Positions 1-64,000 of a stretch of 64,000 nucleotides of DNA are shown here, one piece after another. The notes beneath the pieces are model-generated. The model was not told the DNA's origin. It did no database searches and was given only the letters and a program-made list of their open reading frames with translations. The position numbers and the translations under genes are program-made. The DNA comes from Marivirga tractuosa DSM 4126 (GTDB lineage Bacteria; Bacteroidota; Bacteroidia; Cytophagales; Cyclobacteriaceae). The DNA lies in the NCBI RefSeq assembly GCF_000183425.1, contig NC_014759.1:1550001-1614000 (forward strand). The letters are read 5' to 3'. Within the stretch, counting starts at the first letter, position 1; each line of letters opens with the position of its first letter.

Positions 1-849
1 TTTACCTTTTTCTGCCAATTCTATCAGCATTTTCAACAAATTATTTTGAACCGCAGGCCCATAAGTTAAAACTGGTCCTTTTCCTGATTTTTGATCCCCA
101 CTTTCTACTTTATTATAAAGAGGAGAATGCGTATCATGGCAAACATCAGTAATAACCGCTACATCTGGTTTGATTTGATGCGCTATCATTTGCGCCCCTT
201 TCAATCCAACCTCTTCTTGCACAGCATTCACTATATATAATGCAAATGGAATTTGATCTTTGTTTTCATGGATCTTACGAGCTACCTCTGCAATCATAAA
301 TCCACCAATTCTATTATCCAAGGCTCTTCCTACAATATAATCTTTATCTTTAAGATACATTAATTCATCATCAAACGTGATCACACAGCCTACATGTATG
401 CCCATTTTCTCCACTTCCTCTTTATTATTGGCCCCAACATCAATAAAAATATTCTTTAACTCGGGCTTGATGTCATTCTCTTTATTTCTCACATGAATTG
501 CAGGCCAGCCAAAAATTCCTTTTACTATGCCCTTATCAGTATGAATATTGACTCTTTTCGATGGAGCAATCTGATGATCTGAACCACCATTTCTAACTAC
601 ATATATATATCCATCATCAGAAATATAATTCACAAACCAAGAAATTTCATCGGCATGCGCTTCGATTACAACCTTATAAGGAGCATCTTTATTTATAATT
701 GCTGCTACTGTACCGTAATTATCTTGAATAAATTCATCCGTATACGGTTTGATATATTCTAACCAAAGTTTTTGTCCACTGGTCTCGAATCCTGTTGGAG
801 CTGCATTATTTAAATATTTAAAAAGAAAATCTTCTGCTATCTTATCCAT
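1..849 (-). CDS. M42 family metallopeptidase (glutamyl aminopeptidase / endoglucanase type), 3' end outside window
   Basis: The reading frame opens with ATG at 849 and stays open to base 1, so the C-terminus lies outside the window. The translation has the hallmarks of M42 di-metal aminopeptidases: a first metal histidine in a VIEAHADEISW context, a GRALDNRIGG segment (metal-bridging Asp), the catalytic glutamates in NAVQEEVGLKG, and an ITDVCHDTHSP segment (metal Asp). The family consists of cytoplasmic, usually dodecameric enzymes that trim N-terminal residues from peptides. There is no signal peptide, which fits. No partner gene is visible; the next minus-strand gene upstream is a small membrane protein about 95 bp away. 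Family assignment is secure; the substrate is not known from the sequence. Confidence 0.9.
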   Translation of the reverse strand, partial: MDKIAEDFLFKYLNNAAPTGFETSGQKLWLEYIKPYTDEFIQDNYGTVAAIINKDAPYKVVIEAHADEISWFVNYISDDGYIYVVRNGGSDHQIAPSKRVNIHTDKGIVKGIFGWPAIHVRNKENDIKPELKNIFIDVGANNKEEVEKMGIHVGCVITFDDELMYLKDKDYIVGRALDNRIGGFMIAEVARKIHENKDQIPFALYIVNAVQEEVGLKGAQMIAHQIKPDVAVITDVCHDTHSPLYNKVESGDQKSGKGPVLTYGPAVQNNLLKMLIELAEKGK

Positions 850-944
850 AATTAAATTGTATGTTAATTAAATGTCAATGCTAAGATAAGCGTTGCTGAT
901 AGCAAAATGTTACTCAATCCTAATAAAATCTGAGAAATAGGACA

Positions 945-1136
945 TTAATTCCTACCTGCTATTAAGAATGGGAGAAGAAATATTGCACCAACCGTAGCAA
1001 AAGATAAATTAATTGCGAAGCCCAATATTCTAAAGGGTAATAATAGCAACCAAATTAAAGGGTAAAGAAATAAGGCTAAAATTGCTAGCGGCCAACAAAT
1101 AACCAAAAGAATACACCAAAGTAAGAATCTTATCAT
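945..1136 (-). CDS. small hydrophobic membrane protein (63 aa)
   Basis: This 63-residue protein is almost entirely hydrophobic, with two likely membrane segments (about residues 3-25 and 26-58) separated by a proline-containing turn and ending in a short polar tail (AGRN). I do not recognise a named family. Short two-helix proteins of this kind are common in Bacteroidota. It lies between the aminopeptidase and the amidohydrolase on the same strand but is separated from both by noncoding DNA, so it is probably its own unit. It is kept as real because of the clean composition and ATG start; function unknown. Confidence 0.55.
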   Translation of the reverse strand: MIRFLLWCILLVICWPLAILALFLYPLIWLLLLPFRILGFAINLSFATVGAIFLLPFLIAGRN

Positions 1137-1314
1137 GACTGTTGTTTTTTTACTTTAGCTTTTTCAATTGATGTGCCAATATTTAAAATGCACTTTTTAA
1201 TAGGTTGGACAAACACCAAGCTTTGGTGTGCATTAGAAATGAACAGTAAACTGTCCGAATTTGCACAGTATCAATGAAGTTTTTTTTGAACAAACGAAGA
1301 GGAATACTAAACTG

Positions 1315-1351
1315 AAAAGCCCTTAAATTTTTTGAGGCTTTAACGGCTTTT
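1315..1351 (-). terminator. rho-independent terminator of the amidohydrolase gene
   Basis: On the minus strand, a 13-base arm (1339-1351) pairs with 1315-1327 at 12 of 13 positions around an 11-base loop. The arms end in AAAA/TTTT. It starts 18 bp beyond the stop codon of the amidohydrolase gene. Confidence 0.75.
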
Positions 1352-1368
1352 CCAAATGAGAAGCTTTT

Positions 1369-2649
1369 TTATTGATTTTTGTATACTACACCCTTTTTCA
1401 TAACAAAATCAACCGACTCCATCGTCTTAATGTTTTCTGTTGGATCATCACTTACCGCAATAATATCTGCCATTTTACCCTCTGATATTGAACCATACTT
1501 ATCATAAACCTTCAATAATTTTGCTGGAGTTACAGTAGCCGAAATGATTGATTCCATAGGTTTCATTCCTGCTTCCACCATATAACCAAATTCCTTTCCA
1601 TTATCTCCGTGTTTAAAAACACCAGCATCAGTACCAAAAGCAATATTCACTCCCTTTTTATACGCTTTTCCAAATGTATCTTGAATTTTAGGACCGATAG
1701 CTTTAGCTTTAGGAACCACCACTTCAGGATAATATCCTTCAATTTCGGCCAGTTCTGCCACACTTTTACCTGCTGTAATAGTGGGCACATAATAAGCATC
1801 ATATTCTTTCATCAGTTCCATTGTTTCTTCAGACATCAAAGTACCGTGCTCAATGGTTTTGATTCCCGCCCTGATTGCGCGCTGCATTCCTTCATCGCCA
1901 TGTGCATGTGCTGCGGTTAGCATCCCATAATCATTAGCTGTTTCCACTATGGCTTTCAATTCATCTTCAAAAAACTGTGGGTTCTGACCATTTTTCGCCA
2001 TACTTAAAACACCAGCTGTAGCCGTAATTTTAATAACATCAGCTCCATTTTTATAACGCTGACGAACTGCTTTTCTAGCTTCTTCAGGGCTATTCACTAC
2101 ACCTTCTGCTGGCCCAGGATTTCCCATCAAATCGTCTTTATAGCCATTGGTAGGATCGGCATGACCACCTGTAGTAGCAATAGATTTTCCTGCAGAATAA
2201 ATGGTAGGGCCATCTACATAACCTTTATTGATAGCATCTCTTAAACTACTATTTACCCCACTTCCACCTAAATCACGAACTGATGTAAAACCAGCCATCA
2301 AAGTCTTTTTGGCATAGACAGTAGATTGAAAAGCCACATCCGCATCATTTAATGTAAATCGTTTGATATAACCATCTTTGGATGTTTCGCTCTCTAAGTG
2401 GACATGCATATCGAATAAACCAGGCATTACTGTTTTCGATTTCAAATCAATAGCTTTAGCATTTTCAGGAACATCCGAATAGCCCTTTTCGACCGACTTG
2501 ATTTTATCTCCTTCTATAATAATGGTCATTTCTGTTAAGACTTTTGATTTCTCAACATCTATTACTTTACCGCAATGCAAATAAGTGGTTTGAGCTATTA
2601 CGTTGAAGCTCACAGAAACCATAAATAAAAATAGATAAAGCTTTTTCAT
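1369..2649 (-). CDS. secreted metal-dependent amidohydrolase
   Basis: A 426-residue amidohydrolase-superfamily enzyme of the imidazolonepropionase / Xaa-Pro dipeptidase-like group. Residues 1-19 are a signal peptide ending ...VIAQ. The metal site is readable: HVH at 82-84 in MPGLFDMHVHLES, a lysine in DVIKITATAGV near 205 (the usual carboxylated Lys position), AAHAHGDEG near 245, EHGT near 266 and FGTDAG near 341 (metal Asp). The family hydrolyses C-N bonds in cyclic amides or dipeptides; secreted members in Bacteroidota mostly have no known substrate. The gene is monocistronic, with a strong terminator just downstream and the TerB-like gene 39 bp upstream on the same strand. Export suggests a periplasmic location. 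Confidence 0.9.
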   Translation of the reverse strand: MKKLYLFLFMVSVSFNVIAQTTYLHCGKVIDVEKSKVLTEMTIIIEGDKIKSVEKGYSDVPENAKAIDLKSKTVMPGLFDMHVHLESETSKDGYIKRFTLNDADVAFQSTVYAKKTLMAGFTSVRDLGGSGVNSSLRDAINKGYVDGPTIYSAGKSIATTGGHADPTNGYKDDLMGNPGPAEGVVNSPEEARKAVRQRYKNGADVIKITATAGVLSMAKNGQNPQFFEDELKAIVETANDYGMLTAAHAHGDEGMQRAIRAGIKTIEHGTLMSEETMELMKEYDAYYVPTITAGKSVAELAEIEGYYPEVVVPKAKAIGPKIQDTFGKAYKKGVNIAFGTDAGVFKHGDNGKEFGYMVEAGMKPMESIISATVTPAKLLKVYDKYGSISEGKMADIIAVSDDPTENIKTMESVDFVMKKGVVYKNQ

Positions 2650-2688
2650 ATATTTTTGTATTTTTTATTGTTATACTTTTCTGAAATT

Positions 2689-3129
2689 TTAAAGTAAATC
2701 ATCAGGATTATTGATGTAGAGTCCTAATTCTTCATCGCTTAATTCTGGCTGTTTCTGTTCGTCCTTTGCTGTTACAATTGAATTAGTCATACTTCCAACT
2801 AATCCTCTGTCTAGCCCCATTCTTTCAGCTATTAAGGCACACATTTGAGCTTCTCTCTCATCTAGTTTATTATCAACCAGCATCATTTGGATATACTCAT
2901 AGAGAAAAATTATTTTTTCTTTAAGGGTGTCAGGTTCATGAAATTTGACTTCTGATCCCTCATCAATAATCTCATCCACTTCTTTTTCTGCTACTCCATT
3001 TTTTCTACCCAAGGCATAGAGATATCTTTTTTCTTCCTTAACAAATCTATTATCAATTTTAGCAAGCTGATATAAATGAATAAGATGGGAATATATTTTT
3101 TCAGTTGTCAATTCAAGCTCAAATTTCAT
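2689..3129 (-). CDS. TerB-like (tellurite resistance fold) protein
   Basis: A 146-residue, highly charged, helical cytoplasmic protein. It has two acidic repeats of the TerB type: one around IDNRFVKEEKRYLYALGRK (about 25-43) and a second around DNKLDEREAQMCALIAERMG (about 92-111). This pairing of D/N-x-x-hydrophobic acidic loops, each followed by a helix, is typical of TerB and DjlA N-terminal domains. No DnaJ domain is attached. Function is unknown; TerB-like domains are linked to stress responses at membranes. The divergent AcpH-like gene begins 78 bp away, so the interval 3130-3207 probably holds both promoters. Confidence 0.7.
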   Translation of the reverse strand: MKFELELTTEKIYSHLIHLYQLAKIDNRFVKEEKRYLYALGRKNGVAEKEVDEIIDEGSEVKFHEPDTLKEKIIFLYEYIQMMLVDNKLDEREAQMCALIAERMGLDRGLVGSMTNSIVTAKDEQKQPELSDEELGLYINNPDDLL

Positions 3130-3207
3130 TTTTAAAATTCATCACATTAATAAGCAATATACAATTTGTTGCGGAATATTCCACCAAATTAACCTATATT
3201 GAAAGTC

Positions 3208-3792
3208 ATGAATTTTTTGGCACACATATATCTTTCAGGTGAATCCAATGAATTAAAAATCGGAAATTTTATAGGTGATTTTGTGAAAGCTTCGGATATG
3301 GAGCACTACAATGATACAATCAACCACGGTATCAGAATGCATTGGGCAATTGATGAGTTTACTGACCAGCATCCAATTGTTCAGAAAAGTAAAGATAGAT
3401 TAAGACCAAAATATGGTCATTATGCAGGAGTGATCGTAGATATCTATTATGATCACTTTTTAGCTAGGAACTGGAAAGAGTATCATGCCGAAAATTTAAG
3501 GCAATATGTTGATCAACAATATAAAATGTTAGAGAATCATATCAGCATCCTACCAAAAAAAGTGGTACATATGCTTCCTTATATGATAAAATATGATTGG
3601 CTATTTAATTATCAATACTTTGATGGCATAGACAGGGTCATGCATGGAATGGCGAATCGTTCCAACTTTAACTCGAGAATGGATGAATCTGTGGTGGAAT
3701 TAAAGAAATATCATATGGAATTTGAGGAAGAGTTTGAAGAATTTTTCACTGAACTTCAGGCATTTTGTAATGATTTTTTGAAGAAGAAGTAA
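3208..3792 (+). CDS. acpH: acyl carrier protein phosphodiesterase (AcpH family)
   Basis: A 194-residue protein of the AcpH family, which removes the 4'-phosphopantetheine arm from holo-ACP. The N-terminus reads MNFLAHIYLS, the usual family start, so I prefer the ATG at 3208 over an upstream in-frame TTG at 3199. Conserved features include NFIGDFVKAS (metal-binding Asp of the HD-like fold), GIRMHWAIDEFTDQHP and the IVDIYYDHFLARNW block. Length matches the family (about 190-200). It is transcribed alone and divergently from the TerB-like gene. Confidence is high for family, moderate for exact activity, since distant members are untested. Confidence 0.85.
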   Translation: MNFLAHIYLSGESNELKIGNFIGDFVKASDMEHYNDTINHGIRMHWAIDEFTDQHPIVQKSKDRLRPKYGHYAGVIVDIYYDHFLARNWKEYHAENLRQYVDQQYKMLENHISILPKKVVHMLPYMIKYDWLFNYQYFDGIDRVMHGMANRSNFNSRMDESVVELKKYHMEFEEEFEEFFTELQAFCNDFLKKK

Positions 3793-3855
3793 ATTTTAGT
3801 AAAAGTGGTTTTCATATGCAATCATTTATATTTTAGGCAGGGCTAAAATCATTGG

Positions 3856-3875
3856 ATTCCTGCCTGCGCAGGAAT
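3856..3875. repeat. short palindromic intergenic repeat
   Basis: Perfect 8-base arms (ATTCCTGC and GCAGGAAT) around a 4-base centre, between convergent genes. It has no T-run, so it is a REP-like palindrome rather than a terminator. No second copy is seen in the window. Confidence 0.5.
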
Positions 3876-3997
3876 GAACGCACAGAACAAATCATATGCA
3901 TTAATTCTATTCTTTTTCCCTTCCTTTGAATGATTTCCTCCTGTTTTCATTATAAGTCGATTTATTGTCAACTTATTTCAGGACGGGACACATTCAC

Positions 3998-4034
3998 AAA
4001 AAAAAGCCAGCTCAATCTTTGGAGCTAGCTTTTA
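3998..4034 (-). terminator. rho-independent terminator of the T9SS surface protein gene
   Basis: Read on the minus strand: a stem of about 10 bp (AGCTAGCTCC against GAGCTGGCT, one mismatch) with a 7-base loop, followed by a run of eight T. It lies 22 bp past the stop of the giant secreted protein gene. Confidence 0.8.
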
Positions 4035-4055
4035 TCTAATATGGAATTGTCAAAT

Positions 4056-7000
4056 TTAGTTCTTCACCAATTTCTTCATCGCTCTTCCTTTGGAGTTGGT
4101 AATTTCCAGAAAGTACATATTGCTATGAAGCTCACTGATATTGAGTTTCAAATTATCAGTAAAGTTTTCTTCCTTTAATACTGTACCATTCATGTCAATA
4201 ATTCTAGCAACTGCCTTACCTGGAATTTCAATATTCACGAAATCACGCACTGGGTTAGGATAAACGGCCACTTCGATTTCGTTTTCGATACCAAGTCCAA
4301 GTACCACTTCTTCTATATTGAATACAACGCCTTCCTCACTTACAGCTGCGGAGATTATCAATTCTGAGCCCTCTTCATCCATGGTGAAGGTAGAACCTTC
4401 CAGGTTTATATCTATGCCCACTACATCGAGTAAAAGTTGATACTCTCCCGCAGGGATACGTGTGATTTCAAAGTCTCCATTTGCGTCTGTCTCCACCTGC
4501 GTAAGAATTTCTTCATCTGATGTTCTTACTAAAAAAACCGTCACACCTTCCAATCCTTCTCCATCTAGAATTGCACCTTGCACAATTCTACCAGTTCCTG
4601 TTCCAGCGTCTACAACTCTTCCATTAACTATACCATTTCCAGTAAGTTGATTGGGATCAGATTTCTCAATCATCTGAATTTCAATATCTGAAACAGAACT
4701 AAGCACATGTCTACTCAATGTGGATCGATTGGCATCACCATAATAGGTTTTCGCATAACCCTGCTCAGCTTCGTTTGGCTCAATTATAATAGAATGAATA
4801 CCCAATGGGATGTCTAAAGAGAAAGTACCTTCATTAGTAAGTTCTGCAGAAGCTCTTGTAATTATTGTTCCAAGGAAATTGAAGTTTGCTTTTACTGTTC
4901 CATTTGTGAATGGCTCGCCTTCTTTATTTATGGCTTTTCCAGCTATTGTGAATGGAGTTGCATTATCAAACTGCCATTTTAGAACGGGATGAAAACCAAC
5001 ACCTGCATGCGACCAAATATTATCTAAATCCCACCCTTCATTTACATAGGATTCTCGCTTGCGCATTTCAGAGGTAATAAGACCGTTACCTCCAATTATA
5101 TTGGTATCTGTACCAGAAAGTTCAGTGTCCCAAAACGTATTAGTAAATTGAATAGCCTGAAATCGCGCCCATCCAAGTAAGCCACCACCATTTGCTCCAA
5201 CCTTACCATTACTATAACAATTGGTAATCAAGGCTACATTATTAACAAAATTATCCACCTCTCCAATCAACCCACCATGATAATCATCGGATGAAACATT
5301 ACCGATATTATAACTATTAGTAAGGTTAGTTGTATAGCGATCCATCTTACCAACTACCCCCCCTGCAAACTTGCTAGAATGAAGAGTTCCAGAATTAAAA
5401 GAACTCTCTATCACAGAAGTTCTATTTTCTGTTCCCGCGGCAAGACCTATTAAACCACCAACTAACTCACCATTTAAACTGCCATAATTTGCTGATCTTC
5501 TAATTAAAATAACCCCGAGCTGATAACCAACTAATCCACCTACAGTTACTTGGGAACCTGTTGGGCTATTCTGTGTAGCGGAAATAGATAAATCATTTGT
5601 ACAATCTTCTATCAATAAATCCCCTCTTACAAATCCAACTATCCCACCATTTTGGAGGCCATCTTCAAATAATACATCGGGTCCCGAAACATGAACATTT
5701 GAAATTGTAAAATCAAATTCATTCGTTACTTCGAAACTACTAGCACTAGCAGCAAGAGCCGCATTAATTGACCCTCCTGATAAAAATTCAACTTCTAAAA
5801 GACTAAGATTACTTATCTCGGCATTCTGTTTTAGTTCATAAAACATAGCGCAATACGCATCACAATTTCCTATTTTCATCCCACTTATGAAATGATTATC
5901 TCCTTCATAAATACCATCAAAACCTTTTGGTTCCGCGGATTCAGAAAAACCTATTGGCGTAAATGCTTCGCTACCCATCTGAATATCCGAAATCTGAAGA
6001 AAATGGCTACTTAAATCTTCCGAAATAGAAGCAAAGTAACTGATTTGCCTTAAATCATCCTCATTCGCAATCAAGTAAGGATCGTCTTCCGTACCAGAAC
6101 CTCCACTATATTTGAAATTAAGGATGGCGCTTGCAATAGTAGCTGTTTCATTAAAACTACCGGCCAAGTCTTCAAAAGCATCCGCTTCAATGGTAATAGT
6201 TATAGTGGCGCCTTTTTCTAATTCTTCATCAGCTGCTATACTAGCAGTAGCTGTTTGTTCATTAACCATCACAAAACCTGTTATGCTAGCATTATTGACT
6301 TGAACATCTGACAGCTCAAAACCAGTAATAGGCTCACTAAAGCTAAAAGTTACCTCAACTGGATCAAAACCGATTTCAGTAGGCAAGTTTTCGATAGTTA
6401 CAGTTGGAGCAGAAGTATTATACAACAATCCTTCAATTATATTTGAAGAGGCTTCATTTCTAGCTGAATCTACTGCTCGTGCTGATAAATCATATATCCC
6501 TTCGCTTAAGTTTTCAAGGGTCAAGCTCCATGCACCATTACCTATATTCTCTTGTGGTATTATGTAATCGGTTGCTCCAACCCCTATAATTAAACTATCA
6601 AGATTTGTTTCTTCGATGGTGCCATTTAAAGTGATAGGGCCTGATTCAGTTACTGTTTGCTCATTTATTGATACTACAGGAACTGTATCATCATATTTAA
6701 TCACATATACCTCAGAAGCTGCATTACTATTGCCAAATTTATCTTGGGCTATATTTGCAGGGAAGCTAACAAGAACATTATCTGCTCCACTCGGGCGTAA
6801 CAATAAGCCCACGGCAAAATCAGATGGTAGCGTAACAAAATCTATTACTTCTGCATTATCAATATTATAGGATGATACCGGAACTCCCGCGTTTAAGTCT
6901 TCGCTCACTACAAAATCTACCTGAAAATCATTACTATTGGTGAATGCAGGTACATTTTCAAGGAATAATTCTGGTGGCGTATTATCAAACTGTGTTATTT

Positions 7001-9068
7001 GCTTATTACTTGCAGTATTAAAATTACCAGCTGCGTCTTGTACCCGATTCTCCGCAACTTCTAAAGTAACTTCTCCATCTGCTGAAGGATTAATTGTTAC
7101 AGTAAAGCTAATACTATCCGGAGTTGTTAAGGCACCGATTGTTCCATTGCCAACAGTTATATCAGTTATGTCAAAACCAGAAACCACCTCGCTAAATGAA
7201 ATGCTAGCATCAAAAGAAGTTGTATTTCCTACTGAGTCTGGAGCAGTAATAGCAACCGTAGGTTTTGTAGTATCTATATAAAAGATGGAATCAATTACTG
7301 TCTGATTATCTGCTGAATCCAGAGCAGTTACTTCTATGGTGTGCATGCCCTCAGTGAAAGTATCACCTCCGAAACTATTTGTAAACCAGACTGTGTCACT
7401 TATACCTGTTTGATATACGGTTGAACCACCGTCAATTCTTAAACTCACACTTTTTGGAAATGTATCTTTAATTGAACCAAACAAAAGAGGTGTAGTGCTA
7501 TTGAATAATGTATCAGATAAAGAAATTATTGGCGCAGTGACATCATACTTTAGTATTAAGTCACTTTCTGAAGCTAAATTCGCATTACCCGCTAAATCAT
7601 TGGCTACACCAGCAGCAACACTTACATTGATAACTCCATCTGCAGTTGGGGTAATCTCAATATCAAATACAATATTGTCAGAGGTTGAGAAATTGGATAC
7701 TGTTCCGTTATTTACTGTTAAATCAGTGGACTCAAAACCGGCCACTTCTTCGCTAAAAGTAACGGTTACCAGTAATGGTGCGGTAGTTTCAAACTCAGGC
7801 TCTGATGTAGCAAAAGAAACTGTTGGTGCTTCTGTATCCGGTATAGGTGGCCCATATACTTTGACTTGTCCGGCAGTTTCTCCACCTGCCCCATTTAAAG
7901 GAGCTCCCACCACGAATTGCTCACCGGTGGTAGTGGCCGCCACTGATGTTCCAAAAATATCGCCCGAAGCATCTCCTACAATGGAATCTAATAAGTTCCA
8001 ATCGGATGTAGCATACTCGTAAATATTAACATAACCATTGGGGCTGTCAGGATCAACAAAACCAGGCGCACCAACAATTAATCTTGCACCATCTCTAGAG
8101 AGGGAAAGACTTCTACTGAATTCGTCATTGAAGGTATTGGTTGTAACTCTACTTCCCAATAATTGCCATGAAGTGGTATATTCGAATACCTCAAAATAAG
8201 TATTGATAGGGCTAAAAAGGCTGACCATGGTTCCTACAGCTAACCTACTGCCATCATCAGAAAGTGAAACATCATTACCAAATAAAGCACCTAAATCACC
8301 TGTGAAAGAATCCATTAAAGACCATGCGCTACCATCAAAATTATATATTCTTACTTGCCCACTATCATCAAAATCACCTTCGACAGAAGAATAGCTGGGA
8401 GCGCCCACCGCTAAAACTGTATCAGTAGCGGTTACAGCAATATCTATACTGTTTCCGAAAAGTTCATTATCCTGAACTCCGTTAAGGTCACTACCAAATT
8501 GCAAATAATCATTACCCGATCTTTCATAAACCCTTACAGCACCTCTTTCGGATCCACCACCCGCTGCAAAGGGAGCAGTAACTGCTAAAATATCCCCATT
8601 CGCTGAAATGGATATAGCATCTCCAAAGGATTCACCAGAAGCTGAAGCATCTAAAGTAGCAATTTGAATGTAACTACTGCCAACCCATTCATAAACATAA
8701 ATCCGGCCTGAATTGGAAAAATCACCAAAACTAGCCTGATTAGAAGGAGCTCCTATGGCGAGAATACTTCCATCTGCACTCATGCTTAAGCCTTTTCCAA
8801 AATTATCGGAATCTGCTTCTCCCTGCAAGGTAGCACCTCTTTGTACCAGGCTATTTCCTGATAGCTCGTAAACCTTCACTTCCCCGCGGAGAAATTCGGT
8901 TGGGCCACTAGCGGCAATGATATTTCCATCTGCCGAACTTGCTACTGTATTTCCAAAATTATCAGCTGGTGCACCTGTAAGGTCACTTCCTAATTGTTCA
9001 TAGGTTTGGGCATTGACTATCATGCCAAGCAACGATAAGCTGATGATGAGTAGAATTCTATATTTCAT
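4056..9068 (-). CDS. giant T9SS-exported surface protein with FG-GAP-like, Ig-like and GLUG repeats
   Basis: A 1670-residue modular secreted protein. Residues 1-20 are a signal peptide ending VNAQ. Residues about 25-405 hold seven beta-propeller-like repeats of FG-GAP type (pattern xFGxxxxxSxDGxxLAVGAP). Residues about 410-985 hold several Ig-like domains with the signature VTVTFSEEVAGFESTDLTV and DLAGN, typical of bacterial Ig-like (Big) families. Residues about 985-1350 carry GLUG-type repeats (GGLVGYQLG, GGLIGLAAG, GGVVGKMD, GGLIGEVD). Two carboxypeptidase-regulatory/SdrD-like folds follow (about 1365-1580). The C-terminal 75 residues, beginning VAVYPNPVRDFVNIEIPG and ending MKKLVKN, are a type A T9SS sorting domain. 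The protein is therefore exported by the T9SS and probably anchored at the cell surface; adhesion or matrix contact is an inference. It is monocistronic with its own terminator. Confidence 0.92.
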   Translation of the reverse strand: MKYRILLIISLSLLGMIVNAQTYEQLGSDLTGAPADNFGNTVASSADGNIIAASGPTEFLRGEVKVYELSGNSLVQRGATLQGEADSDNFGKGLSMSADGSILAIGAPSNQASFGDFSNSGRIYVYEWVGSSYIQIATLDASASGESFGDAISISANGDILAVTAPFAAGGGSERGAVRVYERSGNDYLQFGSDLNGVQDNELFGNSIDIAVTATDTVLAVGAPSYSSVEGDFDDSGQVRIYNFDGSAWSLMDSFTGDLGALFGNDVSLSDDGSRLAVGTMVSLFSPINTYFEVFEYTTSWQLLGSRVTTNTFNDEFSRSLSLSRDGARLIVGAPGFVDPDSPNGYVNIYEYATSDWNLLDSIVGDASGDIFGTSVAATTTGEQFVVGAPLNGAGGETAGQVKVYGPPIPDTEAPTVSFATSEPEFETTAPLLVTVTFSEEVAGFESTDLTVNNGTVSNFSTSDNIVFDIEITPTADGVINVSVAAGVANDLAGNANLASESDLILKYDVTAPIISLSDTLFNSTTPLLFGSIKDTFPKSVSLRIDGGSTVYQTGISDTVWFTNSFGGDTFTEGMHTIEVTALDSADNQTVIDSIFYIDTTKPTVAITAPDSVGNTTSFDASISFSEVVSGFDITDITVGNGTIGALTTPDSISFTVTINPSADGEVTLEVAENRVQDAAGNFNTASNKQITQFDNTPPELFLENVPAFTNSNDFQVDFVVSEDLNAGVPVSSYNIDNAEVIDFVTLPSDFAVGLLLRPSGADNVLVSFPANIAQDKFGNSNAASEVYVIKYDDTVPVVSINEQTVTESGPITLNGTIEETNLDSLIIGVGATDYIIPQENIGNGAWSLTLENLSEGIYDLSARAVDSARNEASSNIIEGLLYNTSAPTVTIENLPTEIGFDPVEVTFSFSEPITGFELSDVQVNNASITGFVMVNEQTATASIAADEELEKGATITITIEADAFEDLAGSFNETATIASAILNFKYSGGSGTEDDPYLIANEDDLRQISYFASISEDLSSHFLQISDIQMGSEAFTPIGFSESAEPKGFDGIYEGDNHFISGMKIGNCDAYCAMFYELKQNAEISNLSLLEVEFLSGGSINAALAASASSFEVTNEFDFTISNVHVSGPDVLFEDGLQNGGIVGFVRGDLLIEDCTNDLSISATQNSPTGSQVTVGGLVGYQLGVILIRRSANYGSLNGELVGGLIGLAAGTENRTSVIESSFNSGTLHSSKFAGGVVGKMDRYTTNLTNSYNIGNVSSDDYHGGLIGEVDNFVNNVALITNCYSNGKVGANGGGLLGWARFQAIQFTNTFWDTELSGTDTNIIGGNGLITSEMRKRESYVNEGWDLDNIWSHAGVGFHPVLKWQFDNATPFTIAGKAINKEGEPFTNGTVKANFNFLGTIITRASAELTNEGTFSLDIPLGIHSIIIEPNEAEQGYAKTYYGDANRSTLSRHVLSSVSDIEIQMIEKSDPNQLTGNGIVNGRVVDAGTGTGRIVQGAILDGEGLEGVTVFLVRTSDEEILTQVETDANGDFEITRIPAGEYQLLLDVVGIDINLEGSTFTMDEEGSELIISAAVSEEGVVFNIEEVVLGLGIENEIEVAVYPNPVRDFVNIEIPGKAVARIIDMNGTVLKEENFTDNLKLNISELHSNMYFLEITNSKGRAMKKLVKN

Positions 9069-9245
9069 ATAGTTTTAAGTTTTTCAAAAACTAAAATTAC
9101 ATGAAACCTTGAGTTCATCATAAAATTTCATCGAATATAAATATACTGATCAGATGCTTTTTAGGCTTTAAAATGGCTTATAGACAACTTTAGCTTAAAA
9201 TCTATAGAAATTTGTCGAATGAAAGACTTTATTAAGAGGAGAAAT

Positions 9246-9278
9246 AAAAAAGCCAGTTGAAAATAATATAACTGGCTA
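9246..9278 (-). terminator. rho-independent terminator
   Basis: On the minus strand, AGCCAGTT pairs with AACTGGCT across an AT-rich loop and is followed by six T. It lies 34 bp downstream of the small secreted protein gene that ends at 9312. Confidence 0.75.
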
Positions 9279-9311
9279 AAATATAATCGATCGGTATTTT
9301 ATAAAGGAATA

Positions 9312-9686
9312 CTACTGAATCACAATAGCTACCTTATTCAATTTTTTAGCCTCAAGGGTATCCGTTTGAACACCTAAATTATTATTATTCATTTTACCTT
9401 TTTCAGCATGGACATGATAAACTTTAGGCTCTAAATCTTTAAAAGTTACTCTTCCTTTTTTGTCTGTCACTTGAGCATCTGCAACAGGATTTTCACTTTT
9501 TCTGTAGTCGTCTTTGTTTCCATAAAGGGTAACAGTTGCACCTTCCTGAATATTCCCTAAATCATCCTGAATGACAATTCTTAAGTTGGTTTTAAATAAT
9601 TGAGCATCTTCAGATTTTGGAGTAAACTGAAAGAACATAAAAGCTGATACAATTAATAAACTTAATGCTAACGTTAATTTTTTCAT
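9312..9686 (-). CDS. secreted single-domain protein with a carboxypeptidase-regulatory / prealbumin-like fold
   Basis: A 124-residue exported protein. Residues 1-18 form a signal peptide or membrane anchor. Residues about 35-115 look like one transthyretin-like beta sandwich: LRIVIQDDLGNIQEGATVTL, then a variable loop, then VTDKKGRVTFKDLEPKVYHV. This A-x-V-x-L...T-x-x-x-G-x-x-x-F...L-x-P-x-x-Y pattern is that of CarboxypepD_reg and SpaA-like domains. There is no catalytic domain. The gene stands alone between two terminators. A role as a small periplasmic or surface structural protein is inference only. Confidence 0.65.
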   Translation of the reverse strand: MKKLTLALSLLIVSAFMFFQFTPKSEDAQLFKTNLRIVIQDDLGNIQEGATVTLYGNKDDYRKSENPVADAQVTDKKGRVTFKDLEPKVYHVHAEKGKMNNNNLGVQTDTLEAKKLNKVAIVIQ

Positions 9687-9750
9687 AGTTTTTGATATTT
9701 GGGTGTTCTTACGTTGAATGAAATGAAATTGTTATTTTACTTAAAAAACA

Positions 9751-9784
9751 AAAAAAGCAACAAACCTCTCGATCTGTTGCTTTC
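9751..9784 (-). terminator. rho-independent terminator of the desaturase gene
   Basis: On the minus strand, AGCAACA pairs with TGTTGCT, followed by a run of T. It lies 20 bp past the desaturase stop codon. Confidence 0.75.
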
Positions 9785-9803
9785 TAATCTATTATTTAAT
9801 CAA

Positions 9804-10907
9804 TTAAGCTGTTTGCCCAATTAATTTTAAATGTCTTGTATGAGACCCCATAGCGGCTAACATTGATGGGAATTCATTGTAAGCTATATTGAATTGCTCA
9901 CAAGTTTCTTTCACTAATTTATTGATTGCAGGATAATGAACATGACTTATCCTTGGGAATAAATGGTGTTCAACTTGGAAATTCAATCCTCCTGTGTACC
10001 AATTCAATATTTTACTTTTTGTACCAAAATTAGCCGTAGTTCTGATTTGGTGAATTGCCCATTCTGTAGGGATAATTTTCTCTCCTTCAACAGGTGCATC
10101 ATGGAAGTCAGTAGACTCTACCACATGAGCTAATTGAAATACCACCCCAATTGTCCAGCCTGTTACAACAGACACAACTAAGTAACCCAAAATCGTTGCT
10201 AAAACACCTTTCATTAAAATAGGTAAAATGAAAAAGGTAGTAATGTAAGCGAATTTAGTAGCCCAAAAGATAATATGTTCTTTGACGCTCATTTTCGCCA
10301 ATTCAGTATTCGCTACTTTTCTAGTGAAATACTTTTTAAAATCTTGAAAGAAAACCCAAAATGCATAAGAGGTAGCATATAAAGGATAAGCATAAACATG
10401 CTGAAATTTATGATACCATCTTTTCTTTTGGTGAGTAGAAACTCTGATAAAAGGACCGATATTAATGTCATCATCCATTCCTTCAATATTAGTGAAAGAG
10501 TGGTGATTTTTATTGTGCTTATTCTTCCAGATGAAAACTACCCCACCCATAAGGTTTAAGGTCAATCCCATCATATAATTTACATGCTTATTATTAGAGA
10601 AACTTCCATGAGCTCCATCGTGCATAACGTTAAAACCGATAGCGGCTAAATTCAATCCGAAAATTCCACATAAGGTTAAAGAAAGCCAAACTGGCATACT
10701 AACAAATACAATTAGACTGTATAGGGTAGCAAATGAAACCAATAAAATAGTGGCTTTAGTGTATAATTTTTTATTACCCCAAGTTTTCAAGTCGTTTTGT
10801 TTGAAATAGGCGTCAACTTTCTTTTTCAGTGTAGGGAAAAAGTTGTTGTCAGTGATTTTTGTTGCTGATACTTCTTGCATAGTTAATTCAATAATTGACT
10901 TGCTCAA
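9804..10907 (-). CDS. membrane fatty acid (acyl-CoA/acyl-lipid) desaturase
   Basis: A 367-residue integral-membrane desaturase. The three histidine boxes that bind the di-iron centre are present: HDGAH at 96-100, HNKNHH at 131-136 and QVEHH at 311-315. The glutamine in place of the first histidine of the third box is typical of front-end (delta-5/6-like) desaturases, although the fused cytochrome b5 domain is absent, as in bacterial members. About four membrane helices occur in two pairs (about 50-90 and 215-260). The enzyme would introduce a double bond into membrane acyl chains using electrons from ferredoxin or a similar donor; a ferredoxin/reductase pair is encoded at 28.3-29.7 kb, but linking them is inference. 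Expression is probably set from the long upstream gap. Confidence 0.92.
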   Translation of the reverse strand: MSKSIIELTMQEVSATKITDNNFFPTLKKKVDAYFKQNDLKTWGNKKLYTKATILLVSFATLYSLIVFVSMPVWLSLTLCGIFGLNLAAIGFNVMHDGAHGSFSNNKHVNYMMGLTLNLMGGVVFIWKNKHNKNHHSFTNIEGMDDDINIGPFIRVSTHQKKRWYHKFQHVYAYPLYATSYAFWVFFQDFKKYFTRKVANTELAKMSVKEHIIFWATKFAYITTFFILPILMKGVLATILGYLVVSVVTGWTIGVVFQLAHVVESTDFHDAPVEGEKIIPTEWAIHQIRTTANFGTKSKILNWYTGGLNFQVEHHLFPRISHVHYPAINKLVKETCEQFNIAYNEFPSMLAAMGSHTRHLKLIGQTA

Positions 10908-11282
10908 CGAGCAAAGCTAATGTTTCGTTCATAAAATTAGAAGTAATTCATAAGTACTCATAGAAATTAAGAAATAATTCGACAAATGTGGAAAAATAAA
11001 TCAATTTGTTCAGTAATTTCTTTGGATACTTCTACATTTTTTAAACAAACACCAAATATTAATCATCAATATTTAAGCTTATCCCAATACTTTGAAGTGA
11101 TATTAAAATCAATAATCTTTACTATAATTGGCAAAACTTCTATTTATTAATAACTTAGAATCGTAGCTTAATTGAAACAATTACAATTGTTTCATGTTCT
11201 TCAAGAACAATAAATCCCAGATTAATGAAAAGTCGTAGATGTGACAACACCTTTTAAAAATTAGAAGTAATTTTGTTATCCA
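10908..11282. other. gene-free interval between divergent desaturase and DUF2064 genes
   Basis: A 375-bp AT-rich interval. No protein in either strand resembles a known family. It contains the strong palindrome at 11173-11194 and a TAnnTTTG -7 candidate at 11268-11275 facing the plus-strand gene. Confidence 0.5.
11173..11194. promoter_or_regulatory. operator-like perfect palindrome
   Basis: Two perfect 10-base arms (TGAAACAATT and AATTGTTTCA) flank a 2-base centre. It has no adjacent T-run, so it looks more like a binding site for a dimeric repressor than a terminator. It lies about 90 bp upstream of the DUF2064 start and about 265 bp upstream of the desaturase. The regulator is unknown. Confidence 0.45.
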
Positions 11283-11972
11283 TTGGAATACAATAAAGAC
11301 ATAGCGCTCATATTCTTCAGTAGAACTTCCGTTGATGAAGCGAAGTATAAATTTTGGTTTAAGGGAAAGACGAAAAACCTTCATGCAGCATCTTTATTAA
11401 TTAATAAAGCAGAAAGTTCCATTCAAAAATCTGGTATTCCTGTCTACCATTTTCATGAACAAAATCAAAAAGGAGATACTTTCGGAGAAAGAATAGCTAA
11501 TGCCTATCAAGAGGTGTTTGACATGGGTTATGAGCAGGTGATCTCCGTTGGAAATGATTGTCCTGACTTAGAACATATTAACTGGAAGCAAATCTCCATA
11601 AATTTATCCAAAGGGAAATCAGTTCTGGGCCCTGACGCCAGAGGAGGAGCTTACCTTATTGGAATTCAGCGAAAATATTTTGATAAAAGTAAATTCGAAA
11701 CCCTTAGCTGGCAAAAAAACATTCTGTACCAAGAACTCTCTTTGCTGTGTGAGCAATGCACTGATCTTGTCGAATTAAATCAATATAGAGATATCAATAC
11801 TTTTTATGATATCCAATTGTTATACAAAGAAAAAATAGTTGATGGCAAATTCTTAAAATTGATTGCTCAACTTCTTCAATCATATAAGGGATTTTCGCGT
11901 AATCTGAGCATTACAGCACACGACTTTTTTATCTTCAAAGATTCTCCCTTAAGAGCACCCCCAATACAATAA
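11283..11972 (+). CDS. DUF2064 (nucleotide-diphospho-sugar transferase-like) protein
   Basis: A 229-residue protein with the GT-A-like core of the DUF2064/TIGR04282 group. SVGNDCPDL (about 97-105) corresponds to the nucleotide-sugar/metal Asp motif, and GPDARGGAYLIGI (about 121-133) is the second hallmark block. Members are annotated as glycosyltransferases, some in arsenosugar synthesis, but most are uncharacterised. The only start compatible with the full domain is TTG at 11283, because a stop lies in frame at 11268-11270 and the next Met is deep in the domain. A -7-like box ends only 7 bp before that TTG. The gene is 105 bp upstream of the YnjB-like transporter operon on the same strand, but a separate promoter seems to lie between them. 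Confidence 0.7.
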   Translation: MEYNKDIALIFFSRTSVDEAKYKFWFKGKTKNLHAASLLINKAESSIQKSGIPVYHFHEQNQKGDTFGERIANAYQEVFDMGYEQVISVGNDCPDLEHINWKQISINLSKGKSVLGPDARGGAYLIGIQRKYFDKSKFETLSWQKNILYQELSLLCEQCTDLVELNQYRDINTFYDIQLLYKEKIVDGKFLKLIAQLLQSYKGFSRNLSITAHDFFIFKDSPLRAPPIQ

Positions 11973-12023
11973 TTTCTCAAACCTTTTTACAGCCTTACCC
12001 AAGATGACATAGATTACTATGCA

Positions 12024-12052
12024 TTTGTGGGGCGACTATTGCTTTATTTTCT
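12024..12052 (+). promoter_or_regulatory. candidate promoter of the transporter/nucleoside operon
   Basis: TTTG at 12024-12027 and TATTTTCT at 12045-12052 are 17 bp apart, close to the Bacteroidota -33 TTTG / -7 TAnnTTTG layout (the last base of the -7 box does not match). Transcription would begin about 19 bp before the ATG at 12078. No TPP-riboswitch-like element is seen in the leader. Confidence 0.35.
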
Positions 12053-12077
12053 ACTAAAATCGTGATAAACCATTACT

Positions 12078-13292
12078 ATGCAAAAATTCACTTCCTTTTT
12101 GCTGCTAGCTATTGCTGTTCTCTTAATGAGTTGCACAAAGCAAGAAGAATCAAAAAACTGGAAAACAGCTTCGTGGGACGAAATTACTCAAGAGGCAACT
12201 GGCACGTCAGTCAATTTTATGATGTGGCAAGGAAGTCCGGTCATCAATGATTACATCAACAATTATGTAAAACCTACTTTAAAGAAAAACTATAACATCA
12301 CACTTAACATAAGCAGTGGTCAAGGTCCGGAGATTGTACAATTGATGATGGGTGAAAAGCAAGCCAATTCTAAAGAGGGCCAAGTCGATATGGTATGGAT
12401 AAATGGAGAAACATTCTTTCAACTCCGGAAAATAGAAGCTCTTTGGGGCCCTTTCACCGAGAAACTTCCGAACTCAAAATACATAGATTTTAAAGATCCA
12501 TTCATTGGTATTGATTTTCAGCAAGCAATTAACGGTATGGAATGTCCTTGGGGAATAAGTCAATTTGCCTTCGTATATGACACTGCAAAAACTCCTGCCC
12601 CACCCAAAACACTAGCTGAATTGGAAATCTTTGTAAAAACTCATCCTGGCACCTTTACGATTTCGAATGATTTCTCAGGTATGACCGTTTTAAAGTGCTT
12701 CATGGCTGAATTGAGTGGTAAGCCTGATGGATTAGATGGCGAATTTAATCAGCAAAAATACGACACGCTTTCAACGAAATTATGGGATTACATCAATCGT
12801 AATAGAAAATATTTCTGGAAAGAGGGGCAAACCTTTCCCAAAGAACATAGCAAAATGGATCAGATGTTTGCATCTGGAGAAATCCTTCTTTCCTACGGTT
12901 TTAGCGAAGGAGGAATTGAAGATAAAGTGTCACAAGGGCTGTTTCCAAAAAGTACTAAGGGCTATGCTTGGGAAAACGGAACAGTTTTAAATTCAAATTA
13001 TTTAGGCATAACCTATAACGCAAAAAATAAAGCTGGGGCTATGCAGGTCATCAATTTCTTAATTTCACCAGAAGCACAATTGAAAAGGGCAGAGCCCTCG
13101 GGAATGAATGCTAACCCTGTATTGGATATTGCAAAGCTTCCTGAAGAGTATAAAACCCAATTTGAAAAAATTACCGCCAGACAATTCGCACCTTCTTTGG
13201 ATGAATTATCTGAAAATGCCATAAAGGAGCCTGCTCCAGAATACATGCTTAATATTTACGAAGATTTTAGAACCTACGTCATTGAAAAATAA
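12078..13292 (+). CDS. ynjB: YnjB-type ABC transporter substrate-binding lipoprotein
   Basis: A 404-residue lipoprotein: signal peptide residues 1-18 with lipobox LLMSC, acylated Cys at 19. The mature part matches the E. coli YnjB family by blocks I recognise: FMMWQGSPVINDYIN near the N-terminus, VDMVWINGETFFQL, then MECPWGISQFAFVYD, WKEGQTFPKEHSKMDQMF and a late NFLISPEAQLKRA. It would capture the ligand in the periplasm and pass it to the permeases encoded next. The YnjB ligand is not established; the neighbouring nucleoside hydrolase and sugar kinase suggest a nucleoside-like compound here. First gene of a tight operon; the permease start overlaps its last 11 bp. Confidence 0.88.
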   Translation: MQKFTSFLLLAIAVLLMSCTKQEESKNWKTASWDEITQEATGTSVNFMMWQGSPVINDYINNYVKPTLKKNYNITLNISSGQGPEIVQLMMGEKQANSKEGQVDMVWINGETFFQLRKIEALWGPFTEKLPNSKYIDFKDPFIGIDFQQAINGMECPWGISQFAFVYDTAKTPAPPKTLAELEIFVKTHPGTFTISNDFSGMTVLKCFMAELSGKPDGLDGEFNQQKYDTLSTKLWDYINRNRKYFWKEGQTFPKEHSKMDQMFASGEILLSYGFSEGGIEDKVSQGLFPKSTKGYAWENGTVLNSNYLGITYNAKNKAGAMQVINFLISPEAQLKRAEPSGMNANPVLDIAKLPEEYKTQFEKITARQFAPSLDELSENAIKEPAPEYMLNIYEDFRTYVIEK

Positions 13293-14136
13293 GGAGAAAC
13301 ATATAGGATTTATACTGTTCGTAGTATTTGCAATACTACCATTTACGCTAGCTTTTGGCTATGCTATACTCTATTCTTTTGGGATCATTGGAGTAGTTAA
13401 TGAAGGCATTACTTTATCTTTTTGGAAAGAGGTTTTTACTTCAGATACACTTGGTATATCCTTTTTATATAGCAGTATAATTGCTGCAGTAGGTGTTTTT
13501 CTATCCGTTAGTTTAGCACTGTGGATAGTTTTGAAATTCAAAGAAAGCTTCAACAACAAGTACTTATCTTTTATTATTTATATGCCGTTGGCAGTTCCAG
13601 GCATTGTTTCAGCCTTCTTCACTTATCAACTTTTTGCACAGTCAGGATTTTTTGCTAGGCTAAGCTATCAACTTAATTGGATTGAAACTGCACAGCAGTT
13701 TCCAGATTTAGTAAACGATAATTGGGCTATTGGCATCATCATAACCTTCATAAGTTTACTTACTCCTTTCTTCATTTTGCTTTATTTAAATATTTATAAA
13801 GATGAAAGAATAGAAGAATTAAGCCAATTATCTAGAGCGCTAGGAGCAAACAAAACTCAAATCGCAGTCAAGGTGAGCTTGCCAATCATGCTCAAAAAAT
13901 CATGGATTTTAATTGTACTTTACTTCATATTCTTATTAGGAGCTTATGAAGTGCCGCTAATTTTAGGGCAGGAATCTCCACAAATGCTATCGGTTCTAAT
14001 TCTAAGGGAATTAAAACAATTTGACTTAACGAAAATATCAGAAGGCTACGTAATGGCGGTGGTCTACACAGTAGTCATCATGTCAGCGACTGTATTCATT
14101 TTTTCACGAAAAAAATTGAGAAACAATGCGTATTAG
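13282..14136 (+). CDS. ABC transporter permease, first subunit (N-terminal half of YnjC type)
   Basis: A 284-residue integral membrane protein with six predicted helices. It carries the permease loop that contacts the ATPase, around ELSQLSRALGANKTQIAVKV (about 180-199; EAA-like motif). In E. coli the equivalent YnjC is one fused 500-residue permease; here it is split into two adjacent genes. The start is TTG at 13282, overlapping the end of the binding-protein gene by 11 bp, which suggests translational coupling; no better start precedes the first helix. It forms the channel with the following gene product. Confidence 0.85.
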   Translation: MKNKEKHIGFILFVVFAILPFTLAFGYAILYSFGIIGVVNEGITLSFWKEVFTSDTLGISFLYSSIIAAVGVFLSVSLALWIVLKFKESFNNKYLSFIIYMPLAVPGIVSAFFTYQLFAQSGFFARLSYQLNWIETAQQFPDLVNDNWAIGIIITFISLLTPFFILLYLNIYKDERIEELSQLSRALGANKTQIAVKVSLPIMLKKSWILIVLYFIFLLGAYEVPLILGQESPQMLSVLILRELKQFDLTKISEGYVMAVVYTVVIMSATVFIFSRKKLRNNAY

Positions 14137-14899
14137 TCTAAAGCCGTTCTTTCTGTCCATCATGGTCTTACTGATACTCTTTCCATTTGTGTATCTACTA
14201 TGGCTGTCTCTTTCTGCAGATTGGTCTTTTCCAAAAGTGATACCTGAGTATTTCGGTTTGAAAAATTGGAAAGCATTATTGATTTCCGAAACAGGCTTAT
14301 TGTTGAGCTTTTTGCAATCGATTATTATTTCAGTTTCGGTGGGTTTTACCGCTACTTTAAGTGGGTTTGTCATCAGCCGAAATATCGCTTATCACCCGAA
14401 GAAGAATACATTAACGCTACTAAGTTATTTTCCCTACATCATTTCACCAGTTGTTTTTGGAGCATGCTTAAGTTACTTCTTTTTAAAACTGGGGATTTTT
14501 GGACAAATGACGGGAGTGATTGTTGCTCAATTCATGATCAGCTTTCCTTATGCGCTCATTTTCTTCAATAGTTTCTGGGGACAAAAGACTAAAAACATGG
14601 AAGATTTAGTCTCTACATTAGGTGGAAATCGACTGTACAGCTTTACAAAGGTTTTATTGCCACTTGCCAAAGGAATGCTGTTGGTCTGTTTTTTTCAGAC
14701 TTTCCTCATTTCATGGTTTGAATATGGATTAACATCGGTAATTGGCGTTGGCAAAGTGCAAACCCTTACCATCAAAGTATTTTTATTCATACGTGAGGCC
14801 AATTACTTCTATGGTGCTTTAAGCTGTTGCTTATTGATTTTACCGCCTTTGGTGCTGATGTATATCAACAAGAAATATGTATTTAACAAACTGACCTGA
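14126..14899 (+). CDS. ABC transporter permease, second subunit (C-terminal half of YnjC type)
   Basis: A 257-residue inner-membrane protein with six helices. The ATPase-contact loop reads KNMEDLVSTLGGNRLYSFTK (about 155-174), containing the conserved Gly of the EAA motif. The ATG overlaps the preceding permease by 11 bp, and its TGA overlaps the next ATG by one base, so all four transporter genes are translationally coupled. It pairs with the first permease to form the heterodimeric channel. Confidence 0.87.
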   Translation: MRISLKPFFLSIMVLLILFPFVYLLWLSLSADWSFPKVIPEYFGLKNWKALLISETGLLLSFLQSIIISVSVGFTATLSGFVISRNIAYHPKKNTLTLLSYFPYIISPVVFGACLSYFFLKLGIFGQMTGVIVAQFMISFPYALIFFNSFWGQKTKNMEDLVSTLGGNRLYSFTKVLLPLAKGMLLVCFFQTFLISWFEYGLTSVIGVGKVQTLTIKVFLFIREANYFYGALSCCLLILPPLVLMYINKKYVFNKLT

Positions 14900-15639
14900 T
14901 GTTCTTAGAAATTCAACATATAAATAAAAGCTTTGCAAAAGAGCAGATCGTGCAAAATCTAAATTTTTCACTTGAAGCACACAAAACCCTTAGCATTTTG
15001 GGTAAATCCGGTTGCGGGAAAACTAGTATGTTAAAAATACTTGGGGGCTTACTAAAACCTGATACTGGGAAAATCATCCTTGATGGTCAGGATATCAGCA
15101 ATCTGGACGCTGAAAAAAGAAATATTGTTTACCTCTACCAGGAAGATTTACTATTCCCTCACTTGAATGTATTCGAAAATATTGCTTTCGGACTACGAAT
15201 AAAAAAACAGAAAGAAGAACATATTCAAAGTAAGGTGAAAGAGATGCTGGAACTTTTAGAATTGGAAAATCATGGGCAGAAAATGCCACATCAACTTTCA
15301 GGGGGCCAAAGGCAAAGGGTTTCTTTTGGCAGAGCCATCATCATCAATCCTGCTTTGCTCTTATTAGATGAACCATTCGGCAGCTTGGATGCCGGTACCC
15401 GACAGAGAATGCAACAGTTATTTAAAGACATTGCTCATAAATTTAAAATCACTTCGCTTTTTGTAACGCATGATTTGAAAGAAGCGATTCTGATGGGTGA
15501 CGAAATCGCATTTATGGACAGAGGCAAACTAAAAGTATATAAAAATACAGAAGAATTTATAGCAGACCCCTCAACTGGAGTGCAAAGCGAGATTGGATTT
15601 TGGGAAAAGCTAATTCCAACAGCACAAAACATAATTTAA
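14899..15639 (+). CDS. ynjD: ABC transporter ATP-binding protein (YnjD type)
   Basis: A 246-residue ABC ATPase. Walker A GKSGCGKT is at 35-42, the Q-loop glutamine at 81, the signature LSGGQRQR at 133-140, Walker B LLLLDEP at 153-159 and the switch histidine in FVTHD shortly after. All catalytic residues are intact. It energises uptake by the two preceding permeases. Start codon overlaps the upstream stop (TGATG). The next gene, a nucleoside hydrolase, follows after 11 bp, tying the transporter to nucleoside metabolism. Confidence 0.92.
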   Translation: MFLEIQHINKSFAKEQIVQNLNFSLEAHKTLSILGKSGCGKTSMLKILGGLLKPDTGKIILDGQDISNLDAEKRNIVYLYQEDLLFPHLNVFENIAFGLRIKKQKEEHIQSKVKEMLELLELENHGQKMPHQLSGGQRQRVSFGRAIIINPALLLLDEPFGSLDAGTRQRMQQLFKDIAHKFKITSLFVTHDLKEAILMGDEIAFMDRGKLKVYKNTEEFIADPSTGVQSEIGFWEKLIPTAQNII

Positions 15640-15650
15640 ATCAATAAATA

Positions 15651-16577
15651 ATGGAAACGAAACATATTTGGATTGATACTGACCTCTCCGTAGGTATGAA
15701 AAGACATAAGAGAGAAGGCTATTGCGATGTGGATGATGGCTATGCTATGTTACAATTATTCAAAGCGAAAAATGTCGAAATAATAGGTATAAGTGCTGTT
15801 TTCGGTAATACAAGAATTGATGATGCCTTCCGCCTGTGTCAAGAAATGAGTACAAAATTTGCAAAAAATCAAATCCCCGTTTACAAAGGAGCAGGCTCAG
15901 CTATTGATTTAAGCAAGGTAGAAACAAATAATGCTGTGGAAGCTTTGGCTAGTGCGCTCAAAGAAACTCAATTGACTATTTTGGCAATAGGTCCTGCTAC
16001 CAACATTGGTATTTTACTTTTAAAATATCCTGAACTACAAACTCAAATCAAAGAAGTGGTTTTGGTTGCAGGCAGAAGAAAACCTACCGACTATTTTAAA
16101 ATCGGGAACCAAGGAAATCACGCCAGGGATTTAAATTTCGATTTAGATAATCAAGCTTTCAACATCATGTTTGAAGTAGGTATTCCTGTTACATTATGCC
16201 CTTTTGAAATCTCAAGTAAAGTGTGGATTGGCGCTGATGATTTAAAAAAACTAGATAATGGGGAGGCCGGAAATAAATGGCTAGCAGAGCATTCTCTGCC
16301 ATGGTTAGCACAATGGATCAATCAAGGAGCTACTGGTTTTAATCCTTTCGATGTTTTGGCTAGCCACTACATTATTGCTCCTGAAGATATTATCAGCGAA
16401 GATCTAAAGGCACAATTAGAAATTCACCCAGACGATACTGTCAAAGACAATAATAAGGAGGTATTTAAGAATTACCTGCTCTGTAGCAATGAAGGAACAT
16501 TTCCTGTAAAATACTGCCACGATGTAGTATCAGACTACCATGAAAAATTAATGGAATCTTTAATCAAAAAAAGCTAA
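15651..16577 (+). CDS. nucleoside hydrolase (IU-NH superfamily)
   Basis: A 308-residue inosine/uridine-type nucleoside hydrolase without signal peptide, so cytoplasmic. The N-terminal calcium site is recognisable but stretched: IDTD at 8-11 and DVDDG at 26-30, with a basic loop (MKRHKREGYC) between, whereas the usual enzyme has DTDPGxDD in a row. Other family blocks are AIGPATNIG (about 117-125) and GNHARDLNFDLD (about 158-169), where the second metal/ribose residues sit. The enzyme would cleave an N-glycosidic bond to free base and ribose (or a modified ribose). It lies 11 bp after the ATPase and 5 bp before the kinase, so import, cleavage and phosphorylation are probably co-expressed. Confidence 0.88.
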   Translation: METKHIWIDTDLSVGMKRHKREGYCDVDDGYAMLQLFKAKNVEIIGISAVFGNTRIDDAFRLCQEMSTKFAKNQIPVYKGAGSAIDLSKVETNNAVEALASALKETQLTILAIGPATNIGILLLKYPELQTQIKEVVLVAGRRKPTDYFKIGNQGNHARDLNFDLDNQAFNIMFEVGIPVTLCPFEISSKVWIGADDLKKLDNGEAGNKWLAEHSLPWLAQWINQGATGFNPFDVLASHYIIAPEDIISEDLKAQLEIHPDDTVKDNNKEVFKNYLLCSNEGTFPVKYCHDVVSDYHEKLMESLIKKS

Positions 16578-16582
16578 GCACA

Positions 16583-17575
16583 ATGATTAAACTAGACAAT
16601 CAACTAGAAACCATCAATAACTATTTACAGAATCAAAAATGGTTGGATGATAACGAAAAAGTCGAGTCTGTTGAAAAGCCGGGGGACGGTAATATGAACT
16701 TCACGCTTAGGTGCAAAACTTCCAATAACCGCACTTTCATAATAAAACAAAGTCGAGATTTTGTGGAAAAATTCCCTCAAGTGCCAGCTCCAGAAGAACG
16801 AGTTTTGAGAGAAGCAGAATTCTATGAAATCATTAAAAAGAACCCTGATTTAAGCAATAGGACTCCGGAAATTCTGGCAGTGGATGAAGAAAATAACATC
16901 ATCCTCATGGAAGATTTGGGCGAGAGTAGCGACTATACTTTTTTATATCAGGAAGGTGAAAATTTATCTGAAGCTGAGCTTAAAGAAATCATGCATTTCA
17001 TAGCCGATTTGCACACCCATTTCACTACCGAAACATGCTCAAAAATCATCTATAATAATGAGATGAGAAAACTTAATCACGAGCACATCTTCAAATTCCC
17101 TTTCATGAAAGACAATGGGATGAATTTGGATGATGTTATGCCTGGTTTGGAAGCCGTTAAGCAGGACATTATCAGCAATGATGCGCTCCAATTAGCTCTT
17201 AAACATTTAGGGGATCTGTATTTAGCGAATGGCAAACACCTGCTTCATGGAGACTACTTTCTGGGAAGCTGGCTCAATACAAAATCGGGCTTAAAGATTA
17301 TCGATCCGGAATTTTGCTTTTTCGGCCCTAAAGAATTTGAAATCGGAGTATGCATGGCGCATTTGTACTTAGCTCAGCAACCATATCCTATCATTCAAAA
17401 AGCAATGGATTTTTATAAAGAAAAAGCGCCATTTGACGATGTGTTGATGATGAAATTTATGGCTGTCGAAATGATGAGACGAATTTTAGGTCTTGCACAA
17501 CTACCGATCAATCAAACGCTGGAAGAGAGAAAGGCTCTAGTAGAAAGAGGCGTGATGATGCTTACTAAATATTAA
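16583..17575 (+). CDS. methylthioribose-kinase-like sugar kinase (APH fold)
   Basis: A 330-residue kinase of the aminoglycoside-phosphotransferase fold. It resembles methylthioribose kinase (MtnK) more than antibiotic kinases: GDGNMNFTLR (about 34-43) as nucleotide loop, the ATP Lys in TFIIKQSRDFV, catalytic loop LLHGDYFLGSW (about 221-231) with the MtnK-style HGDxxxGS, and IIDPEFCFFGP carrying the DPE metal motif. It is shorter than MtnK (about 400). Placed directly after a nucleoside hydrolase, it would phosphorylate the released pentose, as MtnK does after MTA nucleosidase. Whether the sugar is methylthioribose, ribose or another pentose cannot be read from the sequence. Confidence 0.8.
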   Translation: MIKLDNQLETINNYLQNQKWLDDNEKVESVEKPGDGNMNFTLRCKTSNNRTFIIKQSRDFVEKFPQVPAPEERVLREAEFYEIIKKNPDLSNRTPEILAVDEENNIILMEDLGESSDYTFLYQEGENLSEAELKEIMHFIADLHTHFTTETCSKIIYNNEMRKLNHEHIFKFPFMKDNGMNLDDVMPGLEAVKQDIISNDALQLALKHLGDLYLANGKHLLHGDYFLGSWLNTKSGLKIIDPEFCFFGPKEFEIGVCMAHLYLAQQPYPIIQKAMDFYKEKAPFDDVLMMKFMAVEMMRRILGLAQLPINQTLEERKALVERGVMMLTKY

Positions 17576-17592
17576 AAAATAAATAATTTCAA

Positions 17593-20500
17593 ATGAAAAA
17601 ATCAATACTAATTTTGTGCTATCTACTGAGCTTTAATCTATTAGCTCAAGATAGCAAAACCTATTCATCAGTAGTCGTTGACTCAAAAGGAGAGCCCGTT
17701 CCAGGGGCAGTTGTCAATGAAATGGGAACCGATCAATTTGCTATCACATTAAATGATGGAAGTTTCAAGCTAAAAACCTCCACTAAAAATTTCACTTTAA
17801 GCATTCGATCGTTAGGTTTTAAAGATTTCAAGCTAGAAATCAGAAATGGAGCAATGCCACCTCAAATTATGCTAACCGAAGATTTAGAGCAGTTAGATGA
17901 AGTAGTGGTGACTGCACTCGGTATAGAACGGGAGAAGCAATCGCTCGCTTCCTCTATTGGGAAAATTGAGAATAGGCAACTTACTGATGTTCCTATGACA
18001 AATGTAGTTAACAGCATGGCGGGCCAAGTGGCAGGTGTTCAAATAACAAATGGTTCTTCAGGTGTGGGTTCATCATCCAGAATCATAGTTAGGGGTGAAA
18101 ACTCTTTAACAGGAACAAATCAACCCTTATTTGTAGTAGATGGAGTCCCGATTAGTAATGAGCAAATAACTAGCGAGCTGGTCAATAACGGATCCTTGCA
18201 AGAAGTAGACTACGGTAATGGAGGTGCTGAAATTGACCCTGATAATATCGCTTCTATTTTTATTTTAAAAGGTGCTGGCTCAGCTGCTCTTTACGGATCG
18301 AGGGCTGCAAATGGAGTAGTATTAATTACAACTAAACGAGGTAGAGGAGCACAAAAAGGAATTGGCGTTACAACAAGTAGCTCTCTTACTTTTGAAACGC
18401 TTTTAACGCTGCCAGATTACCAAAATGAATATGGCGGTGGAATTGGTGATTTTGCATTTAACACTGGTTTAGGAGCCTTAGATGGCACCGCTGGGATTTT
18501 CAGTTATGGCCCAAAATTGGATCAAGGGACTTTAGTTCCTCAATTTGACGGCCCTTCAACAGATGTGAACGGAAACCCAGTTCGCGGAGGAGACGTGAAA
18601 GCTAGAACCCGGGCTGACGGTAGCTTGACTGATATTACCGCCACCCCTTGGGTATCTCGACCTGACAATATTCGAAACTTCTTTGAGACCGGACGTACAG
18701 CACAAAACAGCGTTTCTGTAAATTCTACTAGCGATAAAGGTAGCATCAGACTGGCCTATAACAATTTACGAAATAAAGGCATCTTACCTAATACTGATTT
18801 AAACAGAGATGGCTTAGCTATTAGCTTAGATCAACAATTGACCAATAAATTAAGTGTAAATTCCTACTTAAATTATATTAATACTCGCAGTAATAATCGT
18901 CCGAACTTAGGTTATGGCTACGAGAATGTCATGTATGGTTTCAACTGGACTCAAAGACAGGTAAATTTTGAACCATTGAAAAATTACTGGCAGGCGGGTC
19001 AGGAAGGAATTGAACAATTCAATTACAATTACGCCTGGGTTAATAATCCATACTTCACTTTATTTGAAAACACCAATAGTTTTGACAAACACAGAGTTTT
19101 AGGGAATTCGGCTGTAAACTATGATTTTACAGATAAACTCACTCTGACAGTAAGAACTGGTGTTGATATCTATAATGACAACAGGGCTTTTCGAAGGGCG
19201 TTAAGCACAAATGCCAATCCAACTGGAAGCTATAGAGAAGACGAAGTTTTTTATAAAGAGATAAATACGGATTTCTTACTCTCCTATAAAGACAGAATTA
19301 ATGAAGACTTTACGTATGACCTGTCATTAGGGGCGAACAGATTTGACCAAACCATAAAATACAAATATACCGAGGCCTCTCAATTAGCATTGCCTAATAT
19401 ATACACTTTAGCCAATTCAAACGCCCCCTTAACTGGCAATAATGAGATTTACGAAAAACGCATCAATAGTATATACGGAACTGGAAATATCGGGTACAGG
19501 AATACCCTTTACCTTGATTTAACCCTTCGAAATGACTGGAGCAGTACTCTCCCTATTGACAATAATTCTTTTGCCTATTATTCAACGGGTTTAAGTTATG
19601 TTCTGTCTAATATGGTTGAGCTACCAGAAGTCCTAAGCTTTGTCAAGCTAAGGGCTAGTGCGGCTAGTGTGGGAAATGATACAGAGCCTTATCAATTACG
19701 CAACACATTCGCCTTTAATCAAAACTATGGAGAAAACCTTCGGGTAACGAATCAAAGTACACTAAAGAATCTTAATTTAAGACCGGAAAGATTAACTGCA
19801 TATGAAACAGGTGCTGAAATTTGGCTCTTAAATGATAGAATTCAAACGGACATAACTATTTACCAGAATACCAGTACAGACCAAATTATTGCTCGCCCAA
19901 TTTCACTAACAACGGGCTTTTCAAATAAATTGGAAAATGGAGGGAAGGTGCAAACAAGAGGACTTGAAGCCTCAATTAGTGCTTTAGCCATCAATCAAAG
20001 CGAATTTAAATGGAAAGTATCAGCAAATTATTCGACCTATAGAAGTAAAGTGCTGGAATTACCAGAGGGTGTTGATCAATTTGTAACAGGTAATGCCGCC
20101 TTTTTTGGAGGTGCTGGAGGGTCTAACTCACTTTTCTATATCGCCAAAGAGGGTGGTCTAGTGGGCGATATGTACGGCACCGGATTCAAAAAGGTAAATG
20201 GAAGAACAGTTTACGATAGCAATGGAGCCCCTATTACTGATGGAACCCTCAGACTATTAGGAAACTACAATCCTGATTTCTCTATTGGTCTTAACAATGA
20301 ATTTTCCTACAAGCGAATTGTTATGAATGTTCTTTTTGACTTAAGATATGGTGGCATTATTTCTTCTAGAACAAGATCTTTAGGAAATACATCTGGTGTT
20401 TTAAAAGAAACTTTGGCTGGAAGAGAAGACGGCATTATTGGAGATGGAATCGTTAATATCGTTACAGAGGAGAATCCTAATTATGTAGAAAATACTACCA

Positions 20501-20814
20501 CAGTTTCTGCTATATCTTACTACAATGCCATTTATTCGAGAGGTAATGAAGAAAGTTCAATTTACGATGCTTCTTACATAAAATTAAGACAACTAGGATT
20601 GTACTATAGCCTAGACAGTAAACTTAGCCAACGAATTGGTTTCCAAAGTGTTAAATTTGGTTTTATTGGAAGTAATTTGTTATTGTTTACTGAAAACCCT
20701 CATGTTGACCCTGAATTAAATGCCTTTCAAGGTAGAAACATCGTGCATGGGGTAGATGACATGTCATTACCTTCAACCAGAAGCTTTGGATTTAGCATAA
20801 AGACACAATTTTAA
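17593..20814 (+). CDS. SusC/RagA-family TonB-dependent outer-membrane transporter
   Basis: A 1073-residue outer-membrane protein. Signal peptide 1-18 (ends LLAQ). A carboxypeptidase-like regulatory domain spans about 22-95 (DSKGEPVPGAVVNEMGTDQ). The TonB-box region and plug start at LDEVVVTALGIE (about 101-112), with the SusC signature VVNSMAGQVAGVQI and the FVVDGVPISN block near 175-190. The remaining about 840 residues form the 22-strand barrel, ending in an aromatic (KTQF). It imports large or scarce ligands with the SusD partner encoded 10 bp downstream. It is 17 bp after the kinase, so it belongs to the same operon and probably serves the same substrate as the ABC transporter. Confidence 0.94.
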   Translation: MKKSILILCYLLSFNLLAQDSKTYSSVVVDSKGEPVPGAVVNEMGTDQFAITLNDGSFKLKTSTKNFTLSIRSLGFKDFKLEIRNGAMPPQIMLTEDLEQLDEVVVTALGIEREKQSLASSIGKIENRQLTDVPMTNVVNSMAGQVAGVQITNGSSGVGSSSRIIVRGENSLTGTNQPLFVVDGVPISNEQITSELVNNGSLQEVDYGNGGAEIDPDNIASIFILKGAGSAALYGSRAANGVVLITTKRGRGAQKGIGVTTSSSLTFETLLTLPDYQNEYGGGIGDFAFNTGLGALDGTAGIFSYGPKLDQGTLVPQFDGPSTDVNGNPVRGGDVKARTRADGSLTDITATPWVSRPDNIRNFFETGRTAQNSVSVNSTSDKGSIRLAYNNLRNKGILPNTDLNRDGLAISLDQQLTNKLSVNSYLNYINTRSNNRPNLGYGYENVMYGFNWTQRQVNFEPLKNYWQAGQEGIEQFNYNYAWVNNPYFTLFENTNSFDKHRVLGNSAVNYDFTDKLTLTVRTGVDIYNDNRAFRRALSTNANPTGSYREDEVFYKEINTDFLLSYKDRINEDFTYDLSLGANRFDQTIKYKYTEASQLALPNIYTLANSNAPLTGNNEIYEKRINSIYGTGNIGYRNTLYLDLTLRNDWSSTLPIDNNSFAYYSTGLSYVLSNMVELPEVLSFVKLRASAASVGNDTEPYQLRNTFAFNQNYGENLRVTNQSTLKNLNLRPERLTAYETGAEIWLLNDRIQTDITIYQNTSTDQIIARPISLTTGFSNKLENGGKVQTRGLEASISALAINQSEFKWKVSANYSTYRSKVLELPEGVDQFVTGNAAFFGGAGGSNSLFYIAKEGGLVGDMYGTGFKKVNGRTVYDSNGAPITDGTLRLLGNYNPDFSIGLNNEFSYKRIVMNVLFDLRYGGIISSRTRSLGNTSGVLKETLAGREDGIIGDGIVNIVTEENPNYVENTTTVSAISYYNAIYSRGNEESSIYDASYIKLRQLGLYYSLDSKLSQRIGFQSVKFGFIGSNLLLFTENPHVDPELNAFQGRNIVHGVDDMSLPSTRSFGFSIKTQF

Positions 20815-20824
20815 GAAAGAAAAA

Positions 20825-22270
20825 ATGAAAATATTTAAATATACATTCACACTACTGCTTGCTGCAATTCTTCTGTCAGCATGCACTGATAATTTCGAGG
20901 AAATAAATAAGAATCCTAACGCCCCGGAAAGCGTTGAACCACAATTTTTGTTGACCAACATTATTTCTGTAGCCATTGATCAGAACACCTATTATCAAGG
21001 ATTTGATCAATCTAATTATTTCGCGCAGTTTGTGGCCGCTATAGATTTCGGGTTTTTAGACCGCTACATCATCGGATCAAACTCTACCTATTGGGGCGTT
21101 ATCAATAAATTGCTGACAGATATCAATTCAATGAAAGCTTCCCCTTCATCTAATGAAGCTTATGAAGCTGTAGGCGATATCATGCGTTGTTTCCTATTTT
21201 CACAAATGACAGACATGTGGAATGATGTGCCTTATACTGAAGCAAATCGGCTTGAAGAAGGATTTGATAAACCAAAGTTCGATACGCAGGAAAGTATTTA
21301 CACAGATCCTGAAACAGGCATTTTAGCGGTTCTGGAAAGATCAGCAAATACCTTGGAAAACACAAATCAGGTCATTAGTGGCGATGTGATGTTTAATAAT
21401 GATTTAGATAAATGGGTAAGGTTCGCTAATTCTCTTCGGGTTCGTTATATCATGAGAATCAGCAAAAGATTGACAGATTTTTCTGACCTATCTGCATTAG
21501 CAAACTCTGGTAAATTAATGCAATCAAATGCTGACAACGCAGTATTGCCTTATTTAGCCACAGCACCAAATCAGTTTCCATTTTTCCTATCATCAGTGGG
21601 TGGATTGGTGGAGCATGTAATGAGTAAAACTGCAGATTCCGTTCTTAGCCTGTGGGACGACCCAAGAATAGGAGTACTCTATCAACCTGTGGCAGCTGGG
21701 CTAGCAAATGATACTGTCTATTATAGAGGTATTCAAAACGGTCAAACTAACGAGAGGGTTCAACAACAAGGACTCGGAGTCAATGACTTATCAGTTGTAG
21801 GATCTATTTTTAGAGATGTACCTGATGGGGCGGATGCGCAATTCATGCAATATGCTGAAGTACAATTTGCTTTAGCGGAAGCTGTCCAAAGAAACTATAT
21901 TTCTGGAGATGCTCAGCAATATTACCAAAATGGCGTGAGAGCTAGTTTCGATTACTATGGAGTAGAGGTTCCTGAAGATTATTTTACAAGGGAAGCCATT
22001 GCATTAAACGGAACAGATAATATTACCAAAATTATGACACAAAAGTGGTTGAGTTTAATCAATATCGGCCATGAGGCATGGTTTAATATAAGAAGAGCCG
22101 GTATACCATCTATTAAAGCTGGTCCTGATGCGGTGAATGAAGGCAGGTATCCTGTTCGTTATTTATATCCGGAATCAGAACAGGCCAGCAATGCTTCCAA
22201 TTACCAGGAAGCAGTAGAAAGAATTGGTGGCGATAATATTAACAGTAAAGGCTGGTGGGAACGCGATTAA
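20825..22270 (+). CDS. SusD/RagB-family surface lipoprotein
   Basis: A 481-residue lipoprotein with lipobox LLSAC (acylated Cys at about 20) followed directly by TDNFEEINKNPNAPES, the typical start of the SusD-like_2 subfamily. The helical TPR-like scaffold is evident through the middle, and the C-terminal block KIMTQKWLSLINIGHEAWF followed by RRAGIP is a conserved SusD signature. It sits as a lid on the SusC barrel at the cell surface. It is the last gene of the 10-kb operon; a 16-bp inverted-repeat element follows 44 bp later and could end transcription. Confidence 0.92.
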   Translation: MKIFKYTFTLLLAAILLSACTDNFEEINKNPNAPESVEPQFLLTNIISVAIDQNTYYQGFDQSNYFAQFVAAIDFGFLDRYIIGSNSTYWGVINKLLTDINSMKASPSSNEAYEAVGDIMRCFLFSQMTDMWNDVPYTEANRLEEGFDKPKFDTQESIYTDPETGILAVLERSANTLENTNQVISGDVMFNNDLDKWVRFANSLRVRYIMRISKRLTDFSDLSALANSGKLMQSNADNAVLPYLATAPNQFPFFLSSVGGLVEHVMSKTADSVLSLWDDPRIGVLYQPVAAGLANDTVYYRGIQNGQTNERVQQQGLGVNDLSVVGSIFRDVPDGADAQFMQYAEVQFALAEAVQRNYISGDAQQYYQNGVRASFDYYGVEVPEDYFTREAIALNGTDNITKIMTQKWLSLINIGHEAWFNIRRAGIPSIKAGPDAVNEGRYPVRYLYPESEQASNASNYQEAVERIGGDNINSKGWWERD

Positions 22271-22314
22271 TTTAACTAATAATTAGTAATTAATCGATTA
22301 GTATTTTTTTTGCA

Positions 22315-22397
22315 AAGACCTGTCAGGTTTTGGAAGTTCGCATATATTGTAAGTTCAATTATTATGCCCTTAGAAAAAGACAAACCTGACAGGTCTT
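22315..22397. repeat. 83-bp element with 16-bp perfect inverted termini
   Basis: The arm at 22315-22330 (AAGACCTGTCAGGTTT) is perfectly inverted at 22382-22397; each arm is itself nearly palindromic. The 51-bp interior has no gene. The layout fits a small non-autonomous mobile element (MITE) or a two-hairpin REP-like unit between the SusD gene and the next gene. Confidence 0.6.
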
Positions 22398-22444
22398 ATC
22401 TTTATTGAAAACTTATCACAATTAAAAAATTCGTAATTAAAAAT

Positions 22445-22801
22445 ATGGAATTAATATTTGTTTATAATGCAAATTCAGGCAAATGGAATGGCTATATGGA
22501 TATCATGCATAAAATATTCTCGCCTAAAACCTATCCCTGCAGTTTATGTGATATCACTTATGGGACTTTTAAAATCCGTGAAGAGTGGGCTGAATTCAAA
22601 AACACTCTGGACATTCCTTTAACATTCTTGCATAAAGACGAATGGCTCGAGCAGTACGGAATAAAAGATAAATTGCCTGCAGTTTTTATAAAAGAGGATA
22701 ATAAAATTAAAAATTGGATACCAGCAGAAACACTGGATCAGCAGGAATTAGGATCATTGAAAAATCTTATAAAAGAGAAATTGGAGATGATTAAAAAATA
22801 G
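22445..22801 (+). CDS. conserved hypothetical protein with a CSLC motif
   Basis: A 118-residue soluble protein. The N-terminus MELIFVYNANSGKWNGYMDI and the following KTYPCSLCDITYGTF (two cysteines, CxxC, about 33-36) are the conserved core of a small family widespread in bacteria and sometimes labelled GTPase without experimental support. I see no P-loop. The CxxC could bind a metal or be redox active (inference). The gene lies between the inverted-repeat element and a bidirectional terminator shared with phoH-like DNA, so it is probably transcribed alone. Confidence 0.75.
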   Translation: MELIFVYNANSGKWNGYMDIMHKIFSPKTYPCSLCDITYGTFKIREEWAEFKNTLDIPLTFLHKDEWLEQYGIKDKLPAVFIKEDNKIKNWIPAETLDQQELGSLKNLIKEKLEMIKK

Positions 22802-22829
22802 AAACAGGCTGTTCTTGTTTCTATTTTTT
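22793..22829. terminator. bidirectional rho-independent terminator
   Basis: A 14-base arm (22793-22806, starting AAAAAATAG) is inverted at 22816-22829, with a 9-base loop. A-tract and T-tract on the two sides allow termination of both convergent genes, the CSLC protein gene and the PhoH-family gene. Confidence 0.85.
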
Positions 22830-22838
22830 AATTATTTA

Positions 22839-24176
22839 TTACAATACATCATTCGCCAAATTAGCTAATTCAGATCTCTCTCCCTTTTCCAGCGTAACAT
22901 GTGCATATAATTCATGTCCTTTTACCCTGTCAATAAGATAGCTGAGTCCATTAGATTGGGAATCCAAATAAGGCGTATCAATTTGATTTACATCTCCAGT
23001 GAACACAATTTTGGTGTTCTCCCCTGCCCTGGTGATGATGGTTTTCACCTCATGTGGCGTTAGGTTTTGCGCTTCATCCACGATGAAATATATATTGGAT
23101 AAACTTCTTCCTCTAATATAAGCCAAAGGCTGAATGGTTAATTTTTCCTTGTTGACCATATCGGTGATATTCAAAAATTCTCTTTCATGCTCCTGAAATT
23201 GGTGCTGAATATATTTAAGATTATCCCAAAGTGGTTCCATATAAGGATTCAATTTGGATTTTATATCTCCAGGTAGATAGCCAATATCTTTATTGGATAA
23301 TGGTACAATAGGTCTGGCTAAAAATATCTGTTTGAAATCTTTACGCTGTTCCAATGCAGAAGCTAGAGCAATTAAAGTCTTTCCAGTTCCTGCAACTCCT
23401 TGCAAAGTCATCAATTTTATTTCAGGATTTAGTAGAACATGAATGGCAAAAGCCTGTTCTGCATTTTTGGGCATAATGCCATAAGCAGATTTCTTCTCTA
23501 CTTTATCAACTTGATTAGTAATGGCATTATAAAAGCCCAAAGCCGAATTTTTATTGCTTTTCAGTATATAGAAAGTATTATTCATGGGCTTTTTCTTGCC
23601 CATAATATCTGCTACCTCACAATGATAGGTATCATAAAGTTTATTGATAGTTTCCGTAGTAACGGTCTCTAGTTGTAGTTTACCAGAATGTAAATCACTG
23701 ACATTCTTGACCTTACCCGTTTGATAATCCTCCGACCTCAATCCACAACTTTTAGCTTTTAGCCTTAAATTAATATCCTTGGTAACTAATATAACGGTTT
23801 TATCTTTCAACTCTTTCTGAAGTTGAACCGCACTCCCCAATATTTTATGATCAGGAATATCCTCTAAAAAAATATGGTCTGACTCAACAGATTCTTTGCT
23901 AGGCATCAAGACTTTAAAAACCCCTTTGGATTTACCATTAAGTGGGATCCATTCGCTTAAAGATCGTCCTTCAGCCAATTTATCTATCATTCTGATAAAC
24001 TCACGTGCTTCAAAATTTTTGGTATCATTTCCTTTTTTGAACTGATCCAATTCTTCCAAAACTGTGATAGGAATAGCCACATCGTGCTCTGCAAAGTTCA
24101 TGATGGAATCATGAGAATAAATTATAACTGAAGTGTCGAGTACAAATACTTTCTTTTCTTTCTTAGCCTTCGCCAT
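22839..24176 (-). CDS. PIN-domain / PhoH-family ATPase
   Basis: A 445-residue two-domain protein. A PIN nuclease domain covers about residues 9-150: VFVLDTSVIIY with Asp14, EELDQFKKG and VTKDINLRLKA supply acidic active-site residues. A PhoH ATPase domain covers about 235-445: Walker A GVAGTGKT at 260-267, Walker B YFIVDEAQN at 363-371 and FTGDVNQID further on. Fused PIN-PhoH proteins act as RNA helicase/ribonucleases in the studied mycobacterial members; the same role here is inference. Cytoplasmic, monocistronic, ending at the shared bidirectional terminator. Confidence 0.93.
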   Translation of the reverse strand: MAKAKKEKKVFVLDTSVIIYSHDSIMNFAEHDVAIPITVLEELDQFKKGNDTKNFEAREFIRMIDKLAEGRSLSEWIPLNGKSKGVFKVLMPSKESVESDHIFLEDIPDHKILGSAVQLQKELKDKTVILVTKDINLRLKAKSCGLRSEDYQTGKVKNVSDLHSGKLQLETVTTETINKLYDTYHCEVADIMGKKKPMNNTFYILKSNKNSALGFYNAITNQVDKVEKKSAYGIMPKNAEQAFAIHVLLNPEIKLMTLQGVAGTGKTLIALASALEQRKDFKQIFLARPIVPLSNKDIGYLPGDIKSKLNPYMEPLWDNLKYIQHQFQEHEREFLNITDMVNKEKLTIQPLAYIRGRSLSNIYFIVDEAQNLTPHEVKTIITRAGENTKIVFTGDVNQIDTPYLDSQSNGLSYLIDRVKGHELYAHVTLEKGERSELANLANDVL

Positions 24177-24400
24177 ATATAGTAAAGTTGATATGATTTT
24201 AGAATCAATTTAAAAAATTATTGGTATTGTCAACTAAAATTCAGCTAGTAAATATTTGAAAAATATATAAGTAACAGATAATCAATTGACTATAATTATA
24301 AAAATAATGATTTGGTAATGTACAAATAGGAGTTACCTAAAACATACCATAAAAATTGTAAAGAAAGCTGCGTTAAAAACTTTAACCAAAAAAGGTATGA

Positions 24401-25540
24401 TTACAACTTAAACCCAAAATCAAAACCGATCCAATGAGTTCGGTTTTGAGTCTCTTTCATTATTAAAGGCAAATTCAATTGTGCTTCTTCATTAGAGAAA
24501 TAGCCAATATTGTAGGACACCCCTACTAATAAAGGAGGAGCATATTTCTTAAATACATCATAACTCAAATTCAAAGAAATCCTACTGGTGGGCAGGCCTT
24601 GGGTCCACTTTTCCTCTCTTTGCATCAAATACAGTAAGTCGTGCGATAGGGAAACAGAATTATAGTGCTTGTTTTTATAATACTTTAATTCCAATCCATA
24701 GCCTGCTGTCCAATTGATATTTTTATTCCAACTATAATTATAACCTACAATTAAGCGGTTGAGCAAATACTTACTGCCATTGGAAACCGTTAAATAAGTA
24801 TTCATAATCTCATTAGCGGCTAAGTTTCCTTCTCCATGACTAGTGTTAGTATTAATTAATCCGACAGGAATTCCTTTATTATCTTTACTCAAATTAATCA
24901 AACCAATTTGCCAACCATGATTCTCATTGGTGATATTCACCAGGCCTAGTTGAAAATGATCGCGCATAAAGAAGAATCCCTTTTCATACATTAAGCCTGC
25001 GTCAAATGAATAATTAAACAAGCCAATTTGAGCCATCGAGTTCCTTTTAGGAGCATAATTAATAAGTCCTCCAAGCTGTAGCCCCAACGCTCCTCTCTGA
25101 ATGGCATTCATCATTCCAATTTGAACACCCTGAAAAGTTTTACTTACCCTATTGTAACTCCCTACTTGTAAACCTTTTCCATCACCTTCTACTTTATTGA
25201 TCAAAGTTCCTATTTGTGCACCACGAAATTCAAAATCCAATTGTTTTTCAGGTCTGAATGCCAAATTTCCTGTCACATTTGAAAAAGCCGATAATTGTAA
25301 TCCATTGGTATATAGAAAAGAGCGGTTGCTGATCCCACTGATTTGAAAACCTTGAATAGCCCCAGAATATCCGGATAGCAGATGTAAGGACAGATTGGAT
25401 AGAATATAGTGGCTATGTTGGGAATTATCAGCACCTGAACTGATGCCTAATTGCACCTTCTGACGGACTAATTTTTTAACTTGGCAATGAAGATTGAAAA
25501 GCGGTAAAATCAGAAAACTTAAGAGTAAATAATAACGCAT
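24401..25540 (-). CDS. repeat-containing surface/outer-membrane protein (LA_2272-like)
   Basis: A 379-residue exported protein (signal peptide about 1-19). Its central part (about 60-235) is built of short degenerate repeats of roughly 20 residues with the pattern G-h-Q-h-G-h-h-N, for example GKGLQVGSYN, FQGVQIGMMN, ALGLQLGGLIN and GWQIGLINLS. This matches proteins annotated as LA_2272-type surface repeat proteins. The C-terminal third has alternating aromatic strands and ends in FDFGFKL, like an outer-membrane barrel. No function is known. No clear partner gene; long gaps flank it on both sides. Confidence 0.7.
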   Translation of the reverse strand: MRYYLLLSFLILPLFNLHCQVKKLVRQKVQLGISSGADNSQHSHYILSNLSLHLLSGYSGAIQGFQISGISNRSFLYTNGLQLSAFSNVTGNLAFRPEKQLDFEFRGAQIGTLINKVEGDGKGLQVGSYNRVSKTFQGVQIGMMNAIQRGALGLQLGGLINYAPKRNSMAQIGLFNYSFDAGLMYEKGFFFMRDHFQLGLVNITNENHGWQIGLINLSKDNKGIPVGLINTNTSHGEGNLAANEIMNTYLTVSNGSKYLLNRLIVGYNYSWNKNINWTAGYGLELKYYKNKHYNSVSLSHDLLYLMQREEKWTQGLPTSRISLNLSYDVFKKYAPPLLVGVSYNIGYFSNEEAQLNLPLIMKETQNRTHWIGFDFGFKL

Positions 25541-25918
25541 AATTTGTTTGTTGATAGTGAAACATAATGCGCCTGTGCTTCTACCTAATATGGTAAAGAC
25601 AAAGAAATTCCAGCTCGGTTCAAGCCCGAAATTTATAAATGGAATTGGTTTTGCTAATTTGAAATAAAAGAAAGCTCAATATCCATACACCCATAAAATG
25701 CACTCACTTTTTGAAATGCATACAAACACAAACACAGTTTGAAAATAGATGGATTAAAAGTAAAAACCAAAAAACCATTAAGTAAAATAGAAATAGCAAA
25801 GAAAATCAGTACCTAAAATCCAATGACATCCGTATATCAAAATAACTGCCTAACAATCGGTAGGAAAAACAAAGAATTCCTTATTTTTGAGTTCAGGAAA
25901 CGAAAAACAGATTAAAGC
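25541..25918. other. gene-free divergent promoter interval
   Basis: 378 bp between the divergent surface-repeat gene and the E1 gene. I see no coding potential. A TAnnTTTG box (TATTTTTG) lies at 25882-25889, 29 bp before the E1 start codon, without a good -33 TTTG. No riboswitch recognised. Confidence 0.45.
25882..25889 (+). promoter_or_regulatory. candidate -7 promoter box of the E1 gene
   Basis: TATTTTTG matches the Bacteroidota -7 consensus TAnnTTTG exactly; the expected start point lies about 20-25 bp before the ATG at 25919. Confidence 0.4.
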
Positions 25919-28006
25919 ATGAGTGTCAAGACGGCTAAGAAAAATAAAACCACCCTATCAAACGAAATTTTAGAAAAGGCATATCGCTTAATGCATACTG
26001 CCAAGAGAATGGCTGAAATTTTCGATGAAAACAAAGCCATTGCCTCAAAATATGTGCATAGTACTTCTCGCGGACATGAAGCTATCCAGTTGGCTGCATC
26101 TATGCAATTAAAACCTATCGATTACCTAGCGCCTTATTACAGAGATGAAAGCATTTTGTTGGGTATCGGAATGGAACCTTATGAATTAATGCTTCAACTG
26201 ATGGCAAAAAAAGATGATCCTTTTTCAGGGGGTCGCTCGTATTATAATCACCCTTCTTTGAAAAGAGAAGGCATGCCAACAATCCCACATCAAAGTTCTG
26301 CCACAGGTATGCAGGTTATACCGGCAACGGGTATGGCTCATGGACTAAAATTCAAAGAAGAACATGGATTGGGAAGTGAAGGTGAAAAACCAGTAGTCGT
26401 CTGCTCCTTGGGAGATGGATCTGTTACAGAAGGTGAAGTAGCGGAAGCTTTCCAGATGGCAGTACTGAAGAATTTGCCAATCATTTATTTGGTTCAGGAT
26501 AATGATTGGGGAATTTCAGCCACAGGCAAAGAAATGCGTGCCATGGACGCTTATGAATATGCTGCAGGTTTTAAAGGCTTGAAAAGAATGCAGGCCAATG
26601 GCACTGATTTTGAGGATTCTTATACGAAAATGGGAGAAGCCATAAAACATGTTAGAAATCGTAAAGGTCCCGTTTTATTGCATGCTAATTGCCCACTTTT
26701 AGGACACCATACATCTGGGGTACGAAAAGAATGGTATAGAAGTGCAGATGATTTAGAACTGCATACTTTAGGTGATCCAATCCCTAAATTTCATAAGTAC
26801 TTATTAACTAATAATTTTTCAGAAGAAGAATTAAACAAGCTTGAAAAAGAAGCTATAAAAACAGCCAATGAAGCTTATGAAAAAGCCTTAGATGCAGATG
26901 AGGTTGATGCCTCAGAAGTTGAATTACATGAATTTGCAGAAACACCTATCACCGAAGAAAAAGGACAACGCAAACCAAAAGGAGCCGAAAAATCTGTCAT
27001 GGTAGATGCGGCTTTACATGCTGTGGATAATATTCTTCAAAATAATCCTGAAGCACTTTTCTACGGACAAGATGTGGGTGGAACATTAGGTGGAGTATTT
27101 CGTGAAGCAGCCAACTTAGCCAAGAAATACGGAGATGGAAGAGTGTTTAATACGCCAATTCAGGAAGCGTACATTATTGGAAGTACAGCTGGAATGTCAG
27201 CGGTTGGCGCCAAACCAATTGTGGAAATCCAATTTGCTGACTATATATGGCCGGGCATGAACCAGCTAGTAGAAGAACTTTCAAAATCTTGCTATTTATC
27301 ATATGGAAAATTCCCAATTCAATCTCTTATTCGAGTCCCAATAGGTGCTTATGGGGGCGGTGGTCCATATCACTCAGGCTCGGTTGAATCAACACTCCTT
27401 ACAATCCGAGGAATCAAAGTAGTTTACCCATCTAATGCTGCGGATATGAAAGGCTTAATGAAAGCCGCTTTTCATGATCCGAATCCTGTGGTGATGTTGG
27501 AGCATAAAGGTTTGTACTGGTCGAAAGTTCCGGGAACTGACGGAGCAAAAAACCATGAGCCGGATGATGAATACATTATTCCATTAGGTAAAGCCAGAAT
27601 AGAGCAAGAAGCTGAACAGGAAATGATAGACAATGGAGAAAGTATGACCATTATCACTTATGGAATGGGAATCTATTGGGCAAAAGCAGCTTCTAAAAAA
27701 TATAAAGGTCAAGTTGAAATTGTTGACTTGAGGACTTTGAATCCATTAGATTGGGAAACTGTAAAAAGCAGCGTAGAAAAACATGGCAGAGCCTTAGTTT
27801 TAACTGAAGAGCCATTAATGAATTCCTTTGCTGAATCATTAGCTGGAAGGTTAAACCAGCACTGCTTCGAATATTTGGATGCGCCTGTTAAATCTTACGG
27901 AGCATTGAATTTGCCAGCAATAGGCTTAAATGTAGAATGGGAAAAAGCCATGTTGCCAAACGCTGATAAAGTAGAGAAGCAAATTGGGGATTTGTTGGGG
28001 TATTAG
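25919..28006 (+). CDS. fused E1 alpha/beta subunit of a branched-chain 2-oxo acid dehydrogenase
   Basis: A 695-residue thiamine-diphosphate enzyme with both E1 subunits in one chain. The alpha part (about 1-330) contains the TPP motif GDGSVTEGE at 165-173 through QDNDWGIS (Asn195), and HTSGVRKEWYR near 265. The beta part (about 345-695) contains GQDVGGTLGGVF, the TAGMSAVGAKPIVEIQFADY block and the C-terminal transketolase domain (VEIVDLRTLNPLDW). It decarboxylates branched 2-oxo acids and transfers the acyl group to lipoyl-E2, supplying iso-branched fatty acid primers. The E2 and E3 genes are not in the window. The fused form is common in Bacteroidota. Transcribed alone. Confidence 0.92.
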   Translation: MSVKTAKKNKTTLSNEILEKAYRLMHTAKRMAEIFDENKAIASKYVHSTSRGHEAIQLAASMQLKPIDYLAPYYRDESILLGIGMEPYELMLQLMAKKDDPFSGGRSYYNHPSLKREGMPTIPHQSSATGMQVIPATGMAHGLKFKEEHGLGSEGEKPVVVCSLGDGSVTEGEVAEAFQMAVLKNLPIIYLVQDNDWGISATGKEMRAMDAYEYAAGFKGLKRMQANGTDFEDSYTKMGEAIKHVRNRKGPVLLHANCPLLGHHTSGVRKEWYRSADDLELHTLGDPIPKFHKYLLTNNFSEEELNKLEKEAIKTANEAYEKALDADEVDASEVELHEFAETPITEEKGQRKPKGAEKSVMVDAALHAVDNILQNNPEALFYGQDVGGTLGGVFREAANLAKKYGDGRVFNTPIQEAYIIGSTAGMSAVGAKPIVEIQFADYIWPGMNQLVEELSKSCYLSYGKFPIQSLIRVPIGAYGGGGPYHSGSVESTLLTIRGIKVVYPSNAADMKGLMKAAFHDPNPVVMLEHKGLYWSKVPGTDGAKNHEPDDEYIIPLGKARIEQEAEQEMIDNGESMTIITYGMGIYWAKAASKKYKGQVEIVDLRTLNPLDWETVKSSVEKHGRALVLTEEPLMNSFAESLAGRLNQHCFEYLDAPVKSYGALNLPAIGLNVEWEKAMLPNADKVEKQIGDLLGY

Positions 28007-28010
28007 CCCC

Positions 28011-28034
28011 CTTCCCCGCCAGCTGGCGAGGAAG
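28011..28034. repeat. 24-bp palindromic repeat
   Basis: A GC-rich palindrome with 12-base arms and a single mismatch pair (core CGCCAGCTGGCG) lies 4 bp after the E1 stop codon. It has no T-run. It may be a REP-like element or mark transcript 3' ends. Confidence 0.5.
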
Positions 28035-28224
28035 ACGCACGAAATATAGTTTGGAGTTGGATGAAGGGTGTGCTGCGGCAAGAAATGTCAGTACCGAAGG
28101 TCGGACATTGGAGCGTTGGAGTGAAAGTGGGAAGCGAGGTATTGGATTTAAATGATTGCATCAGCTATCCCTGTACTCTGTACCCTGTACTTAAAACTTA
28201 TAATCTAAAACTTACTACTGTTAT

Positions 28225-28260
28225 ACAAAAAAAGCACCCACATTACTGCAAGTGCTCTTT
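28225..28260 (-). terminator. rho-independent terminator of the ferredoxin gene
   Basis: On the minus strand, AGCACTT pairs with GGGTGCT (two wobble pairs) and is followed by seven T. It lies about 22 bp past the ferredoxin stop. Confidence 0.65.
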
Positions 28261-28281
28261 ATAAAAGAAATCTAAACTTAT

Positions 28282-28608
28282 TTATTCTTCATCTGCAGCC
28301 AATCGAACCATGATGCCATCCATATCTGGATGTAGTCTGAGTTGGCAAGCTAAACGACTATTATGTTCAGCATTGGGTAATATATCCAATTGATCCATTT
28401 CTTGATCGCCCGGCTCATCTAAATCATCAAATCTTTCCTCCACTTTCACATGGCAAGTGGCGCATAAAGCCATTCCACCACAAGTAGCTAAAATAGGATA
28501 TTCATTGGCTTTCAAAAACTCCATTAGGCTCAAGCCCATATCGGTTGGTGCCTCTAATTCTTGCACATCGCCTGAATAATCTTGTACTTTAATTTTTATA
28601 TCACTCAT
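28282..28608 (-). CDS. 2Fe-2S ferredoxin
   Basis: A 108-residue adrenodoxin/Isc-type ferredoxin. The four cluster ligands are Cys43, Cys49 and Cys52 (ATCGGMALCATC) and Cys88 (LACQL), giving the C-x5-C-x2-C-x35-C spacing of vertebrate-type ferredoxins. Acidic surface residues are abundant, as expected for a partner of a reductase. It is encoded 48 bp downstream of a ferredoxin/thioredoxin-type NAD(P)H reductase on the same strand, so both are probably one transcript and one electron-transfer chain. The acceptor is unknown; desaturases or ring/steroid-type oxygenases are possible. Confidence 0.92.
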   Translation of the reverse strand: MSDIKIKVQDYSGDVQELEAPTDMGLSLMEFLKANEYPILATCGGMALCATCHVKVEERFDDLDEPGDQEMDQLDILPNAEHNSRLACQLRLHPDMDGIMVRLAADEE

Positions 28609-28656
28609 AATTTATTGATTGCAGATTTTGCTTAACAGACCGCAAAGATAAATTAA

Positions 28657-29658
28657 TTAGAAAGATTCGATACCGTTTACAGTAGTATATTTGAAACTTA
28701 AGTGCTTATCTGGATAGATATGCTTAAAAGCCGATTGTGCCATTAAAGCCGCTTCGTGGAATCCACATAAAATCAATTTTAATTTTCCTGGATAAGTATT
28801 GATATCTCCAATTGCATAAATTCCCGGCACATTAGTAGAATAATCTGTGGTATTAACTTCAATCTGGTTTTTATGAATACTCAATCCCCAATCAGCTATT
28901 GGTCCTAATTTCGGGCTTAATCCAAATAATGGAATTAAATAATCAGCTTCCAACTCTATTTCAGACTTATCAGCACCTTTCACTTTAACAGAGTTCAATT
29001 TACCGTTACCTGAAAGTGAAGCTAAATTACTTTTCAGTAATAAATTGATCTTCCCTTCTTTAGCTAATTCAAAAACTTTATCAGCAGAATCAGGTGCTCC
29101 ACGGAAAGTCTCATTTCTATGAACTAAAGTGATCTTCTTAGCAATTTTGGAAAGCTCAATTGTCCAGTCCAAAGCAGAGTCTCCCCCACCCGCTAGAATT
29201 ACATTTTTATCTCTAAATTGCTCAGGGTCTTTCACCATATAAGAAACTCCTTTGCCCTCGAACTCTGCAATTTCTTTCATAGGTGGTTTACGTGGCTCGA
29301 AACAACCTAATCCACCTGCAATAACAACCACTTTGCAATCGATTTCAGTACCATCAGAAGTCTTCAAATTGAAACCGGTAGCTGTTTTTTCTACTTTATC
29401 TAATCTTTCGCCTAAAGTATAAGTCGGATTAAATGGTTTTATTTGCTCAGTCAAATTATCTACTAATTCCTGTGCCTTAATGGTAGGGAAACCGGGAATA
29501 TCATAGATAGGCTTTTGCGGATAAATTTCCGAAAGCTGTCCTCCAACTTGTGGAAGAGCATCAACCAAATGGCAACGCAACTTCAATAATCCTGCTTCAA
29601 ATACTGCAAATTGACCTACAGGCCCTGCTCCGATAATGCAAATGTCAGTTTGTATCAT
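28657..29658 (-). CDS. ferredoxin--NADP reductase (thioredoxin-reductase-like)
   Basis: A 333-residue FAD/NAD(P) oxidoreductase of the YumC-type ferredoxin-NADP reductase family. FAD motif GAGPVG at 10-15, then DALPQVGGQLSEIYPQKPIYD, a family hallmark. The second Rossmann motif is GGGDSALDW (about 156-164), and GIYAIGDINTYPGK (about 275-288) is the FAD ribityl contact. The redox-active CxxC of thioredoxin reductase is absent, supporting the FNR assignment. It reduces the neighbouring ferredoxin with NADPH. First gene of the two-gene unit; a -7-like box lies upstream at 29700-29707. Confidence 0.9.
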   Translation of the reverse strand: MIQTDICIIGAGPVGQFAVFEAGLLKLRCHLVDALPQVGGQLSEIYPQKPIYDIPGFPTIKAQELVDNLTEQIKPFNPTYTLGERLDKVEKTATGFNLKTSDGTEIDCKVVVIAGGLGCFEPRKPPMKEIAEFEGKGVSYMVKDPEQFRDKNVILAGGGDSALDWTIELSKIAKKITLVHRNETFRGAPDSADKVFELAKEGKINLLLKSNLASLSGNGKLNSVKVKGADKSEIELEADYLIPLFGLSPKLGPIADWGLSIHKNQIEVNTTDYSTNVPGIYAIGDINTYPGKLKLILCGFHEAALMAQSAFKHIYPDKHLSFKYTTVNGIESF

Positions 29659-30019
29659 TGTTTTAGTAAGTTATTATAGGTATAACTTCATTTCGCTGAC
29701 AAAGTTCGTATAAAAATAGTTGTTTTACTAACTATATTGAAAAATCTTGATAAAGTGCTTTTTGCTAGGATTCTAATCACCTCAACATTTAAAGTATTTA
29801 AGATTTGTATTCAAGTCATTGAATTTTTAAAAAAGAACTAGTAAATAGATTTATTTAAGCTTTCCTTGAGTCAAGTAGAGTCATTTTAAATGCTAAAAAG
29901 TAAGTTAGCAAAGCTTTACAGTTAAAATTAGGTCAATTTATAACGTTAATTTCCGTTTATTTACGCTCCTGTACTTTTGCTTCCTAACTTATTTATTATT
30001 GCCTTAATTTGATTCATCA
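29659..30019. other. gene-free divergent promoter interval
   Basis: 361 bp between the divergent reductase and LytS-like genes, AT-rich, no coding potential. On the minus strand GAACTTTG (29700-29707) is a 7/8 match to the -7 consensus for the reductase. On the plus strand TACTTTTG (29972-29979) is a perfect match for the kinase gene. Confidence 0.45.
29972..29979 (+). promoter_or_regulatory. candidate -7 promoter box of the LytS/LytTR operon
   Basis: TACTTTTG matches TAnnTTTG. A start about 7 bp downstream would leave a leader of about 34 nt before the ATG at 30020. The -33 region is not a good TTTG. Confidence 0.42.
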
Positions 30020-31108
30020 ATGACAAACACTTTAGACATAGCGCAGAATAAAAGCAACTCTCTTTATTGGAAGTGTCAGTTTTTTGGATGGGGATTGGTG
30101 TCCCTTTTCTGGTTTTACATTGCTTTGTTCAGGGATGGTTTTGAATTATCTGATGCGATTATCAACTATATTTTTGATGTGGCTATTTGTATTGCCATCA
30201 CACATGCATACAGAACCATAGCAGTAAAAAGAAAGTGGAACCAATTGAACATTAAAGATTTAATCTGGAAACTCATTCCAGCCCTTCTCATACTCTCCAT
30301 TATGTTCATGATCATTATGAACATCAAAACGTCAATCTATATATATCTAGCAGATAGACAAAACGATTCAATTAAAGAACTCTTCGTTTGGAACCCATTT
30401 TTTGTATGGAATCCTGTATTAATAACAGGTTTGAGACATATGAGCATCTGGCTACTTGCCTATCATTTGTACCACTTTTACCAAAGAGAAGTACAATCAA
30501 CAAAGATGAATGCGCAACTATCTTTAATAGCTAAGCAGGCACAGTTTGATAATTTATCGGCTCAATTAAATCCTCACTTCCTATTTAACTCACTCAATTC
30601 AATCAAATCGTTGATTATAGAGAATCCTAAAACTGCCAGACGGGCAGTAGACTTATTGTCGGATATTCTACGGTCATCTCTTTATGAAACGCAAGATTCA
30701 ACAGTTTCATTGGAAGAAGAAATGGAATTAGTAAAAGACTATGTAGAGCTTGAAAAATTGCGATTTGAAGAACGTCTAAAAGTTAATCTGGAGGTAGATG
30801 AGTGCCTGAATCATATTCGAATCCTGCCCTTAAGTATTCAATTATTAGTTGAAAATGCACTTAAGCATGGTATCGATAAGCAATTAGATGGTGGAACACT
30901 TGAGCTATCTATTAAAAAGGAAGGTGATAAAGCAGTTATAAAGGTAGTAAACCCTGGTACATTAAATATTGAGGGTGATAATAGAATAGGGTTAAATAAC
31001 CTAAAAAATCGTCTTCAACTGAAATATAAAGGAGCAGCACAATTTGAAATAAATCAGATAGAGAATGAATCTGTTCTAGCAAAATTAACAATCCCAATTA
31101 TTGAATAA
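30020..31108 (+). CDS. LytS/YehU-type sensor histidine kinase
   Basis: A 362-residue membrane kinase. Four hydrophobic segments (about 20-38, 44-66, 83-102 and 135-152) form the N-terminal sensor; a short coiled linker leads to the His_kinase domain. The phospho-acceptor is His186 in QLNPHFLFNSLNSIKSL. The N-box is VENALKHG (about 279-286), and a shortened ATPase lid ends in RIGLNNLKNRL. Its stop codon overlaps the ATG of the response regulator (TAATG), so the two are translationally coupled. The stimulus is unknown; the operon context (lipoprotein, secreted hydrolase, CPBP protease) suggests an envelope signal. Confidence 0.93.
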   Translation: MTNTLDIAQNKSNSLYWKCQFFGWGLVSLFWFYIALFRDGFELSDAIINYIFDVAICIAITHAYRTIAVKRKWNQLNIKDLIWKLIPALLILSIMFMIIMNIKTSIYIYLADRQNDSIKELFVWNPFFVWNPVLITGLRHMSIWLLAYHLYHFYQREVQSTKMNAQLSLIAKQAQFDNLSAQLNPHFLFNSLNSIKSLIIENPKTARRAVDLLSDILRSSLYETQDSTVSLEEEMELVKDYVELEKLRFEERLKVNLEVDECLNHIRILPLSIQLLVENALKHGIDKQLDGGTLELSIKKEGDKAVIKVVNPGTLNIEGDNRIGLNNLKNRLQLKYKGAAQFEINQIENESVLAKLTIPIIE

Positions 31109-31830
31109 TGGATACTTACAAAACTATAATCATTGATGATGAACGCCTGGCTAGAGAAGAGGTGAAAAGGGCACTTGAGAACTATCCTGAATTTGAAATA
31201 ATTGGAGAAGCAAGTAATGTAGATAAAGCTAAAGCATTGATTGAAAGTACGCATCCAGACATTATTTTTCTTGACATACATATGCCCAAAAAGTCTGGAT
31301 TTGATCTTTTGGAAGAATTGGGTACCGTGCCTGAGGTAGTTTTTACTACAGCTTATGACCAGTATGCAGTAAAAGCATTTGAGGTAAACGCTTTGGATTA
31401 TATCGTAAAACCCATTAGAGAGGAAAGATTTGCCAAAGCGATTGAGAAGATAAAGAAAGGATTTAGCAAAAGAGAAGAAGAATCACCAGCACCATTTTTA
31501 TTACATAAAAAGATTTTCATTAAAGATGGTGAAAGCTGCTACTTTATCCCTCTCTCAAGCATTAGCCTGATTGAGTCGGTGGAAAATTATGCAAAGCTAC
31601 ACTTTGATGGAAAAACGGTTTTAATCAAAAGGTCTTTAAATCTTCTAGAAGAGAAAATGGATCCAAGTTTGTTTTTCCGGATCAATAGAAGTCAAATTAT
31701 TAATACTGAATACATAACAGAAATAAATCCCTATTTTAATAATAAGCTGCAAATCACCTTGGCAACTGGCGAGAAGTTAGACGTATCTAATCGACAGTCT
31801 GCAAAATTCAAAAAGTGGAACAGCCTGTAA
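31108..31830 (+). CDS. LytTR-family response regulator
   Basis: A 240-residue regulator. The receiver domain (about 5-120) has the acidic pocket IIIDDE (10-12), phospho-acceptor Asp56 in IIFLDIHMP, Thr in VFTTAYD and Lys in YIVKPIRE. The LytTR DNA-binding domain (about 135-238) includes ISLIESVENYAKLHF and FFRINRSQIINTEYI. It is the output partner of the kinase encoded just before it (1-bp overlap). LytTR proteins bind direct repeats; no obvious pair was identified upstream. It probably controls the genes that follow and/or itself. Confidence 0.94.
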   Translation: MDTYKTIIIDDERLAREEVKRALENYPEFEIIGEASNVDKAKALIESTHPDIIFLDIHMPKKSGFDLLEELGTVPEVVFTTAYDQYAVKAFEVNALDYIVKPIREERFAKAIEKIKKGFSKREEESPAPFLLHKKIFIKDGESCYFIPLSSISLIESVENYAKLHFDGKTVLIKRSLNLLEEKMDPSLFFRINRSQIINTEYITEINPYFNNKLQITLATGEKLDVSNRQSAKFKKWNSL

Positions 31831-31856
31831 TAGTATAAACCTTAACAAATCTGAAC

Positions 31857-32459
31857 ATGAAAAAATATAGCGTAATATTTATTACCATGGCATTACTATA
31901 TGCCTGTAATACAGCCCCTAAAGAAGAAAAAGAAAGTATAATTGCACAAAAACCTAGTTTAGAAGACTATCACATTGGAGAACAATGGACCTGGATGGAA
32001 AAAAGTGTTGCTGGCGAAAAAATCCGATGGGAAGGCCAAGACAAACGGGAAGTTGTTGCCTTTGAAGGAAGCCTAGGCTTTTGGAATGGTACTGACACAG
32101 TACTGATTTCCAATACCATCAAGGAAGAGACAAGCAACACTCCTTTTCGCGATTGGCCTTTGGAGGTAGGTAAAAAGTGGACTTTTGAAAGTAAGTGGGA
32201 AAATGCTGAAGGTACAGCTATGATCACCAATCAAGAGGTAGAAGTAGTTTCTTATGAAGAAGTAGTGGTTCTTGCTGGAAGATTTATGGCCTACAAGATT
32301 GAGCATAAAGGGACTTTCACCAATACAAAAGCAGGAAGTGGCAAAATGAATGATACCTACTGGTACGCACCGGCTTTGAAAACAAGCATCAAACACGCTC
32401 AAGATGATGGCTATGGTTCCTATATGTTTGAACTATACGATTATAAAAGCGGAAAATAA
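31857..32459 (+). CDS. exported lipoprotein of unknown function
   Basis: A 200-residue lipoprotein: signal peptide with lipobox LLYAC (Cys at about 17). The mature domain is rich in Trp and aromatic strands (HIGEQWTWMEK, WPLEVGKKWTFESKW, KMNDTYWYAPALKTS), suggesting a beta-sandwich of lipocalin or DUF3108-like type, but I cannot assign a family. It follows the response regulator by 26 bp and precedes the CocE-like hydrolase by 5 bp, so it belongs to the same transcript. Located in the periplasm on a membrane. Confidence 0.75.
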   Translation: MKKYSVIFITMALLYACNTAPKEEKESIIAQKPSLEDYHIGEQWTWMEKSVAGEKIRWEGQDKREVVAFEGSLGFWNGTDTVLISNTIKEETSNTPFRDWPLEVGKKWTFESKWENAEGTAMITNQEVEVVSYEEVVVLAGRFMAYKIEHKGTFTNTKAGSGKMNDTYWYAPALKTSIKHAQDDGYGSYMFELYDYKSGK

Positions 32460-32464
32460 TTAGG

Positions 32465-34720
32465 ATGAAAAATTTACTAATTATACTGTTTTTAATAAGT
32501 ATCAGCATGAGTGCTTTTAGTCAAAATCTGGATTTTGAGAAAAGAGCAATAAATGATACAGCTGCGCTTGATCTGGCAATGAATAATTTGGCCAATCGTT
32601 ATTTGGAATACACTAAAGCTGAAGGCCTAAACATTGGCGATCGGGAGCTATTGAGATATGAAATGATTGCTGGCCACAATGAAGATGCTATCCAAACCAT
32701 TAGAAATATTAGAGCTGGAAATACTTCGGAAGGTCATCTTACTTACTCGCAATACGAATTGTATCTTAAAGCGAAGATAAAGCAAAATAAGTCAGGCGAG
32801 AATTTTAACGATTCTTATCGGTTTGTCTTCTCTCAATATGTAAAAAACTGTACTGATATTATGGCCTCCACTATAACGGTTAATTTCACTACCTATGATG
32901 GAGTGGCTCAATTTACTGATGACTTTCAAGCTAAATACGATAGTGCTCCGGAGGAAAAATTAACAGCTGATGAAGCAAAGGGCATCCTAAATGCATATTT
33001 TCTCTATCATGTGTATTCCCTTACTGAACCTATCATTTTTGAGGAAACAGAAAGAGATGAGAATGATAGGTATTTAATTGAAGAATCACTAATCATCTCG
33101 GCAAGGGATAGTGCTGAAATTTCGGTCATCACCGTTCGAAAAAGAAAGATAGCAGCATTACCTGCTATTTTAATCTTCACTATTTACGCAGATAATTCCA
33201 ATAAAAACCAGGCAATGATCGCAGCGTCAAAGGGATATGTTGGCGTGATTGCCAACTCTCGTGGCAAGCGAAAAAGCACCAATGCCATCGAGCCGTATAA
33301 ACACGAATACAAAGATGTTTATGAGACTATAGATTGGATCAGTAAACAATCTTGGTGTAATGGAAAGGTAGCTATGTATGGGGGAAGCTATAATGGGTTT
33401 AGCCAGTGGGCTTCCATGAAAGAAAAGGTGCATCCCGCTTTAAAAACCATTATTCCTTCGGTTTCTGCAGCACCGGGGCTTGATGTACCCATGGAGAACA
33501 ATGTCTTTCACAACTTTCCTTATAAATGGATTCCTTTTGTAACCAACAACAAGCTATTGGATAATGGTGCAAATTTTGATGCTGCCCGTTGGAATAGAAT
33601 GCAAAATACCTGGTACACCAACGGTCTAGCTTACAGTAAGATGGATTCCATTGATGGTGTACCTAGTCCCTTATTTCAAGAGTGGATCAGCCACCCTACA
33701 TACGATAGTTATTGGCAAGGCTTTATACCTTATCAAGAGGAATTTGCTCATATTGATATCCCTATTCTAACAACCACAGGTTATTATGATGATGGTCAGC
33801 GTGGCGCGATGTATTATTATTTGGAGCATTTAAAATATAATCCAACTGCTGAACATTATTTATTACTCGGGCCTTATGATCATTTTGGTGCCCAGACTGA
33901 ATCGAGCGCCAATTTACGGGGCTATGAAATTGATAGTGTAGCCAACCTTAAAATTCAAACTGGGCTAGCTTTTGAGTGGTTCGATTATATCTTAAAAGGA
34001 AAGAAAAAACCTCGCTTACTGAAAGACAAGGTAAACTTTCAAGTCATGGGTGAGAATAAGTGGTTGCATAGGCCAACGCTTGCTGAAATGAGTAACGATT
34101 CTTTAGTATTCTATTTAAGTTCTAATGAAAAGGATTCGTCCTTTCAGCTTGCAAAGAAAATGAACAGGGAAGTTGAACCTATTCAGCTTAGCATAGACTT
34201 AGCAGATCGGTCAACACCCAACAATGCAGATTATTACCCTTGGCCAATTATAAAAGATAATATAAACTTGAAGGACGGTTTAGTTTTCAAAACCAATGCT
34301 TTTCAAGAGGAAGTGGTAATCAATGGCTCATTTACAGGAGAGTTTAAGGTATCAACCAATAAACAAGATTTTGATTATTCCATCAACCTCTATGAATTAC
34401 TGGCCGATGGAAGTTATTTTCATTTAAGCTATATTATAGGCAGAGCTAGTCATGCTAAAAGCATAGAGGAGAGAGAATTATTAACTCCAAATAAGGTAAC
34501 AACCCTTACTTTCAACAATACCCGTATTATTAGTAAAAAAATAGCTGTTGGCAGTAGACTGATAGCGGTCATAAACGGAAATAAAAATCCCTATTCACAG
34601 ATTAATTATGGATCAGGAAAAGATGTAAGTTTAGAAAAATTAGAGGATGCTGATGAACCTATAATTATCAATTTTCACCCTGAAAGCAAATTAAGAATTC
34701 CTTTATGGCGAGAGCAATAA
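32465..34720 (+). CDS. CocE/NonD-family (S15) secreted hydrolase
   Basis: A 751-residue exported enzyme: signal peptide 1-19 (ends AFSQ). An N-terminal helical extension (about 25-215) precedes the alpha/beta-hydrolase domain (about 220-560). The nucleophile is Ser308 in YGGSYNGFSQ; the acid is likely Asp in TTGYYDDGQRG and the His is in LLGPYDHFG (about 468-476). A C-terminal jelly-roll domain follows, as in X-Pro dipeptidyl peptidases and cocaine esterase. The family cleaves acyl esters or N-acyl amino acid and proline peptides; the substrate here is unknown. Fourth gene of the LytS/LytTR operon; periplasmic or surface location. Confidence 0.9.
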   Translation: MKNLLIILFLISISMSAFSQNLDFEKRAINDTAALDLAMNNLANRYLEYTKAEGLNIGDRELLRYEMIAGHNEDAIQTIRNIRAGNTSEGHLTYSQYELYLKAKIKQNKSGENFNDSYRFVFSQYVKNCTDIMASTITVNFTTYDGVAQFTDDFQAKYDSAPEEKLTADEAKGILNAYFLYHVYSLTEPIIFEETERDENDRYLIEESLIISARDSAEISVITVRKRKIAALPAILIFTIYADNSNKNQAMIAASKGYVGVIANSRGKRKSTNAIEPYKHEYKDVYETIDWISKQSWCNGKVAMYGGSYNGFSQWASMKEKVHPALKTIIPSVSAAPGLDVPMENNVFHNFPYKWIPFVTNNKLLDNGANFDAARWNRMQNTWYTNGLAYSKMDSIDGVPSPLFQEWISHPTYDSYWQGFIPYQEEFAHIDIPILTTTGYYDDGQRGAMYYYLEHLKYNPTAEHYLLLGPYDHFGAQTESSANLRGYEIDSVANLKIQTGLAFEWFDYILKGKKKPRLLKDKVNFQVMGENKWLHRPTLAEMSNDSLVFYLSSNEKDSSFQLAKKMNREVEPIQLSIDLADRSTPNNADYYPWPIIKDNINLKDGLVFKTNAFQEEVVINGSFTGEFKVSTNKQDFDYSINLYELLADGSYFHLSYIIGRASHAKSIEERELLTPNKVTTLTFNNTRIISKKIAVGSRLIAVINGNKNPYSQINYGSGKDVSLEKLEDADEPIIINFHPESKLRIPLWREQ

Positions 34721-34778
34721 GGGAATTCTTCCTTAAGACATTATTACTGATTTATTAAAAATATTTAAATCGTATAAA

Positions 34779-35516
34779 ATGAAAGAACTAAGTTCAACAC
34801 AGCATCAATTAACTATAAAGCGAGGAATTTTGGCTATAGTTGCCATGTACGCATGTCAGCTTTTGGCAGGAATTTTCATTTCTTATGCCTTTAAATTGAC
34901 CCCGACAAATAACACTCCAATTGAAATTATAGGATTATCTTCTACCCTGCTGAGTGGCATCATGATTTTACTGCTATTCTGGTGGGATTTGAGAAGATCG
35001 GGAGACTCTTTTTACTCTCAGATAGGTTTGCAAGCCAGTAAGATCAAAAATTGTAAAGCGGTTTTATTGGTAGTAGCTGTATTAGCATTAACTCATTTTT
35101 TAGCATGGATATACAGATCAGTGATTCTTCCAGCCTATGACTATGGCGGGATTATCGGAGGCGGCTCCAAGATGTTTAGCTTTATTCAGGAGAATGGAGG
35201 TGCACTTGAAATGAGCGGCTTTTTACTTTTGGCTCTAATTGTTGGCCCAATCATGGAAGAAGTTGTTTTTAGAGGATATCTGCAATCCTCCATTGCTAAG
35301 AAATTACCTGCTTGGGCAGCCATTTTGATTACCTCAGTTGTTTTCACAGCTGGCCACAGCCCAATGATTTTGTGGCCTATGTACTTCCTTTTTAGTATTA
35401 GTTGGGGATGGATCTATTTGCGAACCGGCTCTTTAAAAATGGCTATACTTATTCATATTTTAAGTAATTTATTTTATGCTATTGTAGGTTTTGCCGGTTG
35501 GAAGCTTTTAGCATAA
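34779..35516 (+). CDS. CPBP-family intramembrane metalloprotease
   Basis: A 245-residue polytopic membrane protein of the CPBP (Abi/Rce1-like) family. About seven helices. The catalytic motifs are EEVVFRGYLQ (Glu160-Glu161...Arg165), AGHSP (second metal His near 188) and HILSNLFY near the C-terminus. These proteases cut substrates within the membrane; some modify lipoproteins or act in peptide processing. It follows the CocE-like gene by 58 bp and may be on the same transcript. A second, divergent CPBP protein is encoded at 58169-59023. Confidence 0.9.
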   Translation: MKELSSTQHQLTIKRGILAIVAMYACQLLAGIFISYAFKLTPTNNTPIEIIGLSSTLLSGIMILLLFWWDLRRSGDSFYSQIGLQASKIKNCKAVLLVVAVLALTHFLAWIYRSVILPAYDYGGIIGGGSKMFSFIQENGGALEMSGFLLLALIVGPIMEEVVFRGYLQSSIAKKLPAWAAILITSVVFTAGHSPMILWPMYFLFSISWGWIYLRTGSLKMAILIHILSNLFYAIVGFAGWKLLA

Positions 35517-35536
35517 CTTTAATCACTCTCAAAAAC

Positions 35537-35659
35537 ATGGACGCTCTAATAGAAAAAGTAAATAAAAGTAATTACCTAGAAATAGTAGAAGTCTGGGAGG
35601 CTTCTGTAAGGGCAACACATCACTTCTTGAAAGAAGCTGATATTGCCTACAGAGCATAG
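35537..35659 (+). pseudogene. N-terminal remnant of a GNAT acetyltransferase
   Basis: An ATG at 35537 opens 40 codons ending in TAG at 35657. Residues 18-32 read VEVWEASVRATHHFL, then KEADIAY, the well-known N-terminal block of a GNAT acetyltransferase family about 150 residues long. The rest is missing; downstream DNA to 35921 shows no acetyl-CoA loop and no other gene. I read this as a truncated gene relic. The remaining gene-free stretch, 35660-35921, is AT-rich with only two copies of AGCGAATTGA near 35820-35860. Confidence 0.7.
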
Positions 35660-35921
35660 AAGTGGATCATTCAACTATTCACCAAGAAACACAAAGCATA
35701 TTGAAGTGGAAGGGAATTTAATACAGGACAAAATTATTTGTCTTAAAGTGCTGTAGCACAGGTAATAGCAAACAAAATCAAAAGTCAAGCAACTGTTGAT
35801 TAAAGCTTAACATCAGCATAAGCGAATTGACAAGATAGATTAGCGAATTGAACTATTAGTCTTCGATTACTTATTGCATTTGCCCATATCAAGTAGTGTG
35901 GTTTTATTGAAATTGTCAAAA

Positions 35922-38033
35922 CTACATTCGAACAATATCTTTATCGACAAGCATTTTTTTAATTTCTTCATGATTCTCCCAAAATTTGGTTCGGATTTTC
36001 TGTACTGTATTCTGAAAATCAGGGTGATTTTTCATTTTTAATAGAATCGGATCCTTATCAAGAAATAGAACGAACCAATATTGATAATTATCCTGTTTAG
36101 AAAATGCCTTTAAGCCGTTTATGCCTTTTTCGATATCCCCTTTGGCTGCATAATAGGCAGCCATAGTCAATTCTTGATAAATAGATTTATCCTTTTCTGC
36201 AAAAGCTAAGTAGCTCTCATAAAAGCTCTTGGCCTCCTGTTTCCTTCCAAGTTGTTCCAAAACAAATGCCATATTGAGATCATAATTATGATAAATATCT
36301 AATTTCAATGCAGACCTGATGGAAATAAGCTTTTCATAATAAAACCAAGCCTCTTGGTACTCTTCTAAGGTATAACAGACTTTAGCGACTTCGCTGATCA
36401 CATCAATTTTAGTCGTGTCCTGATTAAAGATTTCGATCAGCGCAAATTTAGTTTGTCTCAAATCATTATGCTGGCCAAGCTTAATATATTCATGGAGGTA
36501 TTTTGAATAATGATTTTGAGGATTATAGGCCTTCGATTTCTTAATATATTTCTCCGCTTCATCAACAAAACCTGATTGTACCAAAGCATTACTTAAATGT
36601 AAGTAGGTGATGCTTGCAGATACAGAATCTTTGTCTGAAATAGCTACTTCGATCCCTTGCAATGCATGGATCAAATATTTTTTAGTATTGGGAAGCATAT
36701 AGGCGTAGATATCTGACAAGAAATTGTGAATCCACGCAACATTAGGATAATATTCCAAAACTTCTAATAAGGCTTCCTCTGCTTTACGGAAATCCTTGAT
36801 TTGCATAAAATATAAAGAATTTGCAATCAGACTCTCACCCAAGTCAGCATCTAAAAGCATTGCCTTGTCAGCATAATTCTTAACTTCTTCTGTGTGCTGT
36901 TTTTCCTCTCGAAAAAGGTCTAAATAATAATATGAGATTGCGATATAGGCGTAGGCATTGGCAAATTCTCCATCTTCTTGAATCGCTTTCTTAAATTGAG
37001 TAATTCCTTCTTTCAGGCCATTGCCAGTATCATCATTTAATAAGGTCAATCCTTTTAAATAGTAGTCATAGGCCACTAAATTATTGGTCGGAATTTTGTC
37101 AATTCGCTCTTCTTCTTTTGGTGTGATTACGGCATTGATTTCTGCCGCAATGCTTTTAGCTACATCAGCTTGGAGCGCGAAAACATCATTTAGCTCTCGT
37201 TTGTATCGCTTCGACCAAAGATGTTTATCGCTTGGTCCCTCAATCAATTGGATAGTTAATACAATTTCATCCCCGATTTTTTGCCCGCTGCCTTCAACGA
37301 AATAATTGACATTTAACTCCCTTGAAAGCTCTGGTATTGACTTTAAATCATTTCTATACTTTTCAGATGTGGTTCTACTGGTTACTTTTAGGTCTTCTAT
37401 TTTCTGAAAATTGTCTAATATTGCCTCCATTAATCCATTCATGAAATAGACATTAGTACTGTCGGCACTATCATTTTTAAATGGCAGAACAGCCACCGAC
37501 TTGGCTAATTGTTTTGAAGGGGTATTATTCTTTTGATAGTAAATTACTAAAAGTGCTATTGCTACAATGGAGAGAATACCTATTCCGACCAGAATAGGTC
37601 GTTTTGATCTTAAACTTTTCTGTGAATCAGGATTGCTAGTTTCGCTTAGGTCTCTTTCAATATTTATTTTTGATGTATCTCCAGGAGTATGTCCATATAA
37701 TTCCCTAAAGCATTTCGTAAAATAAGAGGTACTACTGAAACCTACTCGAAATGATATCTCAGAAACTGTGAGTTCACTTTCTTTTAATAATTGAAGAGCA
37801 TTTTGTAATCTAACATTTCTAATAAATACACTGACTGATTCCCCTGTTTCCTGTTTGACTTTGCGAAGTAAGTTAGATCTGCTCATGTTCAAAGCTTCTG
37901 CCAGCTCGGTTACACCAAAGTGTTCATTGCCCAAATTGTCTTGAATTATAGCTACTACCTTTTGTAAAAAGGGGCTTTGATGGTTTAGATAGTCTAACAT
38001 GAGAGTGCTGTGCTGATATGCAATATTCGGCAA
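35922..38033 (-). CDS. membrane-anchored AraC-type regulator with TolB/FlgO-like and TPR domains
   Basis: A 703-residue regulator. Cytoplasmic N-terminus: AraC-type double helix-turn-helix at about 20-118 (HFGVTELAEALNMSRSNLLR and TVSEISFRVGFSSTSYFTKC). One transmembrane helix at about 145-165 (LVGIGILSIVAIALLVIYY). Then a FlgO/TolB-N-like domain at about 177-300 (VAVLPFKNDS, FMNGLMEAILDNF, YFVEGSGQKIGDEI, HLWSKRYKRELNDVF) and TPR-like repeats at about 305-690. It is transcribed divergently from the ankyrin/acyltransferase/serine hydrolase/barrel operon, which is its likely target. The layout suggests a one-component sensor whose periplasmic half detects a ligand (inference). Confidence 0.88.
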   Translation of the reverse strand: MPNIAYQHSTLMLDYLNHQSPFLQKVVAIIQDNLGNEHFGVTELAEALNMSRSNLLRKVKQETGESVSVFIRNVRLQNALQLLKESELTVSEISFRVGFSSTSYFTKCFRELYGHTPGDTSKINIERDLSETSNPDSQKSLRSKRPILVGIGILSIVAIALLVIYYQKNNTPSKQLAKSVAVLPFKNDSADSTNVYFMNGLMEAILDNFQKIEDLKVTSRTTSEKYRNDLKSIPELSRELNVNYFVEGSGQKIGDEIVLTIQLIEGPSDKHLWSKRYKRELNDVFALQADVAKSIAAEINAVITPKEEERIDKIPTNNLVAYDYYLKGLTLLNDDTGNGLKEGITQFKKAIQEDGEFANAYAYIAISYYYLDLFREEKQHTEEVKNYADKAMLLDADLGESLIANSLYFMQIKDFRKAEEALLEVLEYYPNVAWIHNFLSDIYAYMLPNTKKYLIHALQGIEVAISDKDSVSASITYLHLSNALVQSGFVDEAEKYIKKSKAYNPQNHYSKYLHEYIKLGQHNDLRQTKFALIEIFNQDTTKIDVISEVAKVCYTLEEYQEAWFYYEKLISIRSALKLDIYHNYDLNMAFVLEQLGRKQEAKSFYESYLAFAEKDKSIYQELTMAAYYAAKGDIEKGINGLKAFSKQDNYQYWFVLFLDKDPILLKMKNHPDFQNTVQKIRTKFWENHEEIKKMLVDKDIVRM

Positions 38034-38074
38034 TTAAAATACCATTTACAACTGCTTATTTGACGGGTTTGCGT

Positions 38075-38105
38075 CATAGTTTATAGCCCTTCTCCATAGT
38101 TTGTA
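38075..38105. promoter_or_regulatory. candidate AraC-type operator (two direct repeats)
   Basis: CATAGTTTATA (38075-38085) and CATAGTTTGTA (38095-38105) are direct repeats, 10 of 11 bases identical, exactly 20 bp apart, i.e. about two helical turns on one face. They lie in the 181-bp gap between the AraC/TPR regulator and the divergent operon. Confidence 0.45.
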
Positions 38106-38214
38106 TACAAAATGCATGACTTATATCTATTGAAGCATGCTTGCTAACTGTCATTCTTGTTTCCTGCAGACCTTTGTGTAAATCAAAAATTTATTAACAC
38201 TAAAAATTAAAATC

Positions 38215-38799
38215 ATGAAAAGAATTCAATTAAAAACATCGAAAGTACTTTGTGTATTAGCTATCACAGTTGCATTAAGCTCAACGGTAGCTTGCCAACA
38301 AAGCGAGGAAAAAAGTACTAAATCTGAGCAAGCAGAAAAACCAAGTACACCTATTCAAGAAGCAGCATTTTTCGGGAATGTAAAAGTTATTAAACAACAT
38401 GTAGCGGCAAAATCAGACTTGAATGAAAAAGATGATTATGGTTCAACTCCCTTACATATTGCAGCCACTTTTGGAAAAACAGAAGCAGCCAAGCTACTTA
38501 TAGAAAGTGGTGCTGATTTAAACGCAAAAAGTGCGGATGGCTCAACTCCTTTGCATACAGCGTCATTCTACGGTAGAGTTGAAATTGTCAAGGCTTTGCT
38601 TGAAAAAGGTGCAGAGACTTCAACAAAAAACTCGTATGATGCAACTGCTTTTGAATCCGTTTCGGCTCCATTTGAGGTGTTGAAACCAACCTATGATCAA
38701 ATCAGCAAAGATCTTGGGCCTTTGGGTTTAAAATTAGATTATGAGCAACTAAAAGAAAACAGGAAGCATATCGCGGACATGATTAAGAATCATCAATAA
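38215..38799 (+). CDS. ankyrin-repeat lipoprotein
   Basis: A 194-residue lipoprotein: long signal peptide with lipobox STVAC (Cys at about 27), a polar linker, then three ankyrin repeats (about 45-145), with the hallmarks GSTPLHIAATFGKTEAAKLL and GSTPLHTASFYGRVEIVKAL. The C-terminal 40 residues are helical. Ankyrin repeats bind protein partners; periplasmic ankyrin proteins are often stress- or catalase-linked, but no such partner is present. First gene of a four-gene operon divergent from the AraC/TPR regulator; the acyltransferase follows after 9 bp. Confidence 0.88.
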   Translation: MKRIQLKTSKVLCVLAITVALSSTVACQQSEEKSTKSEQAEKPSTPIQEAAFFGNVKVIKQHVAAKSDLNEKDDYGSTPLHIAATFGKTEAAKLLIESGADLNAKSADGSTPLHTASFYGRVEIVKALLEKGAETSTKNSYDATAFESVSAPFEVLKPTYDQISKDLGPLGLKLDYEQLKENRKHIADMIKNHQ

Positions 38800-38808
38800 T
38801 CTGAAAAA

Positions 38809-39918
38809 ATGCTAAGCGAAAGAAGATATGATATCGATTGGTTAAGGGTCATTGCTATTGGTTTATTGTTAATTTACCATATAGCAATTGGCTTTCAGCC
38901 ATGGGGCGTATTTATTGGTTTTATTCAGAATGACAAATCATTAGAATGGATTTGGACTCCTATGTCCATGCTTAATGTATGGAGAATTCCTTTGTTATTT
39001 TTTGTCTCGGGAATGGGCGTCTATTTTGCCATTCAAAGACGAAGTTGGAAAGGATTACTGTTAGAAAGATCAAAGCGAATTTTGCTACCTTTTGTTTTCG
39101 GAATGTTAGTAATTGTGCCTTTGCATGTTTGGCTATGGCAATACTATTATCATCAGGACTTATCTTTTATGCTAAATCCTGCACATCTATGGTTTTTGGG
39201 TAACATATTTATATATGTCCTGATTTTTACACCATTGTTCTTTTACCTGAAGAGCAAACAGCAGAGCAAGCTATTGTCAGTCTTGAATAAATTCATGGCT
39301 AAACCAATAGCGCTCTTAGTTTTAATGATTCCGTTTATTACAGAAGGGTTATTGGTGCAACCTGAAAACTTCGAACTCTACGCTATGACACCTCATGGTT
39401 TTTGGTTGGGAATGCTTGCTTTTTTGACGGGGTTTTCATGTGTTTATTCTGGGCAAAATTTCTGGCAGAATGTTACAAAACTACGATGGGCAACACTTGC
39501 GATTGCTTTTACTTTATATCTTTTGCGGATACAAGGAGTCACTAGTGATCTGTTGAATTACTTCATCCCTGTGGAATCTATTTTATGGATATTTACGGTC
39601 TTCGGGTTTGGTCACAAATATTTAAATCACCCAAGCAAAGCACTAACCTATTTAAGTAAAGCTGCCTATCCGATCTACATAATTCATATGTTTTTTCTGT
39701 ATCTTGCCTCTTTGGTAATCTTCCCATTAGGTATTCAGCCTTTTGCGAAATTAGTAGCAGTCATCTTAGCTACTTTTGCAGGATGCTTTATAAGCTATGA
39801 GTTTCTAATAAGAAGGATTAGTTGGATTAGACCACTTTTTGGCTTGAAAGAAAAGTTAAGCTCTAGTAAAAATTCAGTTACCCAAAAGAATGAATTGAAA
39901 TTAGGAAGTTATGAATAA
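38809..39918 (+). CDS. acyltransferase family 3 membrane protein (OpgC/OafA-like)
   Basis: A 369-residue polytopic membrane protein with about ten helices. The N-terminal signature RRYDIDWLRVIAIGLLLIYH is typical of acyltransferase_3 proteins; the His in LIYH is the presumed catalytic residue, and a second block is RSKRILLPFVFG. Such proteins transfer acyl groups (acetyl, succinyl) to exported glycans or lipids. It has no SGNH domain attached. The following serine hydrolase gene overlaps its end by 8 bp, so acylation and hydrolysis may act on the same envelope compound (inference). Confidence 0.9.
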   Translation: MLSERRYDIDWLRVIAIGLLLIYHIAIGFQPWGVFIGFIQNDKSLEWIWTPMSMLNVWRIPLLFFVSGMGVYFAIQRRSWKGLLLERSKRILLPFVFGMLVIVPLHVWLWQYYYHQDLSFMLNPAHLWFLGNIFIYVLIFTPLFFYLKSKQQSKLLSVLNKFMAKPIALLVLMIPFITEGLLVQPENFELYAMTPHGFWLGMLAFLTGFSCVYSGQNFWQNVTKLRWATLAIAFTLYLLRIQGVTSDLLNYFIPVESILWIFTVFGFGHKYLNHPSKALTYLSKAAYPIYIIHMFFLYLASLVIFPLGIQPFAKLVAVILATFAGCFISYEFLIRRISWIRPLFGLKEKLSSSKNSVTQKNELKLGSYE

Positions 39919-40939
39919 TCCACACCTAAAAGTATTGATTGGTCTCATTTTAGGGCTCACTACTGTCGCTGTTTTTCTATGCGGATGTTCAAAGGATCTT
40001 TTTTACATACCAGGATCAATAGAGGAGGAAATGCAAAAAGCCGTTGAAGGCAAGTTTGATGGCATGATTGTTTATGTAAATCAATCAGGGAAGTCGTCAT
40101 TTTACAGTGCGGGATTCAATAATAGAGAAAAACAAATACCAGCGGATCCGCATGATTTATTCAAAATCGGGAGTATCAGTAAGCTTTACATTGCTGCAGC
40201 ATGCACAAAGTTAATAGCTTCCGGAGCATTAGATCTCGAGCAAAAATTGATTGATCTTATCCCAGAAGTGGTCACACATATTGAATATGCTGAGCAAATA
40301 ACCCTACGAATGATGATTTCGCACCGTAGTGGAATTCCAGAATACATTTATGAGCCAGAATTCAAAGAAGGCACGACTGAAAGCTATTTGACCACAGCCA
40401 AATTGATCTATGATAAAGCTGCGGATTTTAAACCCAATAAAAAATATGCCTACTCCAATACAAATTATCTTTTGCTGGGAGAAATTCTTGACAGAACCCT
40501 TGGGTATTCTCATCATCAATTTATTCAGAATGAGATTCTTATTCCACTCGATCTAGATGATACATATAGCCTCTATAGTGAGGTTGATTCCAATCAGGTC
40601 ATGAGTGGATACTTAAAAGGCTGGGAACCCGACCTAAAGTCTTGGGATCATACCAGGCCTGGAGGCTCCATGATTGCAACAGCCGAAGACGTGGGTACAT
40701 TCCTTAGAGCCTTAATTGATGGAAGTTTATTTAGCGATGAGGAACAAGCTATTTATTCGTCTGTGTATGAATATGAACATACTGGTTGGCTTCCAGGATA
40801 CACCAGTATTGCTCGTTACCACAGCGATATTGATACGATAGTTATTCAATTCGTGAATACAAGTGATAAGGAGTGGTTCTGGCTTGAACTTGAATGTGTA
40901 TACAGCAGAATTTTGAAATCCATCGAAAAAGGACTTTAA
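39911..40939 (+). CDS. serine hydrolase, class C beta-lactamase-like lipoprotein
   Basis: A 342-residue penicillin-binding-protein-like hydrolase. Signal peptide with lipobox FLCGC (Cys26). The active-site SxxK tetrad is SISK at 88-91 in FKIGSISKLYIAAA. The YxN motif is YSN (about 178-180) in KYAYSNTNYLLLGE, and the third motif region is HTGWLPGY (about 292-299), with His in place of the usual Lys. Family members are D-aminopeptidases, esterases or carboxypeptidases rather than true beta-lactamases. Overlaps the acyltransferase by 8 bp and is followed after 12 bp by a beta-barrel gene, the third of four operon genes. Confidence 0.88.
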   Translation: MNNPHLKVLIGLILGLTTVAVFLCGCSKDLFYIPGSIEEEMQKAVEGKFDGMIVYVNQSGKSSFYSAGFNNREKQIPADPHDLFKIGSISKLYIAAACTKLIASGALDLEQKLIDLIPEVVTHIEYAEQITLRMMISHRSGIPEYIYEPEFKEGTTESYLTTAKLIYDKAADFKPNKKYAYSNTNYLLLGEILDRTLGYSHHQFIQNEILIPLDLDDTYSLYSEVDSNQVMSGYLKGWEPDLKSWDHTRPGGSMIATAEDVGTFLRALIDGSLFSDEEQAIYSSVYEYEHTGWLPGYTSIARYHSDIDTIVIQFVNTSDKEWFWLELECVYSRILKSIEKGL

Positions 40940-40951
40940 GAAAAACAAATA

Positions 40952-41497
40952 ATGAAATACTTTATCCTTTTTACGCTGATTAACTTAATGTCATTTGTAA
41001 CGAATGCACAGTCAAGTGACTCCAAAGGAAGTTTTGGAGTTGCTTTGAACTCTAGTGTAAATGGTGAACTATATCCAATTCGGATTGTACCTAGCCTGAC
41101 CTATATCAAAGAAAAAAATCAACTCGAATTGGGTTTAGGATTCAACCCTTTTAGCCGAACATCTCAAAAACTGTTGAGTACTGAATTTAACTATAAGTAC
41201 TTTCCAAATGGAACCGAGAATAAATTCAATATGTACCTGATAGCTCGTTTTTCATACATCAAAAGTGCTCGAGACACCTACTACCCTACCGATTACAATT
41301 ACCTGTTTTTAAACGGGGGCTATGGCATTGAAATCAAGGCATTTAAAAAAGTGTATCTTGGCACGAATATCAGCACTGGCATATACTCCTATAGTAAGAA
41401 GTCCGATATTCCATATGCGGCATTTGCTAGTCAAAAGCTGTTTGATACGTTTAGATTTAACCTTGCTTTTCAATTCAATTTAGGATACAGGTTCTAG
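40952..41497 (+). CDS. small outer-membrane beta-barrel protein
   Basis: A 181-residue protein with signal peptide 1-19 (ends VTNAQ) and about eight amphipathic strands (for example NQLELGLGFNPF, NKFNMYLIARFSYI, RFNLAFQFNLGYRF). It ends in Phe, as barrel proteins do. It resembles the outer-membrane beta-barrel superfamily (OprF/OmpX size), without a recognisable specific family. Last gene of the operon. Decayed esterase DNA follows directly. Confidence 0.75.
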   Translation: MKYFILFTLINLMSFVTNAQSSDSKGSFGVALNSSVNGELYPIRIVPSLTYIKEKNQLELGLGFNPFSRTSQKLLSTEFNYKYFPNGTENKFNMYLIARFSYIKSARDTYYPTDYNYLFLNGGYGIEIKAFKKVYLGTNISTGIYSYSKKSDIPYAAFASQKLFDTFRFNLAFQFNLGYRF

Positions 41498-41501
41498 CCA
41501 T

Positions 41502-41719
41502 ATGTCAATATTAGATAAGAGAATAAAAAAACAAGAACAGCTAAAAACGGATTATCTGTTGATTGAAAATTTTATCCTAAGGACATCCACGGTACAATTC
41601 CTTTTCCTTCAGTTACGGGCAGCATAATTTCAATTTTTGAATGGTATCAAATGGCAAATACAGATAAAATAAAATCATTTGACACTCCTAAAGGAGACCT
41701 TTTTATCATCATTAAATAG
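41502..41719 (+). pseudogene. C-terminal remnant of an esterase-TPR protein
   Basis: From 41567 to the TAG at 41717 one frame reads KFYPKDIHGTIPFPS, then SIISIFEWYQM. This aligns with KVYHEDLHGTVPLPT and LIFLFQWYQF, the catalytic-His region of the intact alpha/beta-hydrolase at 53226-54476. Just upstream, in another frame starting at 41502, KKQEQLKTDYLLIE could be the preceding segment. The N-terminal two thirds and the TPR tail are missing. It is therefore a frameshifted relic of a third member of that esterase family. Confidence 0.65.
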
Positions 41720-41815
41720 AGAGAAAAAGAACTTAAAGAAGCTATAACCTCGATACAAAAGAAAAAGAATAAAACCATTACACAGAATCGCTGAATATAC
41801 AATAGCGATTTGAGT

Positions 41816-41912
41816 GCTAACTCAAGACATTTTTCAGTAAATTAATGTACATTGTAAGCTGAAAAGTAGTCGATTAAAATCCGATACCGCTCATATACAA
41901 GAACGTTATAGC
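41816..41912 (+). repeat. attC-like intergenic element
   Basis: Starts with GCTAAC (41816-41821) and ends with GTTATAGC (41905-41912). The right part, CATATACAAGAACGTTA, recurs almost identically at 54591-54607. A small ATCGCT/AGCGAT hairpin lies just upstream. No coding potential. Confidence 0.4.
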
Positions 41913-41977
41913 TAATTAAAAGAAAATCATAAATAACCAATGGCAATTAGCAGAAGCCAGATAAAGTATCGAAGGAG

Positions 41978-43783
41978 ATGAACGACCAGCTGTCCATATC
42001 ATCATCCAATAAGTCCATTGTGGTTCTGCCTTTTGTTAATATGAGTGCTGACCCAGAAAACGAATACTTTAGCGATGGCATTACAGAAGAAATAATCAAC
42101 GCCCTAACCAACGTTAAAGGCCTGAAGGTCATTGCCCGCACATCCTCCTTTGCATTTAAGAATAAAAATATAGACGTACGAACCATTGGTGATCAGTTAG
42201 GAGTAAGTACCGTTTTGGAGGGTAGCGTACGGAAAGCCAAAAACAGAGTTCGCATTACAGCGCAGTTGATCAGTACTGATGACGGGACTCACTTGTGGTC
42301 AAAAAATTTCGACCGGGATTTAGAGGACATATTCGCAGTACAAGATGAAATCAGCTTAAGCATTGCTGACCAGATCCGTGAAAACTTTGGTCACCTGAAC
42401 ATTCAAGAACATTTAATTGAAGCACCAACTAAAAATATGGAGGCCTATGACCTTTATCTTAAAGGTCGTCATCAGCATTTAATGTGGGATGGGCCTGGAA
42501 TCACAAATGCTATAGAACTCTATGAAAAATGTATAGCGATAGACCCCACATTTGCTTTGCCTTACTTTGGTTTGTCTTATTGTTATACCATGGCTGGATC
42601 CTGGGGAAATAATGAAGGCTTATTACAGCTGTCAGAAGTGAACCTTAACAAAGGCTTTAAACTGGATAATCAATCCTATGTAGGGTACTTTAGTAAAGGA
42701 GAGTTGTCCTTTTGGGGGCATTGGGATTTCATCAATGCCCATAAGTCTTTTCATAAAGCAATAGAGCTTAATCCATCTTATACAGAAGCAGAAGAATGTT
42801 TAAGCGAATTGTATACAGCAGTTGGTTATTTCGATAAAGCACTAAGGCATACCAATAATATTCTAAGAATAAACCCTCTGTCTCCGAATCATTATTTCAC
42901 CAAAGCGAATATTCATTATTTAAAAGAGGATTACACAAAAGCACTGGAATGTATAGAGACCTCATTGAGCATCAACCCAAATTTTACACATGCCATTGCA
43001 CTAAAACAACTTTGCTTAATTCTTACAAAAGATCACCAAAAACTATATGACTTCTTAGATAAAACTCCTCTGGTAGAGAAACCGGAAGAATGCAGAGTAT
43101 TATACAAATTGGTCAATCCGGAGGATAAGATCGATACTAATATCAGCATGGTCAGCTCAATGATAAAAGAGGATTCTGGGGGAGCACTTTTCCCCTGGCA
43201 ACTTTTTCTGTTGGTCCATTTAGGAAAACACGAAATGGCATTAGACTTTTTGGAAGAAAACATCAGAATGCGTTCCGGTCAAATCATAAACTTTATGAAT
43301 ATTCCGCTGCTTAAACCATTACACCAATATCAGCGATTTCAGGATTTAGTAGAAGCGGCTTTCCGAGCAGAATTATTACCACCTAATCCCGAAATACAAA
43401 TTGCCTCTCCTGCCTCCAACGCCTTAATGTCAGACGCTGAGATCGGTACGGTCTTAGAAGTTTTTGAAAAAGGAATGAAGCAAGAAAAGTGGTTTCTGAA
43501 TACCTCTCTATCTTTACGTTCGCTTGCCGAAAACCTGAATATTAGCAGTAACAAGCTTTCTTGGTTGCTGAATGAACGAATTGGCCAAAACTTCAACGAA
43601 TACATCAATAGTTTACGTTTGGAGCACTTCAAAGTGCTTGTTCTAGATCCTGAAAATAGCCACTTTACCCTGTTAGCTCTAGCCTACGACAGCGGCTTTA
43701 ATTCTAAATCGGTATTCAATACCTTCTTTAAAAATAAGGAAGGAATGTCACCAAAAGCCTGGCTAAAGGCTAATCAAAATTAA
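41978..43783 (+). CDS. TolB/FlgO-like + TPR regulator with C-terminal AraC helix-turn-helix
   Basis: A 601-residue cytoplasmic protein. The TolB-N/FlgO-like domain (about 10-140) starts KSIVVLPFVNMSADPENEYF and includes GITEEIINALTNVKGLKV and THLWSKNFDRDLEDIFAVQD. TPR repeats span about 150-440. The AraC-type DNA-binding domain is at the C-terminus (about 505-600): LSLRSLAENLNISSNKLSWL and LLALAYDSGFNSKSVFNTFF. No membrane helix is seen. AAGGAG abuts the ATG with no spacer, so the exact start is less certain. Directly downstream lies the decayed copy of the barrel gene found intact at 48426, and a decayed copy of this regulator precedes that intact gene. Confidence 0.86.
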   Translation: MNDQLSISSSNKSIVVLPFVNMSADPENEYFSDGITEEIINALTNVKGLKVIARTSSFAFKNKNIDVRTIGDQLGVSTVLEGSVRKAKNRVRITAQLISTDDGTHLWSKNFDRDLEDIFAVQDEISLSIADQIRENFGHLNIQEHLIEAPTKNMEAYDLYLKGRHQHLMWDGPGITNAIELYEKCIAIDPTFALPYFGLSYCYTMAGSWGNNEGLLQLSEVNLNKGFKLDNQSYVGYFSKGELSFWGHWDFINAHKSFHKAIELNPSYTEAEECLSELYTAVGYFDKALRHTNNILRINPLSPNHYFTKANIHYLKEDYTKALECIETSLSINPNFTHAIALKQLCLILTKDHQKLYDFLDKTPLVEKPEECRVLYKLVNPEDKIDTNISMVSSMIKEDSGGALFPWQLFLLVHLGKHEMALDFLEENIRMRSGQIINFMNIPLLKPLHQYQRFQDLVEAAFRAELLPPNPEIQIASPASNALMSDAEIGTVLEVFEKGMKQEKWFLNTSLSLRSLAENLNISSNKLSWLLNERIGQNFNEYINSLRLEHFKVLVLDPENSHFTLLALAYDSGFNSKSVFNTFFKNKEGMSPKAWLKANQN

Positions 43784-43802
43784 GCCTATTTAAAGCAGGT
43801 TT

Positions 43803-43946
43803 AAATATCACTTTTAAGTTCGGAATTACATTTCAGGACGATTCGTCTTCCTTTTCAATCCATCTTTGTATTATAAATTCGATAAAGCAGAGTTGATAAT
43901 CATAAAAGGAAGTGCTTTACAGAAATCGAATTTCTAAAAAATGCAC
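43803..43946 (+). promoter_or_regulatory. duplicated upstream region of the decayed barrel gene
   Basis: This segment matches 48241-48400 upstream of the intact barrel gene, including a 25-bp identical run beginning AAATATCACTTTTAAG at 43803 (48241 in the other copy). It continues with near-identical sequence for about 100 bp. The -7-like CATCTTTG at 43862-43869 may be the ancestral promoter. Confidence 0.5.
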
Positions 43947-44095
43947 ATGAAAAAAGCATTATTAACCTTGACTTTGCGCGGACTATTTTTGCTCGCCAAA
44001 TCTCAAGACACAAGTGTTGAATAATCAACGTTCGGAGTACAAACCGGAGTTTTAGGAATCTGATTTTATAATGAAGTAAAACTGCCAAAAAACAT
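43947..44095 (+). pseudogene. decayed copy of the outer-membrane protein gene at 48426
   Basis: From ATG at 43947 the frame reads MKKALLTLTLRGLFLLAKSQ, matching MKRTLLILTLCGLTLIAKSQ of the intact gene. It continues DTSVE-stop-STFGVQTGVLGI-stop-FYNEVKL. Gln is replaced by TAA and Trp by TGA at positions conserved in the intact copy. Similarity fades after about 44095, so about 130 codons of the C-terminus are lost. Confidence 0.8.
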
Positions 44096-44180
44096 TAGTG
44101 ATATAAGTGATATAGCAGAAATTCTGTTATCCTGATGTTAAGTGCAAGCAGGAAGAAAAAACCATAATAAGAAAAACTGA

Positions 44181-44687
44181 ATGAGTAAAATACATATTGT
44201 TTTTGGACCTCAAGGGGCAGGAAAATCAACATATTCAAAGAAATTAGCAGACGAAGTTAAAGGAATTCATTTGGGAATAGATAATTGGATGTGGAAATTG
44301 TATGGAGATGATCTTCCTAAATCAATGAATCTAAAATGGATTATGGAAAGAGTTGAAAGATGCGAAAAGCTAATATGGGAATTATCAGAAGATATATCTA
44401 ATCGAGGATGTGATGTGATACTTGATCTTGGATTTACTAAGCAAGAGAAAAGGAAATTATTCAAGCAATTAGCCGAAGAAAATGGTAAAGAGATTCAATT
44501 ACACTATGTTTCTGCTAAACATCCAATTAGACGAAAACGAGTATTAGATAGAAACGTGAATAGAGGTAAAACTTTCTCATTCGAAGTAACACCGGGAATG
44601 TTTGATTTTATGGAAGGGGAATTTCATAAACCAACAGAAAGCGAATTAATGAATGCCGTAATAATAGATACCAACCCTAAAGAATAA
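44181..44687 (+). CDS. P-loop kinase-like ATPase (AAA_33 type)
   Basis: A 168-residue protein with Walker A GPQGAGKST at 9-17, an LGIDNWMWKLYGDDLPK segment (substrate Asp) and VILDLGFTKQEKRKLF (Walker-B-like Asp). These features place it with AAA_33/zeta-toxin-like small kinases that phosphorylate small molecules or confer modification of antibiotics. There is no antitoxin gene upstream, so a zeta-type toxin-antitoxin role is unlikely. It begins a stretch of unrelated plus-strand accessory genes; the YdeI-like gene follows after 30 bp. Confidence 0.8.
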   Translation: MSKIHIVFGPQGAGKSTYSKKLADEVKGIHLGIDNWMWKLYGDDLPKSMNLKWIMERVERCEKLIWELSEDISNRGCDVILDLGFTKQEKRKLFKQLAEENGKEIQLHYVSAKHPIRRKRVLDRNVNRGKTFSFEVTPGMFDFMEGEFHKPTESELMNAVIIDTNPKE

Positions 44688-44717
44688 GAGACAGTACGTA
44701 ACATTAGAGAACTCAGA

Positions 44718-45293
44718 ATGAAAGAAGCTGAAGAAATTTGTCCAAGTAGTAGAGAAGAGTGGAGAGACTGGCTCGAATTGAATCATAAAGAAAAGGATGC
44801 CGTTTGGTTGGTTTTTTATAAAAAAAGCACTCCTAATTTCAATCTCAGTTGGAGTGATTCTGTTGACGAATCTCTTTGCTTTGGTTGGATTGACAGCACT
44901 AAAAAGACAATAGATGATGAGCGATTCATACAATATTTTAGTAAAAGAAGGCCGAAAAGTAATTGGTCAAAAGTGAATAAGGATAAAGTAAAAAACTTAA
45001 TTGACCAGGGACTTATGAAAGATGCTGGCTTTAAAAGCATTGAAGTCGCAAAAAAAAATGGCTCGTGGACAATTCTAGATACTGTTGAAAGGCTAGAGAT
45101 ACCTGAAGACCTAGAACGAGAACTAAGAAGAAAGAAAGGAGCACTGCAATACTTTGAAAGTCTAAATAAGTCTTCTAAAAAGGGATTTCTATACTGGGTT
45201 GCTTCGGCTAAGAGAGATAACACAAGAAATAAACGAATTTCGGAAATCGTTGAAAACGCGAGTGTACAGATGAAACCAAAACAGTTTAGATAA
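44718..45293 (+). CDS. YdeI/OmpD-associated (bacteriocin-protection) family protein
   Basis: A 191-residue cytoplasmic protein. The N-terminal block ICPSSREEWRDWLELNHKEK, VWLVFYKKST, ESLCFGWIDSTKKTIDDERF, then RRPKSNWSKVNKDKV is the hallmark of the YdeI/OmdA family. The C-terminal helix bundle includes FESLNKSSKKGFLYWVASAK and the RISEIVENA motif. Members are reported to help cells tolerate antimicrobial peptides in some species; the mechanism is unknown. Transcribed with the AAA-type kinase upstream. An AAAACGGC-starting hairpin element begins at its stop codon. Confidence 0.88.
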   Translation: MKEAEEICPSSREEWRDWLELNHKEKDAVWLVFYKKSTPNFNLSWSDSVDESLCFGWIDSTKKTIDDERFIQYFSKRRPKSNWSKVNKDKVKNLIDQGLMKDAGFKSIEVAKKNGSWTILDTVERLEIPEDLERELRRKKGALQYFESLNKSSKKGFLYWVASAKRDNTRNKRISEIVENASVQMKPKQFR

Positions 45294-45362
45294 AACGGCT
45301 TACAATAATAAGCATACGAAATACTCTTTTAGCCACCGCGCTTGAGACTAACCTGTGATGAA
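45294..45362 (+). repeat. degenerate attC-like intergenic element
   Basis: Begins AAACGGC directly at the YdeI stop codon and contains a small GCTTA/TAAGC hairpin (45299-45314). The expected right-hand CGTT end is not present, so it is incomplete. Included because it shares its left end with the elements at 45916, 46762 and 59041. Confidence 0.3.
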
Positions 45363-45381
45363 ATTTTAATGAAATAAAAAA

Positions 45382-45879
45382 ATGAGGATAAATATGAAAC
45401 CAGCAGTTGTAAAAAGCCTTTCTGAAACAAAGGTTGAGGTAATAAGAAGATTTGATTCATCAGTAGAATCTGTCTGGAAACCTTTCACCAATTCAAGCTT
45501 GGTTAGTCAATGGATGCTTGGCCCTCCTGGATGGTCAATGCCGGTTTGCGAAATAGATTTTCGAATCGGTGGTAATTATAGGAACGTTTTTCGAAATGAA
45601 GTAGAAGGCTTAGAAATCGACATTACAGGTGCCTTTCGTAAAATCGCAACACATCAAAAGATAGTTCAAGACGAGCAGCATAAGATTGGAAGTTCGAAAG
45701 GAGGAATCACAAAAAGTACTGTAGTCACCTTAACTTTTGAATCAGTAAACGAAGGTACCAACGTTAGAACATTGATTGAATATGGTTCCAAAAAGGAACG
45801 TGATGAAGCCTTAGCAACTGGGACGGGTGCTGCAATGGAAATGGGTTACTGTCGCATCGATGAGCTCTTGCTTAATTAA
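45382..45879 (+). CDS. SRPBCC / AHSA1-family protein
   Basis: A 165-residue START-like protein. The block VEVIRRFDSSVESVWKPFTN, SQWMLGPPGWSMPVCEIDFRIGG and the C-terminal AAMEMGYCRIDELL match the AHSA1 (Aha1-like) SRPBCC family, which has a hydrophobic ligand pocket. The start could be ATG 45382 or ATG 45394; a GAGGA sequence before the latter makes MKPAVVK a possible N-terminus. No conserved partner nearby. It is bounded by hairpin elements on both sides, as expected for a mobile cassette, though this is inference. Confidence 0.85.
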   Translation: MRINMKPAVVKSLSETKVEVIRRFDSSVESVWKPFTNSSLVSQWMLGPPGWSMPVCEIDFRIGGNYRNVFRNEVEGLEIDITGAFRKIATHQKIVQDEQHKIGSSKGGITKSTVVTLTFESVNEGTNVRTLIEYGSKKERDEALATGTGAAMEMGYCRIDELLLN

Positions 45880-45915
45880 TATTGTCAACAAAAAATATCA
45901 AAATGAATAAAATAA

Positions 45916-45996
45916 AAACGGCATAAAACGGGGTGTATAGTGGATAGTCCCCTGCGGGATGCTAGGACACCATGTACTAAACGTTGTGTGCCATCA
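45916..45996 (+). repeat. attC-like intergenic hairpin element
   Basis: Left box GGCATAAAAC (45920-45929) and right box GTTGTGTGCC (45983-45992) are inverted repeats differing at two positions. Nested inside are GGTGT/ACACC and CCC-CTGC-GGG arms. The whole folds into one long imperfect hairpin. It lies 36 bp after the SRPBCC stop codon. Confidence 0.55.
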
Positions 45997-46065
45997 GTGC
46001 AAAACTGCAACGAGTACCTTATTACATCTTCAGAATTAGTATAAAACATTGAAAACAAATAATTT

Positions 46066-46752
46066 ATGGTAGGAAATACAGAACAAAAACAATTGATTAA
46101 AACTGCAAGGATAACTGGTGCTTGGTATTTAATGATGGCTATTTCAGGGATTTTAGGTTTTATGGTCTTTCATTCTCAAATATTTGTGTCTGGTAACCCT
46201 GAACAAACGCTAACGAATTTAATAGAGTTAGAATCTACTGTAAGAATTAGGCTGCTTTTAGAGTTTGCCATTGTAATATCTCAAGCCCTTACCGCTATTT
46301 GGTTTTATAAATTATTTAAAGATAGTTATGAATGGGAAGCTTGGACTCTAGGTATATGGGGAATGGTGAATGCTTTAGCCATTATGATAAGTGCAATTTC
46401 AATCGCCTCTGCTTTAGGTGTTGCTAATTCTGACATAGGTGCTATGGAAGACAAAGTTTTACTAATTCAGGGCTTTCAAAATATAATTTCAAATGCTTGG
46501 GGTATTGGTGGTCTATTCTTTGGACTTTGGCTATTTCCTATGGGATGCATAGTCATCAAATCAAAAAGAATGCCTGTCTGGTTAGGAAGAATTATTGTTT
46601 TAGGTGGTATTGGCTATCTAATTAGCACCCTTATCCACTACGCAGGAATTGATTTTAGCTTCAATAATTTTCTAACTCTACCCGCAACCATTGGAGAATT
46701 TTGGATGATAGGTTATTTACTAATTTTTGGCATAAGACCTATGAACGAGTAA
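46066..46752 (+). CDS. DUF4386-family membrane protein
   Basis: A 228-residue polytopic protein with about six helices. The start KTARITGAWYLMMAISGILG, the glycine/alanine-rich helices, and the late FFGLWLFPMGCIVIKSKRMP followed by LIHYAGIDF fit the DUF4386 family, which has no known function. It lies between two hairpin elements (45916-45996 and 46762-46828). A related-looking but distinct membrane protein is encoded at 54746-55411. Confidence 0.85.
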   Translation: MVGNTEQKQLIKTARITGAWYLMMAISGILGFMVFHSQIFVSGNPEQTLTNLIELESTVRIRLLLEFAIVISQALTAIWFYKLFKDSYEWEAWTLGIWGMVNALAIMISAISIASALGVANSDIGAMEDKVLLIQGFQNIISNAWGIGGLFFGLWLFPMGCIVIKSKRMPVWLGRIIVLGGIGYLISTLIHYAGIDFSFNNFLTLPATIGEFWMIGYLLIFGIRPMNE

Positions 46753-46761
46753 AAGTTAATT

Positions 46762-46828
46762 AAAACGGCACAGAACAAAACCTATACGCAATGCCCTTCG
46801 GGACAGTGCGAATATCTAAACCGTTGAA
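46762..46828 (+). repeat. attC-like intergenic hairpin element
   Basis: Outer arms AACGG (46764-46768) and CCGTT (46821-46825) are perfect inverted repeats. The centre is a CGC...CCC-TTC-GGG...GCG hairpin. It begins 10 bp after the DUF4386 stop and ends just before the next start. Confidence 0.55.
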
Positions 46829-46837
46829 AGATATAGA

Positions 46838-47245
46838 ATGAAAATAATGAACACAAAAATAGTAATGATTTCAAGTTGTTTTTTTTTAGGTGCTCTAGGA
46901 ATCACTTTCACGTTTATACCTGATGAAATTATCTCAAGTCTGAGCGCAACACCAAACCCAATATCAATTTTGTCACTACAATTATTAGGTGCACTTTATC
47001 TCGGATTCACAATGTTGAATTGGATGGCAAAAGGATCTCTAATTGGCGGCATTTACAATAGGCCTATCGCTATTGGGAATTTCATGCATTTTGCAGTTGG
47101 AGCATTAGCTCTAATTAAAATAATTACTAAAATTCATACCCATTCAGAAATAGTTATTTCGTTAACTGCAGTCTATTTCGTTTTCGCAATACTGTTTGGT
47201 TATGTCTTTATAAATAATCCATCCAGAATAGATAAGAAATCTTAA
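46838..47245 (+). CDS. small four-helix membrane protein
   Basis: A 135-residue membrane protein with four predicted helices (about 7-27, 42-63, 72-96 and 104-126). Blocks such as LQLLGALYLGFTMLNWMAKG and NFMHFAVGALALIK are conserved in a Bacteroidota family of unknown function that I cannot name. ATG at 46838 or 46847 are both possible. The next gene begins 5 bp downstream, so the two are co-transcribed. Confidence 0.7.
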   Translation: MKIMNTKIVMISSCFFLGALGITFTFIPDEIISSLSATPNPISILSLQLLGALYLGFTMLNWMAKGSLIGGIYNRPIAIGNFMHFAVGALALIKIITKIHTHSEIVISLTAVYFVFAILFGYVFINNPSRIDKKS

Positions 47246-47250
47246 AAATT

Positions 47251-47702
47251 ATGACACTAAAAAACGCAATTAACTTTTTTGAAAGTTTAGAAGCTGAGAC
47301 AAATCGTAAATCTGAGAAAAAGGTTTACCAAGAATTTGTTCAAATTATAACTAGTTTACAAAAGAAAGATTTACCTGAAAGTGATATTCAATCTATAGAA
47401 ACAGAATTAGATAATTTTAATCTAAAATCAAACTCTGTAAACAGAAAAAATATTATAAAAAAGCGATTAATGATTTTAAAAAATATTTAAAAGACGCATT
47501 TTCCTTAACTACAAAAGGGTATTACACAACTTTATATGGTGGCCTAGGATTAGTATTTGGTTTACTATTTGGAGTTGCGATTTTATCTAATTTAGAACGC
47601 TCAATAGGAGTTTCTCTAGGTTTAATTGGTGGAATGGTCATTGGTTCACTTATGGGGCGAGGCAAAGATGCTCAAGCTAAAATCTCTGGAAAGATGCTCT
47701 AA
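47251..47702 (+). CDS. small membrane protein interrupted by a -1 frameshift
   Basis: The zero frame from ATG 47251 gives 79 residues, ending LMILKNI at 47490. At 47445-47451 there is A-AAA-AAT; reading -1 from there gives RKKYYKKAINDFKKYLKDAF and an open frame to TAA 47700-47702. That adds two glycine-rich membrane helices (LGLVFGLLFGVAIL and LIGGMVIGSLMGRG). The combined product, about 150 residues (soluble helical N-terminus, two glycine-zipper helices), matches the architecture I know for this marine Bacteroidota family. Either a base was lost in the A-run, or the heptamer allows ribosomal slippage, or the sequence has a homopolymer error. Co-transcribed with the preceding membrane gene. 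Confidence 0.65.
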
Positions 47703-47730
47703 CTTATAGATGAATACACAACCTAAGTTA

Positions 47731-47760
47731 CGGAAGTCTGAACAAAACGGCAGGCTTCCG
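47731..47760. repeat. intergenic hairpin / attC-like remnant
   Basis: CGGAAGTCTG (47731-47740) pairs with CAGGCTTCCG (47751-47760) with one wobble, around a 10-base loop containing AAAACGG. A CGTTCAAC sequence follows at 47781-47788. No T-run, so not a standard terminator. Confidence 0.4.
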
Positions 47761-47819
47761 CCCTCTGACGGATTCGTTCAACAATGTATTCTATGTAAAG
47801 CCATAATAGTTCCAGCCAG

Positions 47820-48222
47820 CCATCAAGGGAGGATTTGTCCGAAGTCATAGAAAGTCAAAAAACAGAAACCTTGATCACCCTCACAAGAAAACTGAGGAAG
47901 AAAATACAAGCTTATGTGAAATCATAGCGACCGTACCCCTACCCTTCTCTTACTTTACATGCTATAGCCTAGCAAGTAGCTATCCACCCTAATCAGCATT
48001 CATGTATATTGAATGAATCTATTAGCAACAACTTCAACAAGTTTATCAATAAAAAGCGCATTGAACATTTCAAAAGCTAGTCTTGGATTCGGACAATTCA
48101 CACATTTGCTTGATTGGGTTGGCCTACGTAAGTGGTTTTAACCCTAAGAGAGTCTTCAATACTACATTCAAAAAAACCAAGCAATGACACCCAGAGCCTG
48201 GGTGAAGACCAATCAAACTTAA
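47820..48222 (+). pseudogene. decayed C-terminus of a TolB-TPR-AraC regulator
   Basis: Translating in three successive frames recovers the AraC domain of the intact regulator at 41978. First 47820-48074: TLTRKLRKKIQAYVKS, stop, then YPSLTLHAIA, stop, QVAIHPNQ and NFNKFINKKRIEHFK. Then 48077-48178: LVLDSDNSHICLIGLAY, VSGFNPKRVFNTTFKK. Then 48181-48222: AMTPRAWVKTNQT and stop. There are at least two in-frame stops and two frameshifts. The N-terminal TolB/TPR part is absent from the upstream DNA (47703-47819 shows nothing recognisable). Confidence 0.8.
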
Positions 48223-48240
48223 GCCAGTTTAAAAAGTACC

Positions 48241-48400
48241 AAATATCACTTTTAAGTTCGGAATTTCATTTTAGGACGATTCAGCTTCCTTTTCACTCCA
48301 TCTTTACATTATCAAATCGATAAAGCAAAGTGAAGAATCATTAGATGATTCATTTCCCCTTTAAAAAAATGGACTAATAATAAGGGGAGATACTTTGTGA
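48241..48400 (+). promoter_or_regulatory. duplicated upstream region of the intact barrel gene
   Basis: Counterpart of 43803-43946: 25 identical bases at its start, then long near-identity. It presumably contains the promoter of the following gene, since both copies conserve it while adjoining coding regions have decayed. Confidence 0.45.
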
Positions 48401-48425
48401 AAATAGGAATTTAAAAAATGAAATT

Positions 48426-48992
48426 ATGAAAAGGACATTATTAATCTTGACATTGTGCGGACTAACTTTAATTGCCAAGTCTCAAAATACTAGCGTTGAA
48501 CAATCAACATTCGGACTACAAACTGGAGTTTTAGGAATCTGGGCATATAATGAAGTGAAACTTTCAAATAGCATTGCACTGAGAACAGAGCTTGGATTTG
48601 ATTTTGGTATCTGGGAAACTACTTATTATGATGATTATAACTCTCCGTTTATCCTCACCCCTGTAATAGTTGTTGAGCCAAGGTTTTATTACAATCTCAA
48701 AAAACGCTCAAAGAATTCGAAAAGAATTGATGGAAACAGTGGCAATTTTATTGCCTTAAAAACTAGTTATCATCCCGATTTAGCCCTGTTCAATACTGAC
48801 GATGCTCCGGTAGTAAGTGATTTCGCTATTATACCTACATGGGGAATTAGAAGAAATTTAGGGGAGCATTTCAATTATGAAGCAGGTATCGGAATAGGAT
48901 ACAGTTTCACATTTGCTAAGCGCGCAGGTTATTCTGAAGACAAAGGTGGACTAGAACCAAATATGCATTTGCGCATAGGGTATAAATTCTAA
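48426..48992 (+). CDS. outer-membrane beta-barrel protein (intact copy)
   Basis: A 188-residue exported protein: signal peptide about 1-19 (ends LIAKSQ). The mature part has alternating amphipathic strands (STFGLQTGVLGIWAYNEVKL, SIALRTELGFDFGIWE, HLRIGYKF) and ends in Phe, typical of small outer-membrane barrels. It is the intact counterpart of the pseudogene at 43947, with the upstream region also conserved. A decayed AraC/TPR regulator precedes it. Function unknown. Confidence 0.82.
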   Translation: MKRTLLILTLCGLTLIAKSQNTSVEQSTFGLQTGVLGIWAYNEVKLSNSIALRTELGFDFGIWETTYYDDYNSPFILTPVIVVEPRFYYNLKKRSKNSKRIDGNSGNFIALKTSYHPDLALFNTDDAPVVSDFAIIPTWGIRRNLGEHFNYEAGIGIGYSFTFAKRAGYSEDKGGLEPNMHLRIGYKF

Positions 48993-49061
48993 CATAAGCA
49001 ACAGTGATTCTCAATACTTACTGCCTAAAGTAGGGAGAGATTTATAACAAACAATATACAC

Positions 49062-51440
49062 ATGAAATTTAGAATTTTAATTTTGATACTTTTCTGCACA
49101 TCCCAATTACATGCCCAGATATATACTATCAGTGGCTATGTAAAGGATCTTAGTTCGGGAGAAGTATTGATAGGAGCAACAGTGGTTGATAAGAACCAGC
49201 CTAGTATAGGAATGGCTGCCAATATATACGGTTATTATTCCTTTGAATTACCTAAAGGAGAGTATACGCTGAAAGCAAGCTATGTTGGGTATGCAATGAA
49301 AGAAGTAACTGTAAACCTAACAGAAGATATTTCAATAAATTTTAGTTTGGAAGAGGAAGCTTCAACATTGGAAGAAGTAGTAGTTTCTGCAACGCGAAGT
49401 GATGAAAATGTCAGTTCAGTAAAAATGAGCACTGAAAAACTTCAAATTCAAAGGATTAAATCAATACCTGCTCTTCTTGGTGAAGTCGATATCATTAAAA
49501 GTTTACAATTATTACCGGGCATTTCTACCTCTGGGGAAGGTACTTCCGGCATGTTTGTAAGAGGAGGCAGTGCTGACCAAAATCTAATATTGCTAGACGA
49601 AGCTACCATATATAATGCCAGCCACTTGCTTGGCTTCTTTTCTGTTTTCAATCCCGATGCAATAAAGAATGTAGAGATTTATAAAGGTGGAATCCCTGCG
49701 AAATATGGAGGTCGAATTTCTTCCATATTAGACATTCAAATGAGAGAAGGAAATAATAAAAAATTCCAAGCATCTGGAGGGATTGGTAGTATCAGCAGCA
49801 GATTGACAGCTGAAATTCCTGTTGTAAAAGATAAGTCTTCTTTGCTTTTATCGGGAAGAAGAACTTATGCCGATATATTCCTAAATTTTCACCCAGATAA
49901 AGACGTGAGTACTAGCACGCTCTATTTCTATGATTTCAATACGAAATTTAACTACAGGTTCAGCGATAAGGATAAAATTTTCGTTTCTGGTTATTTTGGT
50001 CGCGATAAATTGGGTCTCGGAGATTTATTCGGTTTTGACTGGGGTAATACCACTTTTTCTACCCGTTGGAATCATCTTTTCAATGAAAAATTATTTCTAA
50101 ATACTACTTTACTCTACAGTGATTTCGACTATGGGTTCGACATAAGTTCTGCGGGTTCAGGCTTCAATTGGAATTCAGGCTTAAAAGAGTACAACCTAAA
50201 ACTTGACTTCGATTATTTTCTAAATAATAATAACACATTGTTTTTTGGTGCTAATGTTATAAACCATGTATTTGCTCCTGCTGAAATCAAATCGGAAGAT
50301 TTCAATGTTCAGGACTTCAGTCTCCAAAATGATTATGCATTAGAAACAGCACTTTATGTGAGTAATCAGCACACGATCAATGATAAATTGAGTCTGGAAT
50401 ATGGTGTTCGGTATTCCTCATTTGCAAAAATTGGCCCCGATTCGGTATCTATTTATGAAGAAGGTCTAAGAAAGAGTGCTGAGAATCAAATAGGAACTGA
50501 GGTTTTTGACGAAGGTCAGCTCGTTCAACATTATGGTGGATTTGAGCCGAGATTAGGAATTAGGTATATGGTTAATTCCAAGTCTAGTTTGAAAGCTTCT
50601 TACAATAGAATGCGTCAATATTTGCAAGTGGCAACAAACGCAACTGCCGGTTTTCCCACCGATCGATGGATCCCTGCTGATTATCATATCAAACCTGTAA
50701 TTGGCGATCAAGTCGCGGTGGGTTATTTCAGAAATCTCAAAAATAATAAATGGGAAATCTCAGTGGAAGGTTACTATAAATGGCTTCAAAATGTGGTAGA
50801 TTTTCTTCCTGGAGAAGACGTTTTACTAAATGACAGAATAGAGACCGCAGTAGCAGATGGAATTGCTTGGTCCTATGGAGCGGAGTTCATGTTGAAGAAA
50901 AATGTCGGTAAAACAACAGGCTGGCTAAGTTATACTCTTTCAAGAACTCAAAGACAAATTGAAGGTGTTGCAAGCGGAGACCCTTATTTAGCTCGCTACG
51001 ATAAGCCGCACGATATTTCATTAGTTCTATCGCATAAGTTTTCTGAGCGCTTATCTTTCTCTGGAAATTGGATATATGCAACAGGTGCTGCTGTTTCATT
51101 TCCAGAGGGAAGATACAACATGAATGGACAGAGCATTCCTTTTTATGATGATAGTAAAAGAAATACTAGTAGGATGCCTGACTTTCACCGCATGGATTTA
51201 GGGCTAACATATCAATTGAATAGCAGGTGGAAGCATTACAATCATGAGCTTACATTTTCATTTTATAATGTGTATAACCACCAAAACCCCTTTTCAATAG
51301 AATTTAGAGAAGTCACTAATGAAAATCCAAGGTTTGATCCAACGCAAGATGGACCGGTAACCAGTACTAGACCAGCCGCAGTGAGAACTTCATTATTTGG
51401 AATTATTCCTTCCGTAACCTATAATTTTTCTTTTAACTAA
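49062..51440 (+). CDS. TonB-dependent receptor with carboxypeptidase-like regulatory domain
   Basis: A 792-residue outer-membrane receptor: signal peptide 1-18 (ends LHAQ). A regulatory beta-sandwich covers about 20-100 (SGYVKDLSSGEVLIGATV). The plug follows TLEEVVVSATRSDENVSSVK (about 101-120), with a GGSADQNLILLDEATIYNAS block and GGIPAKYGGRISSILDI. The barrel fills the rest to the C-terminal VTYNFSFN. It is coupled by a 1-bp overlap to a DUF4249 lipoprotein gene, the usual pairing of this receptor group, which may import peptides or metal complexes; the ligand is unknown. Confidence 0.93.
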   Translation: MKFRILILILFCTSQLHAQIYTISGYVKDLSSGEVLIGATVVDKNQPSIGMAANIYGYYSFELPKGEYTLKASYVGYAMKEVTVNLTEDISINFSLEEEASTLEEVVVSATRSDENVSSVKMSTEKLQIQRIKSIPALLGEVDIIKSLQLLPGISTSGEGTSGMFVRGGSADQNLILLDEATIYNASHLLGFFSVFNPDAIKNVEIYKGGIPAKYGGRISSILDIQMREGNNKKFQASGGIGSISSRLTAEIPVVKDKSSLLLSGRRTYADIFLNFHPDKDVSTSTLYFYDFNTKFNYRFSDKDKIFVSGYFGRDKLGLGDLFGFDWGNTTFSTRWNHLFNEKLFLNTTLLYSDFDYGFDISSAGSGFNWNSGLKEYNLKLDFDYFLNNNNTLFFGANVINHVFAPAEIKSEDFNVQDFSLQNDYALETALYVSNQHTINDKLSLEYGVRYSSFAKIGPDSVSIYEEGLRKSAENQIGTEVFDEGQLVQHYGGFEPRLGIRYMVNSKSSLKASYNRMRQYLQVATNATAGFPTDRWIPADYHIKPVIGDQVAVGYFRNLKNNKWEISVEGYYKWLQNVVDFLPGEDVLLNDRIETAVADGIAWSYGAEFMLKKNVGKTTGWLSYTLSRTQRQIEGVASGDPYLARYDKPHDISLVLSHKFSERLSFSGNWIYATGAAVSFPEGRYNMNGQSIPFYDDSKRNTSRMPDFHRMDLGLTYQLNSRWKHYNHELTFSFYNVYNHQNPFSIEFREVTNENPRFDPTQDGPVTSTRPAAVRTSLFGIIPSVTYNFSFN

Positions 51441-52303
51441 TGAGAGCAAATAGAAATAAAATATTGAGTGTACTTTTTGCAGTTCTACTTAATTGGAGCT
51501 GCCAAAACATTATTGATTTGGACTTAGAGCAATCTGACACCAGGTTAGTAATTGAAGGCGAAATCCTTGATAAAAACACGATTAAGCGAATCAGAGTATC
51601 GCAAAGTTTAAATTATTATGATACTGGTAGAATGAGCCCAGTTACAGATGCTGATATCAGTTTGCTAGATGAAAATGATAATCTGATTAGTAGCTTTTTT
51701 TATAATAGCCAGGATAGCATCTATCAAACACCCGATTCCTTGACTTTGGATGTTGGATCAGCGTATAAAATTCAAATAGAAGCGAATGAAGAATTACTGG
51801 AAGCAACAGGAAAAATCTTAGAAAACCCCACTGTAGACTCAATTTATTATTTGTCTGATCAAGAGCTGATGGAATTGGGACAGCCAGTATTCGAAGAGGG
51901 TTATTTTCTGTTTGTAAATGGTAAACTGAATAATGAGGGTGTGGAGTATTTTAAATTAGATATTTCGGTAAATGATACACTTCAAAACTCAAGAGACGAT
52001 ATTTCGAATTCAATTTTGTCTTCTGAGTTATTTGGAAAGGAATTTCAAGGACTGCCCATTCCTGGTTCTTTTGAAGAAGAAGATGAAATCTTTTTAGAAT
52101 TTTACGCCATAGAAGAAGATGTTTACCAATACTATTTAGAATTCACCAATCTACTTTTTAATGACGGGGGCGTATTCAGTGCACCACCGGTGAATCCTTC
52201 AACGAATATTAATAATCTCACAAATCCTGAAAATAAACCATTGGGCTTTATTCAGTTTAGTTCAGTACAAACGAGAAGTATTATGATTAAGAAAGTGGAG
52301 TAA
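51440..52303 (+). CDS. DUF4249 surface lipoprotein
   Basis: A 287-residue lipoprotein with lipobox LNWSC (Cys at about 21), followed by QNIIDLDLEQSDTRLVIEGE, then RIRVSQSLNYYD and VTDADISLLDENDN, the N-terminal pattern of DUF4249 proteins. The family occurs next to small TonB receptors and is thought to act as their surface partner, by analogy to SusD. Here the ATG overlaps the receptor stop (TAATG), supporting a joint complex in the outer membrane. Confidence 0.88.
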   Translation: MRANRNKILSVLFAVLLNWSCQNIIDLDLEQSDTRLVIEGEILDKNTIKRIRVSQSLNYYDTGRMSPVTDADISLLDENDNLISSFFYNSQDSIYQTPDSLTLDVGSAYKIQIEANEELLEATGKILENPTVDSIYYLSDQELMELGQPVFEEGYFLFVNGKLNNEGVEYFKLDISVNDTLQNSRDDISNSILSSELFGKEFQGLPIPGSFEEEDEIFLEFYAIEEDVYQYYLEFTNLLFNDGGVFSAPPVNPSTNINNLTNPENKPLGFIQFSSVQTRSIMIKKVE

Positions 52304-52488
52304 ATGCATTTTAGTTTAATACATACCAATCGAGTAGAAAAATACTGATTAAAATGAATAGAAAAGTAGGTTGCAATAAATAATTCAGAATAATTACAGT
52401 TTTTTTAGCTCAATTGATTTGAATTATCAGCATACTAAACTAAAAAACAACTAGTCAATAGTAAACAATAAATAAACAAAAATTAAAC

Positions 52489-52857
52489 ATGAAAAATCGA
52501 TCAATTCTATTTAGCTCAGTAGCTTTGTTGTTCATCCTTAGCTCGTGCGGTGTCAGTCATTCCTTTATGCTGAACCAGAACCAAAACACTACCCAGGTAC
52601 ATCTTGGCAGTAATAATTTCAGTGTGGTAGAAAAAGTAAGCGGTACCTCTGAAGTATCATATGTTCTGGCCTTTGGAGGGCTTAACAAAAGGCGACTGTA
52701 CCAAGATGCTTACAGTGCGATGGTAAAGGATGCTAATTTGACTGGCTCGAAGGCCTTAATAAATATTGTGACCGAAGAACATATTGGTGGGTTTCCTCCA
52801 TTTTTCACGAAACGAACACTCACTGTAAGTGCCAACGTGGTTGAATTTACAGATTGA
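52489..52857 (+). CDS. DUF6567-family lipoprotein
   Basis: A 122-residue lipoprotein: lipobox LSSCG (Cys at about 20). The mature sequence NQNTTQVHLGSNNFSVVEKV, then GLNKRRLYQDAYSAMVKDA and KRTLTVSANVVEFTD matches DUF6567, a small Bacteroidota family without known function. It stands alone, 185 bp after the DUF4249 gene, in AT-rich DNA. Confidence 0.82.
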   Translation: MKNRSILFSSVALLFILSSCGVSHSFMLNQNQNTTQVHLGSNNFSVVEKVSGTSEVSYVLAFGGLNKRRLYQDAYSAMVKDANLTGSKALINIVTEEHIGGFPPFFTKRTLTVSANVVEFTD

Positions 52858-53225
52858 CGACTAAACAGATAATGTCTCAGCTTGAAAGTATAACTATTAT
52901 AGCTATCAGTAATTGCTTGTTCTCGCCTTGTTTGGAAATCCTTGCAGAATTTTCAACTGGGTGTGTACTTGCAGATTTAAGTACAAAACCACGCTACTGC
53001 TCATAGCAGAGATCGGTAGCAGGCAAATAGGTTAATGACTTATATTAATTCAAAAACAACCTTCTAAAAAAGTGAAATAGCGGTAGACCTAGTCGATGAA
53101 GTACTTGTGGTTAATGTTTATATTACATTTACTAACTTGTTAGCCTTCATTATAAACAACTAATAACCAATATAATTTTTATTTTAACGTATGTATTTAG
53201 TCCTATTTAAATTCAAAAGAAATTA
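52858..53225. other. gene-free interval
   Basis: 368 bp without coding potential. It contains a small nested hairpin (GCTAC 52993-52997 with GTAGC 53016-53020, and CTGCT/AGCAG inside) and CTAACTTGTTAG near 53133-53144, which looks like fused attC box halves. No promoter box is convincing. Confidence 0.4.
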
Positions 53226-54476
53226 ATGAAACATTACATCTACTTATTAGTACTTATCGGATCGATTTTAATGGTCAATCAACCTGCAATTGCACAAACA
53301 ACTGAGTCCCAAACAGAGCAATTTCAAAATCGAATAGTGGATTCCATATTTTCTAAAACTTTAGGTGAAAGTCGTGACTTTTGGGTAAGATTACCAGATA
53401 ATTTTCAGCCAGATAATGATGAAAAATACGCCGTGATTTATCTAATGGATGGATTTTCACTAGAAAGCACTTTGGAAGCTGTTTATGGTAATTATTGGGG
53501 GCATTACCTACCACATATGATACTTGTTGGGGTTTCTAATCGCAAGAACCGAACAAGAGATTTAACTACTTCGCAGATAAAAATGAGACGCGGCAGTGCA
53601 TTTGATTATGAAACTGGAGGTGCAGAAACCTTTACTAAATTTATGGAAGAGGAACTCATCCCATATATTGATAGTAAGTATCCAACTATAGCCTACCGTA
53701 CATTAATTGGTCATTCCCATGCAGGGCAGTTTACCATAAATATGTTGGTTAACCATGCACATCTCTTTGAAAATTATATAGCCATAGATCCAACTTTGGA
53801 TTGGGACAACCAAAAATTATTAAAGCAAGCTAAAGAAAAATTTAAAATGGAAGATTACAATGGGAAATCGCTTTTTGTTTCACTTGCTGCAGAGATGTTA
53901 CATATACAAAATGAAAGTATAACTATTGATAATGTAATGAGTGACACTTCAGAATTCTCATTGCCTGCACGTTCTATAATAGAATTCTCCCAACTTGCGA
54001 AGAGCCAAAATCAATTAAACTTTTCAAGGAAGGTTTATCATGAGGATTTACATGGTACTGTGCCTCTACCAACAATAAGAGATGGGCTGATTTTTCTTTT
54101 TCAATGGTATCAGTTCAAATCTCCTCAAAAATTTAATAATCCAGAGACACCTATAGAAGAATTGGTTTCGCTATTGAAGGAGCAGGAACAAATCTATACC
54201 GAACATTTTGGTGTTCCCACTGCACCAATGGTAGACGAAATGTTAAATGGTTACGGCTATATGAATATGCAAATGGGACAGCCTGAAAAAGCTTTCATGT
54301 TTTTTGAAATGAACATTAAACAAAATCCAAATAGTGCAAATGCCTATGATTCGATGGCTGAGTATTATGAATCTCAAAACGACAAAGAGAATGCCTTAAA
54401 ATACTTAAACAAGGCCTTTGAATTAAGTGGTAAAGATTACTATAAAGAAAGAATTGAAGCACTAAATAAAAAATAA
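53226..54476 (+). CDS. secreted alpha/beta-hydrolase esterase (IroE/PF00756-like) with C-terminal TPR
   Basis: A 416-residue exported protein: signal peptide about 1-24 (ends AIAQ). The esterase domain (about 30-310) has YAVIYLMDG, nucleophile Ser in LIGHSHAGQF (about 160-169), FENYIAIDPTLDWDN and catalytic His in YHEDLHGTVPLPT (about 273-285). A TPR-like tail spans about 335-410 (AFMFFEMNIKQNPNSANAYD). The family hydrolyses siderophore esters or similar acyl esters. A paralogue lies at 56912-58084 and a relic at 41502-41719. Transcribed alone; an attC-like element follows 4 bp after the stop. Confidence 0.88.
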   Translation: MKHYIYLLVLIGSILMVNQPAIAQTTESQTEQFQNRIVDSIFSKTLGESRDFWVRLPDNFQPDNDEKYAVIYLMDGFSLESTLEAVYGNYWGHYLPHMILVGVSNRKNRTRDLTTSQIKMRRGSAFDYETGGAETFTKFMEEELIPYIDSKYPTIAYRTLIGHSHAGQFTINMLVNHAHLFENYIAIDPTLDWDNQKLLKQAKEKFKMEDYNGKSLFVSLAAEMLHIQNESITIDNVMSDTSEFSLPARSIIEFSQLAKSQNQLNFSRKVYHEDLHGTVPLPTIRDGLIFLFQWYQFKSPQKFNNPETPIEELVSLLKEQEQIYTEHFGVPTAPMVDEMLNGYGYMNMQMGQPEKAFMFFEMNIKQNPNSANAYDSMAEYYESQNDKENALKYLNKAFELSGKDYYKERIEALNKK

Positions 54477-54479
54477 CGA

Positions 54480-54611
54480 AAGGCTAACAACGTATATAAA
54501 AATAGTAGTTTATTCGCTTAAATAAATGAATATCAATAAATTATAGGTCATTTAAAACTGAAAAAATAGTGCGTAAAACCCGCTACTTTTCATATACAAG
54601 AACATTAGGCC
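54480..54611 (+). repeat. attC-like intergenic element
   Basis: Outer boxes GGCTAAC (54482-54488) and ATTAGGCC (54604-54611). Inner arms GTATATAAAAATAGTAG (54492-54508) and CTACTTTTCATATAC (54583-54597) are inverted repeats with two gaps. The right side is nearly identical to 41891-41908. Starts 4 bp after the esterase stop codon. Confidence 0.6.
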
Positions 54612-54745
54612 AAAAGAGCACTGCGCTTATATCTAATAACTAGAGGTTAAAGGCAATAATTGCGTTTATTCAATTGTTAGCAAACATTAAGCAAAATGCA
54701 GTAGCAAAATAGTTTCTGAATTTTTTTACTCAAAAAACAAAAAAT

Positions 54746-55411
54746 ATGAATGAAAAAGAACTACAAAAAATAGGTGGGGCTTGCGCAATTTTTGAGGGAC
54801 TTATATATATCGTTGCCTTTATTATTTACGGAGCTATACTAGTATATCCAGATGCTACTGCCAGTGCAAATGAAAGACTTAACTTCCTAACAGAGAATCA
54901 CCTGACTTTTTCATTATTGACTTTTACCAGCTATATTTTATTTGGGATAGTATTGGTAGTATTGGTTATTGCAATCCACCATCGATTAAAAACTTATTCA
55001 CTAATTAGTTCACAACTAACATCTGTTTTTGGTGTAATTTGGGCTGGGTTGGTTATTGCAGGTGGGATGATAGATAATATAAGTCTCAACGCTATCATTG
55101 AAATGGGAAGTAAAGAGCCTGAAAATGCAATGTTAGTTTTTTCCGCTACTAATATCATTACAGAAGGGCTTGGTGGTGGAAATGAAATAGTTGGAGGAAT
55201 TTGGGTATTATTATTAAGTCTAGCTGCCTTGAAAGGGCATTTGTTTTCTAAACCACTAATTTTTTTGGGTATTCTAGTTGGAGTAGCAGGAATATTAACA
55301 ATTTATCCATTAGATATTTTTACAGAGGTTTTTGGAATTGGTCAAATATTTTGGTTTTTATGGATTGGAATATTTATGATACGAAATCCATTGATAGAAA
55401 AGACTAATTAA
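54746..55411 (+). CDS. six-helix membrane protein (DUF4386-like)
   Basis: A 221-residue polytopic protein with about six helices. Blocks IGGACAIFEGLIYIVAFIIY at the start, a long conserved loop TNIITEGLGGGNEIVGGIWV, and LIFLGILVGVAGILTIYPLD near the end resemble DUF4386-type proteins but the match is weaker than for 46066-46752. No function known. An attC-like hairpin begins at its stop codon. Confidence 0.72.
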   Translation: MNEKELQKIGGACAIFEGLIYIVAFIIYGAILVYPDATASANERLNFLTENHLTFSLLTFTSYILFGIVLVVLVIAIHHRLKTYSLISSQLTSVFGVIWAGLVIAGGMIDNISLNAIIEMGSKEPENAMLVFSATNIITEGLGGGNEIVGGIWVLLLSLAALKGHLFSKPLIFLGILVGVAGILTIYPLDIFTEVFGIGQIFWFLWIGIFMIRNPLIEKTN

Positions 55412-55485
55412 AACGTTTGCTATCACTATATATGAAATCATGGCTCCCTTTCGGTCGTTACGCTTCATATACTCACCGTTGGCAT
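55407..55485 (+). repeat. attC-like intergenic hairpin element
   Basis: AAAACG at 55411-55416 and CCGTTGGCA near 55476-55484 bound a hairpin whose inner arms TATATGAA (55429-55436) and TTCATATA (55464-55471) are perfectly inverted. A CCTTTCGG turn lies at the centre. It overlaps an open frame upstream of the serine hydrolase but is noncoding by its structure. Confidence 0.55.
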
Positions 55486-55500
55486 TTATTAAAACGAACT

Positions 55501-56565
55501 ATGAGAATCAGTTTAATATTATTTGTATCATCCATTTTATTAAGCTGTTCTAGTGAAGCTCAAATTTATCCAGACATAAATTGGGCAACTCATCAAAATC
55601 CGGTGGAAGCAGGTTGGGGTGATGCAGATAGTAGAACTTTCACTCGCTATATAATTGATAGCACCTATATTACTGGACTGGTCATTATTCATAAAGGACA
55701 GGTTGTACTTGAATTCGGGGATTTAGAAGAAAACAGCTATATCGCATCATGTAGAAAAAGTGTATTGGCTATTCTTTATGGGAAATATGTGGAAAATGGA
55801 GTCATTGACCTTGATAAGTCACTTAAAGAATTGAAAATTGAAGACCATACTCCATTTCTTGAACTTGAACAATCAGCAACTATCAAAGACTTAATATCAG
55901 CACGTTCAGGAGTTTTCTTACCTGGCTCAAATGGTGGTGATTTCAGAAGACTTGCACCTGAAAGAGGATCTGTTAAACCCGGTAGTTATTGGCTATACAG
56001 TAATTGGGATTTTAATTTGGCCGGATATATTTTCGAACAAGAAACGAATCGAAATATCTATGATGAAATAGAGGCACAGTTAGTAGAACCTCTTGAAATG
56101 CAAGACTGGGATAGATCTTTGCAAATAAAAAATGGAAATCTGGAAGTGTCGAAGTTTCCAGCCTATCATATATGGTTATCGACAAGAGATATGGCTCGTT
56201 TAGGTTTGTTGATGTTGAGAAAAGGTAAGTGGAAAGAAAAGCAAGTTGTACCACAGAATTGGGTAGAGGAAATGATTACTCAAAGAACCTCCCATCTTGA
56301 AGCCCAGAAAAATGCCCCTGTTCTAAAAGAAGACGGCCTTGATCTTGGATATGGGTATATGTGGTGGTTAATAGAAAACACAGAAGACTCTAGGCTAAAA
56401 AATGCTTATTCAGCTCAAGGTGCATTAGGACAAAACATTACTGTATATCCAGAAATAGATGTTGTTCTAGCTTTTAAAACAAAAAGCGATTATAGACGGA
56501 GAAATAGCATTCAAACACAAATGAATGTGATAAGAAAGGCGGTTGAAATCTACAATCCTAATTAA
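55501..56565 (+). CDS. serine hydrolase (class C beta-lactamase-like) lipoprotein
   Basis: A 354-residue protein. The frame is open from 55417, but residues encoded there come from the hairpin element; the ATG at 55501 gives a proper lipoprotein signal, MRISLILFVSSILLSCSS (lipobox LLSC). Active-site SxxK is SCRK in YIASCRKSVLAILYG; YxN is YSN in WLYSNWDFNLAG. The third motif region is around SAQGALGQNITVYPE. Such proteins are esterases or peptidases of the penicillin-binding fold. Two further serine hydrolases occur in the window (39911, 61843). Confidence 0.87.
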   Translation: MRISLILFVSSILLSCSSEAQIYPDINWATHQNPVEAGWGDADSRTFTRYIIDSTYITGLVIIHKGQVVLEFGDLEENSYIASCRKSVLAILYGKYVENGVIDLDKSLKELKIEDHTPFLELEQSATIKDLISARSGVFLPGSNGGDFRRLAPERGSVKPGSYWLYSNWDFNLAGYIFEQETNRNIYDEIEAQLVEPLEMQDWDRSLQIKNGNLEVSKFPAYHIWLSTRDMARLGLLMLRKGKWKEKQVVPQNWVEEMITQRTSHLEAQKNAPVLKEDGLDLGYGYMWWLIENTEDSRLKNAYSAQGALGQNITVYPEIDVVLAFKTKSDYRRRNSIQTQMNVIRKAVEIYNPN

Positions 56566-56585
56566 AAAATAACCCTAAGACTATT

Positions 56586-56866
56586 ATGAAAATAGTAAAT
56601 TACATAATCATTTTAAGCATATTTATACTAGCCTCTTGTAATCAACCAAAAAGCAAAATAGTGATTTTACGAAAGCTGCTAAAAAGGCCGAGATTGATAC
56701 AGAGGAACTAATGGCCATGCTGGATACCATTTGGAGGACTGAACAGGAACCTATTCGACTGAGGGATTCTCTGGGCAAAGTATATGGTTATGAATCAGAA
56801 GAATTTCTGAAGCAAAATGAAATATACCATAGAAACCATGATATAAACGAAAAGAAAATACTTTAA
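56586..56866 (+). pseudogene. frameshifted, truncated DUF6624-like lipoprotein gene
   Basis: ATG 56586 begins MKIVNYIIILSIFILASCNQ, a good lipoprotein signal, then the frame is lost after NQPKSK. A second frame continues NSDFTKAAKKAEIDTEELMA, then MLDTIWRTEQEPIRLRDSLG and EEFLKQNEIYHRNH to a TAA at 56864. The second part matches the DUF6624 pattern (helix with a charged D/E-Q core). The protein would be about 92 residues, about half the family length, stopping just at the conserved KIL. So one frameshift and a C-terminal loss. Confidence 0.7.
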
Positions 56867-56911
56867 CTTTTGTAAAGTATGTGCCTTTACAATCATATAA
56901 AAATAAACAAA

Positions 56912-58084
56912 ATGAATAAAAATATCATTGCAGTACTACTTTTACTAATAGGTATTAATCAGGTAAAATCACAAGATGCTGGACAAATTGTAATCGGCAC
57001 AAAACATTCACTTAGGTCTAATATCTTGAATGAAGATAGAGCGTATTGGGTTAGTATTCCTGATTCATACCATGATAAAGCATCATCCCACAAGAGATAC
57101 CCAGTGATTATTGTACTTGATGGAAACTCGCACTTTAAGCCCATAGCAGGAATCGTAAACTACATGAGTTCTGATGCGTATAGAAGCTTGACAATTCCAG
57201 AAATGATTGTGGTGGGTATTCAAAATGTTGATAGAAGAAGAGACTACACGCCAGACAAAGTCATTACAGTTAGAAAGAATAATACAGGTGGCGGAGATAG
57301 CTTTCTGAGTTTTTTGGAAGAGGAACTTATACCTGAACTAGATCAAAAGTTTAGGACTAGTCCATATAGAATGCTTTTTGGACATTCCTTAGGAGGTTTG
57401 TTGGCCACTCATACCTATATGAAAGAAAAGACAGTTTTCAATTCATTTATTGCAGTTGACCCAAGTTTTGGGACGTGGGATTCAGAAACCATGGACAAAA
57501 AATTAGATTCAATGACAGAACGACCATTTGAAAGATTTATCTACATTGCTACTGCTAATTGGGGTAAAAGGAATATCAGAAATCGTGATCGGCATGTACG
57601 GTTATATGAAGCATTGAATAGCAAATGCAAAGGCGAATTGCCTGCAAAATTAGAATACTTTGATAATGAAGACCATAGCTCAGTTCCAATCATTGCTTTT
57701 CATAATGGAATCTCTGCAATTTTTAAAGGCTATGGGATTTCCTATCGTGATGTGAAAGATAAAGATCAACTAACTAGGCATTTTCAAACACTTTCTAAGC
57801 GACTTTCATGGGACTTCCAACCTCCTGAATATCTTGTAAACCAATTAGGTTACAGAATGATACGAAGTGGAAATGATGAAGACAAAGCCAAGGCATTAGA
57901 ATTCTTCACATTGAATGTAGAAAACTACCCTAAATCATCTAATTCCTATGATAGTCTGGGAGAAGCTTATGAAATATTAGGTGATACTCAAAAAGCCATC
58001 GCAAATTATGAAAAATCTCTTGAGCTAAACCCTAGTAATGAACACGCCAGAGTGAAAATAAAAGAATTAAGCAAGATAAAATAA
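56912..58084 (+). CDS. secreted alpha/beta-hydrolase esterase (IroE/PF00756-like) with TPR
   Basis: A 390-residue exported protein. I take ATG 56912 as start because it gives a normal signal peptide (MNKNIIAVLLLLIGINQVKS) whereas the upstream ATG 56879 adds a polar leader. Esterase domain: YPVIIVLDGNSHF, nucleophile Ser in LFGHSLGGLLAT (about 155-166), FIAVDPSFGTWD and His in FDNEDHSSVPI (about 250-260). TPR motif near the end (AIANYEKSLELNPSNEHARV). Paralogue of 53226-54476 with the same domain order. A hairpin element follows its stop. Confidence 0.88.
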   Translation: MNKNIIAVLLLLIGINQVKSQDAGQIVIGTKHSLRSNILNEDRAYWVSIPDSYHDKASSHKRYPVIIVLDGNSHFKPIAGIVNYMSSDAYRSLTIPEMIVVGIQNVDRRRDYTPDKVITVRKNNTGGGDSFLSFLEEELIPELDQKFRTSPYRMLFGHSLGGLLATHTYMKEKTVFNSFIAVDPSFGTWDSETMDKKLDSMTERPFERFIYIATANWGKRNIRNRDRHVRLYEALNSKCKGELPAKLEYFDNEDHSSVPIIAFHNGISAIFKGYGISYRDVKDKDQLTRHFQTLSKRLSWDFQPPEYLVNQLGYRMIRSGNDEDKAKALEFFTLNVENYPKSSNSYDSLGEAYEILGDTQKAIANYEKSLELNPSNEHARVKIKELSKIK

Positions 58085-58091
58085 ATACGAT

Positions 58092-58131
58092 TGGTAACAT
58101 CCGCTTTAGCAAATGCGGGATAACGTGTGAA
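58092..58131 (+). repeat. attC-like intergenic hairpin element
   Basis: ATCCGC (58099-58104) pairs with GCGGGAT (58115-58121, one bulge). GGTAAC at 58093-58098 and AACGTGTG at 58123-58130 flank it. Short version of the other elements, 8 bp after the esterase stop. Confidence 0.4.
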
Positions 58132-58168
58132 AGTAATTGCAAAAAAAACAAACTAACCAGAAAAATAA

Positions 58169-59023
58169 ATGCTAGAAAATTTATCGGAACGTAAAGAAGC
58201 CTGGAAAACGATCTTTCTATTTCTCGCTCTCGTATTTGCGCTTACTTCACCTTTCCATTATGCCATTGTAAAATTATATCCATCGCGGATATATGTTGGA
58301 GCAATCATGTGGTGTCCTGCTATTGCTGCATTTATTACCTTAAAAATAAAAGGGCGTAAAATTTCATCTTTAAATTGGAATTGGGGAAATTGGAAATATA
58401 TCCGATGGTCTTATTTCATTCCTGCCATATATGGCTTAATCACTTATATACTAATCTGGAGTTTCGGATTTGGAAGTTTAGCCAATGAAGAAGTAATTAT
58501 AGACTGGGGAAAAGAACTTGGTTTGTTTGGAATAGGAACATTAAATCCAACGGCAATAACAATAATAGCCATTATTTTAATAGGTACTGTAGAAGTAATA
58601 AGAGCCTCAGCAACAACTTTAGGAGAAGAAATTGGGTGGAGAGGTTTTTTTATCTATGAATTGAGAAAGGTACTTTCATTTACTGGTGTATCTATTTTTA
58701 GTGGATTTATTTGGGCTGCTTGGCACTGGCCGCTGCTTGTTTACTATAGTAATAATGTGCTATTGGAATTTATAACATTCTTTATAGTAATTATTTCTAT
58801 GTCATTTATTATGACATACTACACTTTTAAATCTAAAAGCCTATGGCCAGCAGTAATTTTTCACGCAGTAAGCAATGTGTATATTCAAAAATTATTACCA
58901 CCTCTAACAATGAAAACTGTTGGAACTGAACATTGGCTTGGTGAAAACGGAATTATGTTTGCAATTGTGACTTGCGTTTTTGCAATTTACTTTTGGAGAA
59001 AAGCAATTAAAGATAAATTGTAA
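58169..59023 (+). CDS. CPBP-family intramembrane metalloprotease
   Basis: A 284-residue polytopic membrane protein with about eight helices. Catalytic motifs: GEEIGWRGFF (about 153-162), AAWHWPLL (second metal His near 190) and FHAVSNVYIQ. The tandem Glu and Arg are intact. This is the long CPBP type often annotated as Abi-like; a shorter, different member is at 34779-35516. It is bounded by hairpin elements on both sides. Target unknown. Confidence 0.88.
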   Translation: MLENLSERKEAWKTIFLFLALVFALTSPFHYAIVKLYPSRIYVGAIMWCPAIAAFITLKIKGRKISSLNWNWGNWKYIRWSYFIPAIYGLITYILIWSFGFGSLANEEVIIDWGKELGLFGIGTLNPTAITIIAIILIGTVEVIRASATTLGEEIGWRGFFIYELRKVLSFTGVSIFSGFIWAAWHWPLLVYYSNNVLLEFITFFIVIISMSFIMTYYTFKSKSLWPAVIFHAVSNVYIQKLLPPLTMKTVGTEHWLGENGIMFAIVTCVFAIYFWRKAIKDKL

Positions 59024-59040
59024 ATATAAAACATAGCGCA

Positions 59041-59085
59041 TTAAAACGCGCAATACATCAAACCGTTAATCGGCAAGCTGAGGAT
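59041..59085 (+). repeat. attC-like intergenic element (weak)
   Basis: AAAACG at 59043-59048 and CCGTTAATCGGC ending at 59073 form the left/right ends; a GCGC...GCGC pair lies at the left. Begins about 20 bp after the CPBP stop. Shorter and less regular than the elements at 45916 and 54480. Confidence 0.35.
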
Positions 59086-59145
59086 GACATAAAACCTAAG
59101 AAAAATTGTTTTAAACATTATTAAATAAGGATTCGGAATGAACTC

Positions 59146-59292
59146 ATGAAAAAGAAATTTGTAGACTATTTTTCAAGAGGACTTCCACTTTCAAAAGAAA
59201 AGGCAGAGGCCATTGCCGAGAGTATGCAGACAAAGCAATTCAAAAAATCTGAGTTCTTGGTACAAGCAGGACAATTTAAGGAAGCATTGTAG
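59146..59292 (+). pseudogene. N-terminal remnant of a Crp/Fnr regulator
   Basis: ATG 59146 opens 48 codons: MKKKFVDYFSRGLPLSKEKA, then KQFKKSEFLVQAGQ, and a TAG at 59290. The pattern (helix, then FKKxEFLxxxGQ) is the start of the cyclic-nucleotide-binding domain of Crp/Fnr regulators and resembles the intact regulator at 60967. The DNA-binding half is missing. Truncation coincides with the 3' end of a convergent oxidoreductase gene. Confidence 0.7.
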
Positions 59293-59335
59293 GCTTTCTA
59301 TTATCTGTTCTGAAATGAAACACGATTTAGCTCGC

Positions 59336-60268
59336 TTACACAGTTATAATCACATTCCCTCGTTTATGTCCCATTTCCACATATTCATGTGCTTCCGCTA
59401 TTTTATCCAAGGGATAAACTCGGTCAATGACAGCTGTGATCTTGTCTTGCTCCGCCAAGGATTTTAAATTCATGAATGCCTCTTCAGGAGTTAATGGCGT
59501 TCCATGATCGATGGAGATGTATTTTCCTTCAGATGTCACTGCTTTTTTACTTGCTTCTTTGAGTGCCGAAGACTTATTGTTACCTACGGCATCAATAACA
59601 TATTTGTATGTTGAAAGTTGCGATTCGGCATTATCTACCCTATAGTCAATCACTTCATCGCTACCCAAAGACTTCACTAAATCAAAGTTTTTGCTGCTGC
59701 AAACACTTGTGACGTGCGCCCCAGCATGCTTTGCCAATTGAATCGCCATGGTTCCAATACTACCCGAAGCGCCATATATCAGTACTTTGTCTCCATTTTT
59801 AATGGAAGTCTTCTTCAATAAATGAGAAGCAAGTAATCCACCATAAGGAATGGCTGCTGATTCTTGAAAACTTTTGTTCTTTGGTTTGTGTGCAATGTTC
59901 CAGTCCTGAGGCAAGCAGATGTACTCTGCATAAGAACCAAAATGACGTTTTGTTGGTGAAACTGAACCATATGCAAAGACCTCATCGCCTACATTAAACT
60001 TGCTTACTTCCTTCCCCTTGGCTTCAATAATACCCGAAGACACCATTCCCAAAATTGGGTTTCTTGGTTTACCGAAACCAAAAATCATCTGCAGAATAAA
60101 TCTCGGAACGGCTGGTTCATTCAGTCTTCGAATAAGAACATCGCTGGTTGTTACCGAGGTAGCTTTGATTTTTATAAGTACTTCATTATCCTTTGGTGTT
60201 GGCTTCTCAAATTCCGTTAATACTAAGTTTTCAGGACCCCCATACTTTAAACATTCAATTGCTCTCAT
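59336..60268 (-). CDS. zinc-independent MDR NAD(P)-dependent oxidoreductase
   Basis: A 310-residue medium-chain dehydrogenase/reductase of the quinone-reductase/enoyl-reductase type. The catalytic GroES-like domain (about 1-125) contains GPENLVLTEFEKPTPKDNEV and lacks the zinc-ligand cysteines of alcohol dehydrogenases. The Rossmann domain has GASGSIG (about 164-170) followed by QLAKHAGAHVTSVCSS. C-terminal HEYVEMGHKRGNVIITV is the standard MDR ending. Substrate unknown. It is in opposite orientation to its neighbours and begins near a long gene-free region. Confidence 0.88.
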   Translation of the reverse strand: MRAIECLKYGGPENLVLTEFEKPTPKDNEVLIKIKATSVTTSDVLIRRLNEPAVPRFILQMIFGFGKPRNPILGMVSSGIIEAKGKEVSKFNVGDEVFAYGSVSPTKRHFGSYAEYICLPQDWNIAHKPKNKSFQESAAIPYGGLLASHLLKKTSIKNGDKVLIYGASGSIGTMAIQLAKHAGAHVTSVCSSKNFDLVKSLGSDEVIDYRVDNAESQLSTYKYVIDAVGNNKSSALKEASKKAVTSEGKYISIDHGTPLTPEEAFMNLKSLAEQDKITAVIDRVYPLDKIAEAHEYVEMGHKRGNVIITV

Positions 60269-60966
60269 AATTTTGCTTTTTAGTGTATCAATATGGCAAC
60301 AAAGTTATTAATGGTGCATTTCAATTTCATTGATTTGGGTTAAGAAGTGCAAGACTTTGATCTAACTCTCCCCGACCTAGAGAACATGTACTTGTATTTT
60401 CTTAGAAAAACTTTTTCTTTTAGGACGCCCTCATTGATTAACGGGGTGGCCTGAAAGAAAAAATTACCTCTTTTGAACACTTATCTTCGATGCTTGAATG
60501 CCTTATTTCCTCATTATAGTATTGGAAACTGACCAGGTCAAAGCGAACCTGCTTCTTGCGCCACCTTGGTTTAAACTTGCTTGTAAACCTGTCTGTCGGC
60601 AAACAGATTTTCTACATGTCAGACAGCTATTTTAATAGTCTTTAAAACTAAACTTACTGTCCAGTTTTTTGGGGAGATATCAGCCTGTCTTTAGAGAAGG
60701 ACGGAAAATTGATAAAGTAACACTAGACAGATTTAATGAGAAAGTAAGTGGCAGGTCTAATGTGAAAGCCTCAGCTTTGAGATCTGCTAAAAATCTTTGA
60801 ATAGAAAAATAGCGAATCATACCTCGCTTGACTAAACTGATGGTTTTTAAATATTAGCATTATCCATTTTCGAATTCGAAATTAATGACTAGGTTGCTTT
60901 GAATTTACAATTCAAAGAAAAGTTTAAGTATTTTGCTTATAACTTGACTTATAGCAGCACCAATTA
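60269..60966. other. 698-bp gene-poor interval with decayed DNA
   Basis: Holds the long inverted repeat at 60412-60462. An open stretch to TGA at 60798-60800 translates with a coding-like composition (REGRKIDKVTLDRFNEKVSG, then NVKASALRSAKNL) but matches no family I know and has no start. The sequence CTGTCCAGTTTTTTGGGG near 60657-60674 resembles ends of some insertion-sequence remnants. I cannot assign a full gene; it looks like decayed mobile or accessory DNA. Confidence 0.4.
60412..60462. repeat. 51-bp inverted repeat
   Basis: The left arm (60412-60430, starting TTTTTCTTTTAGG) and right arm (60443-60462, ending CCTGAAAGAAAAA) pair with about four mismatches. A 12-base spacer separates them. 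Could be a bidirectional terminator, a dyad operator or a mobile-element end. Confidence 0.45.
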
Positions 60967-61545
60967 ATGACCGATAGCGTAATAGATTATTTTAAAAAGA
61001 TTACTAATCTTTCATCTGAGGAAAGTAAAATTCTTTCAGAAAGCATGTTGCTTAAAACTTTTGAGAAAGGGAGCTTCTTAATCAAAGAGGGACAATACGA
61101 AAACGAGAGTTTTCTTGTCATGAAAGGGCTGGTTAGACAATATAAAAATGTTGATGGCAATGACGTTACCACTAATTTCTTTACCGAAGAACAATGGATC
61201 ATCAATTTTGAAACGGTGGAAGGTAAATCAATTTCCAAGTATAACTTGTTGTGTGTGGAAGATACCACAGTAGTCATAGGTGATGAGAAAAAAGCCGTTA
61301 AATTATTTCAACAGTTTCCGAAATTCGAAAGGGTTTCTCGTCAAATAATGGAGACTGTCTTTAAGGAGCAACAAGAACAGATGGTCTCTCATCTTACTGA
61401 TAAGCCAGAAAACCGATACTTAAAGCTTTTGGCTGCAAGACCAGATATTTTCCAAAGAGTAGCACAATACGATATTGCCTCATATATTGGTGTTAAGCCT
61501 GAATCTCTTAGTAGGATAAGAAAAAAATTAGCGCAAAAGTCTTAA
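60967..61545 (+). CDS. Crp/Fnr-family transcriptional regulator
   Basis: A 192-residue regulator. The cyclic-nucleotide-binding beta-barrel spans about 20-115 (FEKGSFLIKEGQYENESFLV, MKGLVRQYKNVDG, NFFTEEQWI). A long dimerisation helix covers about 118-145, and the HTH lies at about 165-190 (YDIASYIGVKPESLSRIRKK). The Arg/Glu residues that bind cAMP in Crp are not conserved, and no Cys cluster is seen, so its signal is unknown. It stands alone. Its N-terminus resembles the truncated relic at 59146-59292. Confidence 0.88.
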   Translation: MTDSVIDYFKKITNLSSEESKILSESMLLKTFEKGSFLIKEGQYENESFLVMKGLVRQYKNVDGNDVTTNFFTEEQWIINFETVEGKSISKYNLLCVEDTTVVIGDEKKAVKLFQQFPKFERVSRQIMETVFKEQQEQMVSHLTDKPENRYLKLLAARPDIFQRVAQYDIASYIGVKPESLSRIRKKLAQKS

Positions 61546-61792
61546 AAATATCTAGTCACTTAAGTTTTTACATGACTATTTAGAAAGTGGGATAAAAATA
61601 GAGAGTAAAAAACTATTTATCAGAAATACAGAAACCGTTTAGATTAAGTCAGATTTTATGACTGGAAAGTTATCAGAAAACGACTGCACAACACTGAAAT
61701 AAAGAGATTCAATTCTTACTATGAACCTTTATTAATTAATCATTTGCCAAGAAATATTTAATTCACGCTTTCTACAAGTCAATATGATTAAT

Positions 61793-61831
61793 GGACAAAC
61801 TTTATTCGAAATACTGGGACAAACTTTATTC
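61793..61831. repeat. two direct repeats of GGACAAACTTTATTC
   Basis: Identical 15-base copies at 61793-61807 and 61817-61831, 24 bp apart, just beyond the stop codon of the serine hydrolase gene on the minus strand. Possible binding site or recombination footprint. Confidence 0.5.
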
Positions 61832-61842
61832 AAACCCCACAT

Positions 61843-62931
61843 TTAATTAAGCGCATTCAAAACTTCTCTCATTTGCATTCTAAATTCTTCTTCCTGTAAT
61901 ATTGCCAGTTCAAAAGCATTCATACTCATCTGCAATTGTACAGTCTCAAGAGCGGACAAATCACTTAAACAGTAACTCAAATTAATTCTATTTCCTTCCT
62001 TATCGGTTGCATACAATGCCTTTGTCAATAATGAGGCAGTCGAACCCCCTTTGGATCCTGAATGCTTAAGCCACTCTTGATTAAGTGGGTTTTCCATGAC
62101 AAATTCTAAAATCGGATCAAGGTGTTGATGCACTTCTTTAGGCAAAACTGATTTAGTATTGAGCTTCTCCATTAATTTCCTGTATTCTTTAGCGGTTGAA
62201 GCAGGTAAGCGATCAGACCATACTTTCTGAACAGCCAATCCGAAATCGTTAAGACTATCATTTTCGAAAGTCCCATTTTTTAGCTTTTTATGGATTTGCG
62301 TGCTTGCTTTTCGATACTCTCCATCACTTAAATCTCTAATGCTTTCAATGGCCTCAATAGTACTTTTTTCAGGAAACAGATAGTCTCTTATAAACAGAGA
62401 GGAAACCAAATAATAAATAGAATCATGTTTTTCTATTCCCAGAAGCTTGATTCGGCTATTGATATTTTCTAACCCTAGTAAATCAATCAAGTATTCGGTA
62501 TTAGCGTTAGAGCTATAATTGATCATACCCTTCGCTATTTCCCACAATGAAACACTGCTATCTTTTTCTAGTTCAAGATTGTTAAGCCAGGCTCTATGAG
62601 CACCGCCATCTGTCGCTGGATAATGATACTTTTTCAAATCTGAAACTGAGAGTTTTTGATCGGGATTCAATTTTCCCTCCGCAGCTTGATAGGCATATTC
62701 TATTGCAATAATTATTTTCACAGTGCTGGCAAGCGGCAGCATTTTAATTTCATTATGCTCTGCCAGCACCTTTTCGTTTTGACTTAAACTGATCGAAATT
62801 CGGTCTGGATTTCCTCTAATGAAATCTACAATCCGCTCTTTATCAGGCTTTACCATAAAGAACGCTACTCCAAAACCTGCAGAAAGGATTAAAATAATAG
62901 CACTACCTATTATTAGTGTTTTTTTAAGCAT
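61843..62931 (-). CDS. class A beta-lactamase-like serine hydrolase
   Basis: A 362-residue exported protein: N-terminal membrane segment about 7-27. Class A-like active site: SxxK is STVK at 69-72 in PLASTVKIIIAIEYAYQAA, the SxN loop is SSNAN within MINYSSNANTEYLIDLLG, and the third motif is KGGS in KHSGSKGGSTAS. The general base Glu of the omega loop is not obvious, so it may be an esterase or peptidase rather than an antibiotic-destroying enzyme. It lies 6 bp after a membrane protein gene that overlaps an ECF sigma gene; all three form one unit. Confidence 0.85.
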   Translation of the reverse strand: MLKKTLIIGSAIILILSAGFGVAFFMVKPDKERIVDFIRGNPDRISISLSQNEKVLAEHNEIKMLPLASTVKIIIAIEYAYQAAEGKLNPDQKLSVSDLKKYHYPATDGGAHRAWLNNLELEKDSSVSLWEIAKGMINYSSNANTEYLIDLLGLENINSRIKLLGIEKHDSIYYLVSSLFIRDYLFPEKSTIEAIESIRDLSDGEYRKASTQIHKKLKNGTFENDSLNDFGLAVQKVWSDRLPASTAKEYRKLMEKLNTKSVLPKEVHQHLDPILEFVMENPLNQEWLKHSGSKGGSTASLLTKALYATDKEGNRINLSYCLSDLSALETVQLQMSMNAFELAILQEEEFRMQMREVLNALN

Positions 62932-62937
62932 GTTCTT

Positions 62938-63582
62938 TTACTTTTCAGATGTTCCTAATTCTCTTTCAATTTTTTCAATGTCCACAATCACGGGCATCAA
63001 ATCCTTAGCAATCGCTTTCATATTGAGTTTGTAGATATAAAAATAAAGCGCAGTTAAGAAGATAATATAAACAAGGTGACCGTAAATGTTTTCCGACAGC
63101 AAGCCTTGCAGAAAGCTATTTTCCCAATGAATATCACGGTGAAAATAGGCACTTGAAATCATAAGGAGTAAACCCGTATAAGGAGGCAACAAATACCAGT
63201 ATAAAACACTTTTCAGAAGTTTTACCTCTTCCTCTACATATCTTTTTTGTTTATTCAATTGATGTTTCAGTGATGCATTGGTACCAAAATCAGTCTTTAA
63301 TCCTCTTGTCTTTTTAAGTTTGTAGATCACGTATAAGAACCAAACTGCCATCAGAAGAACTCCTGACTTAAAGAGATAATAAGGCACTTCACAAAAAAGG
63401 TAAAGGGCGATGGGCAAGAGCAAAATGGCCAATCCTATCTCCAACTGATTCCTTTTTCGAATACTCTTATCCAACTGATTTGCTTTTCTTTTCAATTCAT
63501 TAGCCAAATCATCATAGTTGAGGTTCAACTGAATATTTCGACTTGATCCCTTCCAAATGTTTATTAAATTTTGATCATTCAT
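62938..63582 (-). CDS. four-helix membrane protein, putative sigma-factor partner
   Basis: A 214-residue protein with a charged cytoplasmic N-terminus (about 1-45, helical), two membrane helices (about 48-66, 70-86), a charged middle, and two more helices (about 125-145, 165-182). No ZAS zinc motif or other anti-sigma signature is visible. Its start overlaps the sigma gene by 8 bp, the usual position for an anti-sigma factor, so a role in holding or signalling to the sigma factor is inferred from position only. Confidence 0.7.
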   Translation of the reverse strand: MNDQNLINIWKGSSRNIQLNLNYDDLANELKRKANQLDKSIRKRNQLEIGLAILLLPIALYLFCEVPYYLFKSGVLLMAVWFLYVIYKLKKTRGLKTDFGTNASLKHQLNKQKRYVEEEVKLLKSVLYWYLLPPYTGLLLMISSAYFHRDIHWENSFLQGLLSENIYGHLVYIIFLTALYFYIYKLNMKAIAKDLMPVIVDIEKIERELGTSEK

Positions 63583-64000
63583 AATGTTCTAATTTAGGTG
63601 TAAGACAAGCATGCAAAATTTCACGAATTCGCTTCATTTTAACCGCCACATAGTTCTCACTAATCCCAATAGTTTCACTGATTTCTCTGTATGATAATTC
63701 TTCTAAAAAGAGCACAATTACTGCTTGATCAGCTTTATTTAGTTGATTGATGCAAGCCTGCAAGGCTTCATATCTGCTATTTTCATCTTGAAAATTTGAG
63801 TCAGCAAATTCCTCAACTTTTATAGCGTCAAGGCTAGTAATTTTATCGCTTGACTTTTTATGTTTCAAGATAGATTTATAGCAAACATTGAGTGCGATCC
63901 TGTAAATCCAAGTACTAACTTTGGATGTCCCTTTAAAAGATGGAAATGATTTCCATACTTGAAAAACTACCTCCTGAAACAAGTCTTCTGATTCAAAGGA
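63575..64000 (-). CDS. ECF RNA polymerase sigma factor, 5' end outside window
   Basis: The frame is open to base 64000, so the N-terminus lies beyond the window. The visible part includes the end of region 2 (EDLFQEVVFQVWKSFPSFKG, then STWIYRIALNVC, the core- and -10-binding helices). Region 4 helix-turn-helix follows: ADQAVIVLFLEELSYREISE, IGISENYVAVKMKRIREIL. This is a sigma-70 extracytoplasmic-function factor. It overlaps the membrane protein gene by 8 bp and heads the sigma/membrane protein/serine hydrolase unit. It presumably activates its own cluster (inference). Confidence 0.9.
   Translation of the reverse strand, partial: SFESEDLFQEVVFQVWKSFPSFKGTSKVSTWIYRIALNVCYKSILKHKKSSDKITSLDAIKVEEFADSNFQDENSRYEALQACINQLNKADQAVIVLFLEELSYREISETIGISENYVAVKMKRIREILHACLTPKLEHYE

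Follow-up and report, generated by a model that had tools for sequence, protein, structure and literature searches.

A decayed, integrase-less cassette stretch in Marivirga tractuosa, very probably of a Bacteroidota-type integron system

Can a run of genes interspersed with short hairpin elements be an integron cassette array when no integrase is encoded beside it? The question is raised by a 64,000-nt stretch of the chromosome of Marivirga tractuosa DSM 4126 (NC_014759.1, positions 1,550,001-1,614,000), hereafter the window, to which all coordinates below are relative unless marked C2. A first-pass annotation proposed here an integron-like array without a neighbouring integrase, with eight attC-like elements. 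We conclude that the region is very probably a decayed, integrase-less cassette stretch (CALIN-like) of a Bacteroidota-type integron system that does not use IntI. The proposal is borne out by box complementarity, breaks of identity at GTT, stem covariation and cassettes matched in another class.

Sites were searched with two models: R1 for the long form, which has the 54477 site among its training rows, and R2 for the short form, built from nine sites, none from the M. tractuosa genome. Five of the eight proposed elements are full sites. The long-form site at 41777..41917 (+) has a degenerate left part and the right box GTTATAGC; it is not an R1 training row, scores E 3.8e-11 with R1 and matches a site of locus L097 by blastn (77.8% over 117 nt). 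Short-form sites lie at 45913..45995 (+; right box GTTGTGTGCC; R2 E 3.2e-7), 46760..46835 (+; left box GGCACAGAAC; R2 E 9.9e-6) and 55408..55490 (+; right box GTTGGCA; R2 E 1.1e-9). The long-form site at 54477..54616 (+) has the right box ATTAGGCC, in which GTT is replaced by ATT; its R1 score of 112.7 bits is that of a training row, and support independent of R1 comes from blastn, which aligns it at 78.7% over 122 nt (E 1.6e-17) with an L097 site, from another genome. For the element at 58086 only a left half was recovered (58086-58126), with 37/41 bases shared with an L097 site against 28/41 in the best of six control windows. Neither model (R1 to E 1, R2 to E 10) nor the half-site comparison supported the elements at 45294 and 59041. 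A decayed long-form site at 52885..53027 (+), missing from the original list, matches an L097 site (blastn 80.5% over 118 nt, E 2e-22), and its halves share 30/41 and 29/41 bases with known sites in an ungapped comparison (control maxima 28 and 30). All supported sites are oriented as the genes. Short left and right half-site HMMs had too little power, scoring the 58086 half below controls, and were dropped in favour of ungapped comparison and blastn. A pattern search with TTTTCATATACAAGAACGTTR, allowing three mismatches, in 241 genomes of the order gave mostly noise, with control counts of the same order; it yielded the relative L028.

The genes near these sites, all on the plus strand, include several plausible cassettes. 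One is a single-gene cassette (45983..46786) that runs from the G of one GTT into the next site and carries a DUF4386 gene (46066-46752; PF14329). It matches locus L226 of genome G423, from another class, in a single blastn block of 84.6% identity that begins at the G of GTT. An esterase-like gene with the left half-site forms a truncated cassette (56879..58126); the stretch 56890-58146 is 85% identical at the nucleotide level to a gene plus site inside the L097 array. By nucleotide comparison, two window genes match cassettes or cassette remnants from another class of the phylum. The OmdA/YdeI-like gene (44718..45293; PF13376) is likely former cargo, being 71% identical in amino acids to a gene encoded on the same contig stretch as the G278 array, where the nearest usable site is 3.4 kb away. 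Position marks as cassette-like a small membrane protein gene starting directly behind a site (46838..47245) and a membrane protein gene filling the gap between two sites (54746..55411), neither with a Pfam match, and makes the CPBP (Rce1-like) gene after the half-site (58169..59023; PF02517) possible cargo. An AHSA1-like gene (45382..45879; PF08327) stands immediately before a site and has no homologue at E 1e-4 in 39 array loci. At the same threshold, 10 of 15 window genes lack a homologue in these loci, and two of the other five have weak matches only. The DUF4386 family is not tied to cassettes, because few of its 30 loci carry sites: two strong sites occur only in the window's own locus, two others have one site within 1.5 kb, and one has a half-site. 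Ordinary genes, including a TonB pair that had already been judged unlikely cargo, sit between the window sites.

Taken singly, the window elements hardly beat shuffled DNA in folding. When eight window stretches were folded as bottom strand, one reached z -2.6 and the rest fell between -1.2 and +0.9, and the bottom strand was the more stable in just 2 of 6 window sites; the evidence for real hairpins comes from relatives. The box rule described below is obeyed by one consecutive window pair only, 45913 and 46760, where 9 of 10 positions of GGCACAGAAC pair with the preceding GTTGTGTGCC. The remaining pairs fail it, being too decayed or having lost their neighbours. The elements are not abundant genome-wide repeats: model searches of the 4.5-Mb genome give at least 12 sites (5 with R1 and 7 with R2 at E up to 7e-4), 5 of which fall in 13.7 kb of the window. 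The whole-genome R1 search considered the best eight candidates per genome, and searches of single stretches add a few more sites. No Rfam family matches the elements at gathering scores, and the 54477 site has no phage match and in plasmids only a 41-nt match (E 0.009).

What single copies lack is supplied by the site family. Of 395 genomes of the phylum, 103 carry the long form (about 140 nt), frequently as dense arrays (best eight candidates scored per genome); a second form of about 80 nt exists. AAC and GTT are both close to their expected positions in 184 of 211 sites; the box analysis covers these 184, the 27 excluded sites including both window sites supplied. The canonical integron R boxes have the consensus RYYYAAC and GTTRRRY. 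Here GTTRRRY fits 9/184 sites, and RYYYAAC on the other side likewise 9/184, while GTTR is found in 178/184; the deviating right boxes first noticed in the window are therefore a property of the whole family. The sites are attC-like hairpins that fold as bottom strand, which is the more stable strand in 148/184 sites (top in 14/184), and their stem covaries: in alignment A6, 97.3% of cells are paired and 11 of 22 pairs show a double change, with the structure drawn from the same rows. In an alignment fitted to the model, the outer stem has no inserted base in 99 of 125 rows, and two stem positions are G.T in 117 and 93 of 125. The bottom strand usually folds best because these two positions are G.T on the bottom and an A.C mismatch on the top.

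The arrays of relatives also carry the signature of cassettes. Among 132 pairs of adjacent sites, 77 show complementarity at 6/6 bases between the right box of the first site and the left box of the second, a count that supersedes an earlier, smaller one (47/83). The same match occurs in 5/184 comparisons within a site, 24/986 between non-adjacent sites of one locus and 393/47536 (0.8%) between loci. Twenty pairs have the same cassette start behind different sites; in 16 of them identity upstream of GTT stops within 3 nt. In a further 59 pairs the same site precedes different cassettes, and 54 of these lose identity 3 to 7 nt from the G. Pairs within both sets share sites and so are not independent. 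The 82 cassettes that obey the rule have a median length of 763 nt, and their longest ORF lies on the array strand in 73, on the opposite strand in 3 and is absent in 6. From stop codon to AAC the median distance is 14 nt (9 to 23 nt at the 10% to 75% quantiles). These are single-gene cassettes bounded at GTT, with box complementarity inside the cassette, as in integrons.

Which enzyme could move them? The absence of an integrase held for the window, where the best tblastn integrase piece has E 0.37, but not for the genome, which encodes two members of one tyrosine recombinase family: C2:2331701-2332810, which has sites downstream, and C2:133139-134263, which is followed by a site after 3 kb. 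Members were recognised at E 1e-70, a threshold set by eye on a two-peaked score list, with the best five candidates scored per genome. Seventy recombinases, among those listed and only from site-bearing genomes, were typed; 32 share their contig with a listed site, which in 8 cases is more than 10 kb away. All 24 within 10 kb of a listed site stand at the head of the array, with the array on their downstream side. Family and sites co-occur in 60 genomes (odds 6.0, p 2.6e-13). Considering the best eight site and five recombinase candidates per genome, 43 of 103 site genomes lack the family, and 55 of 115 family genomes have no listed site. Six of 20 array genomes (G119, G376, G387, G397, G465, G581) have matches at Xer level only, G397 despite its long arrays.

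The first-pass annotation suggested looking for a recombinase of IntI type; the one found lacks the integron-specific IntI insertion (I2 helix region). IntI4 (2a3v) aligns to it in two pieces, with 68 residues between them in IntI4 and 25 in the family recombinase. Both M. tractuosa proteins fall below the cut-off of 265 for TIGR02249 (187 and 206 bits) and just above that of 220 for NF040815, 'site-specific tyrosine recombinase/integron integrase' (220.8 and 230.5). The long form of the recombinase has an extra N-terminal domain; the listed rows of the VIA-align structure alignments begin near residue 95 and give no evidence of a new fold in the N-terminal part. In a recombinase tree 18 family members share one branch, at support of only 81/81 and with long IntI and Xer branches meeting; three of the 18 (L108, L109, L117) are not known to adjoin a site. 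An earlier tree placed an IS91-associated recombinase, with a very long branch, on the same side as the family. The recombinase protein has many plasmid matches below 60% identity (525 records).

Could the elements instead belong to canonical integrons, the window being an ordinary CALIN left behind by IntI? Canonical IntI (above the TIGR02249 cut-off) occurs in 105 of 395 genomes, therefore canonical integrons do exist in the wider phylum, and the available text of two papers reports Bacteroidota integrons (PMC8618304, PMC2426708). Yet IntI and these sites are not associated, being found together in 18 genomes (odds 0.5, p 0.02), and among 44 site-bearing genomes from the window's class or closer relatives, the best five candidates per genome include the recombinase family in 35 and canonical IntI in none. 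An R1 search up to E 1 found no site around the six top-scoring canonical IntI genes, in loci that span roughly 1.5 kb to either side, and GTTRRRY is, as described, rare in the sites. We regard this origin as improbable.

Still less probable, in our judgement, is that host XerC/XerD moves the cassettes and that the recombinases heading the arrays are unrelated passengers. It would accommodate the site-bearing genomes without the family and the equal similarity of the recombinase to archaeal XerA and to IntI4 (32 to 33% identity in the VIA-align alignments). Against it, all 24 nearby recombinases take the array-head position. The family also separates from 11 Xer proteins of the same genome set with tree support 100/100, and the ending of most members is SPLD, NPLD or SPFD, which resembles the SPVD found here in canonical IntI and not the FHPR of Xer. 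That the hairpins are ordinary intergenic repeats or terminators merely placed after stop codons would suit their position, 9 to 23 nt past the stop in most cassettes, and the weak folding of individual window copies, but complementary boxes between neighbours, loss of identity at GTT and an array-head recombinase are not predicted by repeats or terminators. The few elements in the genome likewise speak against this explanation, to which we give almost no weight.

The decayed cassette stretch and its relatives resemble sedentary chromosomal integrons in their one-orientation arrays of single-gene cassettes with the site behind the stop codon, hairpins built of outer R and inner L arms, identity that breaks off at GTT, outer-box complementarity within the cassette and a tyrosine recombinase at the array head. 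They differ in that the IntI insertion is missing from the recombinase, whose long form has the additional N-terminal domain, that boxes consist of GTTR and a cassette-specific stretch rather than GTTRRRY, and that the stem is mostly without inserted bases and has two conserved G.T pairs. As in a CALIN, where attC sites lie less than 4 kb apart (PMC9668308), the window has no integrase and its sites lie in one orientation within that distance (45913 and 46760; 52885, 54477 and 55408), but they are of Bacteroidota type and partly decayed. Scores just over the NF040815 cut-off liken both M. tractuosa enzymes to XerA-like recombinases. Archaeal XerA has a role in chromosome resolution, whereas the enzyme here adjoins cassette arrays and has an extra N-terminal domain. 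The available text of the IntegronFinder 2.0 survey of complete genomes reports few Bacteroidetes integrons, and recounts that only integrases without cassettes were known there before a complete integron was found in Salinibacter (PMC9024848); published taxon-specific attC models, in the text available, include none for the phylum (PMC8352920). The literature searched, which extended to neither bioRxiv nor most subscription journals and was available in part, contained no description of such arrays.

Each site is a long imperfect hairpin. We propose that it would recombine as the bottom strand, and that a member of the tyrosine recombinase family lacking the IntI insertion most likely cleaves it at GTT. 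The enzyme would then circularise a gene together with its site, and the circle would be inserted beside the enzyme's own gene or at another site, much as integrons do. In M. tractuosa the enzyme would act in trans from C2:2331701-2332810 or C2:133139-134263, and the window array itself is probably no longer active.

There is, in our estimate, an even chance that Bacteroidota host a whole integron lineage, including arrays of more than 12 sites, whose recombinases never had or have lost the I2 insertion, which has been credited with enabling integron recombination. If so, strand choice would rest on the conserved G.T pairs and not on extrahelical bases, and the lineage would either survive from the stage that preceded IntI or have invented cassette capture independently, starting from a Xer-like enzyme. 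If our reading is right, many Bacteroidota hold a cassette pool that published attC models may miss. Integrons have been proposed to descend from a Xer-like ancestor that acquired an I2-like domain avoiding the second strand exchange (PMC4792948, in the text available), and a working cassette system without such an insertion would make that proposal directly testable.

Covariance model R1, for the long (~140 nt) form of the attC-like sites, identified a site at 41777-41917 of the window (plus strand, E 3.8e-11). The model for the short (~80 nt) form, R2, identified three more on the same strand, at 45913-45995 (E 3e-7), 46760-46835 (E 1e-5) and 55408-55490 (E 1e-9). R1 was built from seven long forms, one of which is the window's own site at 54480, and R2 from nine short forms, all taken from other genomes. 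A left half-site (58086-58126) and a decayed site (52885-53027), both on the plus strand, emerged from blastn and from ungapped alignment to known sites. All supported sites in the window share the gene orientation. The first-pass annotation had proposed a cassette array with eight hairpin elements here, two of which, at 45294 and 59041, found no support. Over the whole Marivirga tractuosa genome (4.5 Mb), R1 listed five sites and R2 seven (E up to 7e-4); five of these twelve fall inside the window, which corresponds to C2:1550001-1614000. A weak short-form candidate lies on the opposite strand at 9021-9085 (20.1 bits, E 0.03). ARAGORN and Rfam (gathering scores) reported nothing over the window.

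Related sites are widespread in the phylum. An exact 20-base pattern search of the genome collection recovered relatives of the long 54480 element in five contigs of Flavobacteriia, four of which (L050, L052, L053 and L054) have the full-length element (~140 nt) where the pattern matches; the fifth, from a Nonlabens MAG (L051), has four elements in 6 kb. R1, which counts the long form, reached E 0.001 in 103 genomes of a phylum-wide set of 395. Many lie in dense one-strand arrays, for example 14 sites on a 9.6 kb contig (G583:C14), 14 sites within 16 kb (G541:C18) and two long arrays in one genome (G457).

Covariation supports a hairpin fold for the family. In alignment A6, made without structure and with the structure drawn from the same rows, 97.3% of cells pair, and double changes occur in 11 of 22 pairs, a value that a single shuffle out of 500 attained and none of the slid versions did. 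In A3, which was fitted to the model, the corresponding count is 25 of 26. Among 184 usable sites, all from outside the window, the bottom strand is the more stable in 148 and the top strand in 14; the bottom strand is also better in six of seven A2 elements, but in only two of six window sites. A bottom-strand G.T pair occupies two stem positions, in 117/125 and 93/125 sites, which makes them A.C on the top strand.

In an integron circle, the box at the cassette start pairs with the left box of the cassette's own site. Such pairing implies that the right box of one site should match the left box of the next site, not the left box of its own. All six triplet-flanking bases match in 77 of 132 adjacent site pairs less than 4 kb apart (58%), and in 24 of 27 pairs with a gap below 600 nt. 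The controls gave 5/184 (left and right box of the same site), 24/986 (non-adjacent sites within one locus) and 393/47536 (sites from different loci). The window pair 45913/46760 follows the rule at 9 of 10 bases, and the array of the own-genome integron (L085) has a perfect box pair flanking a 482 nt interval. The 82 rule-obeying cassettes have a median length of 763 nt and a median distance of 14 nt from stop codon to AAC; the array strand holds the longest open frame in 73 and the other strand in three, while six have none.

Comparisons between sites place breaks in sequence identity at the GTT of the right box. Where the same follower (at least 25 nt, in several cases at least 300) stands behind different sites, upstream identity stops within 3 nt of GTT in 16 of 20 pairs. 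Where the same site (at least 60 nt upstream) has different followers, 54 of 59 pairs lose identity at a distance of 3 to 7 nt from the G. The pairs have sites in common and so are not independent. We interpret these breaks as recombination joints, located at the triplet where integrons are known to recombine. In two arrays (L095, sites 4230, 4716 and 7474; and L167) one cassette start recurs two or three times behind different sites, which suggests recent copying.

Some window cassettes occur in distant genomes. The DUF4386 protein, with matches in 32 of 395 genomes at E 1e-10, is 87% identical to its counterpart in a genome of another class (G423), vs 55-59% in three genomes of its own family. 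The nucleotide match to the 20 kb G423 stretch is a single block, 45983-46786, running from the G of GTT to inside the next site; behind the G423 gene is the left half of a site, which matches at 27 of 31 bases where five controls stay below 22. Similarly, the gene at 56879-58084 with its half-site matches a gene and site (85% over 1263 nt) in an array of yet another genome from another class (G278), 2 kb from a family recombinase; that stretch also has matches to the OmdA gene and to three further window sites. For 10 of 15 window genes, no homologues were found in 39 array loci.

The recombinase at the array heads is a tyrosine recombinase family without the IntI insertion. In all 24 cases with a listed site no more than 10 kb from a family gene, that site is on the gene's array-downstream side. 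Eighteen of these 24 genes read with the array; their open frames include an N-terminal domain and mostly span 350 to 400 aa (exceptions: one frame of 502 aa, one fragment of 147). The other six are divergent, of 280 to 335 aa. Relatives in G274:C65, G303:C4 and G513:C8 have frames of 500 to 600 aa, exceeding both forms. The family occurs in 115 of 395 genomes (E 1e-70), together with sites in 60 (odds 6.0, p 2.6e-13). The link is not one-to-one, however: 43 site genomes are without the family and 55 family genomes without a listed site. Among 20 array genomes searched for the family recombinase, six give only Xer-level matches. One of these six, G397 (L094, L174, L175), has dense arrays; its integrase may be lost, of a different kind, or absent from the assembly. 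Canonical IntI, frequent in other classes of the phylum, exceeds the cut-off in 105 of 395 genomes, with sites in 18 of those (odds 0.5). Among the 44 site genomes of the window's class or closer, the family is found in 35 and canonical IntI over the cut-off in none.

The array system probably works like an integron, but two textbook features are missing: an IntI with the insertion, and GTTRRRY boxes. Six canonical IntI of this phylum carry the inserted stretch, whereas the family recombinases do not; IntI4 aligns with the family in two pieces, with 68 IntI4 residues against 25 between them. For both own-genome recombinases (C2:2331701-2332810, which is 98% identical to a Marivirga protein, and C2:133139-134263), the score narrowly exceeds the cut-off of NF040815 (XerA-type, "site-specific tyrosine recombinase/integron integrase") and stays below that of TIGR02249. 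An AlphaFold model of the recombinase (pLDDT 84.6, pTM 0.59) resembles XerA and IntI4 alike. Integrons as such have been reported in Bacteroidota (PMC8618304, PMC2426708, PMC9024848), and one survey reports the insertion as incompletely conserved among integron-like recombinases (PMC8138268). We found no description of these arrays in open-licence papers, which is not proof of novelty. The system may derive from IntI integrons or have arisen alongside them: the branch uniting 18 family proteins has support of only 81/81, with a long-branch warning.

Several further features were observed. Window segments 43803-44096 and 48241-48575 are direct repeats of each other at 81 to 85% similarity, and 43947-44096 looks as if the start of gene 48426-48992 had been copied there in broken, truncated form. 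At 47252-47700, past the small membrane protein gene, the frames by eye look interrupted, as if from a decayed gene. Between two own-integron sites, L085:5759-8541 holds a small HTH-like gene, an HNH-like gene and, on the opposite strand, one that is N6-methylase-like; by eye the set is restriction-modification-like. Downstream of that integron, L085:15531-17503 (C2:2343530-2345502) encodes a transposase-like gene (IS91-type by eye) and a companion tyrosine recombinase (286 aa) that has the letters EYLF in common with the integron family.

For integrons, bottom-strand specificity and replicative resolution are described in PMC8946536. By analogy, the bottom strand of the site would fold and the recombinase would carry out a single-strand exchange at GTT, with insertion of the circular cassette at the array head. 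The two G.T pairs may set strand choice in place of extrahelical bases. In the window, one site is without its right half, another has ATT in place of GTT, and ordinary genes, among them a TonB receptor pair, are interspersed. We infer that the window may represent cassettes that were inserted, or an array that remained, at a distance from the recombinase loci and later eroded.
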